64,000 nt of DNA from Melioribacteraceae bacterium. GTDB taxonomy: Bacteria > Bacteroidota > Ignavibacteria > Ignavibacteriales > Melioribacteraceae. A program made the translations under genes and the position numbers. Positions 1 to 64,000 of the stretch are shown one piece after another. Where the stretch lies: contig JAIPBD010000004.1 in NCBI GenBank assembly GCA_021739765.1, forward strand, positions 292,521 through 356,520. Direction: 5' to 3'. The notes beneath the pieces were generated by a model. It was given only the letters and a program-made list of their open reading frames with translations, did not search any database and had not been told where the DNA came from. The first letter of the stretch is position 1, and each line of letters starts with the position of its first letter.

Positions 1-82
1 ATCAACTCTGAATAAATCTTCTGATATAACTTCTAAGAATTTCAATATTACTATGATTTGTTTGGTGAAAGAAAATAAAAAA

Positions 83-946
83 TTAGATGACTAATTTTTC
101 TGAGGCCGCGATTACTTTGATGCTTGAGTCATGATTAATAACAAAATTTTGGGTTTCTTCGACAAGCTCTATTATGTCTTTATCCGAATATGTTGGTTCA
201 TAATGGAACAATATTAAATTTTTCACATCCGCAAGAATTGCCAGATGCGCTGCCGCGATGTTATTCGAATGACCCCAACCCAGCTTGTTAGGAAAATCTT
301 GAAGTTTGTACATTGAATCATGAATCAGATAATCAGCATTGTATGCAAATTCGATCAGATCTGAATTTCTCTCTTTAATTGATTTGAAATCCGGGTTAGC
401 ATCAGAATCTCTGTAATAGATTTCATTATCAGTCATGTACACAATAGTTTTATTTGCAGATTGAATCTTGTATGAAAGAGTTCCTTGTGAATGGTGTGTT
501 TCGATCGCGTTAATTCTTATATCTCCAAAATTCAAAATGCAATCTTTATCAATCCGCAGGAAATTAATATCCGCACTAAAAACATCTTTTTTAACAGGAA
601 AAAACGGGGGTTGCATTTGAGAATCTAAAATCTGCTCTAATGTACTTCCCCCATTAATATTAGTGTGGATGTTAATCTTAAATTTGTTCGAAAAGAAAGG
701 CGCAAAAAAAGGGAGTCCTTGGATATGATCCCAATGTGTGTGCGTCAGAAGAATATCAATATTTTTTGTACTATGATTGTTAGCAATTATTCTGCCGAGC
801 GTTCGAATTCCGGTTCCCGCATCAATAATTATTTTATTTTCATTATCATCAATTATCTCAAGGCAAGGTGTATTCCCTCCAAATTGAATTGTATCTTCAC
901 CCGGAACCGGTAACGATCCTCTTGTGCCCCAAAATTTAATTTTCAT
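83..946 (-). CDS. MBL-fold metallo-hydrolase
   Basis: Cytoplasmic metallo-beta-lactamase-fold hydrolase of 287 residues, related to the PhnP / class II cyclic phosphodiesterase branch. The zinc motif HxHxDH is at residues 69-74 (THTHWDH), after the usual beta-strand start MKIKFWGTRGS and an IDAGTG motif near residue 41. Later histidine and aspartate ligands are present (HHSQG, HDSMY, FHYEP). No signal peptide is seen. The start overlaps the end of the carbonic-anhydrase-like gene by 11 bases, so the two are probably co-transcribed. The substrate cannot be told from sequence; members act on cyclic nucleotides, phosphonate-derived cyclic phosphates or RNA ends. Confidence 0.85.
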   Translation of the reverse strand: MKIKFWGTRGSLPVPGEDTIQFGGNTPCLEIIDDNENKIIIDAGTGIRTLGRIIANNHSTKNIDILLTHTHWDHIQGLPFFAPFFSNKFKINIHTNINGGSTLEQILDSQMQPPFFPVKKDVFSADINFLRIDKDCILNFGDIRINAIETHHSQGTLSYKIQSANKTIVYMTDNEIYYRDSDANPDFKSIKERNSDLIEFAYNADYLIHDSMYKLQDFPNKLGWGHSNNIAAAHLAILADVKNLILFHYEPTYSDKDIIELVEETQNFVINHDSSIKVIAASEKLVI

Positions 947-1514
947 TTAAATTCATATAGTTATTTAATGATTCAATTGTATCCTCTGTATATTTTTTAT
1001 AACGTAAAGCCGACGCTTCAAAATCTTCCATTTCTTCCCGGCTAAGATCACGCACGATTTTTGCGGGTACACCGGCAACTAATTTTCCGGTTGGGACAAC
1101 AAATCCAGGTTTTATAACAGCTCCCGCAGCAACCATCGAAAATGATTCAACCAATGCACCATCCAGAACTACCGCTCCCATTCCAATTAAACATAAATCC
1201 TTCAATGTACATCCATGCAGAGTTGCGCTATGTCCGATTGTAACTTTACTGCCAATTATAGTTGGAAATGTTTTATTCGTAACATGAATCATGGAAGAAT
1301 CTTGGACATTTGTGTATGCTCCAATTCTGATGAAATTTACGTCGCCCCGAATTACTGTGTTGTACCAAATGCTTGAAAATTCACCGATTTCAACATCACC
1401 GATAATTTTTGACCCCGAGGCCATAAATACAGAATTGTTGATATTCGGAAATTTGTTATTAAATGGAAATAGATGTGTTTCATTAGTAAATAAATTTTTA
1501 TAGGTAGACGTCAT
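936..1514 (-). CDS. Gamma-carbonic anhydrase family protein
   Basis: Left-handed beta-helix protein of 192 residues in the YrdA/PaaY/gamma carbonic anhydrase family. Hexapeptide-type repeats (for example GSKIIGDVEIGEFSSIW) run from about residue 33 to 150. The three zinc-type histidines are present as H77 (MIHV), H95 and H100 (GHSATLHG). Many members are active carbonic anhydrases; others only bind metal, and activity is not shown by sequence. It lies in a minus-strand cluster, overlapping the MBL gene downstream by 11 bases. Confidence 0.88.
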   Translation of the reverse strand: MTSTYKNLFTNETHLFPFNNKFPNINNSVFMASGSKIIGDVEIGEFSSIWYNTVIRGDVNFIRIGAYTNVQDSSMIHVTNKTFPTIIGSKVTIGHSATLHGCTLKDLCLIGMGAVVLDGALVESFSMVAAGAVIKPGFVVPTGKLVAGVPAKIVRDLSREEMEDFEASALRYKKYTEDTIESLNNYMNLNEN

Positions 1515-1603
1515 TATACTTTAATATCCATAATAGATCGGAAAATAATATTTTACTCCTTTCCATCTGATGATTTATATCACAGAAGAATCAAATCTTC
1601 TCT

Positions 1604-3079
1604 TTAAAAATTTTTAACCGCCTCACTGATATCCTTATCATCATCAAGCATAACCGAATACCAACCGGGATCCTTATAAAGTTCTCGGGCAAGAAAAGCC
1701 TTCAAGTATTTATTTGTGTAATGTTCGTAAGTGTTTTGGTTATAACCTTTTACACCTTTAGACTCAACAAACTTATTGAACTCATTTGAAATACTCCGAT
1801 CTATCATATATTGTTTAACAAAATCAGTTAGCGACTTAACGCCAATTTTTTCAATATTTAAGATGTTTTTATCAATTGCATATCGCACAAAGTAGTAGTA
1901 TAAATTTTGCCTGATTACATCCAATACAGGAATTGGCAAGGAATCATTTTGAACGATTACATCCGGAATAATCCCTCCGAGCAAGGAATCGGGAGCATGA
2001 CTATCATAGTATAATTCCCGATCAGAATAATCCTTTTGAATTGATTTTCCGGAAGGTGTAAAATATTCGGCAATTGTGAGTCTGAACGATGAACCATCCT
2101 TCATCAAAAATGTTCTTTGAACCAGACCTTTGCCAAATGACCTTCTACCAACCAAAATTGCCCTGTCATTATCTTTTAGCGCTCCGGCAACAATTTCACT
2201 TGCTGAGGCGCTTCCTTCATTTATTAAGATGATCACGGGTAAATCTTCGAATTCCGACTTAATATCTGAAAAATATTCTTCATTAAAATCATCAATTTTG
2301 CCTTTCGTTGAAACAATAATTTGATCATCAGCCAGGAATAAATCAGAGATTTTAATTGATTGATCCAGATAACCACCGGGATTATTTCGCAGGTCCAGAA
2401 TCAATTTTTCCATGCCTGAAGATTTCAAATCATAGAGTGAATTCTTAATTTCATCATAAGAGGTGGCAGCAAATTTAGATAATTTTATATAGCCTATATT
2501 TTTCTCAAGTATTAAACTTACATCAACCGTTTCGAGTTTAATTTCCTCCCTCTCAAGTGTAAAATTGATTAACTCCGAATTAAATCCCCTTTTTATTGTA
2601 ATCGATACCTTTGATCCTTTGTCGCCCCTCAACAGATTTACCACATCGCCAATATTCAATCCGACGGCAATAGAATCTTCGATTCGGATTATTTTATCTC
2701 CCGCTAATATTCCGACTCTTTCACTCGGACCATTGGAAATTGGCGAAACAACCGTTATTGTATCCTCAAGAATTTGAAACTCAATACCAATCCCAACGAA
2801 AGAACCATCAAATTGTTCTTGCTCCGATTTCTGAACGGACGGGGAAAGATATATCGAGTGTGGGTCTAATTCGCTCAGAACGGATTCAATCGCGTTTTCG
2901 GTCAGTATATTTTCATCGACATCGTAGTAATAGTAATCAGATACAAGTTCGAGTAAAGTATCATATTTCAAAGAAGCAGAATTAGATGACTTCTCCAAAA
3001 AGACGAAGATATAATAACCTAAAAATGCTCCGATGATCAGAACAAGCAAATAGTTTGTTATCTTATTTAGATTTTTCAT
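1604..3079 (-). CDS. S41 family C-terminal processing peptidase
   Basis: Carboxyl-terminal processing protease of 491 residues, anchored by one N-terminal membrane segment (about residues 9-28) with the body in the periplasm. A PDZ domain (about 90-165) binds C-termini of substrates. The S41 domain follows, with the Ser-Lys dyad visible as S292 in GSASASEI and K317 in SFGKGLVQ, 25 residues apart as in E. coli Prc and plant D1 protease. The length fits CtpA-type enzymes. It begins one base after the upstream glycosyltransferase stop, indicating an operon. The family trims or degrades envelope proteins; the target is unknown. Confidence 0.92.
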   Translation of the reverse strand: MKNLNKITNYLLVLIIGAFLGYYIFVFLEKSSNSASLKYDTLLELVSDYYYYDVDENILTENAIESVLSELDPHSIYLSPSVQKSEQEQFDGSFVGIGIEFQILEDTITVVSPISNGPSERVGILAGDKIIRIEDSIAVGLNIGDVVNLLRGDKGSKVSITIKRGFNSELINFTLEREEIKLETVDVSLILEKNIGYIKLSKFAATSYDEIKNSLYDLKSSGMEKLILDLRNNPGGYLDQSIKISDLFLADDQIIVSTKGKIDDFNEEYFSDIKSEFEDLPVIILINEGSASASEIVAGALKDNDRAILVGRRSFGKGLVQRTFLMKDGSSFRLTIAEYFTPSGKSIQKDYSDRELYYDSHAPDSLLGGIIPDVIVQNDSLPIPVLDVIRQNLYYYFVRYAIDKNILNIEKIGVKSLTDFVKQYMIDRSISNEFNKFVESKGVKGYNQNTYEHYTNKYLKAFLARELYKDPGWYSVMLDDDKDISEAVKNF

Positions 3080-3080
3080 T

Positions 3081-3812
3081 TTACCTGATAGTTTCCCATT
3101 CCTTTGATATAGACTTTTTAACCAACAACATTGAGATACTGTTTCCCAACCACGAAAAAAATATTTTTAAATGGCCAAATTTTCTGAATCTCCTTGGAGA
3201 TTCATAAATTTCGATATCTCTGATAAAATGAACTTTCCCTATTTTTCGAATTCTCCTGTAAAGATCAAAATCCTCACCGGCAATCAAGTTTTCATTGTTC
3301 CCGCCAACCAATTCAAAAATGGATTTTGAAATGAGCTGGCATTCTCCCCTTCCCATCCCAACTCCAATTATATTAAGAAAATGGAAGTAAATATTGTAGA
3401 ACCCAAGGAATAATCGATCGCTTGCTATTTCTTCTTCAGGAAAAATTTTAACGGGAAAAGTGGCCGCAACAAATTCGCCGCTTTTTATGTGTGATTTAAT
3501 GATTTCGAAAAGTTTCAATACTGAGGATATTTTAATATCCGCATTGATAAAAAGGAGAAAATCCCCTTTTGCTTTTTTAGCACCTCTATTTCGTCCTTTT
3601 GCGATATTGTCAATTTCACCCGATATTTCGTTTCTGACAATCACAAGGGAATTGGATTTTGCTATTTTGAGGGAGTCATCAACACTGCCGCCATCCGATA
3701 TTATAATTTCAAATTCGAGGATTTTCTTTAATCGTTCATCCTCAAATTGATTTAATAAATTGGGAAGCAATTTTTCCTCATTTAATGTCGGGATAACAAT
3801 ACTTAAATCCAA
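3081..3812 (-). CDS. Family 2 glycosyltransferase
   Basis: GT-A fold glycosyltransferase of 243 residues. It opens with the family start LSIVIPTLNEE, has the metal-binding region INADIK and the acceptor-side motif GEDFDLYRRIRK. It resembles the short TIGR04283-type GT2 enzymes that act on membrane-associated sugar or lipid acceptors at the inner face of the membrane. A TTG at 3812 preceded by GAGGA gives the canonical N-terminus MDLSIVIP; an upstream TTG at 3836 is possible but would overlap the preceding gene. Donor and acceptor are unknown. Confidence 0.82.
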   Translation of the reverse strand: MDLSIVIPTLNEEKLLPNLLNQFEDERLKKILEFEIIISDGGSVDDSLKIAKSNSLVIVRNEISGEIDNIAKGRNRGAKKAKGDFLLFINADIKISSVLKLFEIIKSHIKSGEFVAATFPVKIFPEEEIASDRLFLGFYNIYFHFLNIIGVGMGRGECQLISKSIFELVGGNNENLIAGEDFDLYRRIRKIGKVHFIRDIEIYESPRRFRKFGHLKIFFSWLGNSISMLLVKKSISKEWETIR

Positions 3813-3819
3813 AAATTCC

Positions 3820-4770
3820 TCAAAAAACAAATTCAAAAAAGGTTGATTCTGGAGTTATCCGAATACCCGGCATTGGGAAATGAAAATAATTGAGAGTGTT
3901 TTTAACGAATACCCAAAACCCGCCATACAATGGAATCTTTTCCGCATCAATATCGAATGCAATATAATATTCTCGATGCTTAAAAGTTTTTTCTTGAGTA
4001 CCGCTAATACCGGTTCCGACGGAAACCATCAAAAAATCCGGCCAAAATTCCGATAAGGAATTGGGTAAATATTCTTCTACACGAAACGCCAACCAGTATT
4101 TTTGATTGTAATAATCATTAAAAATACTTTTTGGTGAATTGGGATTGTTTTTATAACTGAATCTCGGTTGAATGTGTTTTGTGAAGGGATAATAATATTG
4201 AATTACATAGAATGAAAACGCAAATAAATCGACAGTGAAATCATCTCTGCTGAATCCATTATTCTGAGTATAACCATCGTTAATTTCGATAAGAGCATTA
4301 ACAAACAGCGCAGTGCTCGCGGAATACCAAGTTGAACTGATTGCGTTAAATCCGGATGCTTCAAAACCTCCCGAAAATCCATGAGCCATCAGATTAAACG
4401 AATAAAATCGCCCGAGTTTATCCATTCCGTAATAACTATCTGCAGAATTCCGAAGATTAAAATCTTGTGATCTGTTTTCCCACCAAAGATTGTTAAATTC
4501 GTTAAAAACAAAATATCCGGCGGTTAAATCAACAATTCCGGCAGCAACCAATTTTTTGTAATCTATATCGTCTTCAATGGTTTCGATTAATATTTCAGAA
4601 TTAACCGGAGTTATTAATTCAGCTTCATTCAAGAAACTTGTTTTTATTGATAATGTGTCTAAGTCTGATTTTTCGGTTTGAGAATAAAGATTGGGATGAG
4701 TCGTCGTAATAAGAATTAATAAAAAACGGAGGCAAAATATTCCTCCGCTTTTTATCCATTTTTTAATCAT
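3820..4770 (-). CDS. DUF2279 family envelope protein
   Basis: Exported protein of 316 residues matching the DUF2279/YfiM-like family. A hydrophobic signal segment lies near residues 10-25, and the conserved core has the pattern DKLGRFYSFN followed by small-residue helices (ASGFNAISSTWYSASTALFVNALIE), an aromatic run and a beta-rich C-terminus ending in FEFVF, as in outer-membrane barrels. The ATG at 4770 overlaps the lysS stop by 8 bases and is preferred to one 30 bases upstream. The function of the family is unknown. Confidence 0.72.
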   Translation of the reverse strand: MIKKWIKSGGIFCLRFLLILITTTHPNLYSQTEKSDLDTLSIKTSFLNEAELITPVNSEILIETIEDDIDYKKLVAAGIVDLTAGYFVFNEFNNLWWENRSQDFNLRNSADSYYGMDKLGRFYSFNLMAHGFSGGFEASGFNAISSTWYSASTALFVNALIEINDGYTQNNGFSRDDFTVDLFAFSFYVIQYYYPFTKHIQPRFSYKNNPNSPKSIFNDYYNQKYWLAFRVEEYLPNSLSEFWPDFLMVSVGTGISGTQEKTFKHREYYIAFDIDAEKIPLYGGFWVFVKNTLNYFHFPMPGIRITPESTFFEFVF

Positions 4771-6271
4771 TTGGTCGCATATGTGGGAAAAGTATAACAT
4801 CTCTTATCGATGATTGATTTGTGAGAAGCATAACTAGTCTGTCGATGCCAACACCTAATCCCGCTGTTGGCGGCATACCATACTCAAGCGCTCTGACATA
4901 ATCGTCATCAATTTGATGAGCTTCGTCATCTCCTTCTTCTCTCATTTTGGATTGATCCACGAATCTCTGTTTTTGGTCAATCGGATCATTTAACTCACTG
5001 AATGCATTGCACAATTCTCTTCCGACAACGAAAGCTTCGAATCTCTCTACCAAACCATCCTTTTCACGATGCTTTTTCGCAAGTGGTGATAATTCAACCG
5101 GATAATCGACAACGAAAGTTGGCTGGACTAATTTATGCTGAATCGTGACTTCAAAAAGTTCATCGATTATTTTACCTTTACTCTCACCACCTTTTAACTC
5201 GACATGGTGTTGTTTAGCGGATTTTGCTAAATCATCTTTTGTGGTTTTCAAGATATCATATCCAAGAATTTTGTTTAGCTCATCAACCATTGATACTCGA
5301 TTCCACTTCCCATCAAAATTTACTTTGTTACCTTCGATTTCAAATTCTGTTGTGGAGAATACATCTTTACAGATATATTGAACCATTTTCTCAACATATT
5401 CCATCATCCAGTTATAGTCTTTATAAGAAACATATAGTTCCATCATCGTAAATTCGGGGTTGTGCGTTCTATCGATACCCTCATTTCTAAAATCTTTAGA
5501 GATCTCGTAAACACCATTGAATCCGCCTACAATTAAACGTTTCAGATATAACTCATCTGCTATCCTCATGTATAGTTTCATATCTAATGCATTATGATGA
5601 GTAATAAACGGGCGAGCCGCGGCGCCGCCGTACAACGATTGCAAAACGGGTGTTTCTACTTCTAAATATCCGCTGTCATCAAGAAATTTTCTCATTGATG
5701 AAATAATTTTCGATCTTTTAATAAAAACTTCTTTCACTTTGGGATTGACAATAAGGTCAACATATCTTTGTCTGTATCTTAGTTCCTTATCAACAAATTG
5801 ATCATGAATAACTTTATTCCCTTTTTCGTCGGTTGTTTCCTTCGCGATCGGAATGGGCCGTATTGATTTTGATAATAGCTTAACTTCATCGGCATGAACG
5901 GATGTTTCACCAGTTTTGGTTTTAAAAACATAACCTCTGATTCCGATTATATCTCCAATATCAAGCAGTTTGAAAGTCGCGTAGGAATCTTCGCCCACAT
6001 CGTCTTTTCTGATATAAGCTTGAATCCTTCCATGATCGTCCTGAATGTGTGTAAAGGATGCCTTGCCCATCCTTCGAATCGCCATAATTCGACCGGCTAC
6101 ACTGACAACTTTACCATCATATTTCTCGAAATCGGCTTTTATTTCTTGAGAAAATGAATCGACATCGTAACTGTATTCAAACGCATTAATTGATCGGTTA
6201 TTTAATTCCGCCAACTCTTCCAGTCTTCTCTCTATTAACGCATTTGTGTCATTAGATTGCGTTTCGTTCAA
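4763..6271 (-). CDS. lysS: Lysyl-tRNA synthetase, class II
   Basis: Charges tRNA-Lys with lysine. The protein (502 residues) has an N-terminal OB-fold anticodon-binding domain (about 50-155, with VAGRIMAIRRMGKASF) and a class II catalytic core with motif 2 around FRNEGIDRTHNPEFTMME and motif 3 as GLGVGIDRLVML near the end. Length is normal for bacterial LysRS. The TTG at 6271 is chosen because GGAGG lies 5 nt upstream; a TTG at 6286 would extend it by five residues over the preceding gene. It is tightly packed between rluB and the DUF2279 gene. Confidence 0.96.
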   Translation of the reverse strand: MNETQSNDTNALIERRLEELAELNNRSINAFEYSYDVDSFSQEIKADFEKYDGKVVSVAGRIMAIRRMGKASFTHIQDDHGRIQAYIRKDDVGEDSYATFKLLDIGDIIGIRGYVFKTKTGETSVHADEVKLLSKSIRPIPIAKETTDEKGNKVIHDQFVDKELRYRQRYVDLIVNPKVKEVFIKRSKIISSMRKFLDDSGYLEVETPVLQSLYGGAAARPFITHHNALDMKLYMRIADELYLKRLIVGGFNGVYEISKDFRNEGIDRTHNPEFTMMELYVSYKDYNWMMEYVEKMVQYICKDVFSTTEFEIEGNKVNFDGKWNRVSMVDELNKILGYDILKTTKDDLAKSAKQHHVELKGGESKGKIIDELFEVTIQHKLVQPTFVVDYPVELSPLAKKHREKDGLVERFEAFVVGRELCNAFSELNDPIDQKQRFVDQSKMREEGDDEAHQIDDDYVRALEYGMPPTAGLGVGIDRLVMLLTNQSSIRDVILFPHMRPND

Positions 6272-6272
6272 A

Positions 6273-6986
6273 TTATCCTCCAACAATTTTTTTTCTTTTT
6301 ATTTGCTCAATTACTGTTCTATCCAATTTTTGATATTTCCCCAGCGGAATTTTATCAATTCTGAAACCCGCAAATTCCTCCCGGTGCAAATTAACAACTT
6401 GATAACCAAGAGTAGAAAACATTCGTTTTACGAAATGGTTGCGGCCTTCGGAAGTGGATACTCTTACCAATTTAAATAGGTTTCGCTTCGGATACTCCAT
6501 CGAGAGGAAACGACTTCTCCTTCGTTCCATGATGATCCCTTTTGTAAGCATTGCTTTGTGTGCAGCATCCAAATCACGATCAAGTGTAACTAAATAAATT
6601 CTTTCAAAATTATGCCGTGGATGAGTAAGAAAATTGGAAAAATCACCATCGTTCGTTAGAAGCAACGCTCCCGTGGTGTTATAATCCAATCTGCCGACAG
6701 GGAATATCTGCAAATTTGTTGGGATTAGTTCAATCACGGTTTTGCGGTGTTTATCATCCTTGGTAGTTGTAATAACACCTTTTGGTTTATTGAGCAAGTA
6801 ATAAACCTTTGATTCGGTTTTGAGTTTCTCACCGTCAAACTGTACAACATCATTCTCCACATCAACTTGGGTGGAAAAATCCATTATAGTTTTCCCATTT
6901 ACTTGAATACGTCCTTGTTCAATCAATTCTTCAACATTTCTTCTTGATCCGAGTCCGCATTCCGCGAGATATTTATTCAGTCTCAT
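6273..6986 (-). CDS. rluB: 23S rRNA pseudouridine synthase, RluB/RluE/RluF-type
   Basis: Makes pseudouridine in 23S rRNA. The N-terminal S4 RNA-binding domain (MRLNKYLAECGLGSRRN, about 1-50) is followed by the RsuA-family catalytic domain, with the nucleophilic aspartate in GRLDYNTTGALLLTNDG. The 237-residue length suits RluB. The adjacent scpB and scpA form a classic scpA-scpB-rluB arrangement, supporting the assignment; the exact rRNA position is inferred from family. The start overlaps scpB by 14 bases. Confidence 0.9.
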   Translation of the reverse strand: MRLNKYLAECGLGSRRNVEELIEQGRIQVNGKTIMDFSTQVDVENDVVQFDGEKLKTESKVYYLLNKPKGVITTTKDDKHRKTVIELIPTNLQIFPVGRLDYNTTGALLLTNDGDFSNFLTHPRHNFERIYLVTLDRDLDAAHKAMLTKGIIMERRRSRFLSMEYPKRNLFKLVRVSTSEGRNHFVKRMFSTLGYQVVNLHREEFAGFRIDKIPLGKYQKLDRTVIEQIKRKKIVGG

Positions 6987-7626
6987 CTAATCCTTCATTA
7001 TTAGCATTACCTTCATTTTCAGCAATTTCTTCCATTTGATTCATCATAATTTTTCTTTTTTGTTCAAGAAAATCGTCATCCTGCATTATTTCCTCAATTT
7101 CTCTCGGTTTTGGAAGTTCATTAATTGTATTCAAACCAAAGTATTTTAGAAATTCAGTCGTTGTATCATATAAAAGAGGTCTTCCAACCGTATCCGCGCG
7201 TCCTTTTATTGCTATAAGTTTTTTTTCGAGCAATGTATTCAGAATGTAATCGCAATTAACTCCCCGGATTGTTTCGACTTCGGGTTTTGTAATCGGCTGC
7301 TTGTATGCAATAATCGCAAGAGTTTCCAGTGCAGCCGGACTTAATCTCCTTTTACTTTTTTCTGTTGAGAGAAATCCGAGATAGTTCGCGAACGCCTGTC
7401 TTGTTGAAAAGACATAACCGTTGGCAATACGATTTATTTTAAATGATCTTCCGGTTTGTTCGTATTGTTCATTAAGTAAATCAACCGTAGCTTCAATATC
7501 CTTAGGCACAATTTCTGTTTCTTCCCCATCCATACCCTTAATAACTTTTACGATTTCGTTATTAGTTAAAGGCTCGTCGGATGCGAAAATAAGTGCTTCA
7601 ATGATCGACTGATATATATTATCCAT
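6973..7626 (-). CDS. scpB: Segregation and condensation protein B
   Basis: Kleisin-associated winged-helix (kite) subunit of the SMC-ScpA-ScpB condensin, needed for chromosome compaction and segregation. Typical features in the 217 residues are the start IIEALIFASDEPL, the conserved ALETLAIIAYKQPITKPEVE segment and RGVNCDYILNTLLEK, then GRPLLYDTTTEFLKYFGL. The C-terminus is acidic and low-complexity. It overlaps scpA by 8 bases and rluB by 14, so all three are translationally coupled. Confidence 0.95.
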   Translation of the reverse strand: MDNIYQSIIEALIFASDEPLTNNEIVKVIKGMDGEETEIVPKDIEATVDLLNEQYEQTGRSFKINRIANGYVFSTRQAFANYLGFLSTEKSKRRLSPAALETLAIIAYKQPITKPEVETIRGVNCDYILNTLLEKKLIAIKGRADTVGRPLLYDTTTEFLKYFGLNTINELPKPREIEEIMQDDDFLEQKRKIMMNQMEEIAENEGNANNEGLDETE

Positions 7627-8338
7627 TCTCTATCTCGTACAAAACAAAATCATTAAATTGTTGTGTTTCATGAAGACCAATTCTACCCATTTTTACCATT
7701 TCAAGTAGTGCAATAAAAGTAACAATAATCCTAATTTTCTCTTTCATACCAAAAACCAAATCTTTGAAAGCTAATTGTTTGTTTTCGGTAATTTTCCTTT
7801 GCAGAAAATCAATTTGTTCATCGATGGTAACATTAACCCTTTTTACTTGGTGAACAGCTTCTTTCGGCATTTCCATCATTGCTTTTTTAAATGCCTTTAT
7901 CAAATCATATAACGTGACATCTCTAAGCAAAGTCTCTATTTCAGGTGGATTTTCCTTCTCATCATTTTCGAAATTTCCCCGAAAAAATAATTTACGAGAT
8001 TCTGATTCATTAATTGAAAGCTCTTCAGCCATTTCTTTGTATCTTTTGTACTCAAGCAATGCTTGAACCAATTCATCCCGAGGATCAATTTCTTCCCCTT
8101 TATGATCTTTTTCCTTAGGAAGTAACATTCTGACTTTAATCTGCATTAAAGTCGCGGCCATTAAGATAAACTCACCCGCAATTTCCAAATCAAGTTTTTC
8201 AAGGAGATGAAGGTAATCCATAAATTCTTTAGTTATGCGAGAGATCGGAATATCGTAGATATCCAATTCATCTCTTTTTATAAAGAATAACAGCAAATCT
8301 AAAGGTCCCTCGAAGTCATTTAATTTGATTCTATACAT
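7619..8338 (-). CDS. scpA: Segregation and condensation protein A (kleisin)
   Basis: Kleisin that bridges the two SMC heads of condensin. The N-terminal FEGPLDLLLFFIKRDELDIYDIPI motif is diagnostic, followed by the amphipathic segment containing LEIAGEFILMAATLMQIK and LLPKE. The C-terminal winged helix (about 170-239) contains VTFIALLEMVKMGRI. The length of 239 residues is normal. It starts right after trpS, overlaps scpB by 8 bases, and is probably co-expressed with it. Confidence 0.94.
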   Translation of the reverse strand: MYRIKLNDFEGPLDLLLFFIKRDELDIYDIPISRITKEFMDYLHLLEKLDLEIAGEFILMAATLMQIKVRMLLPKEKDHKGEEIDPRDELVQALLEYKRYKEMAEELSINESESRKLFFRGNFENDEKENPPEIETLLRDVTLYDLIKAFKKAMMEMPKEAVHQVKRVNVTIDEQIDFLQRKITENKQLAFKDLVFGMKEKIRIIVTFIALLEMVKMGRIGLHETQQFNDFVLYEIENG

Positions 8339-8339
8339 A

Positions 8340-9320
8340 TCAACCGAATTTCATCACGGCGTGAACTTCTTCCATCGTAGCCATTGCGATGGCCTTTCCT
8401 CTATTTTCACCATCCGCGATTATTTCTTCAACCTCAGCAATATGATTTTCGAAATAGTTTCTTTTTTCGATTAATGGAGATAAAAATTCGTTTATTTTAG
8501 CGGAACATTGCATCTTACAATCAACACAACCTAAAGCACCGGAACGGCATCCTTCTGCAATTTCAGCTGTATTCTCTTCATTAAATTTTTCATGAAAAGT
8601 ATAAACCAAACAAATTTCAGGCCTTCCGGGATCATTCCTTCTTACTTTTTGCGGATCGGTTTTAGCTTTCTTCATTTTCTTAATTACGGTATCGGGGTCA
8701 TCAGATAAAAGCAAAGTATTGTTTAATGATTTACTCATTTTTGCATTTCCATCCAATCCGGATAACCGTGCAAATTTTGTCAGTTTTGGTGATGGTTCAG
8801 GGAATACTTCACCAAATTGTTGATTAAATTTACGCGCAACTTCCCTTGTTATTTCAACATGAGGAACTTGGTCCTCGCCAACCGGAACCAAATCACCTTT
8901 ATAAAGAAGAATATCAGCTGATTGTAGAACCGGATATCCAAGATGACCGTAAGTAACTTGTTCAATATTTAATTCTCGAATTTGGTCTTTTATGGTTGGA
9001 TTTCGTTCAAGTCTGGATTTTGTAATTAACATTGAAAGGATTAAGTATAATTCGGTATGTTCTTTTATCTGAGATTGTCTGAAGAATGGACTTTTTACCG
9101 GATCTAAACCGCATGAAAGCCAATCGATCACCATCTCAATCGTATTTTGATAAACGGATGAAGTATCAAGATTAGTTGTTAAAACATGATAATCAGCAAT
9201 TAAATGAAAACTTTGATATTCATCTTCCAATTTAATCCAGTTTTCAAGAGCTCCAACATAATGTCCGATATGCAATTTCCCGGTCGGACGCATTCCACTC
9301 AGTATTCGTTTTTTAGTCAT
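8340..9320 (-). CDS. trpS: Tryptophanyl-tRNA synthetase
   Basis: Class I synthetase that charges tRNA-Trp. The 326-residue protein has the HIGH signature at residues 17-20 (GKLHIGHYVG) and KMSKS in GNAKMSKSLNN, near residue 195. A C-terminal four-cysteine set (CRSGALGCVDCKMQC) may form a structural zinc or iron-sulfur site, as found in some TrpRS. The start follows the SGMRPTG family pattern. One base separates it from scpA. No T-box or trp leader is visible in the 78 bases upstream. Confidence 0.95.
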   Translation of the reverse strand: MTKKRILSGMRPTGKLHIGHYVGALENWIKLEDEYQSFHLIADYHVLTTNLDTSSVYQNTIEMVIDWLSCGLDPVKSPFFRQSQIKEHTELYLILSMLITKSRLERNPTIKDQIRELNIEQVTYGHLGYPVLQSADILLYKGDLVPVGEDQVPHVEITREVARKFNQQFGEVFPEPSPKLTKFARLSGLDGNAKMSKSLNNTLLLSDDPDTVIKKMKKAKTDPQKVRRNDPGRPEICLVYTFHEKFNEENTAEIAEGCRSGALGCVDCKMQCSAKINEFLSPLIEKRNYFENHIAEVEEIIADGENRGKAIAMATMEEVHAVMKFG

Positions 9321-9398
9321 TTTGTCTGTTGTTTGTTAAATAAAACATAAGCGTGAAAGATAATGAAATTAAGGAATTTTATTGGAGATAATTGCTAA

Positions 9399-9944
9399 TT
9401 AATGTTGGAAAAGAAATGGCTTCCATCTTTCATCAATTCGACCAACAATATTTTTAATAAACATTATATGATTCGGAACATAAACAGATGATCTCATTCT
9501 CATACCGGCTTCAGAAGGGGTTCTATCCCCTTTTCGGTTATTACATGGCATACAGGCTGCCGCTAAATTTTCCCAGGAATCAACTCCACCTTTTGATCTT
9601 GGAATGATATGATCAATTGTTAGAGGCAAATCACCTCTGCCGCAATAGACACATTTATGTTTGTCCCTTTTTAAGATGTTTTTTCTGGATAGAATGATTT
9701 TTTTATAAGGAACATTAACATAGGTTTTAAGTCGGATAACTGAAGGCCAAGGGAGTGTCTTTGATACTGATCTTACCGCATAATCTTTTTTTGTTTCGAC
9801 GATTTCCGCTTTCGCCAGGAAGATCAGTATAATTGCTTTTTTTACACTGCAGACTGTAAGTGGTTCATAACTTTGATTTAGTAAGAGTACTTTAGCGTTT
9901 AGTGCTCCATTACTTCGATAACTATGTTCGAACTCAGACCCCTT
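9399..9944 (-). pseudogene. HNH endonuclease family protein with no in-frame start codon
   Basis: The open frame encodes an HNH protein: the conserved N-terminal part begins with KVLLLNQSYEPLTVCSV (from 9893), followed by a CVYC zinc pair and the HNH core LTIDHIIPRSKGG...NLAAACMPCN. The frame is intact for about 165 codons, but no ATG, GTG or TTG lies between the upstream TAA (9945-9947) and a TTG deep inside the domain (9629). An ATG at 9910-9908 is one base out of frame; one extra G in the ATGG run would give MGALNAKVLLLNQ, a normal family N-terminus. This points to a one-base deletion or sequence error rather than old decay. These HNH proteins are common single-copy genes in Bacteroidota; their role is not established. 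Confidence 0.75.
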
Positions 9945-10007
9945 TTAGAAAAACAAGAAATTCATCAAAGAAATTAGTATTTATCTAAACAAAAGAAAAT
10001 GTTAAAA

Positions 10008-11117
10008 CTAATTACTGATCTCTTGTTTAGAGATTACACCACCCGCTAGAACCAAGCCATTCTCATCATACAATACAATTGATTGACCCGGACTCACAGC
10101 ACTTTTTGGTTCGAAAAATCGAACAATAAAGCCGGATTCATCAGCTTTGATCATTTCTGCTCTACTAGCTGTATCCAGATAGCGAATTTTACCAAATACC
10201 GTTTCATTTTCTTCAAAATATCTTTGGGCAAGATAGTTCACTTCCTCGGCATAAACATATTGTTCAAAAAGATCTTCCTTGTCTCCGAGTTCAATTACAT
10301 TCGTTTTATGGTCAATATTTGAGACATAAACCGGTTTTCCTAATGCGATACCTAATCCTTTTCTTTGACCGACAGTGTAGAAAGGGATTCCTTTGTGTTC
10401 ACCGACCTTCTCACCTTTATAAACTAAATCCCCCTTTTCAACATTATTGATAACATCAGGAATTCTTTCTCGCAAAAATCTTTCGTAATTGTTATCCGCG
10501 ACAAAGCAAATCTCTTGGCTGTCCGGTTTATTTGCGGTTTTTAATTCAAATCGTTCAGCCAGCTCTCTAATTTCGGGTTTGGTGAATTTCCCCAAAGGAA
10601 GTAAAGTTCTGCTCAAAGATTCTTGCGTTAATCCCCAAAGCGCGTATGATTGGTCTTTTTTGGCATCCGATGAAGTTTGAACTGAAAATCTATCGGTTTC
10701 TTCGTTATGATAAATGGAAGCATAATGACCGGTGGCAACATATTTTGCATCCAATGAATTAGCTTTATCGAGCAATTCTTCCCATTTAATCTTACGATTG
10801 CAGACAACGCACGGATTCGGAGTCCGACCACTGAGGTATTCATCAACAAAATTATCAATTACGGCACTTTCAAACGCTTTTGTAAAATCGACGGTGTAGT
10901 GAGGAAACCCCAGTTTTGTAGCAACATTCTTCGCATCGTAGATTGCGTCTAACGAACAACATCCGGATTCATGTTTTGGAGCGCCTCCAACTTCCATAAA
11001 TCCCCATGTTTTCATGGTAACGCCAATAACATCATAACCTTGTTCAACCAATAAGGCGGCCGCCACTGATGAATCAACTCCACCGCTCATTGCAACTATT
11101 ACTCTATTTTCATTCAT
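10008..11117 (-). CDS. mnmA: tRNA-specific 2-thiouridylase MnmA
   Basis: Introduces sulfur at C2 of the wobble uridine (U34) of tRNA for Lys, Glu and Gln. The 369-residue protein has the PP-loop SGGVDSS at residues 11-17, catalytic cysteine C102 in TPNPCVVCNRKIKW and the partner cysteine C203 in DSQEICFV. The C-terminal beta-barrel follows (GQRKGLGIA, SPGQSIVLY). Length and domain order are typical. It is the start of a minus-strand segment, with acpS 75 bases upstream and the HNH frame downstream. Confidence 0.96.
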   Translation of the reverse strand: MNENRVIVAMSGGVDSSVAAALLVEQGYDVIGVTMKTWGFMEVGGAPKHESGCCSLDAIYDAKNVATKLGFPHYTVDFTKAFESAVIDNFVDEYLSGRTPNPCVVCNRKIKWEELLDKANSLDAKYVATGHYASIYHNEETDRFSVQTSSDAKKDQSYALWGLTQESLSRTLLPLGKFTKPEIRELAERFELKTANKPDSQEICFVADNNYERFLRERIPDVINNVEKGDLVYKGEKVGEHKGIPFYTVGQRKGLGIALGKPVYVSNIDHKTNVIELGDKEDLFEQYVYAEEVNYLAQRYFEENETVFGKIRYLDTASRAEMIKADESGFIVRFFEPKSAVSPGQSIVLYDENGLVLAGGVISKQEISN

Positions 11118-11192
11118 TTAATAAGATCGCTTATCTTTTATTTTCTCAACAGTAAAGATAAGAATGAAGTTCTATAAAATCTAAGGCGAAAG

Positions 11193-11579
11193 TCAGTTAT
11201 TTTGAAGTTTGGTGTAAAGTATGGCAAAACAAGTTACATAATGCTCGGAATGACTCATTGTAATTTTCAAATGTTTCCCCATTCCAACAAATTCATCAAG
11301 TTTCCCGAATAACCTCACGCTTGGCATTCCATTTATTTCGTTGAAAATTTCGATGTCTTTCCAATTAAATCCTTTACTCCAACCTGTTGCAAGGGCTTTT
11401 GCTATAGCTTCTTTAGCTGCAAACCTCGCGGCAAGATGCTGATATTTATTTTTCTTACTTAGTGAATATTCCAGTTCCACTTGTGTGAATACTTTATTGA
11501 GGAAATGATCTCCAAAACGTTCAACACTTTTTTGAATTCGTCCTATTTCGATAATATCTATTCCAATACCTACAACCAT
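11193..11579 (-). CDS. acpS: Holo-[acyl-carrier-protein] synthase
   Basis: Transfers 4'-phosphopantetheine from CoA to the serine of acyl carrier protein, an essential step in fatty-acid synthesis. The 128-residue protein has the magnesium-binding GIGIDIIEIGRI motif at its N-terminus and FAAKEAIAKALATG in the middle, as in AcpS trimers. Its start follows the ggt stop by one base, so the two are co-transcribed although functionally unrelated. Confidence 0.95.
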   Translation of the reverse strand: MVVGIGIDIIEIGRIQKSVERFGDHFLNKVFTQVELEYSLSKKNKYQHLAARFAAKEAIAKALATGWSKGFNWKDIEIFNEINGMPSVRLFGKLDEFVGMGKHLKITMSHSEHYVTCFAILYTKLQNN

Positions 11580-11580
11580 A

Positions 11581-13275
11581 TTAGTATCCTACCGCCATAC
11601 CAAAACCCCGGGGATCGCTTGCTCCCCAGAACACATTGGCTTCTTGATCAAATAATATTGCGTTCACTCTTCCGATAATCGTGATTTCTCCAATCGAATG
11701 TCCACGCCTAATGAGATTTTGTTTAACATCTGAACTCAGACCATATGCTTCATAATCAATTCTATCTGGAAACCATTGATGATGAATTCTTGGCGCATCA
11801 ACCGCATCCTGGAGATTCATTTCAAAATCGATTACGTTCAAAATAACTTGAAAAACTGAAGTGATGATTTTAGATCCGCCGGGAGCGCCAATAATTAAGA
11901 AAGGTTTGTTATCCTTTAAAATAATAGTTGGTGACATTGAACTGAGCATTCGTTTTCCCGGAGCAATTGAATTTGCTTCGCTGCCGATTAATCCAAACTG
12001 GTTTGGTTCTCCTGGTTTTGCGCTGAAATCATCCATCTCGTTATTTAACAAAAATCCAGCTCCTTCAACCACGATCTTATTCCCAAAGCTCGAGTTTAGT
12101 GTCGTCGTAACACTAACCGCATTTCCATTTATATCAAGGATGCTATAGTGCGTTGTTTCTTCTGATTCCTGAAAAGAAAATTCAGTTGGAAGTATCTCCG
12201 ATGCAGGGATTGCATCAGGTGTTATTTTAGAAAATATTTCTTTCGCATAATCTTTTGAGATCAATTCATTAACAGGCACATCATAATAATCCATGTCTCC
12301 AATGTGTTTCGAACGGTCGGCATAAAAATATTTGAATGTTTCGGATAAGGTATGAATATAGTCGCTGCTCGCATAAATTGATGAATCAAACTTTGCGTTC
12401 TCAAGCACATTTAACATCTGAATAATCCCGATTCCTCCAGAAGAAGGGGGAGGCATTGCGATTACAGTATTATTCCGATAGCTGCCAATTAACGGCTCCC
12501 TTTCTTTAACTTCATAATCTTTCAAATCCTGATGTGTAATAATTCCACCAGAAGAAAGCATCTGCTCAACCAACAAATCAGCCACCATCCCTTCGTAAAA
12601 TCCCTCAAGACCGAACTCAGAAATAGTTTTTAATGATTTCGCCAGGTCTTCCTGAACGAAAAGCTGTCCCTCAACCAAAGGATACCCATCATTGGTAAAT
12701 ATTTTACGGGATGACTCGTATTTAGTGAAATATTCATTATAAGCATTTATAAAATCAGCTAATCGGTAATTTAATAAAAAACCATTTTCTGCAAGTGCAA
12801 TCGCCGGTTTTAGAACTTCGGATAAATCCAATGTTCCATATTTTTCAAGCGCGTAAATAAGTCCGGCCACCGTTCCCGGAACACCTACAGATAAAGATCC
12901 TTGAGTGCTTTTATCGATCGCGAATTCGCCTTCCGAATTCAAAAACATGTCTCGAAATGATTTGTTTGGAGCGCGTTCCCGAAAATCTAATGTAGTAGAA
13001 AAACCATCTTGAAGATGAATCACCATTAATCCACCGCCGCCTAAATTTCCAGCGGAGGGATGAACAACCGCTAAAGCGAATCCGACAGCGACTGCAGCGT
13101 CGATTGCGTTCCCGCCGGATTTTAATATTTCCACCCCAATTTCAGAGGCAATCTGATTGGCGCTGACAACCATGCCATTCTTAGCTCTAACGGGATCTCT
13201 TGAGTGAGTCGTGGAAATTAAAAGAAGCTGTATAAAAACGATGAGTATTAATTTAGAAGATATTCGCATCAACAT
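11581..13275 (-). CDS. ggt: Gamma-glutamyltransferase
   Basis: Exported enzyme that cleaves glutathione and other gamma-glutamyl compounds. It has a signal peptide (about residues 1-25, ending THS), the large-subunit region with GNAIDAAVAVGFAL and GNLGGGG, and the autocleavage site with the nucleophilic threonine in ETTHYSI (about residue 375). Downstream LNNEMDDFSAKPG and the GAPGGSKI motif are conserved. The 564-residue length is normal for the precursor. Two ATG codons (13275, 13269) are possible; both overlap the MCE gene end. Confidence 0.95.
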   Translation of the reverse strand: MLMRISSKLILIVFIQLLLISTTHSRDPVRAKNGMVVSANQIASEIGVEILKSGGNAIDAAVAVGFALAVVHPSAGNLGGGGLMVIHLQDGFSTTLDFRERAPNKSFRDMFLNSEGEFAIDKSTQGSLSVGVPGTVAGLIYALEKYGTLDLSEVLKPAIALAENGFLLNYRLADFINAYNEYFTKYESSRKIFTNDGYPLVEGQLFVQEDLAKSLKTISEFGLEGFYEGMVADLLVEQMLSSGGIITHQDLKDYEVKEREPLIGSYRNNTVIAMPPPSSGGIGIIQMLNVLENAKFDSSIYASSDYIHTLSETFKYFYADRSKHIGDMDYYDVPVNELISKDYAKEIFSKITPDAIPASEILPTEFSFQESEETTHYSILDINGNAVSVTTTLNSSFGNKIVVEGAGFLLNNEMDDFSAKPGEPNQFGLIGSEANSIAPGKRMLSSMSPTIILKDNKPFLIIGAPGGSKIITSVFQVILNVIDFEMNLQDAVDAPRIHHQWFPDRIDYEAYGLSSDVKQNLIRRGHSIGEITIIGRVNAILFDQEANVFWGASDPRGFGMAVGY

Positions 13276-14161
13276 TTATTCCGTCATCACGGATTTGTTC
13301 GTTTAATATTTCTAAGAATGAATTTAACTTATCCATTGTTATTTTGATATTTTCCAACATTCCGTCATCATAAAGAAATCTGCCCAAATTGTTCTTTTTA
13401 TCAGAAACTTCAGAACTGAACTTATTAATACTGCTCAAAAGAATTTTAGTGGAATCGAGGGTGGATGACATATTATCCAAAGTAGAAGCAAACCTGCCTT
13501 CATTTTCAGAAAGTATTTTTTCTGTTGTTTTGATCAGTTTGTTCGAACTATTAAGTGTGGAAGTGATCAAAGTGTCGTTTTTGTCTATAACAGACGAAAT
13601 TTTTAGTGTCATATCCTCTAACGATGCCATTGATTCTTTTACATCTGAAAAGAATTGGTCATCACTCAACATTTCATTTACTTTGGAAAGAGTGATTCGC
13701 AGATCACGAATTGTTGAGACCAAGTCACCTTCAACTCTACTAAAAACAGCCATTACAGTTGCGATATCGCCGTTAAACTTTCCGATCTGAATTTCAGAAT
13801 AATCCAATTCTGTACTTGAATTACCGGGTGCGATTTCAAGTTTTTTGCCCCCCATCAGATCAAGCATATAAATGCCGAATTTAGCGTTTGAACGAAGATC
13901 GGTATCAAAATCTAAAACACCTTCAACAAGTACATAATCCTCTTTTAAATTAATCGATTTGATATATCCTTTTCTGACTCCGTTAACCTGAATTTGATCA
14001 CCGAGTTCCAAACCTGCCACGCTGTCAAATTTCATCAACAAAACTTTTTCGTCAGAAATAACATTTACATTTTTCGCCCATGCGAGAATCCACAACATCA
14101 AAATAAGCGCCGCGAAAGTAGTTACCCCAACTTTTATATTTGTTTTACGTTCATTTTTCAT
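13253..14161 (-). CDS. MlaD-type MCE domain protein
   Basis: Membrane-anchored substrate-binding protein of 302 residues. A single N-terminal transmembrane segment (about 10-28) is followed by one MCE domain (about 38-115: MKFDSVAGLELGDQIQVNGVRKGYI) and then a long helical or coiled-coil region with repeated STLDN/STLDSTKILLSSI-type heptads. MCE proteins form hexameric rings that move phospholipids between inner and outer membranes with an MlaE permease and MlaF ATPase. Neither partner is encoded nearby, so this is an orphan MCE or partners are elsewhere. Confidence 0.85.
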   Translation of the reverse strand: MKNERKTNIKVGVTTFAALILMLWILAWAKNVNVISDEKVLLMKFDSVAGLELGDQIQVNGVRKGYIKSINLKEDYVLVEGVLDFDTDLRSNAKFGIYMLDLMGGKKLEIAPGNSSTELDYSEIQIGKFNGDIATVMAVFSRVEGDLVSTIRDLRITLSKVNEMLSDDQFFSDVKESMASLEDMTLKISSVIDKNDTLITSTLNSSNKLIKTTEKILSENEGRFASTLDNMSSTLDSTKILLSSINKFSSEVSDKKNNLGRFLYDDGMLENIKITMDKLNSFLEILNEQIRDDGINVDANIF

Positions 14162-14507
14162 ATGCGTTCAATAAATTTATTAAATCTTGAGTTTTTGCGG
14201 GTTCAAAATCTGATTTTTCTAAAAACACTTCCACTTGCCTGTAAATTGATACGACATTGTCTATATCAAAATTCGTATCAGAAAAATCAACCTTGTTAAC
14301 GAAGTTAAGTATTTCGTCTTTTATTTGTGGATTTAAATCATCACCTTTTTCACCTAACAAAGAAATTATATTTTCCGACAAATTCTCGGCAATCCGTTCC
14401 TTACTTTTGTCAATTATTTCGTCGCCATAATTTTCATAAACATAATATGCTATTCCAATAATTGTAACAACCAAAAAAAAGGATTTTATGATACACCCTA
14501 ATTTCAT
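14151..14507 (-). CDS. Small membrane-anchored protein of unknown function
   Basis: A 118-residue protein not matched to a family. One N-terminal transmembrane helix (about residues 6-24, CIIKSFFLVVTIIGIAYYVYE) is followed by an acidic, mainly helical segment. It overlaps the CBS-domain gene upstream by 4 bases and the MCE gene downstream by 11, so it is translationally coupled to both. It may assist one of those membrane proteins; that is inference from context alone. Confidence 0.7.
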   Translation of the reverse strand: MKLGCIIKSFFLVVTIIGIAYYVYENYGDEIIDKSKERIAENLSENIISLLGEKGDDLNPQIKDEILNFVNKVDFSDTNFDIDNVVSIYRQVEVFLEKSDFEPAKTQDLINLLNAYEK

Positions 14508-15802
14508 TTAGTTTTTTTATTGATTGATTCGGATCTGCTAACTTCTACTTTATTGATTCTATTATTTTCAATCTCAATTACAGTAAAGGAGAAGTTCTCA
14601 TATTCGAAGGAGAAACCGCGCTCAGGAATACTTCCGGAATGATTAAAAATAAATCCGCCCACAGTATCATATTCATCATCCTCATCCGAGAAATTAGCGT
14701 CAAACAATTCATTTAATTCATCGATTGGCAGTTTACCTAGTACAACATATTTATCTTCAGATACTTTGGTTACTTCATTCTCTTCCATATCATATTCATC
14801 TCTAATTTCGCCCACAATTTCTTCTAATACATCTTCAAGGGAAACCAATCCCGCGGTTCCGCCGTATTCATCAACAACAACACCTAAATGTGTGTTTTTT
14901 TCCTGGAACTCATGAAGAAGTTCGCTAATAAATTTAGTTTCGGGAACAAAGATAGCGGGGCGAGCAATTTTTCTTAAATCCAACGGTGTTTCTGATTTTT
15001 GGTTGGAAAGAAATGGCAAAAGATCCTTGGCGAATAAAATTCCTATTATGTTATCCAGATTTGATTCAAACAAAGGAATTCTGCTATGACCGGAATCTGT
15101 GATAATTTTCATTAAATCGTTAAAAGTCGTTTCGGTTGAAACAGATGTTATATCAACTCGGGGAGTCATAACTTCGCGGGCGCTAATTGATTTGAAATTG
15201 ACCAATCCGTGAATTAAGTCGTGTTCTTCTTCTTCTATTGTTCCCTTTTCAACCCCAATTTCCACCAAATCTGAAATTTCTGTTGAGAGTATTGCGGTTT
15301 TGGATTTATCAAAATTGAATTTGCCTACAATAGTTCTTATTGAATCCGTAATAATTTTTGATACCGGATAAATAAGAATACTGAACCAATAAAGTGGAAT
15401 GGCTATAATTTTAGCAAATTTGGTCGGATATTTTGATGCCCAAACCTTTGGAGTGACTTCCCCAAAAAACAAGACCAAAATAGTTAATAGGACTATTTGC
15501 GCAATCAATACATAATCGATATTGAGCGAAAAGTGCTGCGCAAAATTTAAGGACAGTTTCACGGATAGAATAGAAGCACCAACATTAAACAAAGTATTAC
15601 CGATCAAAATTGTGACCAATAATCGGCGTGGTGAATCCATCAGGGTAGTCAGATACTTCCTGAAAACTCCTCCAAATTCATCCTCGTTTTTTAGCTTGTT
15701 ACGGTCAAGAGAAAATAATGCAACCTCTGAACCGGAAAAAAGAGCAGAAAACAGAAGGAAAATTACTAAAAGGATTAAACTTAATGACCAGTCAAATTCC
15801 AA
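14504..15802 (-). CDS. CNNM/CBS-domain transporter-like protein (HlyC/CorC, GldE-like)
   Basis: Inner-membrane protein of 432 residues. An N-terminal DUF21/CNNM domain with about four membrane segments (residues 5-180) is followed by a CBS pair (about 205-330: SAREVMTPRVDI, then THLGVVVDEYGGTAGLVSLEDVLEEIVGEI) and a C-terminal CorC/HlyC transporter-associated domain ending near residue 425. Family members are linked to magnesium or cobalt efflux; the Bacteroidota relative GldE supports gliding. Ion specificity is not visible. It heads the group shared with the 118-residue and MCE genes. Confidence 0.9.
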   Translation of the reverse strand: MEFDWSLSLILLVIFLLFSALFSGSEVALFSLDRNKLKNEDEFGGVFRKYLTTLMDSPRRLLVTILIGNTLFNVGASILSVKLSLNFAQHFSLNIDYVLIAQIVLLTILVLFFGEVTPKVWASKYPTKFAKIIAIPLYWFSILIYPVSKIITDSIRTIVGKFNFDKSKTAILSTEISDLVEIGVEKGTIEEEEHDLIHGLVNFKSISAREVMTPRVDITSVSTETTFNDLMKIITDSGHSRIPLFESNLDNIIGILFAKDLLPFLSNQKSETPLDLRKIARPAIFVPETKFISELLHEFQEKNTHLGVVVDEYGGTAGLVSLEDVLEEIVGEIRDEYDMEENEVTKVSEDKYVVLGKLPIDELNELFDANFSDEDDEYDTVGGFIFNHSGSIPERGFSFEYENFSFTVIEIENNRINKVEVSRSESINKKTK

Positions 15803-15840
15803 AAGCTATTATCTAAACCTCATTTTGTGGAACACAACAT

Positions 15841-16275
15841 TTAGAATGGGAGATCATCATCGGCCACTGAAGGAGGCTCTTGTTGGCTTTCTTGATTATA
15901 ATTCGAAGAACCCGAATCGTAAGATGAAGAACTTCCACCGCCTGTTGATGAATCCAAAGGAATTATTTTTTCAGAAATTACTTCGGTAACGTACTTTTTA
16001 ACACCTTCTTTGTCCGTATAATCTCTTTTAGAAAGGCGTCCTTCAATATAAACCTTTTTCCCTTTTTTCAAAACATCCTTGAAATAATCTGATAAGCTCC
16101 AGGAAACAATATTGTGCCAGGTCGTTTCTTCCACCCAATTCCCGTCTTTGCCTTTGTAGCTATGTGTTGTTGCAATTGAATATGTTGAAACAGAAGTGTT
16201 GTTTTGTGTGAATCTTGTTTCTGCGTCTCGACCAAGATTGCCAATCAACATAATTTTGTTTAATGAAAAAGCCAT
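15841..16275 (-). CDS. ssb: Single-stranded DNA-binding protein
   Basis: Binds single-stranded DNA during replication and repair. The 144 residues comprise an OB-fold (1-108, starting LNKIMLIGNLGRDAETRFT and containing SLSDYFKDVLKKGKKVYIEGRLSKR), a glycine/serine-rich linker, and the acidic tip DDDLPF that recruits partner proteins. All match standard bacterial SSB. The 200 bases upstream (16276-16478) contain no gene and probably hold the promoter. Confidence 0.97.
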   Translation of the reverse strand: MAFSLNKIMLIGNLGRDAETRFTQNNTSVSTYSIATTHSYKGKDGNWVEETTWHNIVSWSLSDYFKDVLKKGKKVYIEGRLSKRDYTDKEGVKKYVTEVISEKIIPLDSSTGGGSSSSYDSGSSNYNQESQQEPPSVADDDLPF

Positions 16276-16478
16276 TTTTCCTCCAAATCTTTCTAATAAT
16301 ACTATTGCAATTCTATTAATTGAAAATGCAAATTACGGAAAAATATTTTAAAATAACCAAACTGATATTGAGTTTCTTCTTTATAAATGTGAAATACTCA
16401 GATGGGACTAAATCGATTTTGACAATCCTTATTTTCAAAAACCATAATAAAACAATGTGACGTTCGTTAAATAAGCGA

Positions 16479-16946
16479 CTACTCTGATGTAATTATGAAT
16501 GCGTCGCCGAAATTACCCGATTGCCAAAGTTCATTTCGTACTTTTTCAGCCTCGGCTCTCGTTGAAAATTTTGGTAACTGAACAACCCAAAGTCCAACCT
16601 CTTCACTAAATGCTATCACAAGGTTATAAGTTAATTTTGATTGATTCTCACCAACATAAAGCTCTGCTCTTTTTTTTGTTGTAAAAGCACCAACTTGAAC
16701 AATGAATTGAACATCATTCGCATTTAAGTTAACTGGAGGTGCATCAAGCGGAGATTCAGGTTCTTCTGATATTTGGTTATCATTATTTGCGCTTGAATCT
16801 GACTCGGTCGAAATATCATCAAAAATGTAAATCTCTGGTTCAGCTGAGGTTTCATCTTGAGTTTGTTCTTCCGATTTAGTTGTTTGTTGAACTGTTGAGC
16901 ATGCAGCAAAAAACGACAGAAAAAATATAACGGATAGTAATTTCAT
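16479..16946 (-). CDS. SPOR-domain lipoprotein
   Basis: A 155-residue lipoprotein. The signal peptide ends in the lipobox SFFAAC with the lipidated cysteine at residue 16, then an acidic, Ser/Thr/Glu-rich linker (about 20-75), then a SPOR domain (about 80-150, VQFIVQVGAFTTKKRAELYVGE...). SPOR domains bind denuded septal peptidoglycan, so a cell-division or wall-remodelling role is likely. It lies just beyond the terminator of the SGNH gene and is probably a separate transcript. Confidence 0.87.
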   Translation of the reverse strand: MKLLSVIFFLSFFAACSTVQQTTKSEEQTQDETSAEPEIYIFDDISTESDSSANNDNQISEEPESPLDAPPVNLNANDVQFIVQVGAFTTKKRAELYVGENQSKLTYNLVIAFSEEVGLWVVQLPKFSTRAEAEKVRNELWQSGNFGDAFIITSE

Positions 16947-16962
16947 AATTATAGTATTTAAT

Positions 16963-16992
16963 TAAAAAAAAGGGTGACTAAAAGTCACCCTT
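16963..16992 (-). terminator. Intrinsic terminator after the SGNH hydrolase gene
   Basis: A perfect 10-bp stem (AAGGGTGACT at 16970-16979, loop AAA, AGTCACCCTT at 16983-16992) is followed on the minus strand by a run of T residues (16969 down to 16963). It lies 16 bases after the stop of the esterase gene and just before the SPOR lipoprotein gene, so it ends the FadL-esterase transcript. Confidence 0.9.
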
Positions 16993-17007
16993 AAATATAA
17001 CAATTAA

Positions 17008-18345
17008 TTAGAATAGCAAATTGTCTAATGAACCTTCTGGTATTCGTGGAATTCCAAATTTATCAAAAATTACATTTTTCTTTGCTAAATCAATACTACC
17101 CGGAATTTTTGTGATATCTACGTGAGCAATATTTGCACTATATTTCGAGTTAATGACATCTATAAAAGCATTTGCAATTAATACAGCACCATGATTCGTA
17201 GGATGCACACCATCAAGGCTAAATAAACCACCGGAAACAAAAGCTGTGGTATAAAGTTTTCCCTCGAGCATTACACCCCCGTTAGAAGCTATTGAACCGA
17301 ATATTCCATTTACATCTACAAGTCCAAATCCATTAGCTGAAGCCACAGTTTGAATGCTTGAATTATAAGAATCGATCACAGAATTAATATTGCTTAATTC
17401 ATCAGGATCAACAACAAACGCGTCAGGCCATGGGTTAGTCGGACTAAATCCGAATGGGTCAGCGCCTGAGCCAAGTGAACCGGCACTCGATGAACCTGTG
17501 AGTGTGATTAAAACATTTCCACTTATCAAATCAGCGACGGAAGCTACCGCTACATCACCTGGAGTGCTGCTTTTTGCATACACAAGTCCGGGTATCGGAA
17601 GCCCTGCTGCCTGCAATTGTTGAATAGCCAATCCTACTCCCGGTCCGACTGTCGTGAAGAAAGGAATTGCTGTGACAGGCGGAATATTAGCAACCACTAC
17701 TTTAGCACCGGTAGCCGCAAGAGCTTGTCCAAGCTGTGTATAAACTGCATTAAATGTAGCCGTTGGAACGAATGGAAGAGTTCCGCCACTTGTTGCATGA
17801 CCAAGAATATCATTATTCCCGATCCAGCATGTCAGGAATGAAGGCGCGGCGCTTGTGGCTAATCCAACCATAGTACCTTGACCACGAAGCACGACATCGA
17901 AAAGTGGGTTAACTGCTCCGGATTGTGTACTTGAACCTGAAGTTGTTAGTAAAACATCCGCTAAAATTGCACCCGGTACACCAAGATTATTGTAAATACC
18001 ATTGTAACTTGTATTTATTGGACTACCTTGAGCACTATTTGCAACTACAGACTGAGTGGCAAAATCGAATTCTAATCTTCCACCGGACCCCGGATCGCTA
18101 ATAAGTGGCTGTACAAAATCCGCTCCGACTTGTTGAGCGATCAAATTTGGATATGAATACTCTTGCGCGCTTTGATACAAAGAACTACTTTGATATCCGG
18201 CCGTAAGACTATTTCCGATTGATACATATTTCGCAAAACTTGCGTTTCCGGTTTCAACCACCGGTTCAATTGTATCCGTTCTATCCTCACATCCGATAAA
18301 AACAAGAAAAACAATTGATGTGAGTATCATTAAATATTTTTTCAT
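17008..18345 (-). CDS. SGNH/GDSL-type esterase lipoprotein
   Basis: Surface or periplasmic lipoprotein of 445 residues. The lipobox FIGC gives a lipidated C19. The SGNH blocks are clear: block I SIGNSLTAGY with catalytic S46, block III WIGNND, and block V DGVHPTNHG carrying the Asp-His pair (about residue 385). The middle is rich in Gly, Ser and Ala. Such enzymes hydrolyse lipid or carbohydrate esters. It is 23 bases downstream of a FadL-family porin, so the pair may take up and process hydrophobic esters or fatty acids (inference). Confidence 0.85.
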   Translation of the reverse strand: MKKYLMILTSIVFLVFIGCEDRTDTIEPVVETGNASFAKYVSIGNSLTAGYQSSSLYQSAQEYSYPNLIAQQVGADFVQPLISDPGSGGRLEFDFATQSVVANSAQGSPINTSYNGIYNNLGVPGAILADVLLTTSGSSTQSGAVNPLFDVVLRGQGTMVGLATSAAPSFLTCWIGNNDILGHATSGGTLPFVPTATFNAVYTQLGQALAATGAKVVVANIPPVTAIPFFTTVGPGVGLAIQQLQAAGLPIPGLVYAKSSTPGDVAVASVADLISGNVLITLTGSSSAGSLGSGADPFGFSPTNPWPDAFVVDPDELSNINSVIDSYNSSIQTVASANGFGLVDVNGIFGSIASNGGVMLEGKLYTTAFVSGGLFSLDGVHPTNHGAVLIANAFIDVINSKYSANIAHVDITKIPGSIDLAKKNVIFDKFGIPRIPEGSLDNLLF

Positions 18346-18368
18346 ATTAATCTCCTTTTACCTTCTCT

Positions 18369-19604
18369 TTATAAACCGAATGAAAGATTAAGTCCGGCTA
18401 AATGTGCCGATGAATTATAAACTCCGTTAAAGTTAATGTCAGACGCAGAATTAGTTACTTCTCTTTCGTCAAATCTTAAGAATAAATAAGCAAAATCAAC
18501 GATAATGTTGTCTGTAATTTTATAGCCAGCACCAATATTAAGACCAATTCGATCAGCATCAGGTAAGGTTGGTTCAACTAAAGCGTCATTAACAGGATTA
18601 TTATCATAAAGCAAACCGCCTCTTAAAGCAAGTTTTTCGCTAAACTGATATTCAACACCACCTCTTATAATGTAGGTATCGTTGTAATCTCTAACTGCTG
18701 AGGAAACTAATGGAGTTCCATCAGAGGTTCTCATATCTAAGAATTTAACTTCAAGTTTGTCGTAACTTGACCATCCGATCCATTGAAAGTCATAGGTAAC
18801 TGTCCATTGATCTGCAGGTTTAAAGGCAACACCAATTAACAAATTTGATGGTGTTGTAAGCTGGGCTTCGATACCACCTTTGGGATAAGCTGATGCTAAC
18901 GCAGCAGGACCTTCTGTAACTGCATCCCCTTCAAATGTCATCACAACTTCCGATTGATAATGCATACCAAAAGAAAATTTATCCGATTTTTTATATAACA
19001 TTGATAAAGAATATCCAAATCCGGTTCCATCTCCAGACAAATCAACATTTGCTGTACCGGCAAATGGAGCAATGTAAATGTTTCTATTTATTAATACATC
19101 TCCATAAGCAAATCTAAAACTTCCACCGATAGATAACGCTTCGGTTACCTTATATGCAACTGCACCCGTGAAGAAAAAAGTACGTATTTCGGTATCTAAC
19201 GCCAATGTTTCACCAGGCCATCCGCTTGTCCAAGTTGTTCCCAATCCGAACGGATTATTAACACCGAGTCCTACACTAATTTTATCTGATAATTGATGTG
19301 AAACATAAAAGTTGATCGGAGTAAATACAGCTGACTCAACTTCATATTCATCTGTTGATGGAGACGGACCGCGAAATGCTGCTGAAGGCATAATTGCGGT
19401 TGTTCCAAACATTATTTGTGTACCATGCAATTGAGTTAATCCTGCCGGATTAAAATGAATTGCGGATGGATCATTTGCTAAAGCGACAAAAGCACCCGCC
19501 ATTGCCATTGCTTTCGCACCATGTTCATTGATCTGAAATCCTCCTGCTCTTATGGAGCTAAAAGCTGTGGAGCAGAATAATAAGACAATGAGTAGCTTTT
19601 TCAA
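18369..19604 (-). CDS. OmpP1/FadL/TodX family outer-membrane transporter
   Basis: Outer-membrane beta-barrel that lets long-chain fatty acids or other hydrophobic compounds through. After a signal peptide the mature protein starts GGFQINEHGAKAMAMAGAFVAL and has the family plug motif NDPSAIHFNPAGLT. Alternating barrel strands run to the C-terminal LSFGL. The TTG at 19604 is chosen because GGAGGT (19611-19616) is 6 nt upstream and a normal signal peptide follows, giving 411 residues; an upstream ATG would add 22 residues without such a site. Followed by the SGNH gene. Confidence 0.9.
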   Translation of the reverse strand: MKKLLIVLLFCSTAFSSIRAGGFQINEHGAKAMAMAGAFVALANDPSAIHFNPAGLTQLHGTQIMFGTTAIMPSAAFRGPSPSTDEYEVESAVFTPINFYVSHQLSDKISVGLGVNNPFGLGTTWTSGWPGETLALDTEIRTFFFTGAVAYKVTEALSIGGSFRFAYGDVLINRNIYIAPFAGTANVDLSGDGTGFGYSLSMLYKKSDKFSFGMHYQSEVVMTFEGDAVTEGPAALASAYPKGGIEAQLTTPSNLLIGVAFKPADQWTVTYDFQWIGWSSYDKLEVKFLDMRTSDGTPLVSSAVRDYNDTYIIRGGVEYQFSEKLALRGGLLYDNNPVNDALVEPTLPDADRIGLNIGAGYKITDNIIVDFAYLFLRFDEREVTNSASDINFNGVYNSSAHLAGLNLSFGL

Positions 19605-19680
19605 GGTTGCACCTCCGTTTATGAATGGGTAAATAAAGTAAAGATAGTTATTGTTCTCAAATAAAAGCAACTAATACAGG

Positions 19681-20181
19681 CTATTCAATTTTCATTAATA
19701 ATTGATTTTTTTCGATGGTTTGACCCTCAATTACATTAAGATTTTTTATAATGCCATCTCTTTTTGCCGTTAAGTCATTTTCCATTTTCATCGCTTCAAG
19801 AATTAATAACGAGTCGCCTATTTTAACTTCCTCGCCCTCCTTTTTGCTAAGTTTTAGAATTAGTCCGGGCATGGGAGCCCTGACCTCAATTTTAGAATTG
19901 TTTTTGTTTTTTTCCGAGAGTAATATTGACGTTTTTTCTTCTAATTCAGTTTTTACATCTATTTCGTAAATTCTATTTTGAAACATAATTTCAAGACTAT
20001 TACGATTTAGTATTTTATAGTCGAAAGAATCTATTCTTGAATTCGTTTTGATAAATAATTGTCCATTTAGAATTTCACTTTCGAATTCTAAATATTCACT
20101 ATCCACATAAATTTGACCATTCCCATTAATTTCAACAATCTTCCTCTGCCCTTCAATTGTAACAATGAATTTATTGTTCAT
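19681..20181 (-). CDS. Biotin carrier protein of an acyl-CoA/pyruvate-type carboxylase
   Basis: Biotin/lipoyl attachment protein of 166 residues. The C-terminal domain (about 95-166) starts APMPG and carries the biotinyl-lysine K132 in EAMKMEN. The N-terminal 90 residues are variable, as in biotin carriers of propionyl-CoA or oxaloacetate-type carboxylases. Its start overlaps the biotin carboxylase gene by 11 bases, so the products form one enzyme. No carboxyltransferase subunit is encoded in the window, so the acceptor substrate is unknown. Confidence 0.9.
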   Translation of the reverse strand: MNNKFIVTIEGQRKIVEINGNGQIYVDSEYLEFESEILNGQLFIKTNSRIDSFDYKILNRNSLEIMFQNRIYEIDVKTELEEKTSILLSEKNKNNSKIEVRAPMPGLILKLSKKEGEEVKIGDSLLILEAMKMENDLTAKRDGIIKNLNVIEGQTIEKNQLLMKIE

Positions 20182-21664
20182 CCAAATTCATCCATTGATT
20201 ATTAGTAGAAATATTGTTCCCGGAAATCCGGGATTTAGTATGAATTTGCATCAACAATGCAGCAATCGCGGATAGTTCATTTAGATCTGAATTCATTAGA
20301 GAGTTTTCCTGCCAAGTAAAGTAATCCTCAATATTCTCTTCAATAAATTTTATAGTAAACGAAGCATCAATAAATAATGGATGATTTAGAATCCATTTAC
20401 AAAAATTGATGTTACTGATGATTCCGGAAACCTTGAATTCGTTTAGAGCATGAATTAATCTTATCCTTGCTTCTTCCCTCGATTTACCGCTGGTTACAAT
20501 TTTAGCAAGCATCGGATCATAAAACATGGAAACAGTTGATAATTCATCAACGCCACTATCAACACGCAGCCAGGGTTGATTTGGAACCGAATATGTTTTC
20601 AATTTTCCCGTCGACGGAGCGAAATTGTTTTTCGAATCTTCCGCATACAATCTGCACTCAATCGAATGTCCATTAATAAAGATATCCTTTTGGTTGAATG
20701 ATAATTTTTCACCGTTAGCAATTCTGATTTGTTCCTTTACCAGATCGATTGAAGTTATTTTTTCTGTCACGGGATGTTCAACCTGCAAACGGGTATTCAT
20801 TTCCAGAAAGTAAAAGTTATCAGAATCATCCAATAAAAACTCGATTGTTCCCGCGTTGTGATAATTGCACGCCTTCGCGGCTTCAATAGCCGCAGTGGTA
20901 ATTCTACTTCTGATTTCATCGTTAATTGAAGGTGAAGGAGCCTCTTCAATCACTTTTTGATGCCTGCGCTGCATAGAACATTCACGCTCAAATAAATGAA
21001 CATAATTGCCGTGCTGATCTGCTATTATCTGAACTTCGATGTGTTTTGGATTATCAATGAATTTTTCAAAATATACTTTATCGTCACCAAATGATTTTTT
21101 TGCTTCACTCGTTGCTCTCAAAAATGAAGATTCAAATTCCCCTCGATTATTAACCAGTCTCATTCCTTTGCCACCACCGCCGGCGGAGGCTTTAAGCATG
21201 ATCGGGAATCCTATTTTTTCAGCGATCTCAATCGCATTTTCAATATTACTTATAGGTTCAAGTGTTCCAGGAACTATCGGAACATTATTTTCAGCCATCA
21301 ATTTTCGCGCTCTGGTTTTACTGCCCATCATTTCAACAGACTTGCTGGATGGACCGATAAAAATCAAGCCTGCGTCTGTAACCGCTTTAATGAAAGAAGA
21401 GTTTTCGGACAGAAAACCGTACCCAGGATGTATTGCGTCAACTTTTTTAGCTAACGCCAATTGAATAATTTTTTCTGAATCCAAATAAGATTGGGATGCG
21501 ACTGACGGACCGATGAAGTAAGATTCATCTGCTAATCTTGAGTGAAGACTTAATTTATCAGCCTCAGAATATATTGCAACTGAAGTGATATTTGACTCTT
21601 TACAAGCATTAATAATTCTAACGGCTATTTCGCCACGATTTGCGATCAGTATTCTTTTAATCAT
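20171..21664 (-). CDS. accC: Biotin carboxylase subunit
   Basis: ATP-dependent carboxylation of the biotin on the adjacent carrier. The canonical start MIKRILIANRGEIAVRI is given by the ATG at 21664, just after the mutS2 stop (a TTG at 21679 would add five residues). The ATP-grasp glycine loop GGGGKGMRL, the EFLLD...FLEMNTRLQVEHPVTE active-site segment and the C-terminal biotin carboxylase domain (YDPMLAKIV) are all present. About 497 residues, the size seen in acetyl-CoA, propionyl-CoA and pyruvate carboxylase A-type subunits; accC is used in the broad sense. Confidence 0.92.
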   Translation of the reverse strand: MIKRILIANRGEIAVRIINACKESNITSVAIYSEADKLSLHSRLADESYFIGPSVASQSYLDSEKIIQLALAKKVDAIHPGYGFLSENSSFIKAVTDAGLIFIGPSSKSVEMMGSKTRARKLMAENNVPIVPGTLEPISNIENAIEIAEKIGFPIMLKASAGGGGKGMRLVNNRGEFESSFLRATSEAKKSFGDDKVYFEKFIDNPKHIEVQIIADQHGNYVHLFERECSMQRRHQKVIEEAPSPSINDEIRSRITTAAIEAAKACNYHNAGTIEFLLDDSDNFYFLEMNTRLQVEHPVTEKITSIDLVKEQIRIANGEKLSFNQKDIFINGHSIECRLYAEDSKNNFAPSTGKLKTYSVPNQPWLRVDSGVDELSTVSMFYDPMLAKIVTSGKSREEARIRLIHALNEFKVSGIISNINFCKWILNHPLFIDASFTIKFIEENIEDYFTWQENSLMNSDLNELSAIAALLMQIHTKSRISGNNISTNNQWMNLDEQ

Positions 21665-21665
21665 T

Positions 21666-24026
21666 CTATTGAAATTCAACTATGGTAATTCCCTCTCCAC
21701 CCATTTCGATTTTGCCAAAATAATAATTTTTTACATTTTCGTGTCTTTTTATAATTTCATGCGTAGTCTTTTTTAATACTCCGGTACCTTTTCCGTGAAC
21801 AATTTCTACACGGTCGTAACCGCTTGCGAAAGCATCATCAAGAAATTTAACCAATTCGTAATCTAATTCCTCCGGTCGTTTTCCCCGAATGTCAATTCGT
21901 GCGGATGGCAAATCCGAAGAAATAAATCTTGACTGATAACCGGTTTCTATTTCAGTTTTGTCTTCCTTCGTTTTAATGAGTTGATTCATTCTAACTTTTA
22001 GTTTGAGAGTCCCGGAAGCAATTTCAGCTATATTTTTTTCATTTTGGATGGATATTATTTTGCCTGTCGTGTTTGTATCCCTAATTGATACAAAATCCCC
22101 TACTTTCAAAGAAACATCTGGATAAAATGTTTTTTGTTCTAATTTGAGTTCTTCATTATTCTTTGATTTTACGGCCTCAATAATCTTTCTCTGCTCTTTT
22201 ACAACCGTTTTATCAGCGTTACTTTCTCGAATTTTTCTTACTGTATCTTCCAAGGTTTTATTTACATCTTTCAGATATAATTGAGCTTCAATTTTAGATT
22301 TATTAATAATCTCTTTTTTCTGAGATTCTAATTCTTCAATTTTATTTTTATAAAGATTAGTCAATCCCTTCAATCTGGAATTTTCGATTTCCGATTCGTT
22401 CAATCTCTGTTGCAATTTGTTGGAGTGTTCCTCTATCTTTGCCAGAAATTCTTCTAATTTATATTTGTCACTATCAACAAATTCTTTAGCCAATTCAATA
22501 AATGAATTCTCAAATCCGATTCTCCTCGCGACTTCAAAAGCATAGCTTGAACCGGGAATGCCTTGTACGAATTTGTAAGTCGGCATTAGTTTTTCAAGAT
22601 CGAACTGCATTGATCCATTTTGGATATTCTCTGATTCATGAGCAAACACCTTTAGATTTCCGTGATGAGTGGATGTTAGCGCATAGGATTTTTTCTCAAT
22701 TAGTTTTAACAACAACGCGGTCGCAAGCGCTGATCCTTCTGTCGGATCAGTCCCGGTCCCGATTTCATCTAATAAAACAAGACTATTTTCATCCGTTTTA
22801 TTCAGAATATGCTTAATATTTGTTAAATGTGAACTATAAGTACTAAGATCTTCTTCAATCGATTGTTCATCACCGATATCTACCAATACTCTATTTATAG
22901 AGTGGAGGTTAGAGTCAGGATGAATTGGCGCGTGAAGACCGCACAAAAGAACTAAGGTAATCAATCCGACTGTTTTTAATACGACGGTTTTCCCCCCGGC
23001 ATTCGGTCCGGTAATTACAATTACTCGCTCCTTTTCAAACTCAATATTGAGAGGTACTGTATTATTGATTCCTAATTTGTTTAGTAGAACCGGATGTTTT
23101 GCATCTATCAGTTTTATAGATTTACTTAAATCGCAATTCGAGAAACTACCCATTATCTCAGTCGAGTATTTTGCCGCTGCAAAAATCAAATCCAATTCTG
23201 AAATGGCAAGTAGCGTGATTCTCAAATCATGGACTGACGCACCTATTCTTTTGGTAACTTCTTTTAGAATTCTATCTATTTCTCTTTTTTCCGCAAATGA
23301 CAAAGAAAGAAGTTCGTTATTAAGTTCTAATGTTTCTGTGGGTTCAATATAGACAGTCTGCCCGGATGCGGATTCGGAATGAATAAATCCCTTTACATGT
23401 CGTTTATGTTCAGCTTTTACCGGTAAAACAGTCCGTCCGTCGCTGATAGTAGAAAAGTCTTCTTGTACAAGGTATGTGTCGCTCAATTTTTTTAAAATTT
23501 GACCAACAACCTTTCTCAAAATATCCTGTTTGTCCCGGATTTCAGATCTTATCTCTTTTAATTTTTTGCTTGCATTATCAGCTATTGTGCCTTGCTGAGT
23601 AAAAAGCCCTGATAGTGCATGTTCAAGTACTTTATCAATCAACAAACGGGTTGAATATTTTTCGAAAAGTACCTTTGTTTTAAAATTTTGATTGAGGTAT
23701 TGGTACATTCGTCTTGAAATTTCGAGCAATTCGAGAATATTTTTAATATTCTCTTCAGTAAGAATTGTCCCATCGATTGCTGAGCGACTAATACAATTGT
23801 TTAAATCCGGTAGAAAAGTAAGAGGGAGGTTTCCGTTTTCGATAAGAATGTCTTTCGCTTCTTGAATTAACTTTCCCCGTTCTTCGGCATCTTTGAGATT
23901 ATCGAATGGTACGATATCCTCCAAAATAGACTTACCGTTTTCCGTCGAGATGTATTTCCCAATGTAGCCGAGAACTTTGTCCAGTTCAAGTTTTTCGAAG
24001 ACGTCAGTCGATGCGTGTCCCATCAT
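21666..24026 (-). CDS. mutS2: Endonuclease MutS2
   Basis: MutS homologue of 786 residues without the mismatch-recognition domain; acts on recombination intermediates and stalled or collided ribosomes in studied bacteria. The clamp/lever region occupies about 1-320, then the ABC ATPase with Walker A GPNAGGKT (about 339) and LLDEIGTGTDPTEGSALA, a coiled coil (about 510-620), a KOW-like section, and the C-terminal Smr nuclease domain (about 708-786, IDIRGKRPEE...VEIVHGKGTGVLK). Start overlaps the cvpA stop by 4 bases. Confidence 0.95.
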   Translation of the reverse strand: MMGHASTDVFEKLELDKVLGYIGKYISTENGKSILEDIVPFDNLKDAEERGKLIQEAKDILIENGNLPLTFLPDLNNCISRSAIDGTILTEENIKNILELLEISRRMYQYLNQNFKTKVLFEKYSTRLLIDKVLEHALSGLFTQQGTIADNASKKLKEIRSEIRDKQDILRKVVGQILKKLSDTYLVQEDFSTISDGRTVLPVKAEHKRHVKGFIHSESASGQTVYIEPTETLELNNELLSLSFAEKREIDRILKEVTKRIGASVHDLRITLLAISELDLIFAAAKYSTEIMGSFSNCDLSKSIKLIDAKHPVLLNKLGINNTVPLNIEFEKERVIVITGPNAGGKTVVLKTVGLITLVLLCGLHAPIHPDSNLHSINRVLVDIGDEQSIEEDLSTYSSHLTNIKHILNKTDENSLVLLDEIGTGTDPTEGSALATALLLKLIEKKSYALTSTHHGNLKVFAHESENIQNGSMQFDLEKLMPTYKFVQGIPGSSYAFEVARRIGFENSFIELAKEFVDSDKYKLEEFLAKIEEHSNKLQQRLNESEIENSRLKGLTNLYKNKIEELESQKKEIINKSKIEAQLYLKDVNKTLEDTVRKIRESNADKTVVKEQRKIIEAVKSKNNEELKLEQKTFYPDVSLKVGDFVSIRDTNTTGKIISIQNEKNIAEIASGTLKLKVRMNQLIKTKEDKTEIETGYQSRFISSDLPSARIDIRGKRPEELDYELVKFLDDAFASGYDRVEIVHGKGTGVLKKTTHEIIKRHENVKNYYFGKIEMGGEGITIVEFQ

Positions 24027-24577
24027 TCGGTATCCGGTTCATTTTGCTCGGTGGCCTGAATAAATTCATCTTTACTCTGAATAAAATCTTGGAAAAATTT
24101 CATCGCGTCAGACTCTGCCCCGAGGATAAGTTCAATTGAGGAAGGTATAATATTATAGGTTTTTAAATAAAGAAATGATTCGTTCCTATCTTCGTCAGAA
24201 GGTATTTTAAAAATGTTCAAAAATAACAGAAAACCACTTATAAAAAAAACTATCTGGATTGCTCCGGTTATACCGCCGGTAAGTTGATTCAAAAATTTAT
24301 TCACTTTATCCAGAGGATGCACCACTCTTTTAATCACAGCTGTAATTAAAACAACTAATATAAAAATTAAAACACCGGAAACGATCTCGGAAAGGTAATA
24401 TTCTTCACTAAAAATAGGAGCTATAATCTTTGCACCTTCATCAGAATATTGAATTGAAAGTATTATGGCGAGGATAAATCCCAATAAACCAATAATTTTT
24501 CTAACCATTCCATCCTTATACCCAAGGATGAAACCGATCACAATAAAAACAACTATGAGATAATCAATGTAGTTCAA
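24023..24577 (-). CDS. cvpA: CvpA family membrane protein
   Basis: Inner-membrane protein of 184 residues with about four transmembrane helices (residues 5-25, 28-45, 62-85, 100-125), starting NYIDYLIVVFIVIGFILGYKDG, which is the CvpA/colicin V production pattern. The function of the family is unresolved; it affects envelope integrity in enterobacteria. The acidic C-terminus is cytoplasmic or periplasmic. Overlaps mutS2 by 4 bases, a pairing seen in other genomes. Confidence 0.87.
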   Translation of the reverse strand: MNYIDYLIVVFIVIGFILGYKDGMVRKIIGLLGFILAIILSIQYSDEGAKIIAPIFSEEYYLSEIVSGVLIFILVVLITAVIKRVVHPLDKVNKFLNQLTGGITGAIQIVFFISGFLLFLNIFKIPSDEDRNESFLYLKTYNIIPSSIELILGAESDAMKFFQDFIQSKDEFIQATEQNEPDTE

Positions 24578-24579
24578 AA

Positions 24580-25026
24580 CTAAACCAGTAAAGCTTCCAC
24601 AATTTCTTTTATTTTTTTACCGTCTGCTCTACCTTTGAGAGCTTTAATTGAGGCAGGCATTAATTTGGGGAAATCTTGTTTGGACTTTGCTCCAATTTGT
24701 TCGGCAATGTTTTTTATTTCGAGGGTGACTTCTTCATCTGTCAGTTGTTTGGGAAGATAACTTTCAATTATTTTTAACTCTGCCTCTTCTTTTTCAGCAA
24801 GTTCGTCCCGTCCGCCATTTCTAAATTGCTCAATCGATTCTTTCCTTTTTTTAGCTGCCGACGAAAGTAATTTGATTTCGGCTCCGGAGTCCATCTCTTT
24901 TCCGATTCCACTTTTTTCATATTCTAATATTAAAGATCGAATTGAGCGAACGGTGGATAGAAGTACTTTATCCTTAGATTTCATAGCTGACTTTAAGTCT
25001 TCGTTTATTTTATCTTTTAGATTCAT
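24580..25026 (-). CDS. yqeY: GatB/YqeY domain protein
   Basis: A 148-residue cytoplasmic helical protein of the YqeY family, resembling the tRNA-binding tail of GatB. It has the family start LKDKINEDLKSAMKSKDK, the segment KKRKESIEQFRNGGRDELAEKEEAEL and YLPKQLTDEEV, and ends with KGRADGKKIKEIVEALL. The family may bind tRNA, but no role is proven. Two bases separate it from cvpA. Confidence 0.92.
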   Translation of the reverse strand: MNLKDKINEDLKSAMKSKDKVLLSTVRSIRSLILEYEKSGIGKEMDSGAEIKLLSSAAKKRKESIEQFRNGGRDELAEKEEAELKIIESYLPKQLTDEEVTLEIKNIAEQIGAKSKQDFPKLMPASIKALKGRADGKKIKEIVEALLV

Positions 25027-25035
25027 TTACCCCTC

Positions 25036-25070
25036 AAAAAAAAAGGCAGGCTATAATAATACAACCTGCC
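25036..25070 (-). terminator. Intrinsic terminator of the ExbB-ExbD-ExbD operon
   Basis: On the minus strand GGCAGG (25070-25065) pairs with CCTGCC (25050-25045) across an A/T-rich loop, followed by about nine T residues (25044-25036). It lies between the last ExbD stop (25094) and the yqeY start (25026). Confidence 0.8.
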
Positions 25071-25093
25071 CACGTTTAAAAATGTAAATAGAA

Positions 25094-25510
25094 CTATTGA
25101 CTACTAAGTCGGGCAGAATAATTAATTCTGCGTGCGTCCGCTTTTCTAAGTTCTTGCTGAATGTCGGTAACAACTCCCATATTGGAGTTCCTATCAACCC
25201 TAAAAGAAACAATTACATTCGGTAATTCAACACGTTTTTGATACATGATTGAGCGAATCTCTTCAAGAGGAACGATTGTGTCGTTAACTTGAATTCTTTC
25301 GTCTCTGCCCACCCAAACGTATGAAACCAGTCTTTTATTTTCAATTTTCTCAATCGCTTCTGCTTCCGGCAAAGTGTACTGAACCAAAACATCAACTTCT
25401 CTCAATGTTGTTGTAACCATAAAGAACAGAAGAAGCATAAATACAATATCCGGCATTGAAGCGGTAGGTATCTCTTGTTTTGTAGAAGCTCTTTTTTTAT
25501 GAAATTTCAT
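25094..25510 (-). CDS. exbD: ExbD/TolR family protein (second copy)
   Basis: Energy-transducing stator partner of 138 residues. One N-terminal transmembrane helix (about 20-38) carries the proton-conducting aspartate in SMPDIVFMLLLFFMV, and a small periplasmic domain follows. It is 15 bases after the other ExbD gene and belongs to a three-gene ExbB-ExbD-ExbD operon. Such operons power TonB-dependent uptake or Tol-like outer-membrane maintenance; no TonB gene is in the window. Confidence 0.92.
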   Translation of the reverse strand: MKFHKKRASTKQEIPTASMPDIVFMLLLFFMVTTTLREVDVLVQYTLPEAEAIEKIENKRLVSYVWVGRDERIQVNDTIVPLEEIRSIMYQKRVELPNVIVSFRVDRNSNMGVVTDIQQELRKADARRINYSARLSSQ

Positions 25511-25525
25511 GATTAACCTTTAGGA

Positions 25526-26065
25526 TTATTTAATCTGCTCTGGTTCAGCAATTGAGATAATAATTGGAATTTTCTCTTTAACTTCATTTGATTCTTCCTC
25601 AGTCAGATCCTCAATTGAAGTTTTACCAAATTTAGTGTTAGCATAAGCTTCTCTAACTTGGAAATATGCTGCTTTTACTTGATCCAAAGCCTGTATGTAA
25701 AGATTATAATTCGTTTTTCTGTCAGTTTTAACCGAAACTACCAATTTTTTATTTTTTGGTAATTCAATCTTTTGAGTAATTCTTTCAGTTAAATTCTCTC
25801 TAATTTGTGGTATTGCTATTACATCGCCATTCAAAAGTACATCACCATTTTCGTTAATAAGCAATGCTGCGAGTCTTTCTTTTGACAAAGGAACAATATT
25901 TTCATCAGGATTCTCCTGATATTCAGGAAGTGTCATACCAATACCGGTATCCACATCAATAACTGTAGCAACAAGAAAGAACAACAAGAGCAAAAAGGCT
26001 ATATCAGCCATGGAACTTGTTGGAATCTCAGCTTCGGCTATTTTTTTATTTTTTAGCTTGACCAT
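25526..26065 (-). CDS. exbD: ExbD/TolR family protein (first copy)
   Basis: ExbD-type protein of 179 residues with the membrane helix and proton-path aspartate in SMADIAFLLLLFFLV (about 18-33) and a longer periplasmic domain than its neighbour, ending in an acidic Glu-rich stretch. The two ExbD paralogues differ outside the helix, suggesting a heteromeric stator as common in Bacteroidota. It begins 25 bases after exbB. Confidence 0.92.
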   Translation of the reverse strand: MVKLKNKKIAEAEIPTSSMADIAFLLLLFFLVATVIDVDTGIGMTLPEYQENPDENIVPLSKERLAALLINENGDVLLNGDVIAIPQIRENLTERITQKIELPKNKKLVVSVKTDRKTNYNLYIQALDQVKAAYFQVREAYANTKFGKTSIEDLTEEESNEVKEKIPIIISIAEPEQIK

Positions 26066-26090
26066 AATTCGATTCTCGCTTAAAGTTTAA

Positions 26091-26774
26091 TTATTTCTTC
26101 ATTTCATAAAGTGTGTCAATCAATTCGATTGAACTTTCTTCCATGTCCGAAACCAATTTGTCGATTCTAGCAACAAAGTAGTTATAGAATACCTGAAGAA
26201 TAATCGCTGCAACAAGACCAAATAATGTGGTTAACAAAGCCACAGATATACCAGATGCAACAACACCGGGAGAAATCTGAGCCGCTTCAGCAATAGCATC
26301 AAAGGCTTCGATCATACCTTGAACAGTTCCCGTAAAACCAAGCATCGGTGCAATTGTGATAAATGTTGAAATCCAGATCAGTCCTCTTTCCAAGAAGCCC
26401 ATTTCAATTGCTCCATAAGCCATAATAGCTTTTTCGGCAGCTTCGGTACCTTCTTGCGCTCTCAAAAGTCCTGCGTGGAAAACTGAAGCGATAGAACCGC
26501 GACTATTTTCACAAACTTCGATAGCTTTTTCAACTCCGCCCTCTGTAAGAGCGTCTTTTACTTGAACGATGAATTTTTTAGTATTCATGCTCGACCTTGA
26601 AAGAGTCCAGATTCTTTCAAAACTGAATGCCAGACCAGCAACCAAACAGCCTAAAATTGGCCACATGAAACCGCCACCCTGAACAAATTTTTCTTGCAAA
26701 TAAGTTAAAACTCCTGCGTCTTCAACTTGTGCCAAAAGATGTGACACAAACCCGTAAATTTCTGCGATTTGCAT
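26091..26774 (-). CDS. exbB: MotA/TolQ/ExbB proton channel protein
   Basis: Inner-membrane proton channel of 227 residues, first gene of the ExbB-ExbD-ExbD operon. Three transmembrane helices (about 33-52, 132-155, 172-198) are present, with the conserved LGFTGTVQGMIEAFDAIA and ISVALLTTLFGLVAAI segments that line the pore. It forms a pentameric ring around an ExbD dimer to turn proton flow into work on outer-membrane systems. The upstream 126 bases hold AGGAGG-like purines and likely the promoter. Confidence 0.93.
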   Translation of the reverse strand: MQIAEIYGFVSHLLAQVEDAGVLTYLQEKFVQGGGFMWPILGCLVAGLAFSFERIWTLSRSSMNTKKFIVQVKDALTEGGVEKAIEVCENSRGSIASVFHAGLLRAQEGTEAAEKAIMAYGAIEMGFLERGLIWISTFITIAPMLGFTGTVQGMIEAFDAIAEAAQISPGVVASGISVALLTTLFGLVAAIILQVFYNYFVARIDKLVSDMEESSIELIDTLYEMKK

Positions 26775-26900
26775 AAGAGATAACCTCCAAAATGATTTAA
26801 AAGAATAAAATTTCTATACCGGTAAACACTTAATTTGGGTCTGCCAACATTAACGATTTAGCTCTACAAAGTCAATAATATTTTCGTTATCCGATATTCA

Positions 26901-27584
26901 TTACCTATTTGAGAGCGATTTCTTGAGTTTAAAAAAGGTACCCCCAAAAGTAGAATAATTTTCAAATAAAATAAGAACTTTTTTTGCTATTTCTAAAGGT
27001 TTTATTAAATCTCTCGAATCTTTTACCCATTCTCGGTTCTCTTCCGAATCAATTATGCTCGGAGCAACGAGATTTGCGGTAAAATTAAATGATTCCCCCT
27101 CCAAATTAAGATTTTCAACAAATGTATTTAATGCTGCTTTTGAAACATTGTACACACACTTTCCCTTCTCCGGAACAAACGAAGAATATGCGCCTGTAAA
27201 ACAAATTGAACCTCCCGATCCGTTTTTGACAAGTTTGACAAATTGTTTTGCCAATATAAATGAAGCAGTCAGGTTTATATCAAGCACTCGATTCCAATCA
27301 GTTAGTTCGGTTTGATCAATATTTCTGCCACCAAAATAAACTCCGATTGTAGAAAAGAGAAAACATTTTTGCGATTTTTCCAATGTTATGGATTCAAACG
27401 CTTTGATCACGTTCTTTTCAATAAGAAAATCACCCACGATAATTTTCTTATGTGAAGGTGATAAAGGTGTAAAATCGGATCGATTTAGAAGTACAATTTC
27501 AAATTTATCTATTTGGTTAAAGTACTCGTAAACTTTCGATCCTAAAAAGCCAGATACCCCTGCGAGTATTAAAACATCTCTCAT
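26901..27584 (-). CDS. Short-chain dehydrogenase/reductase family protein
   Basis: Rossmann-fold oxidoreductase of 227 residues. The nucleotide-binding start is LILAGVSGFLGSKVYEYF, close to the SDR glycine motif, and the catalytic pair is YNVSK (YxxxK) with the upstream serine in FTGAYSSFVP. The cofactor and substrate cannot be assigned. It lies between the ExbB operon and an exported endonuclease-like protein, and is probably co-transcribed with the latter (15-base gap). Confidence 0.82.
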   Translation of the reverse strand: MRDVLILAGVSGFLGSKVYEYFNQIDKFEIVLLNRSDFTPLSPSHKKIIVGDFLIEKNVIKAFESITLEKSQKCFLFSTIGVYFGGRNIDQTELTDWNRVLDINLTASFILAKQFVKLVKNGSGGSICFTGAYSSFVPEKGKCVYNVSKAALNTFVENLNLEGESFNFTANLVAPSIIDSEENREWVKDSRDLIKPLEIAKKVLILFENYSTFGGTFFKLKKSLSNR

Positions 27585-27599
27585 ATCAATTATTCACGT

Positions 27600-28619
27600 T
27601 TATTTGATTACAAATTTTACCGATACCGGATAATGATCGCTGTAGCCGCCAAGATATGTCCTTCCCCCATAAGTCGGCAATGCGGCATCTTTATAACGTC
27701 CTTGTTTCTGAACCATATAATCGGGTTTAACGATTTCGAAAGAACTGCAGATATATTTTAGATAACTTTCGGGAGAATTTGAAATTATAATTTGATCCAA
27801 CATATTCCAATCACCTTGATATAGATAAGTTCCCCAACCTTCATCAAAATTTTCATATGCCAAATTGTATAACTTGCTTTGCTCTTTTGATTCGGAACAG
27901 TTGAATGGTTCGGCTCCCAGCACTAATTCAATCGACATATTATTTGGCTCGTCGTTAAAATCTCCCATAATTATAATATTTGCTCCCGTATCTTTCGCAA
28001 ACAGACTATCAACTATGCTTTTTAATTTCTTGGCCGCGGTGGCACGGTTTGGTGCCGATTTTTCCTCCCCTCCCCTTCGTGAAGGCCAATGATTTACAAA
28101 AACGTGCAATGTATCATCAAGATACTTGAAATCGGTTTGGAGGATTAATCTGGTCGGATATTTATCGGGGAGGATAACTTCATGCCCGACAACTCGCAGC
28201 AGTTCTAGTTTATCGGCATTAAAAACCAAACCATTATCAATTCCTCGATTGTCCGGTGATTCTTCATAGGCCACCCGGTAATTTTTATCTTTAAAATTCA
28301 TTCCGACCAAAGAGTCGACCATTGATTTATTTTCAACTTCTTGAACGCCAAGAATATCAGGTCCTTTACCATTATTCATAAATCGAATAACATTGCCCAT
28401 ATTTGATAATTTTACGTTGAGCCTTTCATCATCCCATTTATAATTTCCGTTCGGTAAAAAATCCTCATCATTTTTTTCCGGATCATCGACCGTATCGAAT
28501 AGATTTTGAAGGTTCCAACTGGAAACATATAAGGTGTCGTTCTGAGCAAAAATGGATTGTGAAATTCCGCCAAATATGAGAAAAGTAAAAACAACGATTT
28601 TTATAATTTCGCTTTTCAT
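27600..28619 (-). CDS. Exported endonuclease/exonuclease/phosphatase family protein
   Basis: EEP-superfamily hydrolase of 339 residues with a signal peptide (about 1-25, ending SIFA). Family motifs are WNLQNLFDT at the start of the domain, LGVQEVENKS with the metal-binding Glu, VNHWPSRRGG, IIMGDFNDEP with the Asp-x-Asn pair, and GGYSDHYPV with the catalytic His. It is likely a secreted or periplasmic nuclease or phosphodiesterase. Divergent from polA, with 101 bases between starts. Confidence 0.9.
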   Translation of the reverse strand: MKSEIIKIVVFTFLIFGGISQSIFAQNDTLYVSSWNLQNLFDTVDDPEKNDEDFLPNGNYKWDDERLNVKLSNMGNVIRFMNNGKGPDILGVQEVENKSMVDSLVGMNFKDKNYRVAYEESPDNRGIDNGLVFNADKLELLRVVGHEVILPDKYPTRLILQTDFKYLDDTLHVFVNHWPSRRGGEEKSAPNRATAAKKLKSIVDSLFAKDTGANIIIMGDFNDEPNNMSIELVLGAEPFNCSESKEQSKLYNLAYENFDEGWGTYLYQGDWNMLDQIIISNSPESYLKYICSSFEIVKPDYMVQKQGRYKDAALPTYGGRTYLGGYSDHYPVSVKFVIK

Positions 28620-28720
28620 TTTATCCTTTATTAATTATTCTTAGCTGCTAATAATGATACTAAACATAACAATTATTCATTGTAAAAAACTTTATTCGAC
28701 CTCAAAAAAAATAGAAATTT

Positions 28721-31489
28721 ATGAAAAAAAAAGTATTCGTATTAATTGACGCCATGGCTCTTGCCTACAAAGGGTATTTTGCATTTATCAACAGACCGCT
28801 ATCAAATTCAAAAGATGAACCAACCTCTGCAGTGTTTGGATTTTTGAACCAATTATTCAAAATTATTGAAGATACTAAACCTGATTATATCGCGGTGGCT
28901 TTTGATTCGAAGGAGAAAACTTTCAGACATGAAAGATATGATAAGTACAAATCGTCGAGGGCACAGATGCCCGACGATCTCATCCCGCAAATTCAAAGAA
29001 TTAAGGATATTATTGAGGCATTTAAAATGCCTTTATACATAAAGCCGGGATTCGAAGCGGATGACTTGATCGGCACGGCGGCAAAAATTGGCGAAAAAGA
29101 AGGCTTTTTAACTTACGCGGTTACGCCTGATAAAGATTATGTTCAGATGGTTACCGAAAATGTAAGATTAGTAAAGCCGGGCAAATCAACAGATGAAATT
29201 CAAATTGTGGATTTACAGAAAGTAAAGGATGATTACGGCTTTAATCCTGAACAAATGATTGATTTTTTGGCTTTGGTTGGAGATTCATCAGATGATATCC
29301 CGGGAGTCGCAGGAATAGGACCGAAAAGCGCGACTCCATTAATTCAGGAATTCGGCTCGGTGGAATCGATTTATGATAATATCGAGAAAATCGAAAAAAA
29401 AGGGATAAAAAATAAACTTATCGAAAATAAGGAAAATGCTTTTCTTTCAAAGGAACTTGCAACGATAAAAACTGATGTTGAATTTGAGATTGACATCGAG
29501 CAGGCAAAATTTGGAGATCCAGATACTGAACTTTTAGTGAAGATTTTTACCGATTTAGAGTTCAAAAACTTTCCGGAAAAGGTAAAAAAACTATTCGACC
29601 GCACTCTCAATGTGGAAGAAATTGTTTCCGAAATGAAGGAAAATGATGTTTTTGATAAAAATTCAGTTTCTTATAAGTTAATTCAAAATAAGGAAGATGC
29701 TGCTACGCTGGCTTCGGAATTATCTAAACAGGAAGTTTTTGTATTTGATACAGAAACGGATTCACTAGACACACTTTCGGTAAATTTAGCCGGCGCTTCA
29801 TTCTGCTTCGAGAAAGGTAAAGCGTTTTTTGTAGCAACTAATCCGTTCACCGAAAACCGTGACGGACTTTTTTCAAGGGATTTATCCGATAGAATCACAA
29901 TCGAAGAATTTATTGAGATTTTTAGTCCGGTTTTCACCAATCCGAAAATCAAGAAAGTTTGTCAAAATGGTAAATATGATATTGGTGTGCTTAAAAAATA
30001 CGGTATTGATGTAAAAAACTTCCATTTTGACACCATGCTCGCCAGTTATGTTTTGGATCCGGATCAAAAGCATGGAATGGATGAGTTGTCCAAGAAACAT
30101 TTAAACTATTCGCCGATATCAATTACCGAAATCATCGGAACAAAAAAAGACGCAACAAATATATTTGATTCTGATCCCACGGAACTTTCAAACTACGCTG
30201 CCGAGGATGCTGATATCACTTTCAGGCTTTATAAAAAATTAAAACGTGATCTCGAAGAAAGTGGAATGGACAAACTGGCTTACGAAGTTGAATTCCCTCT
30301 CGTTGAAGTTCTGGAGGAAGTTGAACGAAACGGAATTCTGGTTGATAAGAGGAGTCTGAAAGAATTAAGTAACTATCTAAGTGACCTTCTGGTAAATTAT
30401 ACCAAACAGATTTTTGAAGCATCGGGTGAAGAGTTTAATATCAATTCAACAAAACAATTACAAACTATCTTATTCGAAAAACTTGAACTGCCTAAAACGA
30501 AAAAAACTAAAACCGGCTTTTCAACTGATGCAAGGTCTTTGGAGTCATTAAAGGGCAAACATGAAATAATTGATAATCTGCTAAATTACCGCCAAGTTTC
30601 AAAGCTGAAATCAACTTACGCGGATTCGTTGCCGAAGTTGATCAATCCGGTTACGGGAAAAATTCATACAACTTTTAATCAGACCGTTGCTTCCACCGGA
30701 AGGCTTTCGAGTAATGACCCCAATTTGCAAAATATACCAATCCGAAGTGAACTTGGTAAAGAAATTAGGAAGGCGTTCGTTGCTTCGGATTCAAACCATC
30801 TGATATTGTCAGCGGATTACAGTCAAATTGAATTACGTATAATGGCGCATATTTGTGGTGATGAAGGAATGAAAAAAGCATTTAAGGATGGTGAAGATAT
30901 TCACAGAAGCACAGCCGCTCTTGTTTTTATGGTTGATCCTGAAGATGTAACTCCCGATATGAGGAGAAAAGCAAAAGAAGTTAATTTTGGCATTTTATAC
31001 GGTATTGGTGCATTCGGACTTAAAACTCGATTGGGAATCCTTCAATCACACGCCCAGGAAATAATCGATACATATTTTAAAACATTCAACCGTGTAAAAA
31101 GTTATATGGATGAATCAGTAAAACAAGCCAGAGAAAAGGGTTATGCGGAAACGTTATTGGGAAGAAGACGGTATTTAACTAATATAAACAGCAATAATCG
31201 TGTTGTGCGGCAATTTGAGGAAAGAGTTGCCATTAATATGCCGATTCAAGGATCTGCTGCTGATATGATTAAACTTGCCATGATTAACATCCATCGGGAA
31301 TTGAAACAAAACAACTGGAAATCTAAAATGGTATTGCAAGTTCATGATGAATTGCTTTTCGATGCCGAAAAATCGGAAATCGATAGTTTGCGAATTAAGG
31401 TGAAAGAACTAATGGAGAATTCACTTCCGTTGGAAGTGCCAATCCTGGTTGAAACCGGTGTTGGGAAAAATTGGCTGGAAGCGCATTAA
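28721..31489 (+). CDS. polA: DNA polymerase I
   Basis: Repair and Okazaki-fragment polymerase of 922 residues. The N-terminal 5'-3' flap nuclease (1-290) includes GFEADDLIG and VTPDKDYVQMV. The 3'-5' exonuclease domain looks active, with FDTETDS (about 343-348) and the later Asp residues (HFDTMLASY, YAAEDADITF). The polymerase domain has motif A DYSQIELRIMAH (about 699), motif B RRKAKEVNFGILYG and motif C QVHDELLFDA. The stop overlaps that of the convergent PEGA gene by 4 bases. Confidence 0.97.
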   Translation: MKKKVFVLIDAMALAYKGYFAFINRPLSNSKDEPTSAVFGFLNQLFKIIEDTKPDYIAVAFDSKEKTFRHERYDKYKSSRAQMPDDLIPQIQRIKDIIEAFKMPLYIKPGFEADDLIGTAAKIGEKEGFLTYAVTPDKDYVQMVTENVRLVKPGKSTDEIQIVDLQKVKDDYGFNPEQMIDFLALVGDSSDDIPGVAGIGPKSATPLIQEFGSVESIYDNIEKIEKKGIKNKLIENKENAFLSKELATIKTDVEFEIDIEQAKFGDPDTELLVKIFTDLEFKNFPEKVKKLFDRTLNVEEIVSEMKENDVFDKNSVSYKLIQNKEDAATLASELSKQEVFVFDTETDSLDTLSVNLAGASFCFEKGKAFFVATNPFTENRDGLFSRDLSDRITIEEFIEIFSPVFTNPKIKKVCQNGKYDIGVLKKYGIDVKNFHFDTMLASYVLDPDQKHGMDELSKKHLNYSPISITEIIGTKKDATNIFDSDPTELSNYAAEDADITFRLYKKLKRDLEESGMDKLAYEVEFPLVEVLEEVERNGILVDKRSLKELSNYLSDLLVNYTKQIFEASGEEFNINSTKQLQTILFEKLELPKTKKTKTGFSTDARSLESLKGKHEIIDNLLNYRQVSKLKSTYADSLPKLINPVTGKIHTTFNQTVASTGRLSSNDPNLQNIPIRSELGKEIRKAFVASDSNHLILSADYSQIELRIMAHICGDEGMKKAFKDGEDIHRSTAALVFMVDPEDVTPDMRRKAKEVNFGILYGIGAFGLKTRLGILQSHAQEIIDTYFKTFNRVKSYMDESVKQAREKGYAETLLGRRRYLTNINSNNRVVRQFEERVAINMPIQGSAADMIKLAMINIHRELKQNNWKSKMVLQVHDELLFDAEKSEIDSLRIKVKELMENSLPLEVPILVETGVGKNWLEAH

Positions 31490-32208
31490 TCTGCAATCAA
31501 TTTATAGACGATATAACCTATATTTAATTGTAAAGCCGCAAACGAAATTCCGCTAATCAAATCGAGACGTTCTGTTTCGTCAAGAAAACTTGAGTTTTTT
31601 GTGGATAAGTATTCATCATATTTATTATCAGCATTTACTTTAAAGTAAGCCGCCGATACTCCCAAAATTGCTGCGGAGGCTACCAGATATAAAAACTGAT
31701 TGGAATCGACAAATTTTAGATGGTTAATCTCGGATTTAAGATCAAGTTTGATTCGCTCGTTAAATTTTGTGGTACCAAGTTTCACTGATTTTTCGACATA
31801 ATTCCTTTTTCGAAGCAATAAACTTTCATCGTTATTATTCTCCAAGATCAAAGGTGTATACCCCAATCTTTCATTCCCATCATAAACCGCTACATTTTGC
31901 GGATCGGTTAAGATTCTGATTTCCGTTTTAAATTGATGATTTATACTGATGGATTGTGAGCAGTCACTGACAACAATTGAATCTCTGAATTTTTGAGAAT
32001 TCCATTCAAACTCATTCTCGAGAATTAAAATGTTATAATCACCCAACGCCCAGGTTGATTTGTAACTGCCTTCACTCACTTTTTCACCATTCACAAAGAT
32101 AATCGCTCCCGGAGCATTGGTCGAAATTTGAACATCTACCAAGCAATTTTGCGCATGATTTACAAAAGGCCATAAAAGGAAAAGAGCTAAAATAAGATAC
32201 TTTCTCAT
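31486..32208 (-). CDS. PEGA-domain exported protein
   Basis: Secreted protein of 240 residues with a signal peptide (about 1-19, ending NHAQ). Two PEGA-like beta modules are visible: one near residues 24-70 (VDVQISTNAPGAIIFVNGEKVSEGSYKST) and one near 92-140 (ILTDPQNVAVYDGNERLGYTPLIL). Two hydrophobic helices near the C-terminus (about 169-187 and 215-235) suggest a membrane anchor. PEGA modules often sit in surface or lipoprotein assemblies. It overlaps the PQQ-propeller gene by 4 bases, and polA converges on it. Confidence 0.78.
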   Translation of the reverse strand: MRKYLILALFLLWPFVNHAQNCLVDVQISTNAPGAIIFVNGEKVSEGSYKSTWALGDYNILILENEFEWNSQKFRDSIVVSDCSQSISINHQFKTEIRILTDPQNVAVYDGNERLGYTPLILENNNDESLLLRKRNYVEKSVKLGTTKFNERIKLDLKSEINHLKFVDSNQFLYLVASAAILGVSAAYFKVNADNKYDEYLSTKNSSFLDETERLDLISGISFAALQLNIGYIVYKLIAD

Positions 32209-33350
32209 TCGTGGACCCTCTCCATTACATGTAAAACACCTCTGTATGAGTTATATATCAATTTGTTATTGTAAAAAATTGGTGATAGACTAACCCGGTT
32301 ATCATGCCGGATTGTTTTAGTAATATTTCCGGATAGTTTATTAATGATCAAAATTTTGCCCGAATAATCGGGTTGGACAATAAAATCATCGAAAACGATT
32401 CCGGTAGAATTAAATAGTCCATCTATTTTAATTTCCCAGATTAAATTCCCGCTTTCTTTATCCAAACAATAATAATTACCACCTAAATCACCGAAGTAAA
32501 GATTACGAATATCTAAAATCGGAGTAATAACAATTTTTGATTTTGCCTTGAATTGCCAGAGAATAGCTCCGGAACCGGGGTTACCACAAATTAAATTTCC
32601 ATCAATATCACCGATATAATACTTGTCATCATTGATTGTTAATCCACTCTCAAATCCAGTTGCAACTCTCTTTTTGTAATTTATGCTTCCATCCAGATTT
32701 ACCGAAACAAGATTTCCAATTCTGTCTCCGAAAAGTATTTTATCCTGGTAGGATGCCGGGTCGGAATAGACATCTTCTCCCAAATCTAATTCATAATTTT
32801 TTGATCCAAAATACTCCAGTCTTACCAAGGTTCCATTTTGCAGAAGAATAAACAAACCATCGGGATGTCTGATAAACTCATTACTAATTATTCCCTTCAC
32901 AATAATTTCTTTTGATTTTTTCCCCTCGATAAAATCATAAAATATTACCGTTGAATTTGGCGAATCCTCATCGTTCACTCCAAATATTATTCTACGATTA
33001 CTTATAACCGGTGTGGTTACAATTTCTCCCTTATACGAAACATGTCCTATTTTTTTGCCGGTTTCTATATCAATTATTGACACTCTCCCGCCCATATCTG
33101 CAAAAAACATAAACCCGTTTTGAGCCACGACCGATGAATTTCCAACTCCTCCGTAATAATCATCTTCCCATAATTGTTTTAGAGAGTCTCCTAAATTGGT
33201 CGGATAGTAAAAATTTCGTTCAGGCGAATTCCCATAACTTAGAATTCCCTCCTCGGAACGCGAATATTTATCCGTGATAAGTAGTTGCTGCTGGCATGAA
33301 AACAGAGCGATTACCGACAATATCAGCACGAGTTTTTTCAAAAATCCCAT
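32205..33350 (-). CDS. PQQ-like beta-propeller lipoprotein
   Basis: Lipoprotein of 381 residues; the signal ends in ALFSC with lipidated C19. The body is a repeat propeller of the PQQ/YWTD type, with repeated units such as NRRIIFGVN, YQDKILFGDRIGNL, DKYYIGDIDGNLICGNPGSGAILWQF and LYFGDLGGNYYCLDKESGNLIWEI. It resembles BamB-like scaffolds, but no BamB role is shown. It lies between the PEGA gene and a D15-barrel fusion, overlapping the latter by 13 bases, so the three probably form an envelope operon. Confidence 0.83.
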   Translation of the reverse strand: MGFLKKLVLILSVIALFSCQQQLLITDKYSRSEEGILSYGNSPERNFYYPTNLGDSLKQLWEDDYYGGVGNSSVVAQNGFMFFADMGGRVSIIDIETGKKIGHVSYKGEIVTTPVISNRRIIFGVNDEDSPNSTVIFYDFIEGKKSKEIIVKGIISNEFIRHPDGLFILLQNGTLVRLEYFGSKNYELDLGEDVYSDPASYQDKILFGDRIGNLVSVNLDGSINYKKRVATGFESGLTINDDKYYIGDIDGNLICGNPGSGAILWQFKAKSKIVITPILDIRNLYFGDLGGNYYCLDKESGNLIWEIKIDGLFNSTGIVFDDFIVQPDYSGKILIINKLSGNITKTIRHDNRVSLSPIFYNNKLIYNSYRGVLHVMERVHE

Positions 33351-36169
33351 CCCACAAAAAACTGATAGAATAACCCCGGTTGGAAAGTATTAAAATTGTC
33401 TTCAATTTTTTTACCGACATCATACCGAAATACAATTGCTCCAAGGAAATTAAATCGGAGTCCAACCCCGACACTTCCAAGGGTTTCAAGGTATTCTTCA
33501 TCCCATGCGTTGCCTGCGTCGAAAAAAGCCGCTCCTCGGATATTACTAAATCCTAATCCGACAAACGGCAATCTTAAAGCAATTTGATCGATTAATGGAA
33601 ATCGTAATTCAACTGATGATAGCCACAGTTTTTCCCCTCTGATAGACCATCTGGGCCAGCCTCTTAAATCCCAGCTTCCGCCCGCAAAATATCTTCTGGC
33701 TTCTTTGCCGTGATTTATATAAACCGAAGCTCTCACAGCAATTGCGCTTCTGTAACTGAGGCGGTAATAATTTCTCGCGTCAGCCATCACCGTAAAATAA
33801 TTGACATTGCTATATTTCACATCGGTCGTATAACCCAGAAGGAATCTATACCTTGACCCGTCCAAAGGACCACTCGGGCCCCAAAGTGAGTTGTCGTGCA
33901 CAAATGAGATAGAATTCGTCATCAGCAGAGCTTTTCGAGCATCTATTCCGGTAAAAATTTCTCTATCCGAATTTGTGACTGAAGTATTTAACTCAAAACG
34001 TTGGAATGAAGAAAGCGGGTACTGTAAACCGAGAAATCCCCCGAAGCTTCTTTCAAAAAAATACTCGTCAGATTCTCGAATATCGTATCTTCTTCCACTG
34101 TAGTGAAAAATTCCATACGCAAAATTTGTTCTGTACCTTGTGTTAATTCTGGTTATCGCAACATTAAAATTGGAGAAGAATTCATTTTGAGTTTCGGCTG
34201 TATTATACAGCAGAAAAATATAACGATCATCGCTTAACATATCGCTGAGAGAAATAATTGCGCCGCCGCGAGTTCCAAAAACCGGATCGGTGGCTACTTG
34301 ACTGACGGCGTAATCAAGTGAGTATTCTTTTTGGTACGATAATCTTTCCTGCACGGATTCTTTAACAATCCCCTCGGCTTTCCATTTAGAACCGTTGTGA
34401 TCGAATTGAAATGGGACAAATGTTTTTACCGAATCCGGTACTTCGTTAAGATCCATCGCGTAAAGTTGAACTGATAATTTTTCAAAAGATGCCGCGATAA
34501 ATTTTGTACTGTCAACAAAGTCATAATCATAAATACTTGTTATGTAATGTGTTTGTTGTTCCATTCCAATCGGTGTTCCAAGTTCATCAGATTGAAGCTT
34601 CCACAAGTTATTTGTACCGTCATAGTCTGAGGAGAAATATAGCTCATCCGTTCCTCTTGAATAATCCGGCATTGATAAATTTGCATCAATGTAAGTCAGA
34701 TACGATATTTTGCGTGTTTCAAGATTGTAGCTAAAAAGATTATAAAATTTCTCCAATTTGCCTTCGGTTCGGTCCGACGCAAAGACAATACTCTTTCCAT
34801 CCGGCGTAAACACGGGATCGATATCATCGTAATAATCATTCTGAATTCTCGAGATTAATTCGGTTTCCATATCAAATACAAATACATCGCTGAATCCTTT
34901 TTTATCTTTTGCGTTAAATGTTACGAATTTGCCATCAGGCGAAAATTTCGGTGCATTGATGTTTAGAATTTCCTCGAATTGAAATGTTCCTTCAATATCG
35001 TCATCGTCAATTGAATAAAAATGAAGCGCATCCGAACCTCCGGATTTCGTGACAAAAACGATCTTGTTTTGTCTGGAAATATCCATGTCAGGCTGCATAA
35101 GGTGAAATGCTTCAAAATCAGATGTTTGTTCACCCTGAATTAATAATTCAGGATCATCCGACGGTTCTAAATTGTCATCCAGTTCAACTTTGTAAACTGA
35201 GGAATAACCGCTCCGGTTGGCAAGAAAGAACAAAATATTTGTCGAATCCGATTTGAAGATGTTCGGAGCATAATTGAAACCCCAATCTGTTATTTTCTTT
35301 GAAAGTATATGATGAGGATATTTTGTTTGTAAAAGTGGATAATACTTTTGTTTTAAATCAAAAAGCCACATTTCATCAATTCGGGCTATTTTTTCACCGA
35401 GTGTGAATTCCAGCACCTCTTCGAATGATCCAAATCTCCAAAGATTATCCAAAAGTTGAAACACCTTCTCTTCGCCATATTTTTTCCCTACGAACGTCAG
35501 AAAATTTTGACCTTCTTTATACATCAAATAGCTTCCCCGAATCCTGATCATTAATTCGAGCGGAACAAAATTATTATTTAGAACAACATCCCGTAAAATC
35601 ATTTCAGCTTGAGTATCCCAATCGGTCGACCAATATTCAGCCAATCCTTCAATAAACCATAAAGGTGGATAATTTGTCGAGGTCGCCCTCCGTTCTCGAT
35701 GATCGAAATAAATTTTGTTCATCATAAAAACGTGAACAAGTTCATGATTGATAACGTGTTTGAATTTCCCGATTGATCCCATATAAGGAATTACAACTCG
35801 TCCTTTCATGAATTCAAAAAATCCGCCGACTCCTTCCGGAATTAAACCGGGCGAAACATTTGTTTGCTGAAAGGAAAGATGTGAATTATAAAAAATGAGC
35901 GGTATTCGTCTTGGCACGAAATGATTAAATTTAACTTTTAATCTATCAAAAGCCTCTTCAGCAAATTTTGCACCGATCTCGGCCAGCTCCTCCATCTCAT
36001 CGGTGTAATAAATATCGAAATGATCTGTTTTTAAGATTTTCCAATCGAACTCATCATATTGAACTTTATTCCGACCAAAGTAATAATATTGAGAAAACGA
36101 AGTGGAAGTTAATAGGAGTGCTATTACGATTATTTGAAGAAGTGTATTATTTGGTTCAAGTTTTTGCAA
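33338..36169 (-). CDS. Peptidase MA-like / WD40-like propeller / BamA-type barrel fusion
   Basis: Large exported protein of 943 residues in three parts. An N-terminal gluzincin-type domain (about 35-290) carries HELVH (HExxH, about residue 141) and the third-ligand segment WFIEGLAEYW (about 172). A TolB/PD40-like propeller follows (about 290-600; repeats such as APKFSPDGKFVTFNAKDKKG and DPVFTPDGKSIVFASDRTEG). A C-terminal D15/BamA-type beta-barrel (about 640-943) has RRYFAGGSWDLRGWPRW, SSVELRFPLID and ends with the aromatic FFVGWDF. It is therefore an outer-membrane protein with a possible surface or periplasmic protease. Substrate unknown; co-operonic with two envelope genes. Confidence 0.85.
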   Translation of the reverse strand: MQKLEPNNTLLQIIVIALLLTSTSFSQYYYFGRNKVQYDEFDWKILKTDHFDIYYTDEMEELAEIGAKFAEEAFDRLKVKFNHFVPRRIPLIFYNSHLSFQQTNVSPGLIPEGVGGFFEFMKGRVVIPYMGSIGKFKHVINHELVHVFMMNKIYFDHRERRATSTNYPPLWFIEGLAEYWSTDWDTQAEMILRDVVLNNNFVPLELMIRIRGSYLMYKEGQNFLTFVGKKYGEEKVFQLLDNLWRFGSFEEVLEFTLGEKIARIDEMWLFDLKQKYYPLLQTKYPHHILSKKITDWGFNYAPNIFKSDSTNILFFLANRSGYSSVYKVELDDNLEPSDDPELLIQGEQTSDFEAFHLMQPDMDISRQNKIVFVTKSGGSDALHFYSIDDDDIEGTFQFEEILNINAPKFSPDGKFVTFNAKDKKGFSDVFVFDMETELISRIQNDYYDDIDPVFTPDGKSIVFASDRTEGKLEKFYNLFSYNLETRKISYLTYIDANLSMPDYSRGTDELYFSSDYDGTNNLWKLQSDELGTPIGMEQQTHYITSIYDYDFVDSTKFIAASFEKLSVQLYAMDLNEVPDSVKTFVPFQFDHNGSKWKAEGIVKESVQERLSYQKEYSLDYAVSQVATDPVFGTRGGAIISLSDMLSDDRYIFLLYNTAETQNEFFSNFNVAITRINTRYRTNFAYGIFHYSGRRYDIRESDEYFFERSFGGFLGLQYPLSSFQRFELNTSVTNSDREIFTGIDARKALLMTNSISFVHDNSLWGPSGPLDGSRYRFLLGYTTDVKYSNVNYFTVMADARNYYRLSYRSAIAVRASVYINHGKEARRYFAGGSWDLRGWPRWSIRGEKLWLSSVELRFPLIDQIALRLPFVGLGFSNIRGAAFFDAGNAWDEEYLETLGSVGVGLRFNFLGAIVFRYDVGKKIEDNFNTFQPGLFYQFFVGWDF

Positions 36170-36265
36170 TTAATAATCGATTTAGTTTGTCAATAATTGA
36201 ATGCAAAGTTTAGTATTCGGTGGACTTTATACAATGTAAAAAATTGTATCTGATTTGGAGAAAAA

Positions 36266-38014
36266 TTATAGAATGTTTTCTGATTCTACTTTTAATCTTT
36301 TTTTAACAAATTCTTCCAAGGTGCTTTTTATTTCCGCTTCTGTAACTTTCGATAGACATACTTCCGACAACGCCTTTGTCTCTTCAAACGAAACGCTTCT
36401 TACTATTTTTTTAATTAACGGTACAAGAGAAGGCGCAACGCTCACCGAATCTAATCCTAACCCGATAAGTAAAGGTAAAGCAAGAACATCACTTGCCATT
36501 TCTCCGCACATGCTAACTCGTACATCACCCATTTTACCATTAGTAATTATATGCGCTAAAGTGCGAACCACAGCCGGATGGAATTCCTTGTATTGTGCGG
36601 AAATAATTTCATTTCCTCTATCAACCGCAAGCAAGTATTGGATAAGATCATTAGTACCGATACTGATAAAATCAACTTCTTTGGCAAAATCTTTTGCCAT
36701 CACCGCGGCTGAAGGTACTTCGATCATAATTCCAACTTTGATATCTCTATCAAAGTTGATCCCTTCCTTTTCGAGTTCTGATTTGCAGCTATTTATAATT
36801 TCATGTGAAATCCTAACTTCATAAATCGAAGTTATCATCGGGATCAATATGTATAAGTTTTTATGAACGCTCGCTCTTAGTATTGCTTTTATCTGAGTTT
36901 TAAAGAGTTCTTGATTATCCAATAAAAATCGAATACCGCGCCACCCCAAAAATGGGTTTGGTTCTTTAACACCAAACGGCAAAACCTTATCACCCCCAAT
37001 ATCAAAGACGCGAATTACAACTATTTCGGGATAGATCTTTTCGGCCAAATCAGCATATACACCATACTGCTCTTCTTCATCTGGGAAAAATTCCCGATCT
37101 TGAAAAATCTGCTCTGTGCGGACCAGTCCGACTCCTTGTGCGCCATTATTTAGGATAAGTTCTATTTCATCGGTTAAATCGAGGTTAGCTCTTACAACAA
37201 CTTCCCTTCCGTCGGTTGTGATTGCCTTTTCATCTTTGAGAACGCTCAGCTCGGAATCGTACTGATTAATTTTTTGAATTTTTTTATTGTAATAAGCGAT
37301 CTGCTTTTCATCCGGATTAATAACGACATGACCATGATATCCGTCAATGATCAAAAAATCTTTATCTTGAATTTTAACGGAAGCGTCGTGTAAACCTACA
37401 ACAGCAGGAACACTTAACGATCTGGCGACAATGGCGGCGTGAGATGTTAATCCACCTGTATCAGTCACATATCCTTTTACATTTGCCCTTGAAAACAGAA
37501 CTGTATCTGCGGGAGTCAGTGATTCCGTAACGACAATTACGTGATTTTCGATTCTGGATTTCCATCTTCTTTTACCGAAATTACGGATGATTCTGTTTTT
37601 AATATCTTCAATATCCTGACTTCTCTCCTTCATGTAAGGTTCTTTAGATGAAGCCATCAATGATTGATATTTTGATATTTCATTATTAACAATAAATGCG
37701 GGGCTTTTTGCTTCTTTGCGAATCCGATTTTTTATGGTCTCGATTAAAACCGGGTCATCCAAAATCATAATCTGTGCTTCGAAAATTGCGGCTCGATTTT
37801 GTCCTAATTTATCAACTGCAAGGCTAAATATTTTTCGAAGTTCCCTTTTTGATCTTTCAATAGCGGCTTCAAGATTTTCGAGCGCTTCATCAATGTTTGT
37901 AATTGTCTCATCATTAACTTCTTCGATTGTTTTGCGGAATACATGAGCTTCAGCCATTACGATTCCCGGAGCGGCTGCAATTCCTTTAATAATATTTAAG
38001 CTGTCTTCAATCAA
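36266..38014 (-). CDS. ptsI: Phosphoenolpyruvate-protein phosphotransferase (enzyme I)
   Basis: Transfers phosphate from PEP to HPr. The 582-residue protein has the phospho-histidine motif GGLTSHAAIVARSL (His near 191), the PEP-binding barrel with GAQGVGLVRTEQIFQD and NPFLGWRGIRF, and the catalytic cysteine in VSMCGEMASD. No N-terminal GAF domain is present, so it is the ordinary EI size. HPr is directly upstream with a 4-base overlap. No EII permease is in the window, so the pair may act in regulation rather than sugar uptake (inference). Confidence 0.93.
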   Translation of the reverse strand: MIEDSLNIIKGIAAAPGIVMAEAHVFRKTIEEVNDETITNIDEALENLEAAIERSKRELRKIFSLAVDKLGQNRAAIFEAQIMILDDPVLIETIKNRIRKEAKSPAFIVNNEISKYQSLMASSKEPYMKERSQDIEDIKNRIIRNFGKRRWKSRIENHVIVVTESLTPADTVLFSRANVKGYVTDTGGLTSHAAIVARSLSVPAVVGLHDASVKIQDKDFLIIDGYHGHVVINPDEKQIAYYNKKIQKINQYDSELSVLKDEKAITTDGREVVVRANLDLTDEIELILNNGAQGVGLVRTEQIFQDREFFPDEEEQYGVYADLAEKIYPEIVVIRVFDIGGDKVLPFGVKEPNPFLGWRGIRFLLDNQELFKTQIKAILRASVHKNLYILIPMITSIYEVRISHEIINSCKSELEKEGINFDRDIKVGIMIEVPSAAVMAKDFAKEVDFISIGTNDLIQYLLAVDRGNEIISAQYKEFHPAVVRTLAHIITNGKMGDVRVSMCGEMASDVLALPLLIGLGLDSVSVAPSLVPLIKKIVRSVSFEETKALSEVCLSKVTEAEIKSTLEEFVKKRLKVESENIL

Positions 38015-38277
38015 AGCTCGTCAAATCCCCGTTCGAAATATTCAACAATAGTAGCACACATTTCCTCTTCATCATCACCTTCAAATGAAAGAGTTACATC
38101 TGAGCCTTTTTCAGCGGCTAATGTCATAACGCCAATAATACTTTTGCCGTTAATGTTTAATCCGTCTTTAACTATTGTAAATTCGGATTCATATTTCGCA
38201 GCAAGTTTTACGATTGTCGCGGCCGGTCTTGTATGCAGGCCCGCACTATTTATAATTTTAACTGTTTTTTCAATCAT
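38011..38277 (-). CDS. ptsH: HPr family phosphocarrier protein
   Basis: Phosphocarrier of 88 residues. The ATG at 38277 places the active-site histidine exactly at H15 (GLHTRPA) and the regulatory serine at S46 (NGKSIIGVMTLA), matching the numbering of Bacillus HPr; a start 36 bases upstream would spoil this and overlap the prenyltransferase gene. The ATG shares one base with that gene's stop (TAATG). S46 raises the chance of HPr-kinase control, but no hprK is in the window. Confidence 0.94.
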   Translation of the reverse strand: MIEKTVKIINSAGLHTRPAATIVKLAAKYESEFTIVKDGLNINGKSIIGVMTLAAEKGSDVTLSFEGDDEEEMCATIVEYFERGFDEL

Positions 38278-39266
38278 TAAGTTTTTCTTTTGATCAACAT
38301 ATTTGCAAGCCACTCGAACATATTTCGTGAGTCTTGAACTTCAATAATTTCAATAGCTTTCAAAGCTTTATTGGTATAATTCTCAATCTCTTTTTCCGCT
38401 TTTTCAATTATACCTAATTTTTCGTAGAGTAACTTATACTTTTTGACTTGATTCTTTCTTATACCTTTGTTTTCAATTACTTTTTGCAGCATCAATTTGT
38501 CTTCACCGACTGCACGTTCTAAAGCAAGCAAAAACAGAAATGTTTTTTTCCCGGCAACTAAATCCCCGCCCACACTTTTACCGAACTTATCCTCATCGCC
38601 CATTATATCAAGTAAATCATCTTGAATTTGGAAGGCCATTCCCAAATTTCTGCCGTATTTTGTAAGAGCATCGATTTGTTTGCGGTTCCCACCGCCGAGC
38701 AAACCTCCGATCGAACAACAAACTTCAGCCAGTGCAGCGGTTTTTTTTGCGATCATTACTTTATATTCGGGTATCGATACGTTTTTTTTGAGTTCAAAAT
38801 CGGTATCATAACTTTGTCCTTCGCAGACTTCGATCATCGCTTCCGTAAAACGATTGATAACTTCTTTTGCATTTTCATTACAATCTTTTAGCAGCATTTT
38901 ATATGCGTATCCAAGCATATTATCGCCTGCTAAGATCGCGGTGTTAATATCATACTTGAGATGCATTGTAGGCAGATTCCGCCTTTTATCGGCATTATCC
39001 ATAATATCATCGTGAACAAGTGTGAAATTGTGAAAAATTTCAACCGCGAGTGCAGCGTTATAAACTTGTGAATATTTACCTCCAACCGCCTTCGCGGAAA
39101 TTAGGACCAAAAACGGTCTGAGTCTTTTACCGCCGCTGCCAAGACCATATTCCGAAGGTTGGTAAAGTGAATCGGGATTTTTTTTGTTAAATATTCTGCC
39201 GAGTTTTGATTCAATTTTTTCTCGTTCTTTCAGATATTCTTTTAGATATTTCTCTTGATTTTTCAA
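38277..39266 (-). CDS. Polyprenyl diphosphate synthase
   Basis: All-trans prenyltransferase of 329 residues that condenses isopentenyl diphosphate with allylic diphosphates, giving precursors for quinones or carotenoids. The first Asp-rich motif is DDIMD in LVHDDIMDNADKRR, with GSGGKRLRP upstream; the second is FQIQDDLLDIMGD. The product chain length (geranylgeranyl, farnesyl or longer) cannot be read with confidence. It sits 2 bases after fni, so IPP isomerization and chain elongation are co-expressed. Confidence 0.92.
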   Translation of the reverse strand: MKNQEKYLKEYLKEREKIESKLGRIFNKKNPDSLYQPSEYGLGSGGKRLRPFLVLISAKAVGGKYSQVYNAALAVEIFHNFTLVHDDIMDNADKRRNLPTMHLKYDINTAILAGDNMLGYAYKMLLKDCNENAKEVINRFTEAMIEVCEGQSYDTDFELKKNVSIPEYKVMIAKKTAALAEVCCSIGGLLGGGNRKQIDALTKYGRNLGMAFQIQDDLLDIMGDEDKFGKSVGGDLVAGKKTFLFLLALERAVGEDKLMLQKVIENKGIRKNQVKKYKLLYEKLGIIEKAEKEIENYTNKALKAIEIIEVQDSRNMFEWLANMLIKRKT

Positions 39267-39268
39267 TT

Positions 39269-40312
39269 TTAATAAAGGTCCTTCTTTTTTATTAATTTTT
39301 TCTTTTTAAGTAAATCCAAGTTGTGTGAACCAGTCAGGAACATAATTTGCCGTACTTGTTCGAACCAATTTTTTATTAATTTAATTCCATTCTCACTTTT
39401 ACCATCAGCAACAGATTGTAAAACCGGTTTTGCGGCAGCTGTATAATCAGCTCCCAAAATTATTGATTTTGCGATGTCAAATCCATTTGTAATACCACCC
39501 GAGGCAATAAGCTTGAAATTGTGATTCTTTTTTAATTTTGAAATTTTTCTGATGCAGTAGGTTGTTGGCAATCCCCAATCCCAAAATTCGGATTCATTTT
39601 CTCCATTTCTGAGAGTTTCGATTCCCGCCCAGCTTGTTCCTCCTGCACCCGCGACATCAATTCCCATGATTCCGGTATTAAGTAATTGTTTTGCTGCGTT
39701 TGGGCCAATTCCGGCTCCGACTTCTTTGATAATTATTGGAGTTGTAATTTTCGCGCACACTTTCTCGAGGTTTTTTATTAATCCTACAAAATCGGTTTGT
39801 CCTTCTTTCTGAATCAATTCTTGTAAAGGATTTAAATGAACTACCATAACATCGGCTTCAATCAAATCGATCATTAATCGAATCTCGTCTAATCCTTTAA
39901 ATTTAGAGAATTGAGCTGCGCCAATATTCCCAAGGATCGGAACATTTCTCGCTTTTTGCCTCAATACCTTAAAAGATTGATGTTGATTGGTTCCTTCTAA
40001 TGCCTGTCTCTGACTTCCGACACCAACAGGAATATTGAGTTCACTCGCGGTTTCGGCGAGCATTTCGTTTATTTTTCCCGTTTCAACCGTCCCACCGGTC
40101 ATGCATGAAATAATAAACGGATAATATATTCTATTACCGAAAAAATCGGTTGTTAAATCAATATTGGTGAGAAGGACTTCCGTTGCTGCATAATGTTCAA
40201 AATCATAAAGCTCGAATCCGGCAGTTTTATTTCTATAATTCCCATTATCATTTAATGATAATTGAATATGATCATTCTTGCGATCGGAAGTATTTGGGTA
40301 AGATTTTTTCAT
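39269..40312 (-). CDS. fni: Type 2 isopentenyl-diphosphate delta-isomerase
   Basis: FMN-dependent enzyme that interconverts isopentenyl and dimethylallyl diphosphate. The 347-residue protein has the family features RKNDHIQLSL at the start, PFIISCMTGGT, VGVGSQRQALEG, HLNPLQELIQKEGQTDF and GAGGTSWAGIE, then ASGGITNGFDIAKSI for phosphate binding. Domain and length match Fni/IDI-2. It leads the isoprenoid and PTS genes, 53 bases after the pabBC gene. Confidence 0.95.
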   Translation of the reverse strand: MKKSYPNTSDRKNDHIQLSLNDNGNYRNKTAGFELYDFEHYAATEVLLTNIDLTTDFFGNRIYYPFIISCMTGGTVETGKINEMLAETASELNIPVGVGSQRQALEGTNQHQSFKVLRQKARNVPILGNIGAAQFSKFKGLDEIRLMIDLIEADVMVVHLNPLQELIQKEGQTDFVGLIKNLEKVCAKITTPIIIKEVGAGIGPNAAKQLLNTGIMGIDVAGAGGTSWAGIETLRNGENESEFWDWGLPTTYCIRKISKLKKNHNFKLIASGGITNGFDIAKSIILGADYTAAAKPVLQSVADGKSENGIKLIKNWFEQVRQIMFLTGSHNLDLLKKKKLIKKKDLY

Positions 40313-40365
40313 TTTTATGATTTATTGATAAATGTCAGAATTATAAAACATTTTGATTAGAGCTT

Positions 40366-42255
40366 CTATTTCACAATCATTCTGTAAAATTGACAATTTC
40401 TATTTTCGATATCATACTTTTTTAGCAATTTATTCTTTTCGTCAAACACTCTTCCTACAACAATCTCTTTCCGAACCGAATTCACTAAATACATTGCATC
40501 CGCTGAAAAACAATCTTCGATCGAAATAGATTTTTCACTCAGTTGTTTGTTATCCAGCATAAGCTGCCTGTAACATCCGTTCAAAACTCCGTCGGAGATT
40601 GCGGGAGTGAATTTTAATCCCTTATTTTCAATCACAATATTGGCAATTGAGGATTCAACAACATTACCATTTTCATTTGTGAAAATCATATCAAACGCGT
40701 TATTATTCCTCGCTTTCTGCAATCCTTTATCATAAATACTACGATTTGTTGTTTTGAAGAACCGGTATTTATCCGAAGAATCTATTGATTGACTGCCTAG
40801 AATAATATCAACCGGATAATTATCGAGGACAATCTCATCCGTTCGGATTTCGAAATCCCCCCATTTTTGAAGATTTAATCTCAACTTAAATTTCTTATTT
40901 TTATCACATTCATTTGCGATTTTCTGAATTGCATTAATTATTTTTTCTTTATCAAATCGAAAATTGAAATAATAGGCTGCATTTTCCATTCTCTCCAAAT
41001 GATAAAGCAATAAAAATGTTTTGCGATCTTCGATTAAAATTGATTCAATTATCTCAAAATACGGTTCAGGTCTGGTTAAAAAATACCCTTTGGATTTAAC
41101 TTCCTCATATTCTTTTTCGGGTTTGCTATCCCACACAATCCCGCTTCCGACTCCCATTTCCAATTTATTATTAATCGTATCAATCTCGATCGTTCGAATA
41201 GCAACATTAAATTTGATAGAATTTTTATCGAAAAGTCCAATTGAACCTGTATAAATTCCTCTCCTTGAATCTTCCAACTTTTCGATTATCTGCATGGTTC
41301 TGATTTTTGGGGCTCCGGTTATTGAACCGCATGGATAGAGATTCTTAAACAATGATAGTAAATCGGTTTCGAGCAATTTTCCTTTTATGGTTGATGTCAT
41401 TTGGAAAACAGATTCGAGCTGTTGAATATCAAAAAATGAAATTGGATTAACAGTGTTATACTCAGAAATTTTGCCGATATCATTCCGCAATAAATCGACA
41501 ATCATTGTATTTTCCGCCCGTTCTTTGCTATCGGATTTTAACTTTTTTATAATTTTCAGATCATCATTTCTATTTTTTCCCCGCTTTGCCGTTCCTTTCA
41601 TCGGTTTTACGGTGATCTCATTTTCTGTGCATTCAAAGAATAATTCGGGTGAGAATGAAAGAATCAACTTGCGGTCAAGATTCACAATAACAGCAAATTC
41701 AGCTGATTGGTTAAAGAGCATTTTTGCGATAAACTCTGGAATATCAATTTTATTTTCAGAAAATAACTTTGTCGTATAATTAACCTGGTATGTATCACCC
41801 TCTCGGATGTAATTTTTTATCGCAGCAATTTTTTCAGAATAAGACTCAAATGGTTCAATAATTTTTAGATCAGGGGATAAATTCTCCGTTGTAATTAGTT
41901 CTCGAAAGCCTGCAAAATCAATATCAGAATAGGCAAACTCCTCTACATTCTTTTTTTCGTAAATCATAAATTTTAGAAGAATACTTTCTTTCGATAATTT
42001 TACATCGGGGAATTCTTCAAAAAGATAACCTGCTTCATAATCAATTAATCCGATGCCTGTTCGTCCTTTTTGCCGTTCACTTTCCGCTCTATTAAAAACG
42101 TTCTCAATGTTTCCTTCACTTTGAAGACTAAAATCGAGAATAGGATTTTTCAGAAAGTAGTTTTTCCCGGTGTCATCCTTAAATGAAGAAAGAAACAGCC
42201 CACTGCCGGAATTATTTGTAACATAATCAATTAAATGTATGAAACTATTTTTCAT
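40366..42255 (-). CDS. pabBC: Fused aminodeoxychorismate synthase component I and aminodeoxychorismate lyase
   Basis: Bifunctional folate-pathway enzyme of 629 residues. The N-terminal part (about 1-380) is the chorismate-binding domain: EPFESYSEKIAAIKNYIREGDTYQVNYT, KPMKGTAKRG, SITGAPKIRTMQIIE and GVGSGIVWDS. The C-terminal part (about 395-629) is a class IV PLP aminotransferase fold with YDKGLQKARNNNAFDMIF, NVVESSIANI and SDGVLNGCYRQ. Together they turn chorismate into p-aminobenzoate, given a PabA glutaminase from elsewhere. The fusion is a known variant in Bacteroidota and Proteobacteria. It is divergent from the MFS gene. Confidence 0.92.
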   Translation of the reverse strand: MKNSFIHLIDYVTNNSGSGLFLSSFKDDTGKNYFLKNPILDFSLQSEGNIENVFNRAESERQKGRTGIGLIDYEAGYLFEEFPDVKLSKESILLKFMIYEKKNVEEFAYSDIDFAGFRELITTENLSPDLKIIEPFESYSEKIAAIKNYIREGDTYQVNYTTKLFSENKIDIPEFIAKMLFNQSAEFAVIVNLDRKLILSFSPELFFECTENEITVKPMKGTAKRGKNRNDDLKIIKKLKSDSKERAENTMIVDLLRNDIGKISEYNTVNPISFFDIQQLESVFQMTSTIKGKLLETDLLSLFKNLYPCGSITGAPKIRTMQIIEKLEDSRRGIYTGSIGLFDKNSIKFNVAIRTIEIDTINNKLEMGVGSGIVWDSKPEKEYEEVKSKGYFLTRPEPYFEIIESILIEDRKTFLLLYHLERMENAAYYFNFRFDKEKIINAIQKIANECDKNKKFKLRLNLQKWGDFEIRTDEIVLDNYPVDIILGSQSIDSSDKYRFFKTTNRSIYDKGLQKARNNNAFDMIFTNENGNVVESSIANIVIENKGLKFTPAISDGVLNGCYRQLMLDNKQLSEKSISIEDCFSADAMYLVNSVRKEIVVGRVFDEKNKLLKKYDIENRNCQFYRMIVK

Positions 42256-42325
42256 TTTTTAGTAAAATCTATTTATATATTTTTAGACCTATTTATCACG
42301 GATAATAATTTTGTTTGAGGAAAAA

Positions 42326-43813
42326 ATGCAAAAACCACGTTTATCGTTCTGGCAAATTTGGAATATGAGTTTTGGATTTCTTGGAATCCAATTTGGGTTC
42401 GCTTTACAAAATGCAAATGTAAGTAGAATATTTGAGACATTAGGTGCAAATTTAGAAGAAATTCCACTATTATGGATTGCCGCACCTGTAACAGGCTTAA
42501 TTGTACAGCCCATAATTGGCCACATGAGCGATAGAACCTGGAACCGTTTGGGAAGACGAAGACCATTTTTCCTCGCCGGAGCAATTCTCGCTTCAATTTC
42601 ATTAATCTTTATGCCGAATTCTCCCGTTCTTTGGGTTGCCGCAGGTATGCTCTGGATAATGGACGCATCAATAAATATTTCAATGGAGCCTTTCCGAGCA
42701 TTTGTCGGCGATATGTTACCCGCTCAACAGAGAACCGCCGGATTTGCAATGCAGAGCTTTTTTATTGGAATCGGCGCGGTTATCGCATCCGCTTTACCTT
42801 ATATGATGACGAATTGGTTTGGATTTACAAATGTCGCGTCACCCGGCGAGATACCGGATTCAGTTAAGTTTTCTTTTTATATCGGTGCGGCAGTATTTTT
42901 TGGGGCTGTTTTGTGGACGGTTTTTTCAAGCAAAGAATACTCTCCATCCGAATTGGAACAGTTTGAAAGTTCGGAATCATCTTCAAGCAGTTCGGAGTTT
43001 AAGCAACCTCTAAAAACTGAATTTCTCAACAAACACGGTATTATTTGGCTTCTTTCGGGCATACTTCTCTTTTTAATTTTCGACTACTTCATTTATATGG
43101 ATTATGGTTTGGGAATGTTTTTTCTGGGAATGTCAATTTTTGGTCTTTTCCAGTTACTTTCTTCGTTTTTGAAAAACAAGGGAAAAACAGAAAACGGTTT
43201 AGTAGTTATTATCGATGATCTATATAATATGCCGAAAACAATGGCACAACTCGCGGTCGTTCAGTTCTTCTCGTGGTTCGCGCTTTTTGCTATGTGGATA
43301 TACACCACTCCGGCTGTTACAAGACATATTTACGGGGCGGTTGACGCATCCTCTGCATTATATAATGAAGGTGCTGATTGGGTCGGAATTTTAATGGCGA
43401 CCTATAATGGATTTGCTGCGGTGATGGCTTTCGTTCTTGTTTGGCTGGCAAAAAGAACATCAAGAAAAACAGTTCACGCAATCAGTTTAACTATTGGCGG
43501 ATTAGGGCTTATCTCATTTTTCGTAATCTCGGATCCGTATATGCTTTTGATTTCAGAATTGGGAATCGGGTTGGCTTGGGCTTCAATTTTAGCGATGCCT
43601 TACGCAATTTTAACCGGCTCAATTCCCCAGAAAAAGCTTGGTGTTTATATGGGTATTTTTAACTTTTTTATCGTTATTCCCCAAATAACAGCAGCGGCGA
43701 TTTTAGGATTTTTTGTTAAGGATTTATTCGGCGGCGAAGCAATTTACGCGCTCGTCCTCGGAGGTATTTCAATGATTGCAGCGGCACTACTGGTTATGCG
43801 CGTTGATGATTAA
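42326..43813 (+). CDS. MFS transporter, SLC45-like (sugar:proton symporter type)
   Basis: Twelve-helix transporter of 495 residues. The N-terminal half has MSFGFLGIQFGFALQNANVSRIFE, the loop PIIGHMSDRTWNRLGRRRPFFLAG (the SLC45/GPH-type loop 2-3 motif) and DASINISMEPFRAFVGDMLP. This pattern matches the maltose/sucrose-type SLC45 subgroup common in Bacteroidota. The ATG at 42326 follows TGAGG (42316-42320) by 5 nt; a TTG at 42311 is less likely. Substrate probably a disaccharide (family inference). A paralogue is at 46003-47313. Confidence 0.88.
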   Translation: MQKPRLSFWQIWNMSFGFLGIQFGFALQNANVSRIFETLGANLEEIPLLWIAAPVTGLIVQPIIGHMSDRTWNRLGRRRPFFLAGAILASISLIFMPNSPVLWVAAGMLWIMDASINISMEPFRAFVGDMLPAQQRTAGFAMQSFFIGIGAVIASALPYMMTNWFGFTNVASPGEIPDSVKFSFYIGAAVFFGAVLWTVFSSKEYSPSELEQFESSESSSSSSEFKQPLKTEFLNKHGIIWLLSGILLFLIFDYFIYMDYGLGMFFLGMSIFGLFQLLSSFLKNKGKTENGLVVIIDDLYNMPKTMAQLAVVQFFSWFALFAMWIYTTPAVTRHIYGAVDASSALYNEGADWVGILMATYNGFAAVMAFVLVWLAKRTSRKTVHAISLTIGGLGLISFFVISDPYMLLISELGIGLAWASILAMPYAILTGSIPQKKLGVYMGIFNFFIVIPQITAAAILGFFVKDLFGGEAIYALVLGGISMIAAALLVMRVDD

Positions 43814-43837
43814 ACATTATTACGAAACCGGTATAAA

Positions 43838-45277
43838 TTAATATGCTTTTTCTGGACGAATGACAATATCGATTCTTCGATTTTTTCTTCGTCCTTCGTC
43901 TGATTCGTTATTAGCAATTGGCCGTGATTCACCATAACCGATTGCGAATATTTTATCTCTTTCCAAATCTAAGTTCGCGAACAAATACTGAAAAACAGCC
44001 TGCGCCCGCTGCTGGGAGAGTTGTAAATTTGCTTTGTCTTTTCCGTATGCGTCTGTATGTCCTTCCACCGAAATTACCGCATTAGGAAATTTTTTAATCG
44101 CGTCTTGAATTTTGGTCAGCAGCGAAAAATATCGAGGTTGGATAACTGATTGACCGGAATCAAATGTTAAACTAATTAAACGGATAGTGATTTTTTCTTC
44201 GTCAACAATCACTATTGCTTCAGAGTTTGAGAATGAATTTGAGACTTCATCAACTCGTTTTCTATAATCTTCGATTTTCGCCAATCTTTCTCTTAATTGC
44301 GATTTTTCTTCTGTGATTCCGCCAAGTTCGTTTTCATACTCTTTTATACGTGAGTTCAAATTGTCAATCTCTGCCTCATTGTCAGAATTTTCTTTTTGCA
44401 GATTTTTGATCAATTCTTGTATTTGGAATGATGGTGTAGCGTATCCGGAATCGAAATGCGGTACAAAATCAAAAAGTTGACCAATCGTTACTAAGGGCTC
44501 CTCTGAGATTAGAATTAGATCCTCAATAGTTATAATTCCATCATTTATTTCACGTATTGTTTTGGAGATAAATTTTGCGTGATTAGCCTGATAATAAGCT
44601 TTCATCGCTAAATCCCGTGCTCTATCAGTGTCGTATCTATTTTGAATTAATTCTGTTTCTGCTTCTTTAATCAGCATTTCACTATCAGCGAGTGTTTTCG
44701 GTGCTTCACGATTTACGTTTTCATCTTTGGCGTGATCTATTAATTCCCAAGTTTGGTTAAGATACTTTTTCTTGATTGAATTAAGCTCAGCTGATCTGTA
44801 AGCTTTTTCACCGTCAAAAGCATCTTCATCCGCATCACTTTTATCTTCATCCTCTAATTCTTCAGCAGCACTTCTTAAAAGCGATTCGGCCTTTATCCAA
44901 TTCTCAGGATCATTTTCATCCGAATCGACTTTAATTGCATCTTCCCGGGCGTTTACAAGATATTCATATTCTTGCGCAAACTTAACCGCTATTTCGTTGG
45001 CTTTTCTCAGATTAAACACAGCATCATTGATTTTAATTTTAATATCCTCAAGATCGTCACCCTCCCTTAGCATATTCTCCGCATCCATGTATGAATCGAA
45101 GCCATCCTCAAAAAACGAAGGTGAATATAATTCCGCCCGAGTTCTTTTTGCTTCCGCTAAGGTTGCATCGGCGTCTTTAAATAATCTGTCTCGCACATCT
45201 TGCGAGTGTAAATTCACCATACAAATGAGTGTAAACACAATAGAGAGTAATATAATTTTGTGTCTTTGGATATTCAT
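43838..45277 (-). CDS. OmpA-family protein with helical N-terminal region
   Basis: Exported protein of 479 residues with a signal peptide (about 1-25, ending NLHSQ). The middle is a long helical region with TPR/DUF4398-like repeats about membranes and amphipathic pairs (AEAKRTRAEL, AESLLRSAAEELEDEDK), a coiled coil (about 290-345), then the peptidoglycan-binding OmpA domain (about 370-475: ISVEGHTDAYGKDKANLQLS and RRKNRRIDIVI). It likely links the outer membrane to the wall. It is 3 bases from the exported 240-residue gene upstream, and converges with the MFS gene. Confidence 0.86.
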   Translation of the reverse strand: MNIQRHKIILLSIVFTLICMVNLHSQDVRDRLFKDADATLAEAKRTRAELYSPSFFEDGFDSYMDAENMLREGDDLEDIKIKINDAVFNLRKANEIAVKFAQEYEYLVNAREDAIKVDSDENDPENWIKAESLLRSAAEELEDEDKSDADEDAFDGEKAYRSAELNSIKKKYLNQTWELIDHAKDENVNREAPKTLADSEMLIKEAETELIQNRYDTDRARDLAMKAYYQANHAKFISKTIREINDGIITIEDLILISEEPLVTIGQLFDFVPHFDSGYATPSFQIQELIKNLQKENSDNEAEIDNLNSRIKEYENELGGITEEKSQLRERLAKIEDYRKRVDEVSNSFSNSEAIVIVDEEKITIRLISLTFDSGQSVIQPRYFSLLTKIQDAIKKFPNAVISVEGHTDAYGKDKANLQLSQQRAQAVFQYLFANLDLERDKIFAIGYGESRPIANNESDEGRRKNRRIDIVIRPEKAY

Positions 45278-45280
45278 TTA

Positions 45281-46003
45281 TCAACCATTTTTATAAAAAG
45301 TTAGCACGTTTCCGTTATTCGTTTTCGTTAATACAATTTTTTTTGAAGAACCAATTTGAGAATATGTAGTTTTTTCCGATTCATTTTTCCACAACCATTT
45401 ACCACCAAGGCATGTTTTCAACTTATTTTTTAAGTCTTCGAAGGAATCATCAACGATCTTTACCACCAATTGATTCGTTTCATCCTGGACCAAACTTATA
45501 GATTTAACATCATTAAATTTGCCCAAGTTTGATTTATTGAGAAAGAAAAAATTGTTTTCGGAATGAGCCGAGTAGAATTGAACACCATCGCAAAAATCGG
45601 ATTCCGGCTTTATTGCATATGAATTTTTATCCGTAAAATTCATCGAGATATTGAAACTTCCCATTTGTGTGGTATCACAGATTACATAAACTTCCCAATT
45701 ACCGGTCTCGGTTGAAACTGAATCGATTGAAACGTTAGATTCCGTTGTGGCGTATTTGATTATTACTTCCTTGGAAGGAGTTACAATAAACATCGCCGGC
45801 CAAAAATCCGGTGAGTTTAATCCGACAGAATAATGATCTCCTTCTTCCAAATAAAACTCGTAGACTTCATAACGTCCAAATGATAAATCGACGGGGTTTT
45901 CAATGGTTATTTCTCCGTTTATCTCGTATCCCGAAACCCGGAAATCCGGTTGAGCATAAATTAAACTACAAGTTACCAACAACAACATGAGAAATATTTT
46001 CAT
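45281..46003 (-). CDS. Exported protein of unknown function
   Basis: A 240-residue protein with a clear signal peptide (about 1-18, ending IYAQ). The rest looks beta-rich, with repeats of polar strands (RVSGYEINGEITIENPVDLSFGRYEVYEFYLEEGDHY), which resembles a pre-peptidase or jelly-roll type domain. No catalytic motif is recognised. Its stop/start spacing places it in the same transcript as the SLC45-like transporter (shared base at 46003) and the OmpA-like gene (3-base gap). Confidence 0.7.
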   Translation of the reverse strand: MKIFLMLLLVTCSLIYAQPDFRVSGYEINGEITIENPVDLSFGRYEVYEFYLEEGDHYSVGLNSPDFWPAMFIVTPSKEVIIKYATTESNVSIDSVSTETGNWEVYVICDTTQMGSFNISMNFTDKNSYAIKPESDFCDGVQFYSAHSENNFFFLNKSNLGKFNDVKSISLVQDETNQLVVKIVDDSFEDLKNKLKTCLGGKWLWKNESEKTTYSQIGSSKKIVLTKTNNGNVLTFYKNG

Positions 46004-47313
46004 TAATGATGTCCTCCGCCGACATTCAAATCGCTATCTTCAATTACACTTTTGCTCTCTTTTACAAGCGTCCACAACAAAGAAGAAACCGCGAGAGAAA
46101 TTCCGCTGATCCAAAATATTATATTTTTATCTTCAATTGCGCTAATTACAAACCCGATTGCCAAACTAACCACTAATTGCGGTAAAACAATGGATAGGTT
46201 AAATACGCCCATAAAATATCCCATTCTTCCTTTTTCAACATTTTCGGACATTATCGCAAAGGGTAAACTAACAATTGCCGCCCATCCTACTCCCGCAAAA
46301 GCCATTAAAATATAAAGTGAAATCGATGTTTTACCAATGGCAACAATCGCAAAATAGGCTAACGCCATAACTCCGACAGATAACGCCTGTGTTTTAACTC
46401 TTCCGATTTTTTCAGTTAAAGGTTCCAAAACGAATGCCGGGAATAATGCACCGACAGCATTGAGTATAAGGAAGGAAACTGAAATAATAGTGCCAATTTC
46501 TCCGTCAATTTCTACACTTAATTTTGCTTGAAAATCTGAAACGAAAAATATTTTCTGCTTGATGTAGACGATTATATAAACAAACATCGTTTGAACACCC
46601 AGCCAGGAGAAGGCGTTCGCAAAATAAACTTTCCATAGATTAGGCCAATTTGTTGATCTTTGAACACTTTTCGCTTCTTCGGCCTTTTCTTCCTCTGATA
46701 ATTCTTTTTTCTCGGTGATGAAAAACATCGGAACAAGTGAAAATAGCAAAACGAGAATTACACCGAAATAAATCAAAAAATAATTCCCAAGTAATGCACC
46801 CAGAGCATAAGCGAGAACTCCAAACGATCCTGAAACTGTTTGCATCCAAGTGTAACCTTTGGTGCGAGGAGTTCCTTCGGGTGTAACATCGGCAATAATT
46901 GATCTGGTAGGATTAAAACTGATATTAATCGCCAAATCCAACGTTAACGCAACAGCACTTGCGACGACAATCAAACTGGAAAATCCAAGAAAATCCGCAA
47001 TTGTATCAATATTTGGCAATGCTAGAAGCATTAAAGCGGCTAAAGTACCGCCCATTATGATAAAAGGTCTTCTTCTTCCACCCCAAAACCAAACTTTATC
47101 ACTAATTAACCCGATAATCGGTTGACCAAGAATTCCGGCTAACGGTCCCGCCGCCCAGACAATTCCAACTTCGTGAATATCAAAACCATACTTTGTATTC
47201 ATTAACCAACTTAATGTTGCAATTTGAATCGATAAAGCGAATCCCATTGCGGTTGCCGGCAAACTCAACAACGCGTAAAAACTACTGGACAGTTTTTTCT
47301 GAAAGTCTAACAT
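46003..47313 (-). CDS. MFS transporter, SLC45-like (second copy)
   Basis: Twelve-helix transporter of 436 residues and a paralogue of the plus-strand gene at 42326. It has GPLAGILGQPIIGLISDKVWFWGGRRRPFIIMGG, DLAINISFNPTRSIIADVTPEG and the second-half AFAGVGWAAIVSLPFAIMSENVEKGRMGYFMGVF. The central loop after helix 6 is acidic and lysine-rich (EEKAEEAKS). It probably moves a disaccharide with protons, by family. It starts the operon with the exported protein and OmpA-like gene. Divergent from smpB. Confidence 0.88.
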   Translation of the reverse strand: MLDFQKKLSSSFYALLSLPATAMGFALSIQIATLSWLMNTKYGFDIHEVGIVWAAGPLAGILGQPIIGLISDKVWFWGGRRRPFIIMGGTLAALMLLALPNIDTIADFLGFSSLIVVASAVALTLDLAINISFNPTRSIIADVTPEGTPRTKGYTWMQTVSGSFGVLAYALGALLGNYFLIYFGVILVLLFSLVPMFFITEKKELSEEEKAEEAKSVQRSTNWPNLWKVYFANAFSWLGVQTMFVYIIVYIKQKIFFVSDFQAKLSVEIDGEIGTIISVSFLILNAVGALFPAFVLEPLTEKIGRVKTQALSVGVMALAYFAIVAIGKTSISLYILMAFAGVGWAAIVSLPFAIMSENVEKGRMGYFMGVFNLSIVLPQLVVSLAIGFVISAIEDKNIIFWISGISLAVSSLLWTLVKESKSVIEDSDLNVGGGHH

Positions 47314-47462
47314 ATGTGCCTTCTATCTGTGTGAGATAAATGATTCGAAAAATATGGAAACACAAATTAATTGCAAAGAGAAGAATTAAATTAGTTCTTT
47401 CCAACTACTATGTTGCATTTATACTACTATAAAAATACATTTCGTGTTTATATTTGTGGAAA

Positions 47463-47915
47463 ATGGCTGATAACGAAAAAAATATTACGACGAATCGGAA
47501 AGCAAGATATGAATATCAAATTATTCAGAGTTTTGAGGCAGGAATCGTTTTAACCGGAACCGAAGTAAAAGCATTGCGACAGAACAAAATAAATCTCGTT
47601 GATTCTTATGCTACGGTTGATTTAAACGAAGTTTGGCTTGTTAGCGCGAATATTGGAATTTATGATCACGGCAACATTAACAATCATGAACCTACGCGCA
47701 AACGTAAATTGCTCCTTAATAAATCAGAGATAAGGAAACTTCGGAAAGCCGTAAATGAAAAAGGTAGCACATTGGTTCCCCTTCGGTTTTATTTCAAAAA
47801 AGGGAAAGTAAAAGTTGAGATCGCGATCGCGCAGGGCAAAAAAGTTTATGACAAACGAGAAGATATCGCCAAACGTGATGAAAAACGATCTTTGGAAAGA
47901 CAATTTAAATTATAG
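47463..47915 (+). CDS. smpB: SsrA-binding protein SmpB
   Basis: Partner of tmRNA in trans-translation, which frees stalled ribosomes. The 150-residue protein has the OB core start KNITTNRKARYEYQIIQSFEAGIVLTGTEVKALR, GEVWL-type segment as NEVWLVSANI, and KLLLNKSEIRKL; the C-terminal tail is basic (YDKREDIAKRDEKRSLERQF). The ATG at 47463 gives a normal N-terminus MADNEKN; a TTG at 47454 would add three residues. No tmRNA gene was recognised in the window. Confidence 0.96.
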   Translation: MADNEKNITTNRKARYEYQIIQSFEAGIVLTGTEVKALRQNKINLVDSYATVDLNEVWLVSANIGIYDHGNINNHEPTRKRKLLLNKSEIRKLRKAVNEKGSTLVPLRFYFKKGKVKVEIAIAQGKKVYDKREDIAKRDEKRSLERQFKL

Positions 47916-47943
47916 CACAATTCAGAAAATACCGGAGTAAATC

Positions 47944-49167
47944 TTGAGCATACATTTCCCCTCTTTGAATGAGCAGATGGACGTGATCAAACGCGGGTCT
48001 GTTGACATAATACCTGAAGAGGAATTAGTAAAAAAAATTGAAAAATCCTTAAACGAAAACAAACCGCTAAATATCAAACTTGGCTGCGATCCCACGAGAC
48101 CTGATCTTCACCTCGGGCATTCGGTTGTTTTGAGAAAATTAGCACAATTCCAACAGTTGGGACATCAGGCAATCCTTATCATCGGTGATTTTACCGCTAT
48201 GATCGGTGATCCTTCAGGGAGAAATAGCACAAGACCACCGCTTACCGATGAAGAAACAAAAAAGAATGCTGAAAGTTATTTCTCACAAGCGTCAAAAATA
48301 TTAGATAAAGAAAAAACCAACATCGTTTATAATTCTGAATGGCTTTCTAAAATGCAATTTGTTGACGTAATTAAACTTGCATCAAAATATACCGTTGCCA
48401 GAATGTTGGAACGTGATGATTTTACTAAAAGATACAAAGGCGGAGTTCCGATAAGCGTTCATGAATTTCTCTATCCCTTAGCGCAAGCGATGGATTCTGT
48501 CGCAATAAATTCGGATGTGGAACTGGGTGGAACCGACCAAACTTTTAATTTATTGGTTGGCCGTGATATTCAGCGTGAATACGGAAAAGAACCTCAGGTA
48601 ATCTTAACAATGCCGCTGCTTGTCGGCACGGATGGTGTTGAAAAAATGAGTAAATCCTACGATAATTACATCGGGATAGATGACTCACCGAAGGACATTT
48701 ACGGAAGAACACTTTCGATTCCGGACGATCTTATTTACAACTATTACGAACTGGCAACCGATATCTCCAAAGAATCTCTTCAGGAAGTCAAAACTCAACT
48801 TGAAAATCCTGATAACAATCCAAGAGATCTCAAAAGAAGTTTAGCGCGCAAGTTGGTCGGGATGTATCATTCAACCGAAGCCGCGAATACAGCGGAACAA
48901 GAATTTGATAAAATATTTATAAATAAAGGTTTACCTGATGATATCCCGGAATTAAAATTAAACATCTCAAAAATTTCAATTATTGATTTAATTGTTCAGG
49001 CAAAATTTGCTCCTTCCCGCGGTGAAGCTAAAAGATTAGTGCTGCAAGGAGGTGTATCGATTGATGGTGACAAAATTTCAGATTTTAACTATGAACTTGA
49101 ACCTTCTGACGGACAGATTCTGAAGGTTGGAAAGCGCAAGTTCGCAAAGATTTTTAATCACAATTAA
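47944..49167 (+). CDS. tyrS: Tyrosyl-tRNA synthetase
   Basis: Class I synthetase of 407 residues that charges tRNA-Tyr. The HIGH variant is HLGH at residues 56-59, the KMSKS motif is in GVEKMSKSYDN (about 237-241), and a C-terminal S4-like RNA-binding domain occupies about 340-407 (APSRGEAKRLVLQGGVSI). It belongs to the TyrZ-like branch with the catalytic core LGCDPTRPDLHLGH. Translation starts with TTG, with GGAG 8 nt upstream. It follows smpB by 28 bases. Confidence 0.96.
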   Translation: MSIHFPSLNEQMDVIKRGSVDIIPEEELVKKIEKSLNENKPLNIKLGCDPTRPDLHLGHSVVLRKLAQFQQLGHQAILIIGDFTAMIGDPSGRNSTRPPLTDEETKKNAESYFSQASKILDKEKTNIVYNSEWLSKMQFVDVIKLASKYTVARMLERDDFTKRYKGGVPISVHEFLYPLAQAMDSVAINSDVELGGTDQTFNLLVGRDIQREYGKEPQVILTMPLLVGTDGVEKMSKSYDNYIGIDDSPKDIYGRTLSIPDDLIYNYYELATDISKESLQEVKTQLENPDNNPRDLKRSLARKLVGMYHSTEAANTAEQEFDKIFINKGLPDDIPELKLNISKISIIDLIVQAKFAPSRGEAKRLVLQGGVSIDGDKISDFNYELEPSDGQILKVGKRKFAKIFNHN

Positions 49168-49179
49168 GAGGAGTATAAA

Positions 49180-49725
49180 TTGTACGTACCAAAAAAAATA
49201 TTTTTTACAAAAGGAGTTGGGACGCATAAAGAATATCTCGCCTCTTTTGAGCTTGCGTTAAGAGACGCACAAATTGAAAAATACAATTTAGTTACTGTTA
49301 GTAGTATTTATCCCATTGGTTGTAAACGTATCGCAGTAGCCGAAGGAGTTAAAGAACTTACTCCAGGTCAAATTATTCATTGTGTTATGGCTCGTAATGC
49401 GACTAATGAACCCAACCGTCTTATCGCATCATCAATAGGTGTGGCTTTGCCGGCTAATAAAAAGAAATACGGTTATCTTTCCGAGCATCATCCATACGGA
49501 GAAACGGGACAATTTTCAGGCGATTATGCCGAAGATTTAGCGGCTTCTATGTTGGCAAGCACCTTAGGTATTGATTTTGATCCTGATAAAGCTTGGAACG
49601 AAAAAGAGCAAGTATTCAAATTATCCGGACAAATTGTACGAACATTCAACATAACTCAATCAGCTCGCGGTAATAAAGACGGCTTGTGGACGACCGTACT
49701 TTCCTGTGGGATTTTATTGCCATAA
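49180..49725 (+). CDS. pdaD: Pyruvoyl-dependent arginine decarboxylase
   Basis: Makes agmatine from arginine, using a pyruvoyl group rather than PLP. The 181-residue proenzyme has the self-cleavage site at S41-S42 in [14 protein letters not shown]42 becomes the pyruvoyl residue. Downstream [26 protein letters not shown] and [21 protein letters not shown] are family-typical. It starts with TTG after AAGAGGAG. It follows tyrS by 12 bases. It probably serves polyamine synthesis; other agmatine-pathway genes are not in the window. Confidence 0.92.
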
Positions 49726-49778
49726 TCAGATTGTAGTAAATTGACGTTGTTGCATCCAAAGGCTGTCTCTAATTTGTC

Positions 49779-49799
49779 ATTCCGGAGTTGATCCGGAAT
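49779..49799. repeat. REP-like hairpin, ATTCCGGA stem
   Basis: Perfect 8-bp inverted repeat ATTCCGGA / TCCGGAAT with a 5-base loop. It lies in the 270-base gap between convergent pdaD and the GH81 gene and may act as a bidirectional terminator or be a dispersed REP-type element. The stretch 49726-49995 otherwise shows no gene. Confidence 0.6.
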
Positions 49800-49854
49800 A
49801 GCTAACCTTTGTTTCAACTCTCTTCAGATTCGAAATTTTGTTAGTGGGACAAGT

Positions 49855-49877
49855 CATCCCGAACTTAGTTCGGGATG
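49855..49877. repeat. REP-like hairpin, CATCCCGAAC stem
   Basis: Perfect 10-bp inverted repeat CATCCCGAAC / GTTCGGGATG with a 3-base loop TTA. It lies in the same convergent gap as the hairpin at 49779 and shares the NNTCATNCCG pattern, so both may be members of one dispersed repeat family. A terminator function for both flanking genes is possible. Confidence 0.6.
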
Positions 49878-49995
49878 ATATTAAATAAATCTGGCGAACT
49901 AATGTGAAATGCTGTCCCAATTAATTGAAACAGCAAGAATAAATTCAGATCAATGAGTCGGACTTTCTCATTTCATTTTATAAATCATTTAAACC

Positions 49996-52900
49996 TTATT
50001 TGATCAAAATCATCTTTTTTATCTCTACAAAATCATTTACTCTCAGCTTATAAAGATAAATTCCACTCGGCAAATCTAAGGCATCAAATTTTACTTGATA
50101 ATTCCCTATCTCTTTCACTTCATTCACCAATTGAGAAATTTTCTGTCCGAGCATATCATAAACATCAAGAATCACCATACTTCTTACCGGGATCGCATAA
50201 TTAATTGTTGTAACCGGATTGAAAGGATTTGGATAATTCTGAGATAATTTAAACTCATTGGGAAGATTATTATTCTCCGCTCCAACTTGAGTAACCTTTG
50301 CAACATCAATATAATTTAAACTAAAAAGCCACCCGTTTTTGTCAGTTTCGGAATCAAACTCAAAACGCATTATATGAACGCCCGGTTCAAGAGTTACAGG
50401 GGGTATATCAATTGGTTTCCAAAACTGCCAACCACCCGTACTGTTGACTTTTTTAAATCCGCTAACATCAACATTGTCGATAAAAAGATTAAATCCGCCC
50501 ATTCCCGGTATTGTTGCGACGTATGGCGTAAACTTGTAATCTCCAGTTTCATTTACTTGAAAAGTATATTCAATCCATTCTCCAGCAACAATCCAATAAA
50601 CATCAAAAGTTTGATCGTTCGCGCCTTCAAGATCAACTCCTTCATCCGGGCGAAAAGCCAAACCGATATTATTGGCCTCTGTATCGTGGTATGCGACTCC
50701 TTCACCGCCTTTATCATAATGTTCGGCTTCAATTTTAGCCGGAATTACAACCGGAGTTCCGGAAAACGGAGTTCCGTTCCCAAGAACGGTAATAGTAACA
50801 CTATCTTTAGATTCAAACGAAAGCGCATTTTTTACACTAAGTACAACATTGTACGATCCTACTTCTGTAAATACATAGTTTGTATCGGCAGAAGTTGATT
50901 GATGTCCATCGTCAAAATCCCATAAAAAAGTCAGTGGGGAGTTATTTCTGTCGAAACTTTTGCTTGCCGAGAACTCAACTGAAAGTGGTGATTTACCGGA
51001 TGTTTTATTTGATAGCAGCAGAGCTACAGGAGCATCCGGATTTTCTGTGGAAGTACTTTTTGAAAGCAATTCCTTCCCCGGAACCAACATTTCAAATCCG
51101 TCGGAGAATGTAACTTTTCTTTCGGTTGAGGAAGCATTATACGCAACGTAGGTTAAGTTATCCTCAGCATCTCTAAAAACGGCATAAGTTGTTATATCCG
51201 CAAAAATTGTAGTTTCAAATTGACCCATTTTTTTTAGATTATACAGCCAATGCAAGGTATGTGCACGGGATTCGCCATCAAACGGTTCATAATCAATATT
51301 TGCGTAATAATGCGAAATGGCAAGATTGGGATCAGCAAGCGCCAAATATTCCCATAATATATCCTGCCAAACTTTCGGTTGACCGTTTCTCTCATTTACA
51401 ATTTCATTATAATTTTTGATAACATATTCCGGATTCCTTCCTAAATAAAGCGAACCGCTTGTGATCGGGAGAATATTAATGCCATGAATAAATTCCGGTT
51501 CAGCCCCAAACCAAGTTGAATGAACACCCTTGCCTCCCCACACCATTCCAATTGCCACATGCGGGTAATCCGCCGGAAATACAGCATTATCAATATCAAA
51601 CCAATATTGTTCCACCGCAGTTGTTTCTGTTGCGTGAAGGAAAACACCCAAGTCTCGAATTTCTTTTTGATCGGTAGCTTCGCCCCATAATATGACTGCA
51701 GACGCAAAATTCATCGATTCTGAACTTGATTCTTGATTATTTCCTTCGGCAAAATCGCCATGCCCTGCAGCCCAAGAGTGACCCGCGTAGGAATCGTGAG
51801 TTCTCAAAAATGGAAAGCGTTCATCGGATCGATCCCAATTGTTCGCGTCTTTAATTAGCAAATTAACCATTCCACCCCAATTCGATTGAGATGCCCAAGT
51901 GCTATCGTATCTCGCAATCGTTGCGGCGCTCATTACAGCGTAACTGGCGTGGAAATGATGATCATTGATCTGATTATCCGCTCCATAACCGGATGGATAA
52001 CCCGTCAGAACATCCCATTTATCATTGTAATAATATTCTTGTTCCCCTCCGGCGGTGAACCAATCTTCGAGACGGTTTTTCAATTCTGAAATAAAATGAT
52101 CACGCTCCGTTATAGCGCCAATTTGATCGGCGATATAAATAAGATTTGAAAACCTCGCCATTAATTTCCCGTTTTCGTAAGTCGGACCGACCGGTAAATT
52201 CTCAGCAGCCGCATCTTGAATAAATCCCAATAGGTCTTGTTTATTATAATCTCCGTTATCCGGTAGTGCTGGCAATATTCCGTTAAACTTTAATGTTGTA
52301 GTGAATTCACTTCCTTCGTAAAGTTTCATTTCACCGCGTGGCGATTTGTAATTAAAACTTGTTAAGGGCTGATCAACATTTAACCATTGATGGCGATATA
52401 ACGCCGTCATCGTTTCGTTAATATTGGATGAATTACTATCCATAAGTGTGGTTTCGTACTTATATGTAGTAATCAATTCCGATGTCGATTCATCAAAATC
52501 CCATTCGACAATGCTATTTGTAACAAAAGCGTAAGCATGTTTTCTGAATAATTCGAGAGTGGCGGGATTTGCATCAGGAAGTAGCGCAACCGAAAGATAA
52601 TTTTTGCCGTTTAGAGATGATCGCAAAGTCGTTGTGCCTGACCATCCGGAACCGGTCGGGGCAAATATTCCATAATGTTTACCTTCTATTGTAACTCCTA
52701 GCACCTCATTTTGATTAAACCAAACCGTAGGAGTACTTTTTGTCTTGATTACGGCATCTCCTCCATTAATTTTAAAAAATACATACGGAAGACCATGACC
52801 AAGAGTGGCTTCCATTGATTTATTCCCCGATTCCCACAAAGCAGTTACAGTCCAATCTCCGTAATGGTGTGTATTCGTTTTTGCCGCCGTTAATCCGTCA

Positions 52901-53313
52901 ACACCAACAGTCAACTGATTAGAATATGGGTACAAAAAATCATTTGCCGCGAAAATATGAGAGGTTGTGTAACCGATTTCTAATCCTCCGGCGACGGCTT
53001 TCATATTCATTGGATGGGCATATAAAATATTCGAAAATGGCGAAGCAAAAAACGGATATATCAAACTACTCCAAAAATCATTTGATTGAATCGGTTGATT
53101 GAAACCTGAAGATATTTTAGGATTTACATTAGTTTCGGTAAAATCTTGAGGACCAATTTCACCCGAAGGTAATTTTGTGGTGTAACTTCCGCTTCCGACC
53201 GCAATTGTTTGTGCGATTGCGGTTGAGTGCTGAAATAGTAGAGCAGCAAATAATAAGGGCAATAGAATTGAAAATTTAGCTTTTTTGATCGTAGTTTGGA
53301 AAAAGTCTGTCAT
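49996..53313 (-). CDS. Secreted GH81 endo-beta-1,3-glucanase with PKD, CBM6-like and T9SS sorting domains
   Basis: Extracellular enzyme of 1105 residues predicted to cleave beta-1,3-glucan (laminarin, curdlan). Signal peptide about 1-35. The GH81 domain spans about 40-710: QSNDFWSSLIYPF near the start, GADNQINDHHFHASYAV and NNQESSSESMNF (about 523), which holds the acidic residues expected for catalysis. Then a PKD domain (about 761-846, SPLTFLWDFDDG), a CBM6-like carbohydrate module (about 851-1008, KIEAEHYDKGGEG...), and a type IX sorting domain (1013-1105) with LSQNYPNPFNP. The surface-anchored layout fits a scavenger of algal or fungal glucan. Promoter lies in the 324 bases before 53638. 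Confidence 0.9.
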   Translation of the reverse strand: MTDFFQTTIKKAKFSILLPLLFAALLFQHSTAIAQTIAVGSGSYTTKLPSGEIGPQDFTETNVNPKISSGFNQPIQSNDFWSSLIYPFFASPFSNILYAHPMNMKAVAGGLEIGYTTSHIFAANDFLYPYSNQLTVGVDGLTAAKTNTHHYGDWTVTALWESGNKSMEATLGHGLPYVFFKINGGDAVIKTKSTPTVWFNQNEVLGVTIEGKHYGIFAPTGSGWSGTTTLRSSLNGKNYLSVALLPDANPATLELFRKHAYAFVTNSIVEWDFDESTSELITTYKYETTLMDSNSSNINETMTALYRHQWLNVDQPLTSFNYKSPRGEMKLYEGSEFTTTLKFNGILPALPDNGDYNKQDLLGFIQDAAAENLPVGPTYENGKLMARFSNLIYIADQIGAITERDHFISELKNRLEDWFTAGGEQEYYYNDKWDVLTGYPSGYGADNQINDHHFHASYAVMSAATIARYDSTWASQSNWGGMVNLLIKDANNWDRSDERFPFLRTHDSYAGHSWAAGHGDFAEGNNQESSSESMNFASAVILWGEATDQKEIRDLGVFLHATETTAVEQYWFDIDNAVFPADYPHVAIGMVWGGKGVHSTWFGAEPEFIHGINILPITSGSLYLGRNPEYVIKNYNEIVNERNGQPKVWQDILWEYLALADPNLAISHYYANIDYEPFDGESRAHTLHWLYNLKKMGQFETTIFADITTYAVFRDAEDNLTYVAYNASSTERKVTFSDGFEMLVPGKELLSKSTSTENPDAPVALLLSNKTSGKSPLSVEFSASKSFDRNNSPLTFLWDFDDGHQSTSADTNYVFTEVGSYNVVLSVKNALSFESKDSVTITVLGNGTPFSGTPVVIPAKIEAEHYDKGGEGVAYHDTEANNIGLAFRPDEGVDLEGANDQTFDVYWIVAGEWIEYTFQVNETGDYKFTPYVATIPGMGGFNLFIDNVDVSGFKKVNSTGGWQFWKPIDIPPVTLEPGVHIMRFEFDSETDKNGWLFSLNYIDVAKVTQVGAENNNLPNEFKLSQNYPNPFNPVTTINYAIPVRSMVILDVYDMLGQKISQLVNEVKEIGNYQVKFDALDLPSGIYLYKLRVNDFVEIKKMILIK

Positions 53314-53637
53314 TGTGTGCCTTCTTTTGAGTCAGATAATTATTAAGATGTTTGCGAAAATGGGAGTTCCAATATAATATTTCTCGGATAATGGAATTTC
53401 AAAAAGTAACCAAATGTATCCGGTGTGCAGCTCGGAGAAATGACTTTTTAATCCGTTATGAATGATTCTGATATCACTCTCCGTAAAGAACGGTCTTATT
53501 TGACAAATTATTTAGTGTAATTAGTTCAGAGCGCTTTTCGTCGTATAATTAGCAGTCTTAAACGATTATTATTTTTCTACTCGGCTATCATCACGATTAA
53601 TATTTGTTATATTGACCGCTTTTTAATTACGGACTTA
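53314..53637. other. Divergent intergenic region between GH81 and MFS genes
   Basis: 324 bases with no coding capacity seen on either strand. It must hold the promoters of the two divergent genes. No strong palindromic operator or riboswitch fold was recognised by eye. Confidence 0.5.
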
Positions 53638-54951
53638 ATGCCTAAGAAAAACCTCATAACAACGTTCCCATTTTATTATGGATATGTAATCCTTGTAGCC
53701 GGAACAATCGGCGCTGTAATGAGCGCGCCCGGCCAAACTGTCGGGATTTCCGTGTTCACTGATTTTTTAATTTCAGATCTGGGAATTTCCCGCGAGAAGC
53801 TCAGTCTCGCATATTTAATCGGAACACTTTCAAGTTCATTTATACTTACCTATGCAGGAAAGTTTTTTGATAACCACGGGGCGAGAATTACTTCGGTTGC
53901 TTCAGGATTCCTTCTCGGATTGTCACTTTTCTATATGTCGAAAGTTGATAAAATCATCTTTTTTTTCGTTTCTATTTTCGGTGAAAATGCGAATGAAAAT
54001 ATTGTATTTATTCTGCTGATATTGGGGATCTGGTCTGTACGATTTTTCGGGCAGGGCGTTTTAACGATGTCTACAAAAAACATGGTGATGAAATGGTTTG
54101 ATAAAAGGCGAGGCATGGCAAGCGCATTTATGGGGATAGCAATCTCATTTGGATTTTCTTACTCACCCCAAGTTTTCGATTGGCTAATTTCGCTCTACGG
54201 TTGGCAGGGTGCTTGGCAGATTATCGCTTTGGTAGTCGGAGTTCTCTTTGCGGCTTTTGCTTTGATAACTTACAGAGACAATCCGTTTGAATTCGGATTA
54301 AAACCTGACGGTAAAATTCTAACATCCAAAAAGAAGAATGAATCGGACTTCAAACCAATCAAAGATTACACGCTAAAACAAGCCCGTTCAACATACAGTT
54401 TTTGGATATTTAATCTCACCCTCGCTTTTCACGGTTTGTACATAACGGCTTTAACATTCCACATCGTTGATGTTTTTAAAGGCGCCGGTATGGATAGAAA
54501 TGAAGCTATTATGATTTTCCTTCCTTCGGCTGTTATCGCGCTGGTTTTTCAAATTTTTAGTGGAATAATTGCAGATTATATCAACATGAAATATCTGTTA
54601 ATGATTGAATTGGCCGGATTAATTATAGCGAGTTCCGGTCTATGGTTTTTGAGTCCGGGATTACCATTCTATTTAATAATAATCGGAAATGGAATCGGAA
54701 GCGGATTGTTTGGTGTCGTTTCGAGTGTTACATGGCCGAGATATTTTGGGATTACTCATCTTGGGGCAATTTCAGGATTTAACATGAGTTGGATTGTCGC
54801 CGGAAGCGCGGTCGGACCTTATCTTTTCAGTTTATTGTTCAAAATCGATCAGAATTATCAAATCGCCGGATTAGTTTGTTTGATCTGTTGCCTAATACTT
54901 TTCATTTTATCATTTAAAGCAGATAACAAAAATTTGATGGTTTCAAAGTAG
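53638..54951 (+). CDS. MFS transporter, monocarboxylate/oxalate-formate type
   Basis: Twelve-helix major facilitator of 437 residues. The start PFYYGYVILVAGTIGAVMSAPGQTVGISVF is typical of the OFA/MCT-like clade, and loop 4-5 has NMVMKWFDKRRGMASAFMGIAISFGFSYSPQVF. Helix 11 ends with ITHLGAISGFNMSWIVAGSAVGPYLFS. It probably moves an organic acid; the substrate is unknown. Divergent from the GH81 gene and convergent with the BKACE gene. Confidence 0.86.
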   Translation: MPKKNLITTFPFYYGYVILVAGTIGAVMSAPGQTVGISVFTDFLISDLGISREKLSLAYLIGTLSSSFILTYAGKFFDNHGARITSVASGFLLGLSLFYMSKVDKIIFFFVSIFGENANENIVFILLILGIWSVRFFGQGVLTMSTKNMVMKWFDKRRGMASAFMGIAISFGFSYSPQVFDWLISLYGWQGAWQIIALVVGVLFAAFALITYRDNPFEFGLKPDGKILTSKKKNESDFKPIKDYTLKQARSTYSFWIFNLTLAFHGLYITALTFHIVDVFKGAGMDRNEAIMIFLPSAVIALVFQIFSGIIADYINMKYLLMIELAGLIIASSGLWFLSPGLPFYLIIIGNGIGSGLFGVVSSVTWPRYFGITHLGAISGFNMSWIVAGSAVGPYLFSLLFKIDQNYQIAGLVCLICCLILFILSFKADNKNLMVSK

Positions 54952-54994
54952 AGTTGGCTTAATTTTTTGTAAACGAATTTAATTTTCCTAAAAC

Positions 54995-55714
54995 TCAAAG
55001 ACCCAATATTTGTTTGGCTTTATTTATAATTTGAAGATTGCTCCCGGCCGTTTCCCCATTTTGCAAATACAACGTGTCTTCCATACCGATTCGTGTATCA
55101 TATCCCTTATGTTTTGCTTCCTCAATAATATCCCAAACAACGGTATTAAATCCGTGTAGTAACCTAGGTAAGAAAATATTGTTCGAATTTAGCACTTCCT
55201 CAATCTCATTGACTACAGTTATTGCGGAATTATACTCTTCAGGTTCTGGTTCGATTAACACTCTACAACAGTTCTGAACAAGATTGCTATGAACAAATTT
55301 TTCAGCTGCCCTTTTTTCATTTAAGCCGGCTTCGATTAATATCCCCTTTTCCACAAGCAGATTTGATATTTCTATCGCATCGTCTTCAATCATATTTACG
55401 GAAACAAAATCGGGCTTAAGCTTCCAATTTCGTATAAAACTCTTCCTTTTATTTAAATTAGGTTCAATCCATTCACCCGAACTTATGCCTATTTGGATTT
55501 TATCAGAAATAGTTTTAACGAGGGATACCAAATTAAAAACATCGTCCGGTTTCAAACTCTCCGCTCCATTCACGTCATAACAATGAATATGAAAAACATC
55601 GCACCCAATTTTATGCAATGCTCGAACCTCATTTTCAATTTCTTCCAGACTGTGGGGAATATTTTGATTTTCAGACTTTGATCTTGCGCCGTTAAGAGCT
55701 ACTTGTAATAACAT
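54995..55714 (-). CDS. BKACE family (3-keto-5-aminohexanoate cleavage-type) enzyme
   Basis: Zinc-dependent beta-keto acid cleavage enzyme of 239 residues. The start LLQVALNGARSKSE, the zinc site FHIHCYD and the later GFNTVVWDIIEEAKHKGYDTRIGMEDTLYLQNG are the family signatures; the last segment carries the conserved Glu-Asp pair. It is somewhat shorter than usual (about 270-300), consistent with a short subfamily. BKACE enzymes take a beta-keto acid and acetyl-CoA; the substrate is unknown. Confidence 0.82.
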   Translation of the reverse strand: MLLQVALNGARSKSENQNIPHSLEEIENEVRALHKIGCDVFHIHCYDVNGAESLKPDDVFNLVSLVKTISDKIQIGISSGEWIEPNLNKRKSFIRNWKLKPDFVSVNMIEDDAIEISNLLVEKGILIEAGLNEKRAAEKFVHSNLVQNCCRVLIEPEPEEYNSAITVVNEIEEVLNSNNIFLPRLLHGFNTVVWDIIEEAKHKGYDTRIGMEDTLYLQNGETAGSNLQIINKAKQILGL

Positions 55715-55747
55715 TCTTTCCTTTTGCGAGAAGAAATTTGAGAATAT

Positions 55748-56383
55748 TTAACTAATAATTATTCGTTGGAAAAGTGTGTAAACATATGGACGCAAATCAC
55801 CTTTTGGCATTTGATACATATAAGAAAATGAATTTAGTAATTTGAAATCTTCGCCCAAAAATCTATCTATCATTTTATCATCATAATTTTTAACGTCGAG
55901 ACCGCTGCATTTTTTGGCTCCTTCGAGAGAGAAAACAGCAATCAGAACAAATCCATTTTTCCGAACCAGTTTTTTTAACGCCGCTAAGTACCCTTTTTGC
56001 TGCTCCTCTGTAAGTAAAAAGTGCAAAACTGTCCGATCATGCCATAAATCAATACTGTTAAGTTTGGTTAGATTTTTTGGATTTGTAATATCATCAACAA
56101 TCCAGCGGACTTTTTCGGCTTCCTTTGATTCGAGTAATCCTTTTGCTCGATCCAGTGCTACCCTGCTTATATCAGACGCGATTATATCTGAATAAGATTT
56201 CCGGATCAGATGTTTGATTAAACTGCTTGCGCCCGAACCTACATCGAGAATCGTTGAGTTTTTATCAAGATTGCAGCTTTCTATCAAATCCAGAGATGGT
56301 TTGGGTGTTTCTTCGTACCAGCCAAGTTTGTTTAGATCATTTTTTGAATAAACCGAATCCCAATGATTTTTATAATCGATCAT
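55748..56383 (-). CDS. Class I SAM-dependent methyltransferase
   Basis: A 211-residue methyltransferase. The SAM-binding motif I is ILDVGSGASSLI (about 44-55), motif II IIASDISRVALDRA, and WIVDDITNPKNL then DLWHDRTVLHFLL mark the remaining Rossmann-fold loops. The start DYKNHWDSVYSKNDLNKLGWYE is typical of a small group of unassigned methyltransferases, some annotated as thiopurine or tellurite type. Its start abuts the degenerate attC-like site upstream (56.40 kb). Confidence 0.86.
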   Translation of the reverse strand: MIDYKNHWDSVYSKNDLNKLGWYEETPKPSLDLIESCNLDKNSTILDVGSGASSLIKHLIRKSYSDIIASDISRVALDRAKGLLESKEAEKVRWIVDDITNPKNLTKLNSIDLWHDRTVLHFLLTEEQQKGYLAALKKLVRKNGFVLIAVFSLEGAKKCSGLDVKNYDDKMIDRFLGEDFKLLNSFSYMYQMPKGDLRPYVYTLFQRIIIS

Positions 56384-56399
56384 ACTTCACACTATTTTT

Positions 56400-56560
56400 A
56401 TTTAATAATGTTGCACCCCATCCGGCTACTCCAAAAAGCAGTGCCGAACTTAAACAACTAATCTTATTTATTATAAATTATTTCTTAGTACAACTTACTT
56501 TTAATCACGACAAATATTGTAAACGCAGTTTTACAAATAAATAAACGTTGCTACGAAAAT
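56400..56560 (-). other. Degenerate attC-like site
   Basis: The sequence AATGTTGCACCCC (56407) and the following GTGCCGAACTTAAACAACT (56441-56459) match the same place in the clearer site at 57.9 kb (GATGTTGAAAATAACC and ATGCCGAACATATCAACAACT). The outer arm toward the hydrolase gene has lost clear R'' and L'' motifs. If it is a true attC it would bound a hydrolase cassette on the left. Evidence is only the partial similarity. Confidence 0.3.
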
Positions 56561-56619
56561 CAGTTTGTCCCACAATCTCTTTGCAGGTCATTATTTGTTG
56601 ATCAGCGATTCATGTTTAA

Positions 56620-57570
56620 CTATTCTATTTCAGCATTCACTTTTTCTTTTTGAATATTCTCATAATCATTCAAAGCAAGCTGAATGCTTGTGATAATTGT
56701 TTCCGGATCGTCATTGGGAATATAATGACCCGAATTTGATAAATAAATAAGCTTTCCATATTTCAGCGGGTCTAATAATGCTGTCCAGCGTTTCATCTTC
56801 AAATTGTTATTTATTCTGAATAATTTCTTCTTATCAAAGATGGTTTCTCCTCTATCATCACCCTCATTCGAATACCCCCCGGCCAAAATAAAATGAACCG
56901 GAACATCGGGCAAAGCAGTGCTGTCGCAATCTTTAAATTCATTTTTGGTTAATTGACCGGAGATTTTCACTTCTTCAACATAATAATTCGGCATTTCAGC
57001 AAACAATTTTTCTTTGAAATCATCATAAGGCTTCGCGAACATCGAATCAATTTGATGCTGTGTTAATCCGATTTCTAAATATGGAAGAGCGCCATATCCT
57101 TTCTTTTTTGTGAAATCTATAGGATCAACAAAAATCAATCCGGCAATTTCTTCCGGGTATTTCGATGCAAAACTTCTGATATACGCTCCGCCAAATGAGT
57201 GGCCGACTAATAAATATGGCGGATTAAGCCCCTTCTCCAAAAGCATTGATTTTAAGTTACCATTAATATGTTCCATGGTCGGAGGCAGGTTGTCATTTTC
57301 AGATTCTCCAATTCTTGGTCTGTTATATGAAAAAACAACCGAAGTGTTGGAAACTTCATTAATTATGTTTTTCCAATAATCATATTTTGTTGCCATCCCA
57401 TTTTCGAATACAATTACAGGTTTACCGGGTTGATTGTTTTCCTGCCCGGATGTAAAAACCTCGATTTTACTTCCGTTCAATGTCATAAATTCTTTTTGTC
57501 CAAAACCATAATCACTTAATCCTATAATTAATAGAATTACAGATATTACTACTTTCATTGATTTGCTCAT
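56620..57570 (-). CDS. Exported alpha/beta hydrolase
   Basis: Serine hydrolase of 316 residues with an N-terminal hydrophobic signal (about 5-24, ending GFGQ). The nucleophile elbow is LVGHSFGGAY, with the catalytic serine near 125; the acid is probably in the following LIFVDPIDF region or later, and the histidine is in NSGHYIPNDDPE. A GTG at 57579 is also possible, but the ATG at 57570 has AAGGAG 8 nt upstream. The substrate is unknown. It may be the outermost cassette gene of the array, since an attC-like site lies just upstream. Confidence 0.85.
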   Translation of the reverse strand: MSKSMKVVISVILLIIGLSDYGFGQKEFMTLNGSKIEVFTSGQENNQPGKPVIVFENGMATKYDYWKNIINEVSNTSVVFSYNRPRIGESENDNLPPTMEHINGNLKSMLLEKGLNPPYLLVGHSFGGAYIRSFASKYPEEIAGLIFVDPIDFTKKKGYGALPYLEIGLTQHQIDSMFAKPYDDFKEKLFAEMPNYYVEEVKISGQLTKNEFKDCDSTALPDVPVHFILAGGYSNEGDDRGETIFDKKKLFRINNNLKMKRWTALLDPLKYGKLIYLSNSGHYIPNDDPETIITSIQLALNDYENIQKEKVNAEIE

Positions 57571-57877
57571 GAACCACACTCCTTAGATGATATTATTAGC
57601 TTAAATACTGAACTGTATCCCCACAATTCTACACCGGCTAGAAATATAACTGATTCCCTGTGAGCCAAATTTTGTCCCGATCACGATTGAATCAAAATAG
57701 GATCCACTCTAATCGTAATTGTATTGGTTCAGCGAGAACTGGCAACTGATAATAATAATATATCTTTACTTAGATCATATAAACTAAATGGCTCATTTTG
57801 ACTTAATGTGCTCAAAGAATCAGTTAATTGATTTATGGTTGAGAAAAACATAAACCTTCCTCAAAATATTCTTAGCT
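57571..57877. other. Non-coding region upstream of the hydrolase gene
   Basis: About 300 AT-rich bases without an open frame of note or a clear motif. It presumably carries the hydrolase promoter. In the cassette model this is the leader part of the hydrolase cassette. Confidence 0.5.
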
Positions 57878-58064
57878 ACATAACGATGTTGAAAATAACC
57901 AGCGCCCCAAAACAAGCATGCCGAACATATCAACAACTTTTATTTGCTAAAAATATTTTTTAACAGAATAACTTTGAACAAGAACCTTTACACGTAAGAA
58001 CAAAGCCAATAATTACACAAATGTCGAATGCGAAGACGGCGTCAGCTTAATTGGCTGGTTATAA
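57878..58064 (-). other. attC-like recombination site of the sigma-factor cassette
   Basis: Read on the minus strand: R'' TTATAAC (58064-58058), a 9-base spacer, L'' AAGCTGA with a GCC continuation, an AT-rich middle, L' GGCGCTGGTTATT, and R' GTTATGT (57884-57878). R''/spacer/L'' sizes match the aadA-type attC (7, 9, 7). L'' and L' pair apart from one unpaired A, the extrahelical base expected of attC. Length about 187 bases. R'' is complementary to the start of the sigma-factor cassette at 59019. This is one of the most canonical sites in the array. Confidence 0.72.
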
Positions 58065-58084
58065 TCGTTTTTAGAAAGCTGGTT

Positions 58085-58357
58085 TTATTTTCCCGATTTA
58101 AAATATTCAATGATTTTTCTTATAGCTGAGTTAATTTTTCTTATATCATTAGTGATGGAATCTTTTTCAAATTGACTTGTGAAAGTTTTAATTGTTTTTA
58201 TATCTCTTTTTATAGAGTCTTTTTCGAATTGGCTGACCTTACTTTTTAATTCAACAATTAGGCTTGACATTTGAATATTGATCTTCTCTGTTTGTGAAGA
58301 ATTACTCCATACATCCTTTAGCTCTTTCCATATATCGTTTAATTCTTGATCCAGCAT
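58085..58357 (-). CDS. Small helical protein encoded after the sigma factor
   Basis: A 90-residue, highly charged protein predicted to be almost all helix. It has a 19-residue internal repeat: SQFEKDSIKRDIKTIK at 42 and SQFEKDSITNDIRKIN at 61, suggesting a duplicated amphipathic or coiled-coil unit. No membrane segment is present, so it is not a typical anti-sigma factor with an anchor, but similar small genes often follow sigma-70 family genes in Bacteroidota. A cytoplasmic regulator of the sigma factor is a reasonable guess. It starts 18 bases after the sigma-factor stop. Confidence 0.65.
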   Translation of the reverse strand: MLDQELNDIWKELKDVWSNSSQTEKINIQMSSLIVELKSKVSQFEKDSIKRDIKTIKTFTSQFEKDSITNDIRKINSAIRKIIEYFKSGK

Positions 58358-58375
58358 ATTATCTACCTCAATAAT

Positions 58376-58897
58376 TTATTTTAAATTATAAGTTATACAA
58401 TTTAATAACGTCTTCCTTATCCGTTTCATTTTAACAGCTATATGATTCTCTGTCAAATCCGTAATTGCAGCAATTTCCTTATAAGGCAGCTCCTCCAAAT
58501 AAAGGATAATAATAGATTTATCTGTTTCATTCAGAGTAGAGATACAAGCTTGAAGGGCTTGATATTTTTCTTTCTGAATTTTATCCATTGTATTTTCTGA
58601 TAGAGCAAAATGTATCGATTCTAATCTAACTGTATTGTTGTTACTCTTTTCAAGTTTCATTTTTGAACTATAACAAACGTTTAGTGAAATTTTATAAATC
58701 CACGTGCTTATGCTAGATTTACCCTTGAAAGTAGATAATGATCTCCAAACTTGAATTACCACTTCTTGGAAAAGGTCTTGAGGCTCTATCGGAGTAACTG
58801 CATAGATCTTGCATAGTCTGTAAATTTTATCTTTATTGTCTTCAATTATCTGTATAAAACTTTGCTCGAGTTGATTTTGCATATGATTATTTATCAT
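58376..58897 (-). CDS. Sigma-70 family (ECF-type) RNA polymerase sigma factor
   Basis: A 173-residue sigma factor with region 2 (about 25-90: QDLFQEVVIQVWRSLSTFKGKSSISTWIYKISLNVCYS) and region 4 (about 118-168, with the helix-turn-helix ELPYKEIAAITDLTENHIAVKMKRIRK). Regions 1 and 3 are absent, as in ECF factors. Two ATG codons (58897 and 58882) are possible: the AGGAG lies directly against the first and 15 bases before the second, so the start is uncertain. It lies within a unit with attC-like ends at 58.06 and 59.01 kb. The regulon is unknown. Confidence 0.88.
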   Translation of the reverse strand: MINNHMQNQLEQSFIQIIEDNKDKIYRLCKIYAVTPIEPQDLFQEVVIQVWRSLSTFKGKSSISTWIYKISLNVCYSSKMKLEKSNNNTVRLESIHFALSENTMDKIQKEKYQALQACISTLNETDKSIIILYLEELPYKEIAAITDLTENHIAVKMKRIRKTLLNCITYNLK

Positions 58898-59107
58898 CTC
58901 CTATTACTAATGTATTAGTAACAAGAATTTCTGAAATATGACAAGAAATATTTATTTTTTATTTAAAATTAACACAACAACAAATATGCAACTAAATCAA
59001 TTTTTATTGAGCTTATAACTACTATATCAGCCGATTTGCTTCCGGGATAATGGAGAAGCAATTGCCGACGTTATTTCTTCTTTTATGATCTGTTTTATCC
59101 TTCCATT

Positions 59108-59597
59108 GGTGTCATGGTCATACCAGCTATTTAAATAATCGTAACCATGACACAAACAGAGCACCAAACTGCTTCTGTGTTCAATCGAGAATTAGTGTTA
59201 GGGTATCAAATTCTAAGATGGATTCTAAGACCGCGCCAACATGGTAATGATGCAAAATTCAAGTTCCAGCGGAACGACATGTTTATAGAAACCATCAGAA
59301 ACGAGCGAAAAAAGAGTTCCAGCGGAACGGCATGTGACCAACGAAAACATTTTCAACAATTTGAAATGCCACATACCACTTCTACGAAGCTCAATTCCTA
59401 ATCCTAATAGCTATTCTATAAACATGTCGTGGCTCTGCCACTTTTTGATTTTGTGCAATCCGTGGGTGTCATGGTCATAATAGCTATCGACATAATCGTA
59501 ACCTTGACACAAACAGAGCACCCAAACTGCTTCAGAGTTCAATCGAGAATTAGTGTCAAGGTATCAAATTCAAAGATGAATTCTAAGACCGTGACAA
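59108..59597 (+). repeat. Paired 131-bp direct repeats in site A
   Basis: Copies at 59108-59238 and 59465-59597 both start GGTGTCATGGTCATA and continue through AATCGTAACC.TGACAC, GAGCACC.AAACTGCTTC, TTCAATCGAGAATTAGTGT and GATTCTAAGACCG. Each contains the stem pair TGTCATGGT/ACC(A/T)TGACA. Site C has the same pair (62357-62488 and 62715-62847); site B has only one copy. Confidence 0.85.
59263..59441. repeat. REPIN-like hairpin pair
   Basis: Two hairpins GTTCCAGCGGAAC (59263-59275, 59316-59328) and an inverted one, GTGGCTCTGCCAC (59429-59441). The first is followed by CGACATGTTTATAGAA (59275-59290), and a perfect 16-base inverse, TTCTATAAACATGTCG (59414-59429), precedes the last. Hairpin plus GACATGTTTATAG is a recurring repeat type in Bacteroidota genomes; two in inverted orientation is the REPIN layout. 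A near-identical copy is in site C (62513-62691). Confidence 0.7.
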
Positions 59598-59776
59598 CCT
59601 TGTAAAGAACTTTTAGCCACTTTGAGGCTTGTCCGCTGTTTTGTCGGGCGGGCATCCTTATGCCTCTTTATCAATATTTATTCTCAACAACTTTGTATTG
59701 ACTTTAATCGGAATAACTGGTTAGCTGCTTCAATTTTATCTTGAAATGGAACTTTTTCTTTAATAAATTGTAGTGC

Positions 59777-59792
59777 AATTGTAATTACAATT
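59777..59792. promoter_or_regulatory. Palindromic operator of the toxin-antitoxin operon
   Basis: A perfect 16-base palindrome AATTGTAATTACAATT ends 15 bases before the antitoxin ATG. Ribbon-helix-helix antitoxins of the RelB/DinJ family bind such palindromes and repress their own operon; this assignment is by position and family, not tested. Confidence 0.65.
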
Positions 59793-59807
59793 ATTCGAGA
59801 ATCCAAA

Positions 59808-60068
59808 ATGAATAAAACAGCAACTATACAAACAAGAATTGATCCTAAAGTAAAGAACAGCGCTCAAAGAGTCCTCAATAAACTTAATATCTCTATGTCT
59901 GAAGCAATCTCAATTTTCCTAACTCAAGTTTCTTTGAACAAAGGAATCCCTTTTGAAATAAGAGTTCCCAACAAAACGACGGAGGAAACGCTTAGGAAAT
60001 CTGAAAAAGGTGAAGAGCTTCATGAAGTCTCTGATATTAAACAACTTTTCAAGGAACTTGATAATTGA
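59808..60068 (+). CDS. RelB/DinJ-type antitoxin
   Basis: An 86-residue antitoxin. The ribbon-helix-helix part is TIQTRIDPKVKNSAQRVLNKLNISMSEAISIFLTQV (about 4-42), as in DinJ, and the C-terminus (GEELHEVSDIKQLFKELDN) would wrap the toxin. It overlaps the toxin by 4 bases (TTGA). The operator palindrome is just upstream. The operon runs on the plus strand, opposite to its neighbours in the cassette array, which is usual for cassettes carrying their own promoter. Confidence 0.9.
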   Translation: MNKTATIQTRIDPKVKNSAQRVLNKLNISMSEAISIFLTQVSLNKGIPFEIRVPNKTTEETLRKSEKGEELHEVSDIKQLFKELDN

Positions 60069-60331
60069 GATTAGTTTATTCTTCGCAATTCAAAAAAGAT
60101 TACAAGAAAATTAAACGACAGAATAGAGATATTGCACAACTCGAAACTGTCGTTATAACTTTACTGAATAAAGAACCATTACCACCTAAATATAAAGACC
60201 ATAAACTCTCTGGAAGATGGAATTCATTTAGAGATTGTCATATAGAACCGGATTGGGTTCTCATTTATCAAATTACTAATGATGCCTTAATTTTAGAAAG
60301 AACAGGCTCACATTCAGAACTTTTCAAGTAA
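60065..60331 (+). CDS. YafQ/RelE family mRNA-interferase toxin
   Basis: Ribosome-dependent mRNA endonuclease of 88 residues. All five E. coli YafQ active-site positions are present, each shifted by four: H46 (KDHK), H59 (CHIE), D63 and W64 (EPDW), H83 (GSHSE), matching H50, H63, D67, W68 and H87. The start is TTG, overlapping the antitoxin stop. Such type II modules are common in integron cassettes, where they stabilise the array. It should be active by its residues; this is not proof. Confidence 0.92.
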   Translation: MRLVYSSQFKKDYKKIKRQNRDIAQLETVVITLLNKEPLPPKYKDHKLSGRWNSFRDCHIEPDWVLIYQITNDALILERTGSHSELFK

Positions 60332-60342
60332 TTCACAGACTT

Positions 60343-60704
60343 AGCAGCTAACTACTATAAAAGCCGATTTGCTTCCGGGATAATGGAGAAGCAATTGCCG
60401 ACGTTATTTCTTCTTTTATGATCTGTTTTATCCTTCCATTGGTGTCATGGTCATACCAGCTATTCAAATAATCGTAACCATGACATAAACAGAGTCCCCA
60501 AACTGCTTCAGAGTTCAATCGAGAATTAGTGTCAGGGTATCAAATTCTAAGATGGATTCTAAGACCGCGATAGCCTTGTAAAGAACTATTAGACACTTTG
60601 AGGCTTGTCTGCCGTTTTGTTGCGCGTGCATCCTTATGCCTCTTTATCAATATTTATTCTCAACAACTTTGTGTTGACTTTAATCGGAATAACTTGCTAT
60701 AAGC
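60343..60704 (-). other. attC-like site B (VOC/AraC cassette), short form
   Basis: A 362-base relative of sites A and C, at the same relative position between units. R' side on the plus strand begins AGCAGCTAAC (60343-60352), then a spacer and AAGCCGATTTGCTTC; the other end has AATCGG and then GCTATAAGC (60696-60704). It holds only one copy of the 131-base repeat and no REPIN: the junction of repeat 1 (CTAAGACCGCG) with the downstream side of repeat 2 (CCTTGTAAAGAAC) shows it arose by recombination between the two repeats, or that A and C arose by the reverse duplication. Confidence 0.6.
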
Positions 60705-60785
60705 GATTAGCATCATCTGACTTAATGGCCTCGGATTATGTAATTGCTTGGCTAAGCACTAAACTTTGCAAACACACAATTAAAT

Positions 60786-60805
60786 GAAAATCCTCGAGGA
60801 TTTTC
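60786..60805. repeat. Perfect 20-base palindrome
   Basis: GAAAATCCTC directly abuts its reverse complement GAGGATTTTC with no loop. It lies 54 bases past the VOC gene stop, on its 3' side, and could form a hairpin or serve as a terminator or protein-binding site. A tail of T bases is weak, so the role is open. Confidence 0.5.
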
Positions 60806-60858
60806 GGAAGTAAACGAGAACGACGAATTACTGATAGCCATTGTTGGCAAGGATGTTT

Positions 60859-61254
60859 TTATAATTCCTCTACTATTTGAATATTATTCCCACAGGTGTC
60901 GTTAAATACTGCATACTTAACAGTTCCCATTATTGTTGGTTTTATACTAAACTCAACGTCAAGCTTTGTTAAACGTTCAGATTCGGCATCAACATTTTTA
61001 ACATCAAATTGTGTATATGGAATTCCCGCTTCCATCAATGCATCCTGATAAACTTTTGACGGCTCAAAGTGAATAGGAGCGGGTTCCAATAAAAGTTCCG
61101 GTCCGTCTTCAGCTTCTTTTGAAACAACCGTCAACCATCTGTTTCCTCCATCCAAAGGTGTGTCCTTCTTTTTAATGAAGCCAAGTTTTTCTGTATAAAA
61201 TTTCAATGCTTTTTCCTGGTCTCGTACCGGAATGCTGATTAGTGTCACTTTCAT
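60859..61254 (-). CDS. VOC family protein (glyoxalase/bleomycin-resistance fold)
   Basis: A 131-residue member of the vicinal oxygen chelate superfamily: start VTLISIPVRDQEKALKFYTEKLGF and the metal-binding end NTCGNNIQIVEEL. The ATG at 61254 has GAGGTG 6 nt upstream, so it is chosen over the GTG at 61263. It may bind or modify small molecules; substrate unknown. It is the last gene of the three-gene unit (AraC, VOC, VOC). Confidence 0.85.
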   Translation of the reverse strand: MKVTLISIPVRDQEKALKFYTEKLGFIKKKDTPLDGGNRWLTVVSKEAEDGPELLLEPAPIHFEPSKVYQDALMEAGIPYTQFDVKNVDAESERLTKLDVEFSIKPTIMGTVKYAVFNDTCGNNIQIVEEL

Positions 61255-61268
61255 TTTATTCACCTCAT

Positions 61269-61697
61269 TTATTCTGAAAGATTAAGTTGCCATGAAATGC
61301 CGTATTTGTCTTCACACCATCCGAATTTTTTACCAAAGCCGTAATCCCCTTCACCTTTGTAGTTGTCAAGAGGAACCATAATCTGCCCCCCATTTGAAGA
61401 AAGTTTTTCAAACAAAGTTTGTATCTCGTCTTCAGAGTAGCAGGAAACGAACAGGGATACTCCCGGTGTAAATGACCAAGCGTGATTATAATTACTTTCA
61501 GAAACCATATAATCAGTTCCATTTAACATAAATACTCCATATTTAATAAGTTCAGGCGTACCTCCTGCCTCTCCTTCAGAGTATTTTTTTATGATTTTAA
61601 TTTCGGAATTTGGGAAGATAGAAGTGTAGAAATTTATCGCTTCTTCAGCCTTTCCGCATTGAACACCTACAAATGTTAGAAATGTTGTTGTTTTCAT
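61269..61697 (-). CDS. VOC family protein, PhnB/3-demethylubiquinone-methyltransferase-like
   Basis: A 142-residue VOC protein of the PhnB-like type: start FLTFVGVQCGKAEEAINFYTSIFPNSEI, then MVSESNYNHAWSFTPGVSLFVSCYSEDEI and YGFGKKFGWCEDKYGISWQLNL at the end. Such proteins often lack the metal site and their role is uncertain. It is between the AraC-type regulator upstream and the second VOC gene downstream (14 bases). Confidence 0.87.
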   Translation of the reverse strand: MKTTTFLTFVGVQCGKAEEAINFYTSIFPNSEIKIIKKYSEGEAGGTPELIKYGVFMLNGTDYMVSESNYNHAWSFTPGVSLFVSCYSEDEIQTLFEKLSSNGGQIMVPLDNYKGEGDYGFGKKFGWCEDKYGISWQLNLSE

Positions 61698-61741
61698 TTT
61701 TATATCCTTTATTAAAATTCCAAAGTTCGTTCTTGGAAGGT

Positions 61742-62131
61742 TTATGTGCTTCTCGAAAGTTGCTCTTTTAAATATTCGCTTGGTGATTTACCCGTTTTGG
61801 TTTTAAATAGAGTGCTAAACGAACCTAAACTATCAAATCCAACATCAAAACAGGTTTCCGTGACCGACATTCCATTTTTTAGTTTTTCTTTTGATTTTAC
61901 AATTCGTTTGTCAATCAAGTATTGTCTGGGTGTTTGACCATAATATTTTTTGAACAAGCGCAACAAGTGATACTTGGAAATAAAGTGAATACGGGAAAGT
62001 AAGTCCAGATTTAATTTGGCATCATAATTATTTTCGATATAGTTTCGGATCCCGATTGCAGTATTAATTTGTCCTTTGTTTGAATAAACTATGCTGCAAA
62101 TTTTATTAAGTTCTTTTTCGTAAAATGTCAT
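61742..62131 (-). CDS. Short AraC-family transcriptional regulator
   Basis: A 129-residue protein consisting essentially of the DNA-binding domain, with two helix-turn-helix motifs (about 38-60, LDLLSRIHFISKYHLLRLFKKYYG; about 85-112, SVTETCFDVGFDSLGSFSTLFKTKTG) and the usual TPRQYLIDKRI and SPSEYLKEQ signatures. No sensing domain, so it resembles MarA/SoxS-type regulators. It probably controls the two adjacent VOC genes, 44 bases downstream. Confidence 0.88.
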   Translation of the reverse strand: MTFYEKELNKICSIVYSNKGQINTAIGIRNYIENNYDAKLNLDLLSRIHFISKYHLLRLFKKYYGQTPRQYLIDKRIVKSKEKLKNGMSVTETCFDVGFDSLGSFSTLFKTKTGKSPSEYLKEQLSRST

Positions 62132-62259
62132 TATTTTGAATTCTTAAGTTACTGCCAAAATATGTGAATGGATATTGTTCTTATGTGCCAAAATTAAACA
62201 CACAAAAACAATTCTTTATTTTAATATAATTGATACAAATAACTTATTCAAAAAAGAGA

Positions 62260-62982
62260 GCTTATAACTGCTATATAAGCCGATTTGCTTCTAGGATAAT
62301 GGAGAAGCAATTGCCGACGTTATTTCTTCTTTTATGATCTGTTTTATCCTTCCATTGGTGTCATGGTCATACCAGCTATTCAAATAATCGTAACCATGAC
62401 ACAAACAGAGCACCCAAACTGCTTCAGTGTTCAATCGAGAATTAGTGTCAGGGTATCAAATTCTAAGATGGATTCTAAGACCGCGCCAACAAGGTAATGA
62501 TGCAAAATTCAAGTTCCAGCGGAACGACATGTTTATAGAAACCATCAGAAACGAGCGAAAAAAGAGTTCCAGCGGAACGGCATGTGACCAACGCAAACAT
62601 TCTCAACAATTTGAAATGCCACATGCCGCTTCTACGAAGCTCAATTCCTAATCCTAATAGCTATTCTATAAACATGTCGTGGCTCTGCCACTTTTTGATT
62701 TTATGCAATCCGTGGGTGTCATGGTCATAATAGCTATCTACATAATCGTAACCTTGACACAAACAGAGCACCCAAACTGCTTCAGTGTTCAATCGAGAAA
62801 TAGTGTCACGGTATCAAATTCTAAGATGAATTCTAAGACCGTGACAGCCTTGTAAAGAACTATTAGACACTTTGAGGGCTTGTCTCCCGTTTTGTTGGGC
62901 ATGCTTCCTTATGCCTCTTTATCAATATTTATTTTCATCAACTTTGTGTTGACTTTAATCGGAATAACTGGTTAGGGTGTAA
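62260..62982 (-). other. Giant attC-like site C (SANT/membrane protein cassette)
   Basis: A 723-base element, nearly identical to site A. Minus strand: R'' TTACACCCTAAC (62982-62971), spacer, TCCGATT; the far end has L' AATCGGCTTA, 7-base spacer, R' GTTATAAGC (62268-62260). It contains both 131-base repeats and the REPIN-like insertion (62513-62691). R'' is perfectly complementary over 12 bases to the cassette start at 63675-63664. L' equals the CGGCTTA of well-known attC sites of aminoglycoside-resistance cassettes. Confidence 0.65.
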
Positions 62983-63375
62983 TTATTGAATTAATTTATC
63001 ATATGAATAATCAAGTAAAAAATAGTATGCTACAATCAACATCAGAATTTTTGACCAAAAGAAAAATATAGTACCCCAATTAAAATATCTTGGAGCAAGA
63101 AAATTTTCATCTTCTTTAACTTTTTTAAATTCTTTTAAACGATTATAGATTCCCCAAACTAGCGAGCCAGAAATATATTGTAGTAAATCTAGACCCAAGC
63201 TAATTATAATAAAGATGGCAGGAAGAACTAGTTCACTAGGTATTGATTGATTAGAAATACCAACCGTTTTAAATATCCAAATAATCGCAATTCCAGCAAA
63301 GTTTAACTGTCTAATTATATCACTTGTTTTTTGGGAATAATAATTATAATTCTCTCTTACATCTTTTAGTCTCAT
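62983..63375 (-). CDS. Small membrane protein of unknown function
   Basis: A 130-residue protein with about three to four predicted transmembrane segments (about 24-40, 48-75 and 97-123) and a basic N-terminus (MRLKDVRENYNYYSQKTSD). No family was recognised. It overlaps the SANT-like gene upstream by 4 bases, so the two are translationally coupled. It lies in the outermost complete cassette of the array. Confidence 0.7.
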   Translation of the reverse strand: MRLKDVRENYNYYSQKTSDIIRQLNFAGIAIIWIFKTVGISNQSIPSELVLPAIFIIISLGLDLLQYISGSLVWGIYNRLKEFKKVKEDENFLAPRYFNWGTIFFFWSKILMLIVAYYFLLDYSYDKLIQ

Positions 63376-63638
63376 CTTATTCGTGGTCCTCCGCTATTTG
63401 TTCCATCGTCCTTTCCTTTTTTATTATGCCTAGATCTGTTTGCATTCCAATCTTTACGAGTTTTTCCCATTTGTAACTCAATGTCTTCTTCACTTGCTTT
63501 TGATTTGATCGCCCTTATAGTTCTACCTAGTGCTCTACTAATAGTGAGCAATGAAATATTTTTTTTAGCAAGCTTTCTTAGGACTTCAACTTCTTCCTCA
63601 GTCCACGTTTTCCCCGAGTTATAAGATCTACGAGACAT
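63372..63638 (-). CDS. SANT/Myb-like DNA-binding protein
   Basis: An 88-residue protein with an N-terminal helix-turn-helix resembling the SANT/Myb or GcrA type (about 11-52: TWTEEEVEVLRKLAKKNISLLTISRALGRTIRAIKSKASEE). The rest is basic, low-complexity and probably disordered (RSRHNKKGKDDGTNSGGP). It would bind DNA as a small regulator. It precedes the coupled membrane protein gene and probably regulates the pair or an unlinked target. Confidence 0.72.
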   Translation of the reverse strand: MSRRSYNSGKTWTEEEVEVLRKLAKKNISLLTISRALGRTIRAIKSKASEEDIELQMGKTRKDWNANRSRHNKKGKDDGTNSGGPRIR

Positions 63639-63663
63639 AAATGACCCCTATTTTTTTGAAAAC

Positions 63664-63891
63664 TTACACCCTAACGGCGTTGCCCATAAGCCGCCCATAG
63701 ATACAACATTTTCTAGAACGACAACACGATTTAAAGCAAAAAATGCTTATATTTTTTCACAAGTATTTTTTGCCACAAAACTTTTTTAGTATGACAACCT
63801 TGAACTACAATTTATGTTAGAACGACAAACCCAATAACAATTTTCATACCCCAAGCAGAATGAAGCGGTCGGCTTGATGGGCTTGATATTT
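63664..63891 (-). other. attC-like site with canonical L''/L' pairing
   Basis: Minus strand: R'' AAATATC (63891-63885, one mismatch from the consensus), 9-base spacer, L'' AAGCCGA (63875-63869), a long AT-rich middle whose apex is a stem (63736-63748 with 63761-63773), L' CGGCTTA, 11-base spacer, R' GTTAGGGTGTAA (63675-63664). L'' pairs with L' except for an unpaired A (and one further base), exactly as in aadA-type attC sites, which also fixes the reading direction as minus. It is the clearest attC in the window. Confidence 0.78.
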
Positions 63892-63912
63892 CCAATAAGT
63901 AAATAAGAACTT

Positions 63913-63934
63913 ATGTTGTTTTTATCAACAACAT
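63913..63934 (+). promoter_or_regulatory. Hairpin upstream of the IS110 transposase
   Basis: Perfect 8-bp stem ATGTTGTT / AACAACAT with a 6-base loop, ending 17 bases before the transposase ATG and just 5 bases before its GGAGG (63940-63944). It may occlude the ribosome site or be part of the non-coding RNA that IS110 elements make from this end. Confidence 0.5.
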
Positions 63935-63950
63935 CAATTGGAGGCATCTC

Positions 63951-64000
63951 ATGTACTATACCGGTATTGATCTACACAAATTTACATCCTATCTGACCAC
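63951..64000 (+). CDS. IS110-family transposase, N-terminal fragment cut by the window end
   Basis: The first 16 codons (M-Y-Y-T-G-I-D-L-H-K-F-T-S-Y-L-T) match the start of IS110-family DEDD transposases, whose first catalytic aspartate lies in the G-I-D-x-H-K segment. The ATG is preceded by GGAGG 6 nt upstream. The gene runs off the right edge, so completeness cannot be judged. IS110-family elements, notably the IS1111-attC group, are known to target attC sites. Confidence 0.7.
   Translation, partial: MYYTGIDLHKFTSYLT

Follow-up and report, generated by a model that had tools for sequence, protein, structure and literature searches.

A probable chromosomal integron cassette array in a Melioribacteraceae bacterium, with inner attC sites interrupted by attC-targeting insertion sequences

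In a 64,000-nucleotide stretch of a Melioribacteraceae genome (below, the window), we find what is very likely a chromosomal integron cassette array, as assembled a CALIN, with regular attC sites at its two outer positions and three inner sites broken by attC-targeting insertion sequences (ISs). An earlier note on this DNA had drawn the boundaries of four cassettes correctly, and in all four the R'' is complementary to the first bases of its own cassette, in one case with a mismatch (Table 1). Its proposal of an integron cassette array was borne out by the covariance search that it had suggested, which we ran with an attC model of our own and which matched the outer two sites well (116 and 93 bits). 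Its further view that all the separators are palindromic attC sites holds for these two and fails for the inner three, which score at background with filters off and have arms that barely pair.

The model, R1, was trained on 18 attC sites of 172-226 nt from six related genomes, with none from the genome studied here. A first complementarity scan near integron integrase (IntI) genes gave, in our judgement, one credible site in ten loci, and a second returned 35 matches compared with 28 on reversed sequence, a high background. These 35 comprised the 18 repeated, array-like sites used for training, three same-contig duplicates (L117), two matches on the opposite strand of training sites and 12 that we treated as noise. 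Because the training sites were picked by complementarity, the 96.1% of pairing cells in A1 (77% when shuffled, at most 43.5% when slid) is an inflated figure. As R1 was built from relatives only, its detection of the outer two sites marks the locus as a real integron cassette array. In the same genome R1 matches at least nine places at E <= 1, with 150 of 3020 first-look candidates scored.

Site 0, the outermost attC, matches R1 at 93.3 bits (E = 1.9e-16), and none of 200 shuffles reached its arm energy of -18.0. The L'' AAGCCGA and L' CGGCTTA described earlier are real at this site. It is cut exactly between R'' and L'' by the IS within which the window ends, and its uninterrupted counterpart in genome G113 reads CTAAC followed directly by AAGCCCATCAAGCCGACCGC. 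The arms of site D pair less well (-12.5, with 7 of 200 shuffles as low) than those of the 18 regular sites (-16.5 to -24.8); even among these 18, there is one whose energy was reached by 13 of 200 shuffles. Within 12 kb to the left of site D we found no further cassette end that matches the start at 57884 exactly over 7-12 bases, and the array seems to stop there. Whole-site folding of three window sites gave unremarkable z-scores (-1.3, -1.2 and -0.6), and an Rfam search of positions 50000-64000 returned nothing at E = 1.

Table 1. Features of the cassette array and the adjoining IS, in window coordinates.
Feature	Position	Strand	Description
IS110/IS1111-family IS, left end and start	63885..64000	+	cut by contig end
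attC site 0 (L''...L'R')	63669..63891	-	R'' replaced by IS end, junction 63885/63884
Cassette 1	62971..63675	-	start/end complementarity 12/12
Cassette 1 gene, 88 aa	63372-63638	-	weak GcrA-like Pfam match, below cut-off
Cassette 1 gene, 130 aa	62983-63375	-	no Pfam match at E 0.01
Composite site A, 702 nt	62269..62970	-	IS end, repeats and insert, attC-like 3' end
Cassette 2	60696..62268	-	start/end complementarity 8/9
Cassette 2 AraC-type HTH	61742-62131	-	Pfam
Cassette 2 PF06983/glyoxalase-fold	61269-61697	-	Pfam
Cassette 2 glyoxalase	60859-61263	-	Pfam
Composite site B, 343 nt	60353..60695	-	shorter version without 300-nt insert
Cassette 3	59720..60352	.	start/end complementarity 10/10
Cassette 3 RelB antitoxin / YafQ toxin	59808-60068 / 60065-60331	+	Pfam PF04221, PF15738
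Composite site C, 700 nt	59020..59719	-	96% identical to site A
Cassette 4	58058..59019	-	start/end complementarity 7/7
Cassette 4 sigma-70 family factor	58376-58897	-	Pfam
Cassette 4 gene, 90 aa	58085-58357	-	no Pfam match at E 0.01
attC site D, 187 nt	57878..58064	-	R1 116 bits, E 5.4e-21

The RelB/YafQ-type genes of cassette 3, a kind typical of chromosomal integron arrays, run opposite to the direction of the array. When the cassette ends of the window were shuffled, the observed agreement was 16/16 at core positions 4-7 (p = 0.08) and 12/20 at positions 8-12 (p = 0.21), values that four cassettes cannot bring to significance. We read the matching from a larger set of 37 cassettes at 14 other loci, 36 from relatives and one from contig C6 of the same genome, delimited by full-length R1 matches at E <= 0.001 with neighbours up to 4.5 kb apart. 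This set excludes same-contig second copies (L108, L127, L165, L177, L193) and single sites (L124, L130, L136) and retains misfits, among them L116 3915-7457 with an IS inside it. Between a cassette's own start and own end, 98 of 111 letters agree over positions 5-7, and 122 of 185 over positions 8-12; for the latter, within-array shuffles give a mean of 85, and 122 was never reached in 20000 of them. Over the 37 cassettes taken together, the matching of own start to own end is thus general beyond the window, and it extends over about 10 bases rather than 7, a less familiar feature of cassette ends.

These data bear on whether the locus is an integron array at all. It might instead be an island driven by ISs or MITEs whose repeats end like attC by chance, and the inner spacers do consist mostly of IS ends and dispersed repeats. 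However, two sites match an attC model derived from other genomes at E values of 1e-16 and 1e-21, and the starts and ends of individual cassettes correspond in the way seen in relatives that carry IntI. We regard the island reading as already contradicted and give it almost no credence.

The three inner sites share a common order of R'', one end of an attC-targeting IS110/IS1111-family IS, dispersed repeats and an attC-like 3' end. In site A the IS end runs from 62970 and is followed by palindromic repeats, a 300-nt insert (62414-62713) and the attC-like 3' end (about 62344-62269), within which L' is TCGGCTTATATAG. Arm energy is -7.5 at each inner site, and shuffles were as low in 13/200 (A), 32/200 (B) and 20/200 (C) cases. 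Although sites A and C are nearly identical over 700 nt, their R'' differ; independent IS insertion leaves this unexplained, and it looks as if a site had been copied from one cassette to another, through recombination or in some other way. We also tried pairing the IS end itself with L' at the inner sites, but the scores (6, 4 and 5) were no better than those of six regular L'' arms with the same L', and the energies were likewise at background.

One could suppose that all five sites are working attC, the inner three being just very long, with the IS-derived stretch held within a large extruded loop. Each inner R'' matches the start of its own cassette, one composite type stands behind three different cassettes, and the inner L' ends resemble attC ends. 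We nonetheless consider this quite improbable, as R1 misses the inner sites with filters off, their arm energies lie outside the range of the 18 regular sites, and their L'' side is an IS end common to transposase-bearing copies. On our preferred reading of broken inner sites, these are probably inactive, so that cassettes 1-3 would no longer excise on their own. We envisage that an integron integrase once moved the cassettes, using the folded bottom strand of attC as its substrate in the manner of known integrons, and that IS110/IS1111-family elements later invaded the array, inserting exactly between R'' and L''. Each inner site still has one IS end next to R'' but no longer a transposase, a second IS end or its native L'', and other repeats now lie in between.

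Group IIC-attC introns also target attC. In the window IS, the reading frame MYYTGIDLHKFTSYLTT, open from 63951, continues past the contig end, leaving only 17 codons of the transposase, and contig C6 of the same genome opens with the same ~105 bases of IS in reverse complement. The last IS bases before attC (TTGGAAATATC) are also present at an IS copy in the relative G019; the 352-aa frame of this copy has a Transposase_20 (PF02371) match and contains MYYSGIDQHKLFSVITT. The IS end motif lies directly after AAC[CA] at 30 of 31 sites from Ignavibacteria, Chlorobiota, Bacteroidota and like records. In Desulfoluna and Neomarinimicrobiota the count is 0 of 42 sites, one of these having a single base upstream. 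The insertion point in attC is fixed in the copies that we read, with R''AAC on one side and attC from L'' onward on the other. Copies flanked by R'' and by L''...L'R' occur in G203 and, for the window's IS type, in G019 (contig C44); in BMS3Abin04 (L170), the R'', transposase and far-side attC remainder were each read separately. A transposase adjoins the motif in 9 of 67 sequence stretches examined, and many copies are reduced to one end.

By eye, AATAAGTA (8 bases) is shared by the two end regions of the IS type in the window. In the other type we saw no shared subterminal repeat by eye, and the longer non-coding region is seemingly upstream of the transposase gene; the G203 copy has non-coding stretches on both sides of that gene, the longer one seemingly upstream by eye. 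IS1111 elements are defined by subterminal inverted repeats of 11-13 bp and a longer non-coding region downstream of tnp (PMC11187229). An IS1111-attC group (ISKpn4, ISPst6) of attC-targeting members of the IS1111/IS110 families is described as well (PMC11187229). Our elements resemble that group in transposase superfamily, judged for the window's IS by the related G019 copy, and in having one fixed insertion place at one attC end, and differ in their occurrence in Ignavibacteria and in the many single-ended copies.

In CG2_30_36_16, CG18 and MAG_30, an IS end of ~100-115 nt is joined to an attC 3' half. At these chimeric sites L' is mostly CGGATAAC, opposite GTTATTCCG of the IS, and five of the six pair with the IS arm better (6.5-9) than any of the 18 regular L' (at most 5), the sixth scoring 4.5. 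Three more sites with an IS end, in G106 and G019, pair no better (3, 4 and 4); in energy, a clear advantage over shuffles is seen for just one of the six, and the six are related and may reflect one event. We think it rather unlikely that attC-targeting IS110/IS1111 elements in Ignavibacteria also remodel attC, the IS end becoming, after transposase loss, an arm of a chimeric attC on further cassettes; window sites A-C would be the degenerate case. Neither chimeric IS/attC sites nor 10-base cassette end matching was noticed in the literature excerpts surveyed, in a survey not aimed at these points.

No IntI (TIGR02249) match above cut-off was found in the 4.54 Mb of the genome (99.8% estimated completeness), adjoining the array or elsewhere, and none lies nearby as far as the assembly reaches, the contig stopping at window base 64000. 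Lacking such a match, the locus is classed as a CALIN as assembled. It has two attC sites 6 kb apart by our own covariance model rather than IntegronFinder's, and not every cassette is followed by an attC of its own, the inner three sites scoring at background. Across the class, 53 of 295 genomes carry IntI above cut-off; R1 finds attC sites in 66 of 77 family genomes, this one included, and some R1 sites in relatives adjoin IntI genes or stand within a few kb. Because the assembly breaks within the array, a complete integron with its integrase gene in a gap is possible: the ends of contigs C13, C15, C18 and C6 fall within or close to repeats of this kind or the IS, and many family members carry IntI. 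Against the empty search of so nearly complete a genome, we hold this to be somewhat unlikely. With the assembled genome lacking an integrase, activity of the array cannot be tied to one. A shared module that precedes the first cassette on C1 (L045 8604-8784) is no more than a candidate attI. Folding did not support the shared 3' module of L045 and L046 as an intact attC (z = 0.8 and 0.5).

The earlier note held that cassette arrays in Ignavibacteria are little described; in fact, complete integrons had been found in Chlorobi and Ignavibacteriae, as the IntegronFinder 2.0 paper mentions (PMC9024848). Both the presence of integrons in Ignavibacteriae and IS1111 elements that target attC have been published before. 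The array resembles integrons and CALINs in that its cassettes are separated by attC-model sites, in an assembly without integrase, and departs from the usual ones in its attC of ~190-225 nt, in having three of five sites broken and in cassette ends matched over ~10 bases. Such long attC, the usual type in this family, are less familiar. IntegronFinder's default maximum attC size is 200 nt, and the long attC of the family may escape finders restricted to shorter sites. In this little-cultured family integron arrays are a usual feature, and IS invasion provides natural experiments on the loss of array mobility. The ~10-base match of a cassette end to its own start, and not to its neighbour, hints, in a way open to testing, that cassette ends are shaped by pairing within the free circle rather than in the array.

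We detected all four start/end matches that the earlier note listed for the cassettes of the window, where it placed them. Because four cassettes are too few for a shuffle test (internal shuffle: core p = 0.08; positions 8-12 p = 0.21), we counted 37 cassettes between consecutive attC sites at 14 loci outside the window: 36 from relatives' loci, including two records labelled Labilibaculum (L171) and Lutibacter (L174) from the same MAG set as the relative G203, and one from contig C6 of the own genome. Each cassette's start and its own end agreed at 98 of 111 letters at positions 5-7 and at 122 of 185 at positions 8-12, compared with 93/183 and 100/305 across a site, between array neighbours. 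When ends were shuffled inside each array, the mean at positions 8-12 was 85 and 0 of 20000 shuffles reached 122. Agreement was 32/37, 31/37 and 28/37 at positions 8, 9 and 10, then dropped to 22/37 and 9/37 at 11 and 12; a previous partial count of 22 cassettes gave a similar picture (78/110, within-array p = 0.001). The match thus exceeds the core, which is 7 bases long, and the note's central argument, built on each cassette start matching its own end, is sound.

Six genomes within the family and order supplied 18 regular sites, several of them adjoining IntI genes or within a few kb of one; we aligned these sites and trained a covariance model on them. The sites share R''-R' and L''-L' pairing, an unpaired spacer and two mostly unpaired L''-side positions (alignment columns 16 and 23, with a base opposite 23 in some sequences); both-side changes occur in 13 of 23 pairs, a count inflated because the sites were chosen by complementarity. 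The model matches outer sites D and 0 at 116 and 93 bits, and an unfiltered search of 57500-64000 gave no further score above 11.5 bits. Arm energies are -16.5 to -24.8 kcal/mol for the regular sites (shuffles as low in at most 2/200 for 17 of 18, 13/200 for one), -18.0 for site 0 (0/200), -12.5 for site D (7/200), and -7.5 for inner sites A, B and C (13/200, 32/200 and 20/200). The proposal of palindromic attC sites recoverable by covariance search is confirmed for the outer two and not for the inner three. In the own genome the search gave nine places at E <= 1 (150 of 3020 candidates scored), and 66 of the family's 77 genomes, this one included, have sites at E <= 1e-6. In locus L103 of the relative G275, two full-model matches of just 66 nt adjoin regular sites of 185-201 nt, so length varies threefold inside one array.

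Features of the array and related loci
Feature	Coordinates	Length	Remarks
Site 0	63669-63891		outer attC site
Site A		702 nt	96% identical to site C
Site B		343 nt	
Site C		700 nt	96% identical to site A
Site D	57878-58064		outer attC site
300-nt repeat	59164-59463; 62414-62713	300 nt	TTCCAGCGGAACGACATG palindromes; same position in sites A and C; copies in L044; also present on contig C15
Dispersed repeat	60434-60581	~147 nt	palindromes GTCACGGT/ACCGTGAC and GTCATGGT/ACCATGAC; copies on contigs C15, C33, C1, C18, C6
Short attC sites (L103)	3547-3612; 4349-4414	66 nt	
Protein of 404 aa (L043, contig C33)	12740-13954		in a cassette-like unit

Directly after R'', the inner sites open with CAGTTATTCCGATTAAAGTCAAC or a variant. 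Their internal order is a 21-mer (AGTTATTCCGRTTAAAGTCAA), dispersed palindromic repeats and an attC-like 3' end, with the 300-nt repeat additionally behind the 21-mer in sites A and C. Across a collection of species genomes we found the 21-mer 73 times in 67 stretches. Among Ignavibacteria, Chlorobiota, Bacteroidota and similar records, 30 of its 31 places (28 distinct sequences) have AAC[CA] just before it, against 0 of 42 in Desulfoluna and Neomarinimicrobiota, where one place has a single upstream base. Nine of the 67 stretches carry next to it a transposase related to a 366-aa G203 frame with Transposase_20 (PF02371); among them are two contigs of the G203 assembly itself and one Desulfoluna stretch, 41% identical. 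The opposite element end, read in G203 and BMS3Abin04, is TTTAAACATA, followed by an attC remainder. Together, the AAC[CA] context, the adjoining transposase and the opposite end show that the 21-mer is an IS end; in the window's inner sites it stands without a transposase or second IS end. IS1111 members that target attC have already been published (PMC11187229).

One composite, 300-nt insert included, recurs behind cassettes differing in R''. Cassettes 2 and 4 have their first 11 bases in common (GTTATAAGCTC), as if a copied tract continued beyond site A into the cassette that follows. The ~147-nt repeat is dispersed across the own genome, here and there at the end of a contig, and resembles a MITE. 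The genome has repeats in common with named records of Ignavibacteria, Melioribacteraceae, Chlorobiota and others, which fits the earlier note's view of it as an Ignavibacterium relative.

The Desulfoluna records (among L149-L212) hold the 21-mer 39 times at 39 loci, mostly after CCGG and never after AAC, with a transposase match in L149 only. Nine aligned copies have ~200 nt in common; the Desulfoluna copies are possibly short non-autonomous IS110-type elements. In L170 and L177, the upstream non-coding region past the transposase start holds a stretch like GTTATTCC.CGACTTTA, which resembles the opposite IS end and is a candidate guide-RNA segment. The L043 unit is ended by the IS end of the window's inner sites, and its protein looks, by eye, like a restriction-type nuclease.

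Across the class, 53 of 295 genomes contain an IntI match above the curated cut-off. The own genome (4.54 Mb, 37 contigs, 99.8% complete, 0.5% contaminated) gave no IntI match above that cut-off; its two best matches belong to frames 297 and 299 aa long, which we read as XerC/D-like. In the relative G113 (L101), IntI and an attC array have the same orientation, with the array past the 3' end of intI, the opposite of the classical integron layout.

The window is the final 64 kb of contig C13, which stops at window base 64000. At junction 63885/63884, TTGGAAATATC abuts an attC remainder, AAGCCCATCAAGCCGACCGC; the relative G019 has an IS copy whose transposase frame is 352 aa long and which ends in the identical 11 bases, also at an attC (remainder 33.5 bits), and G113 has the uninterrupted form CTAAC|AAGCCCATCAAGCCG. 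Contig C6 begins with the same IS end at a different attC, and contig C18 terminates in the cassette end GTGCCTAAC and then, by eye, an apparent opposite IS end. IS copies can therefore account for the contig breaks. Integrons have already been published for Ignavibacteriae (PMC9024848). We classify the locus as an integron cassette array in which three sites are broken, a CALIN (attC cluster lacking integrase) as assembled, and the array probably extends across the contig breaks.
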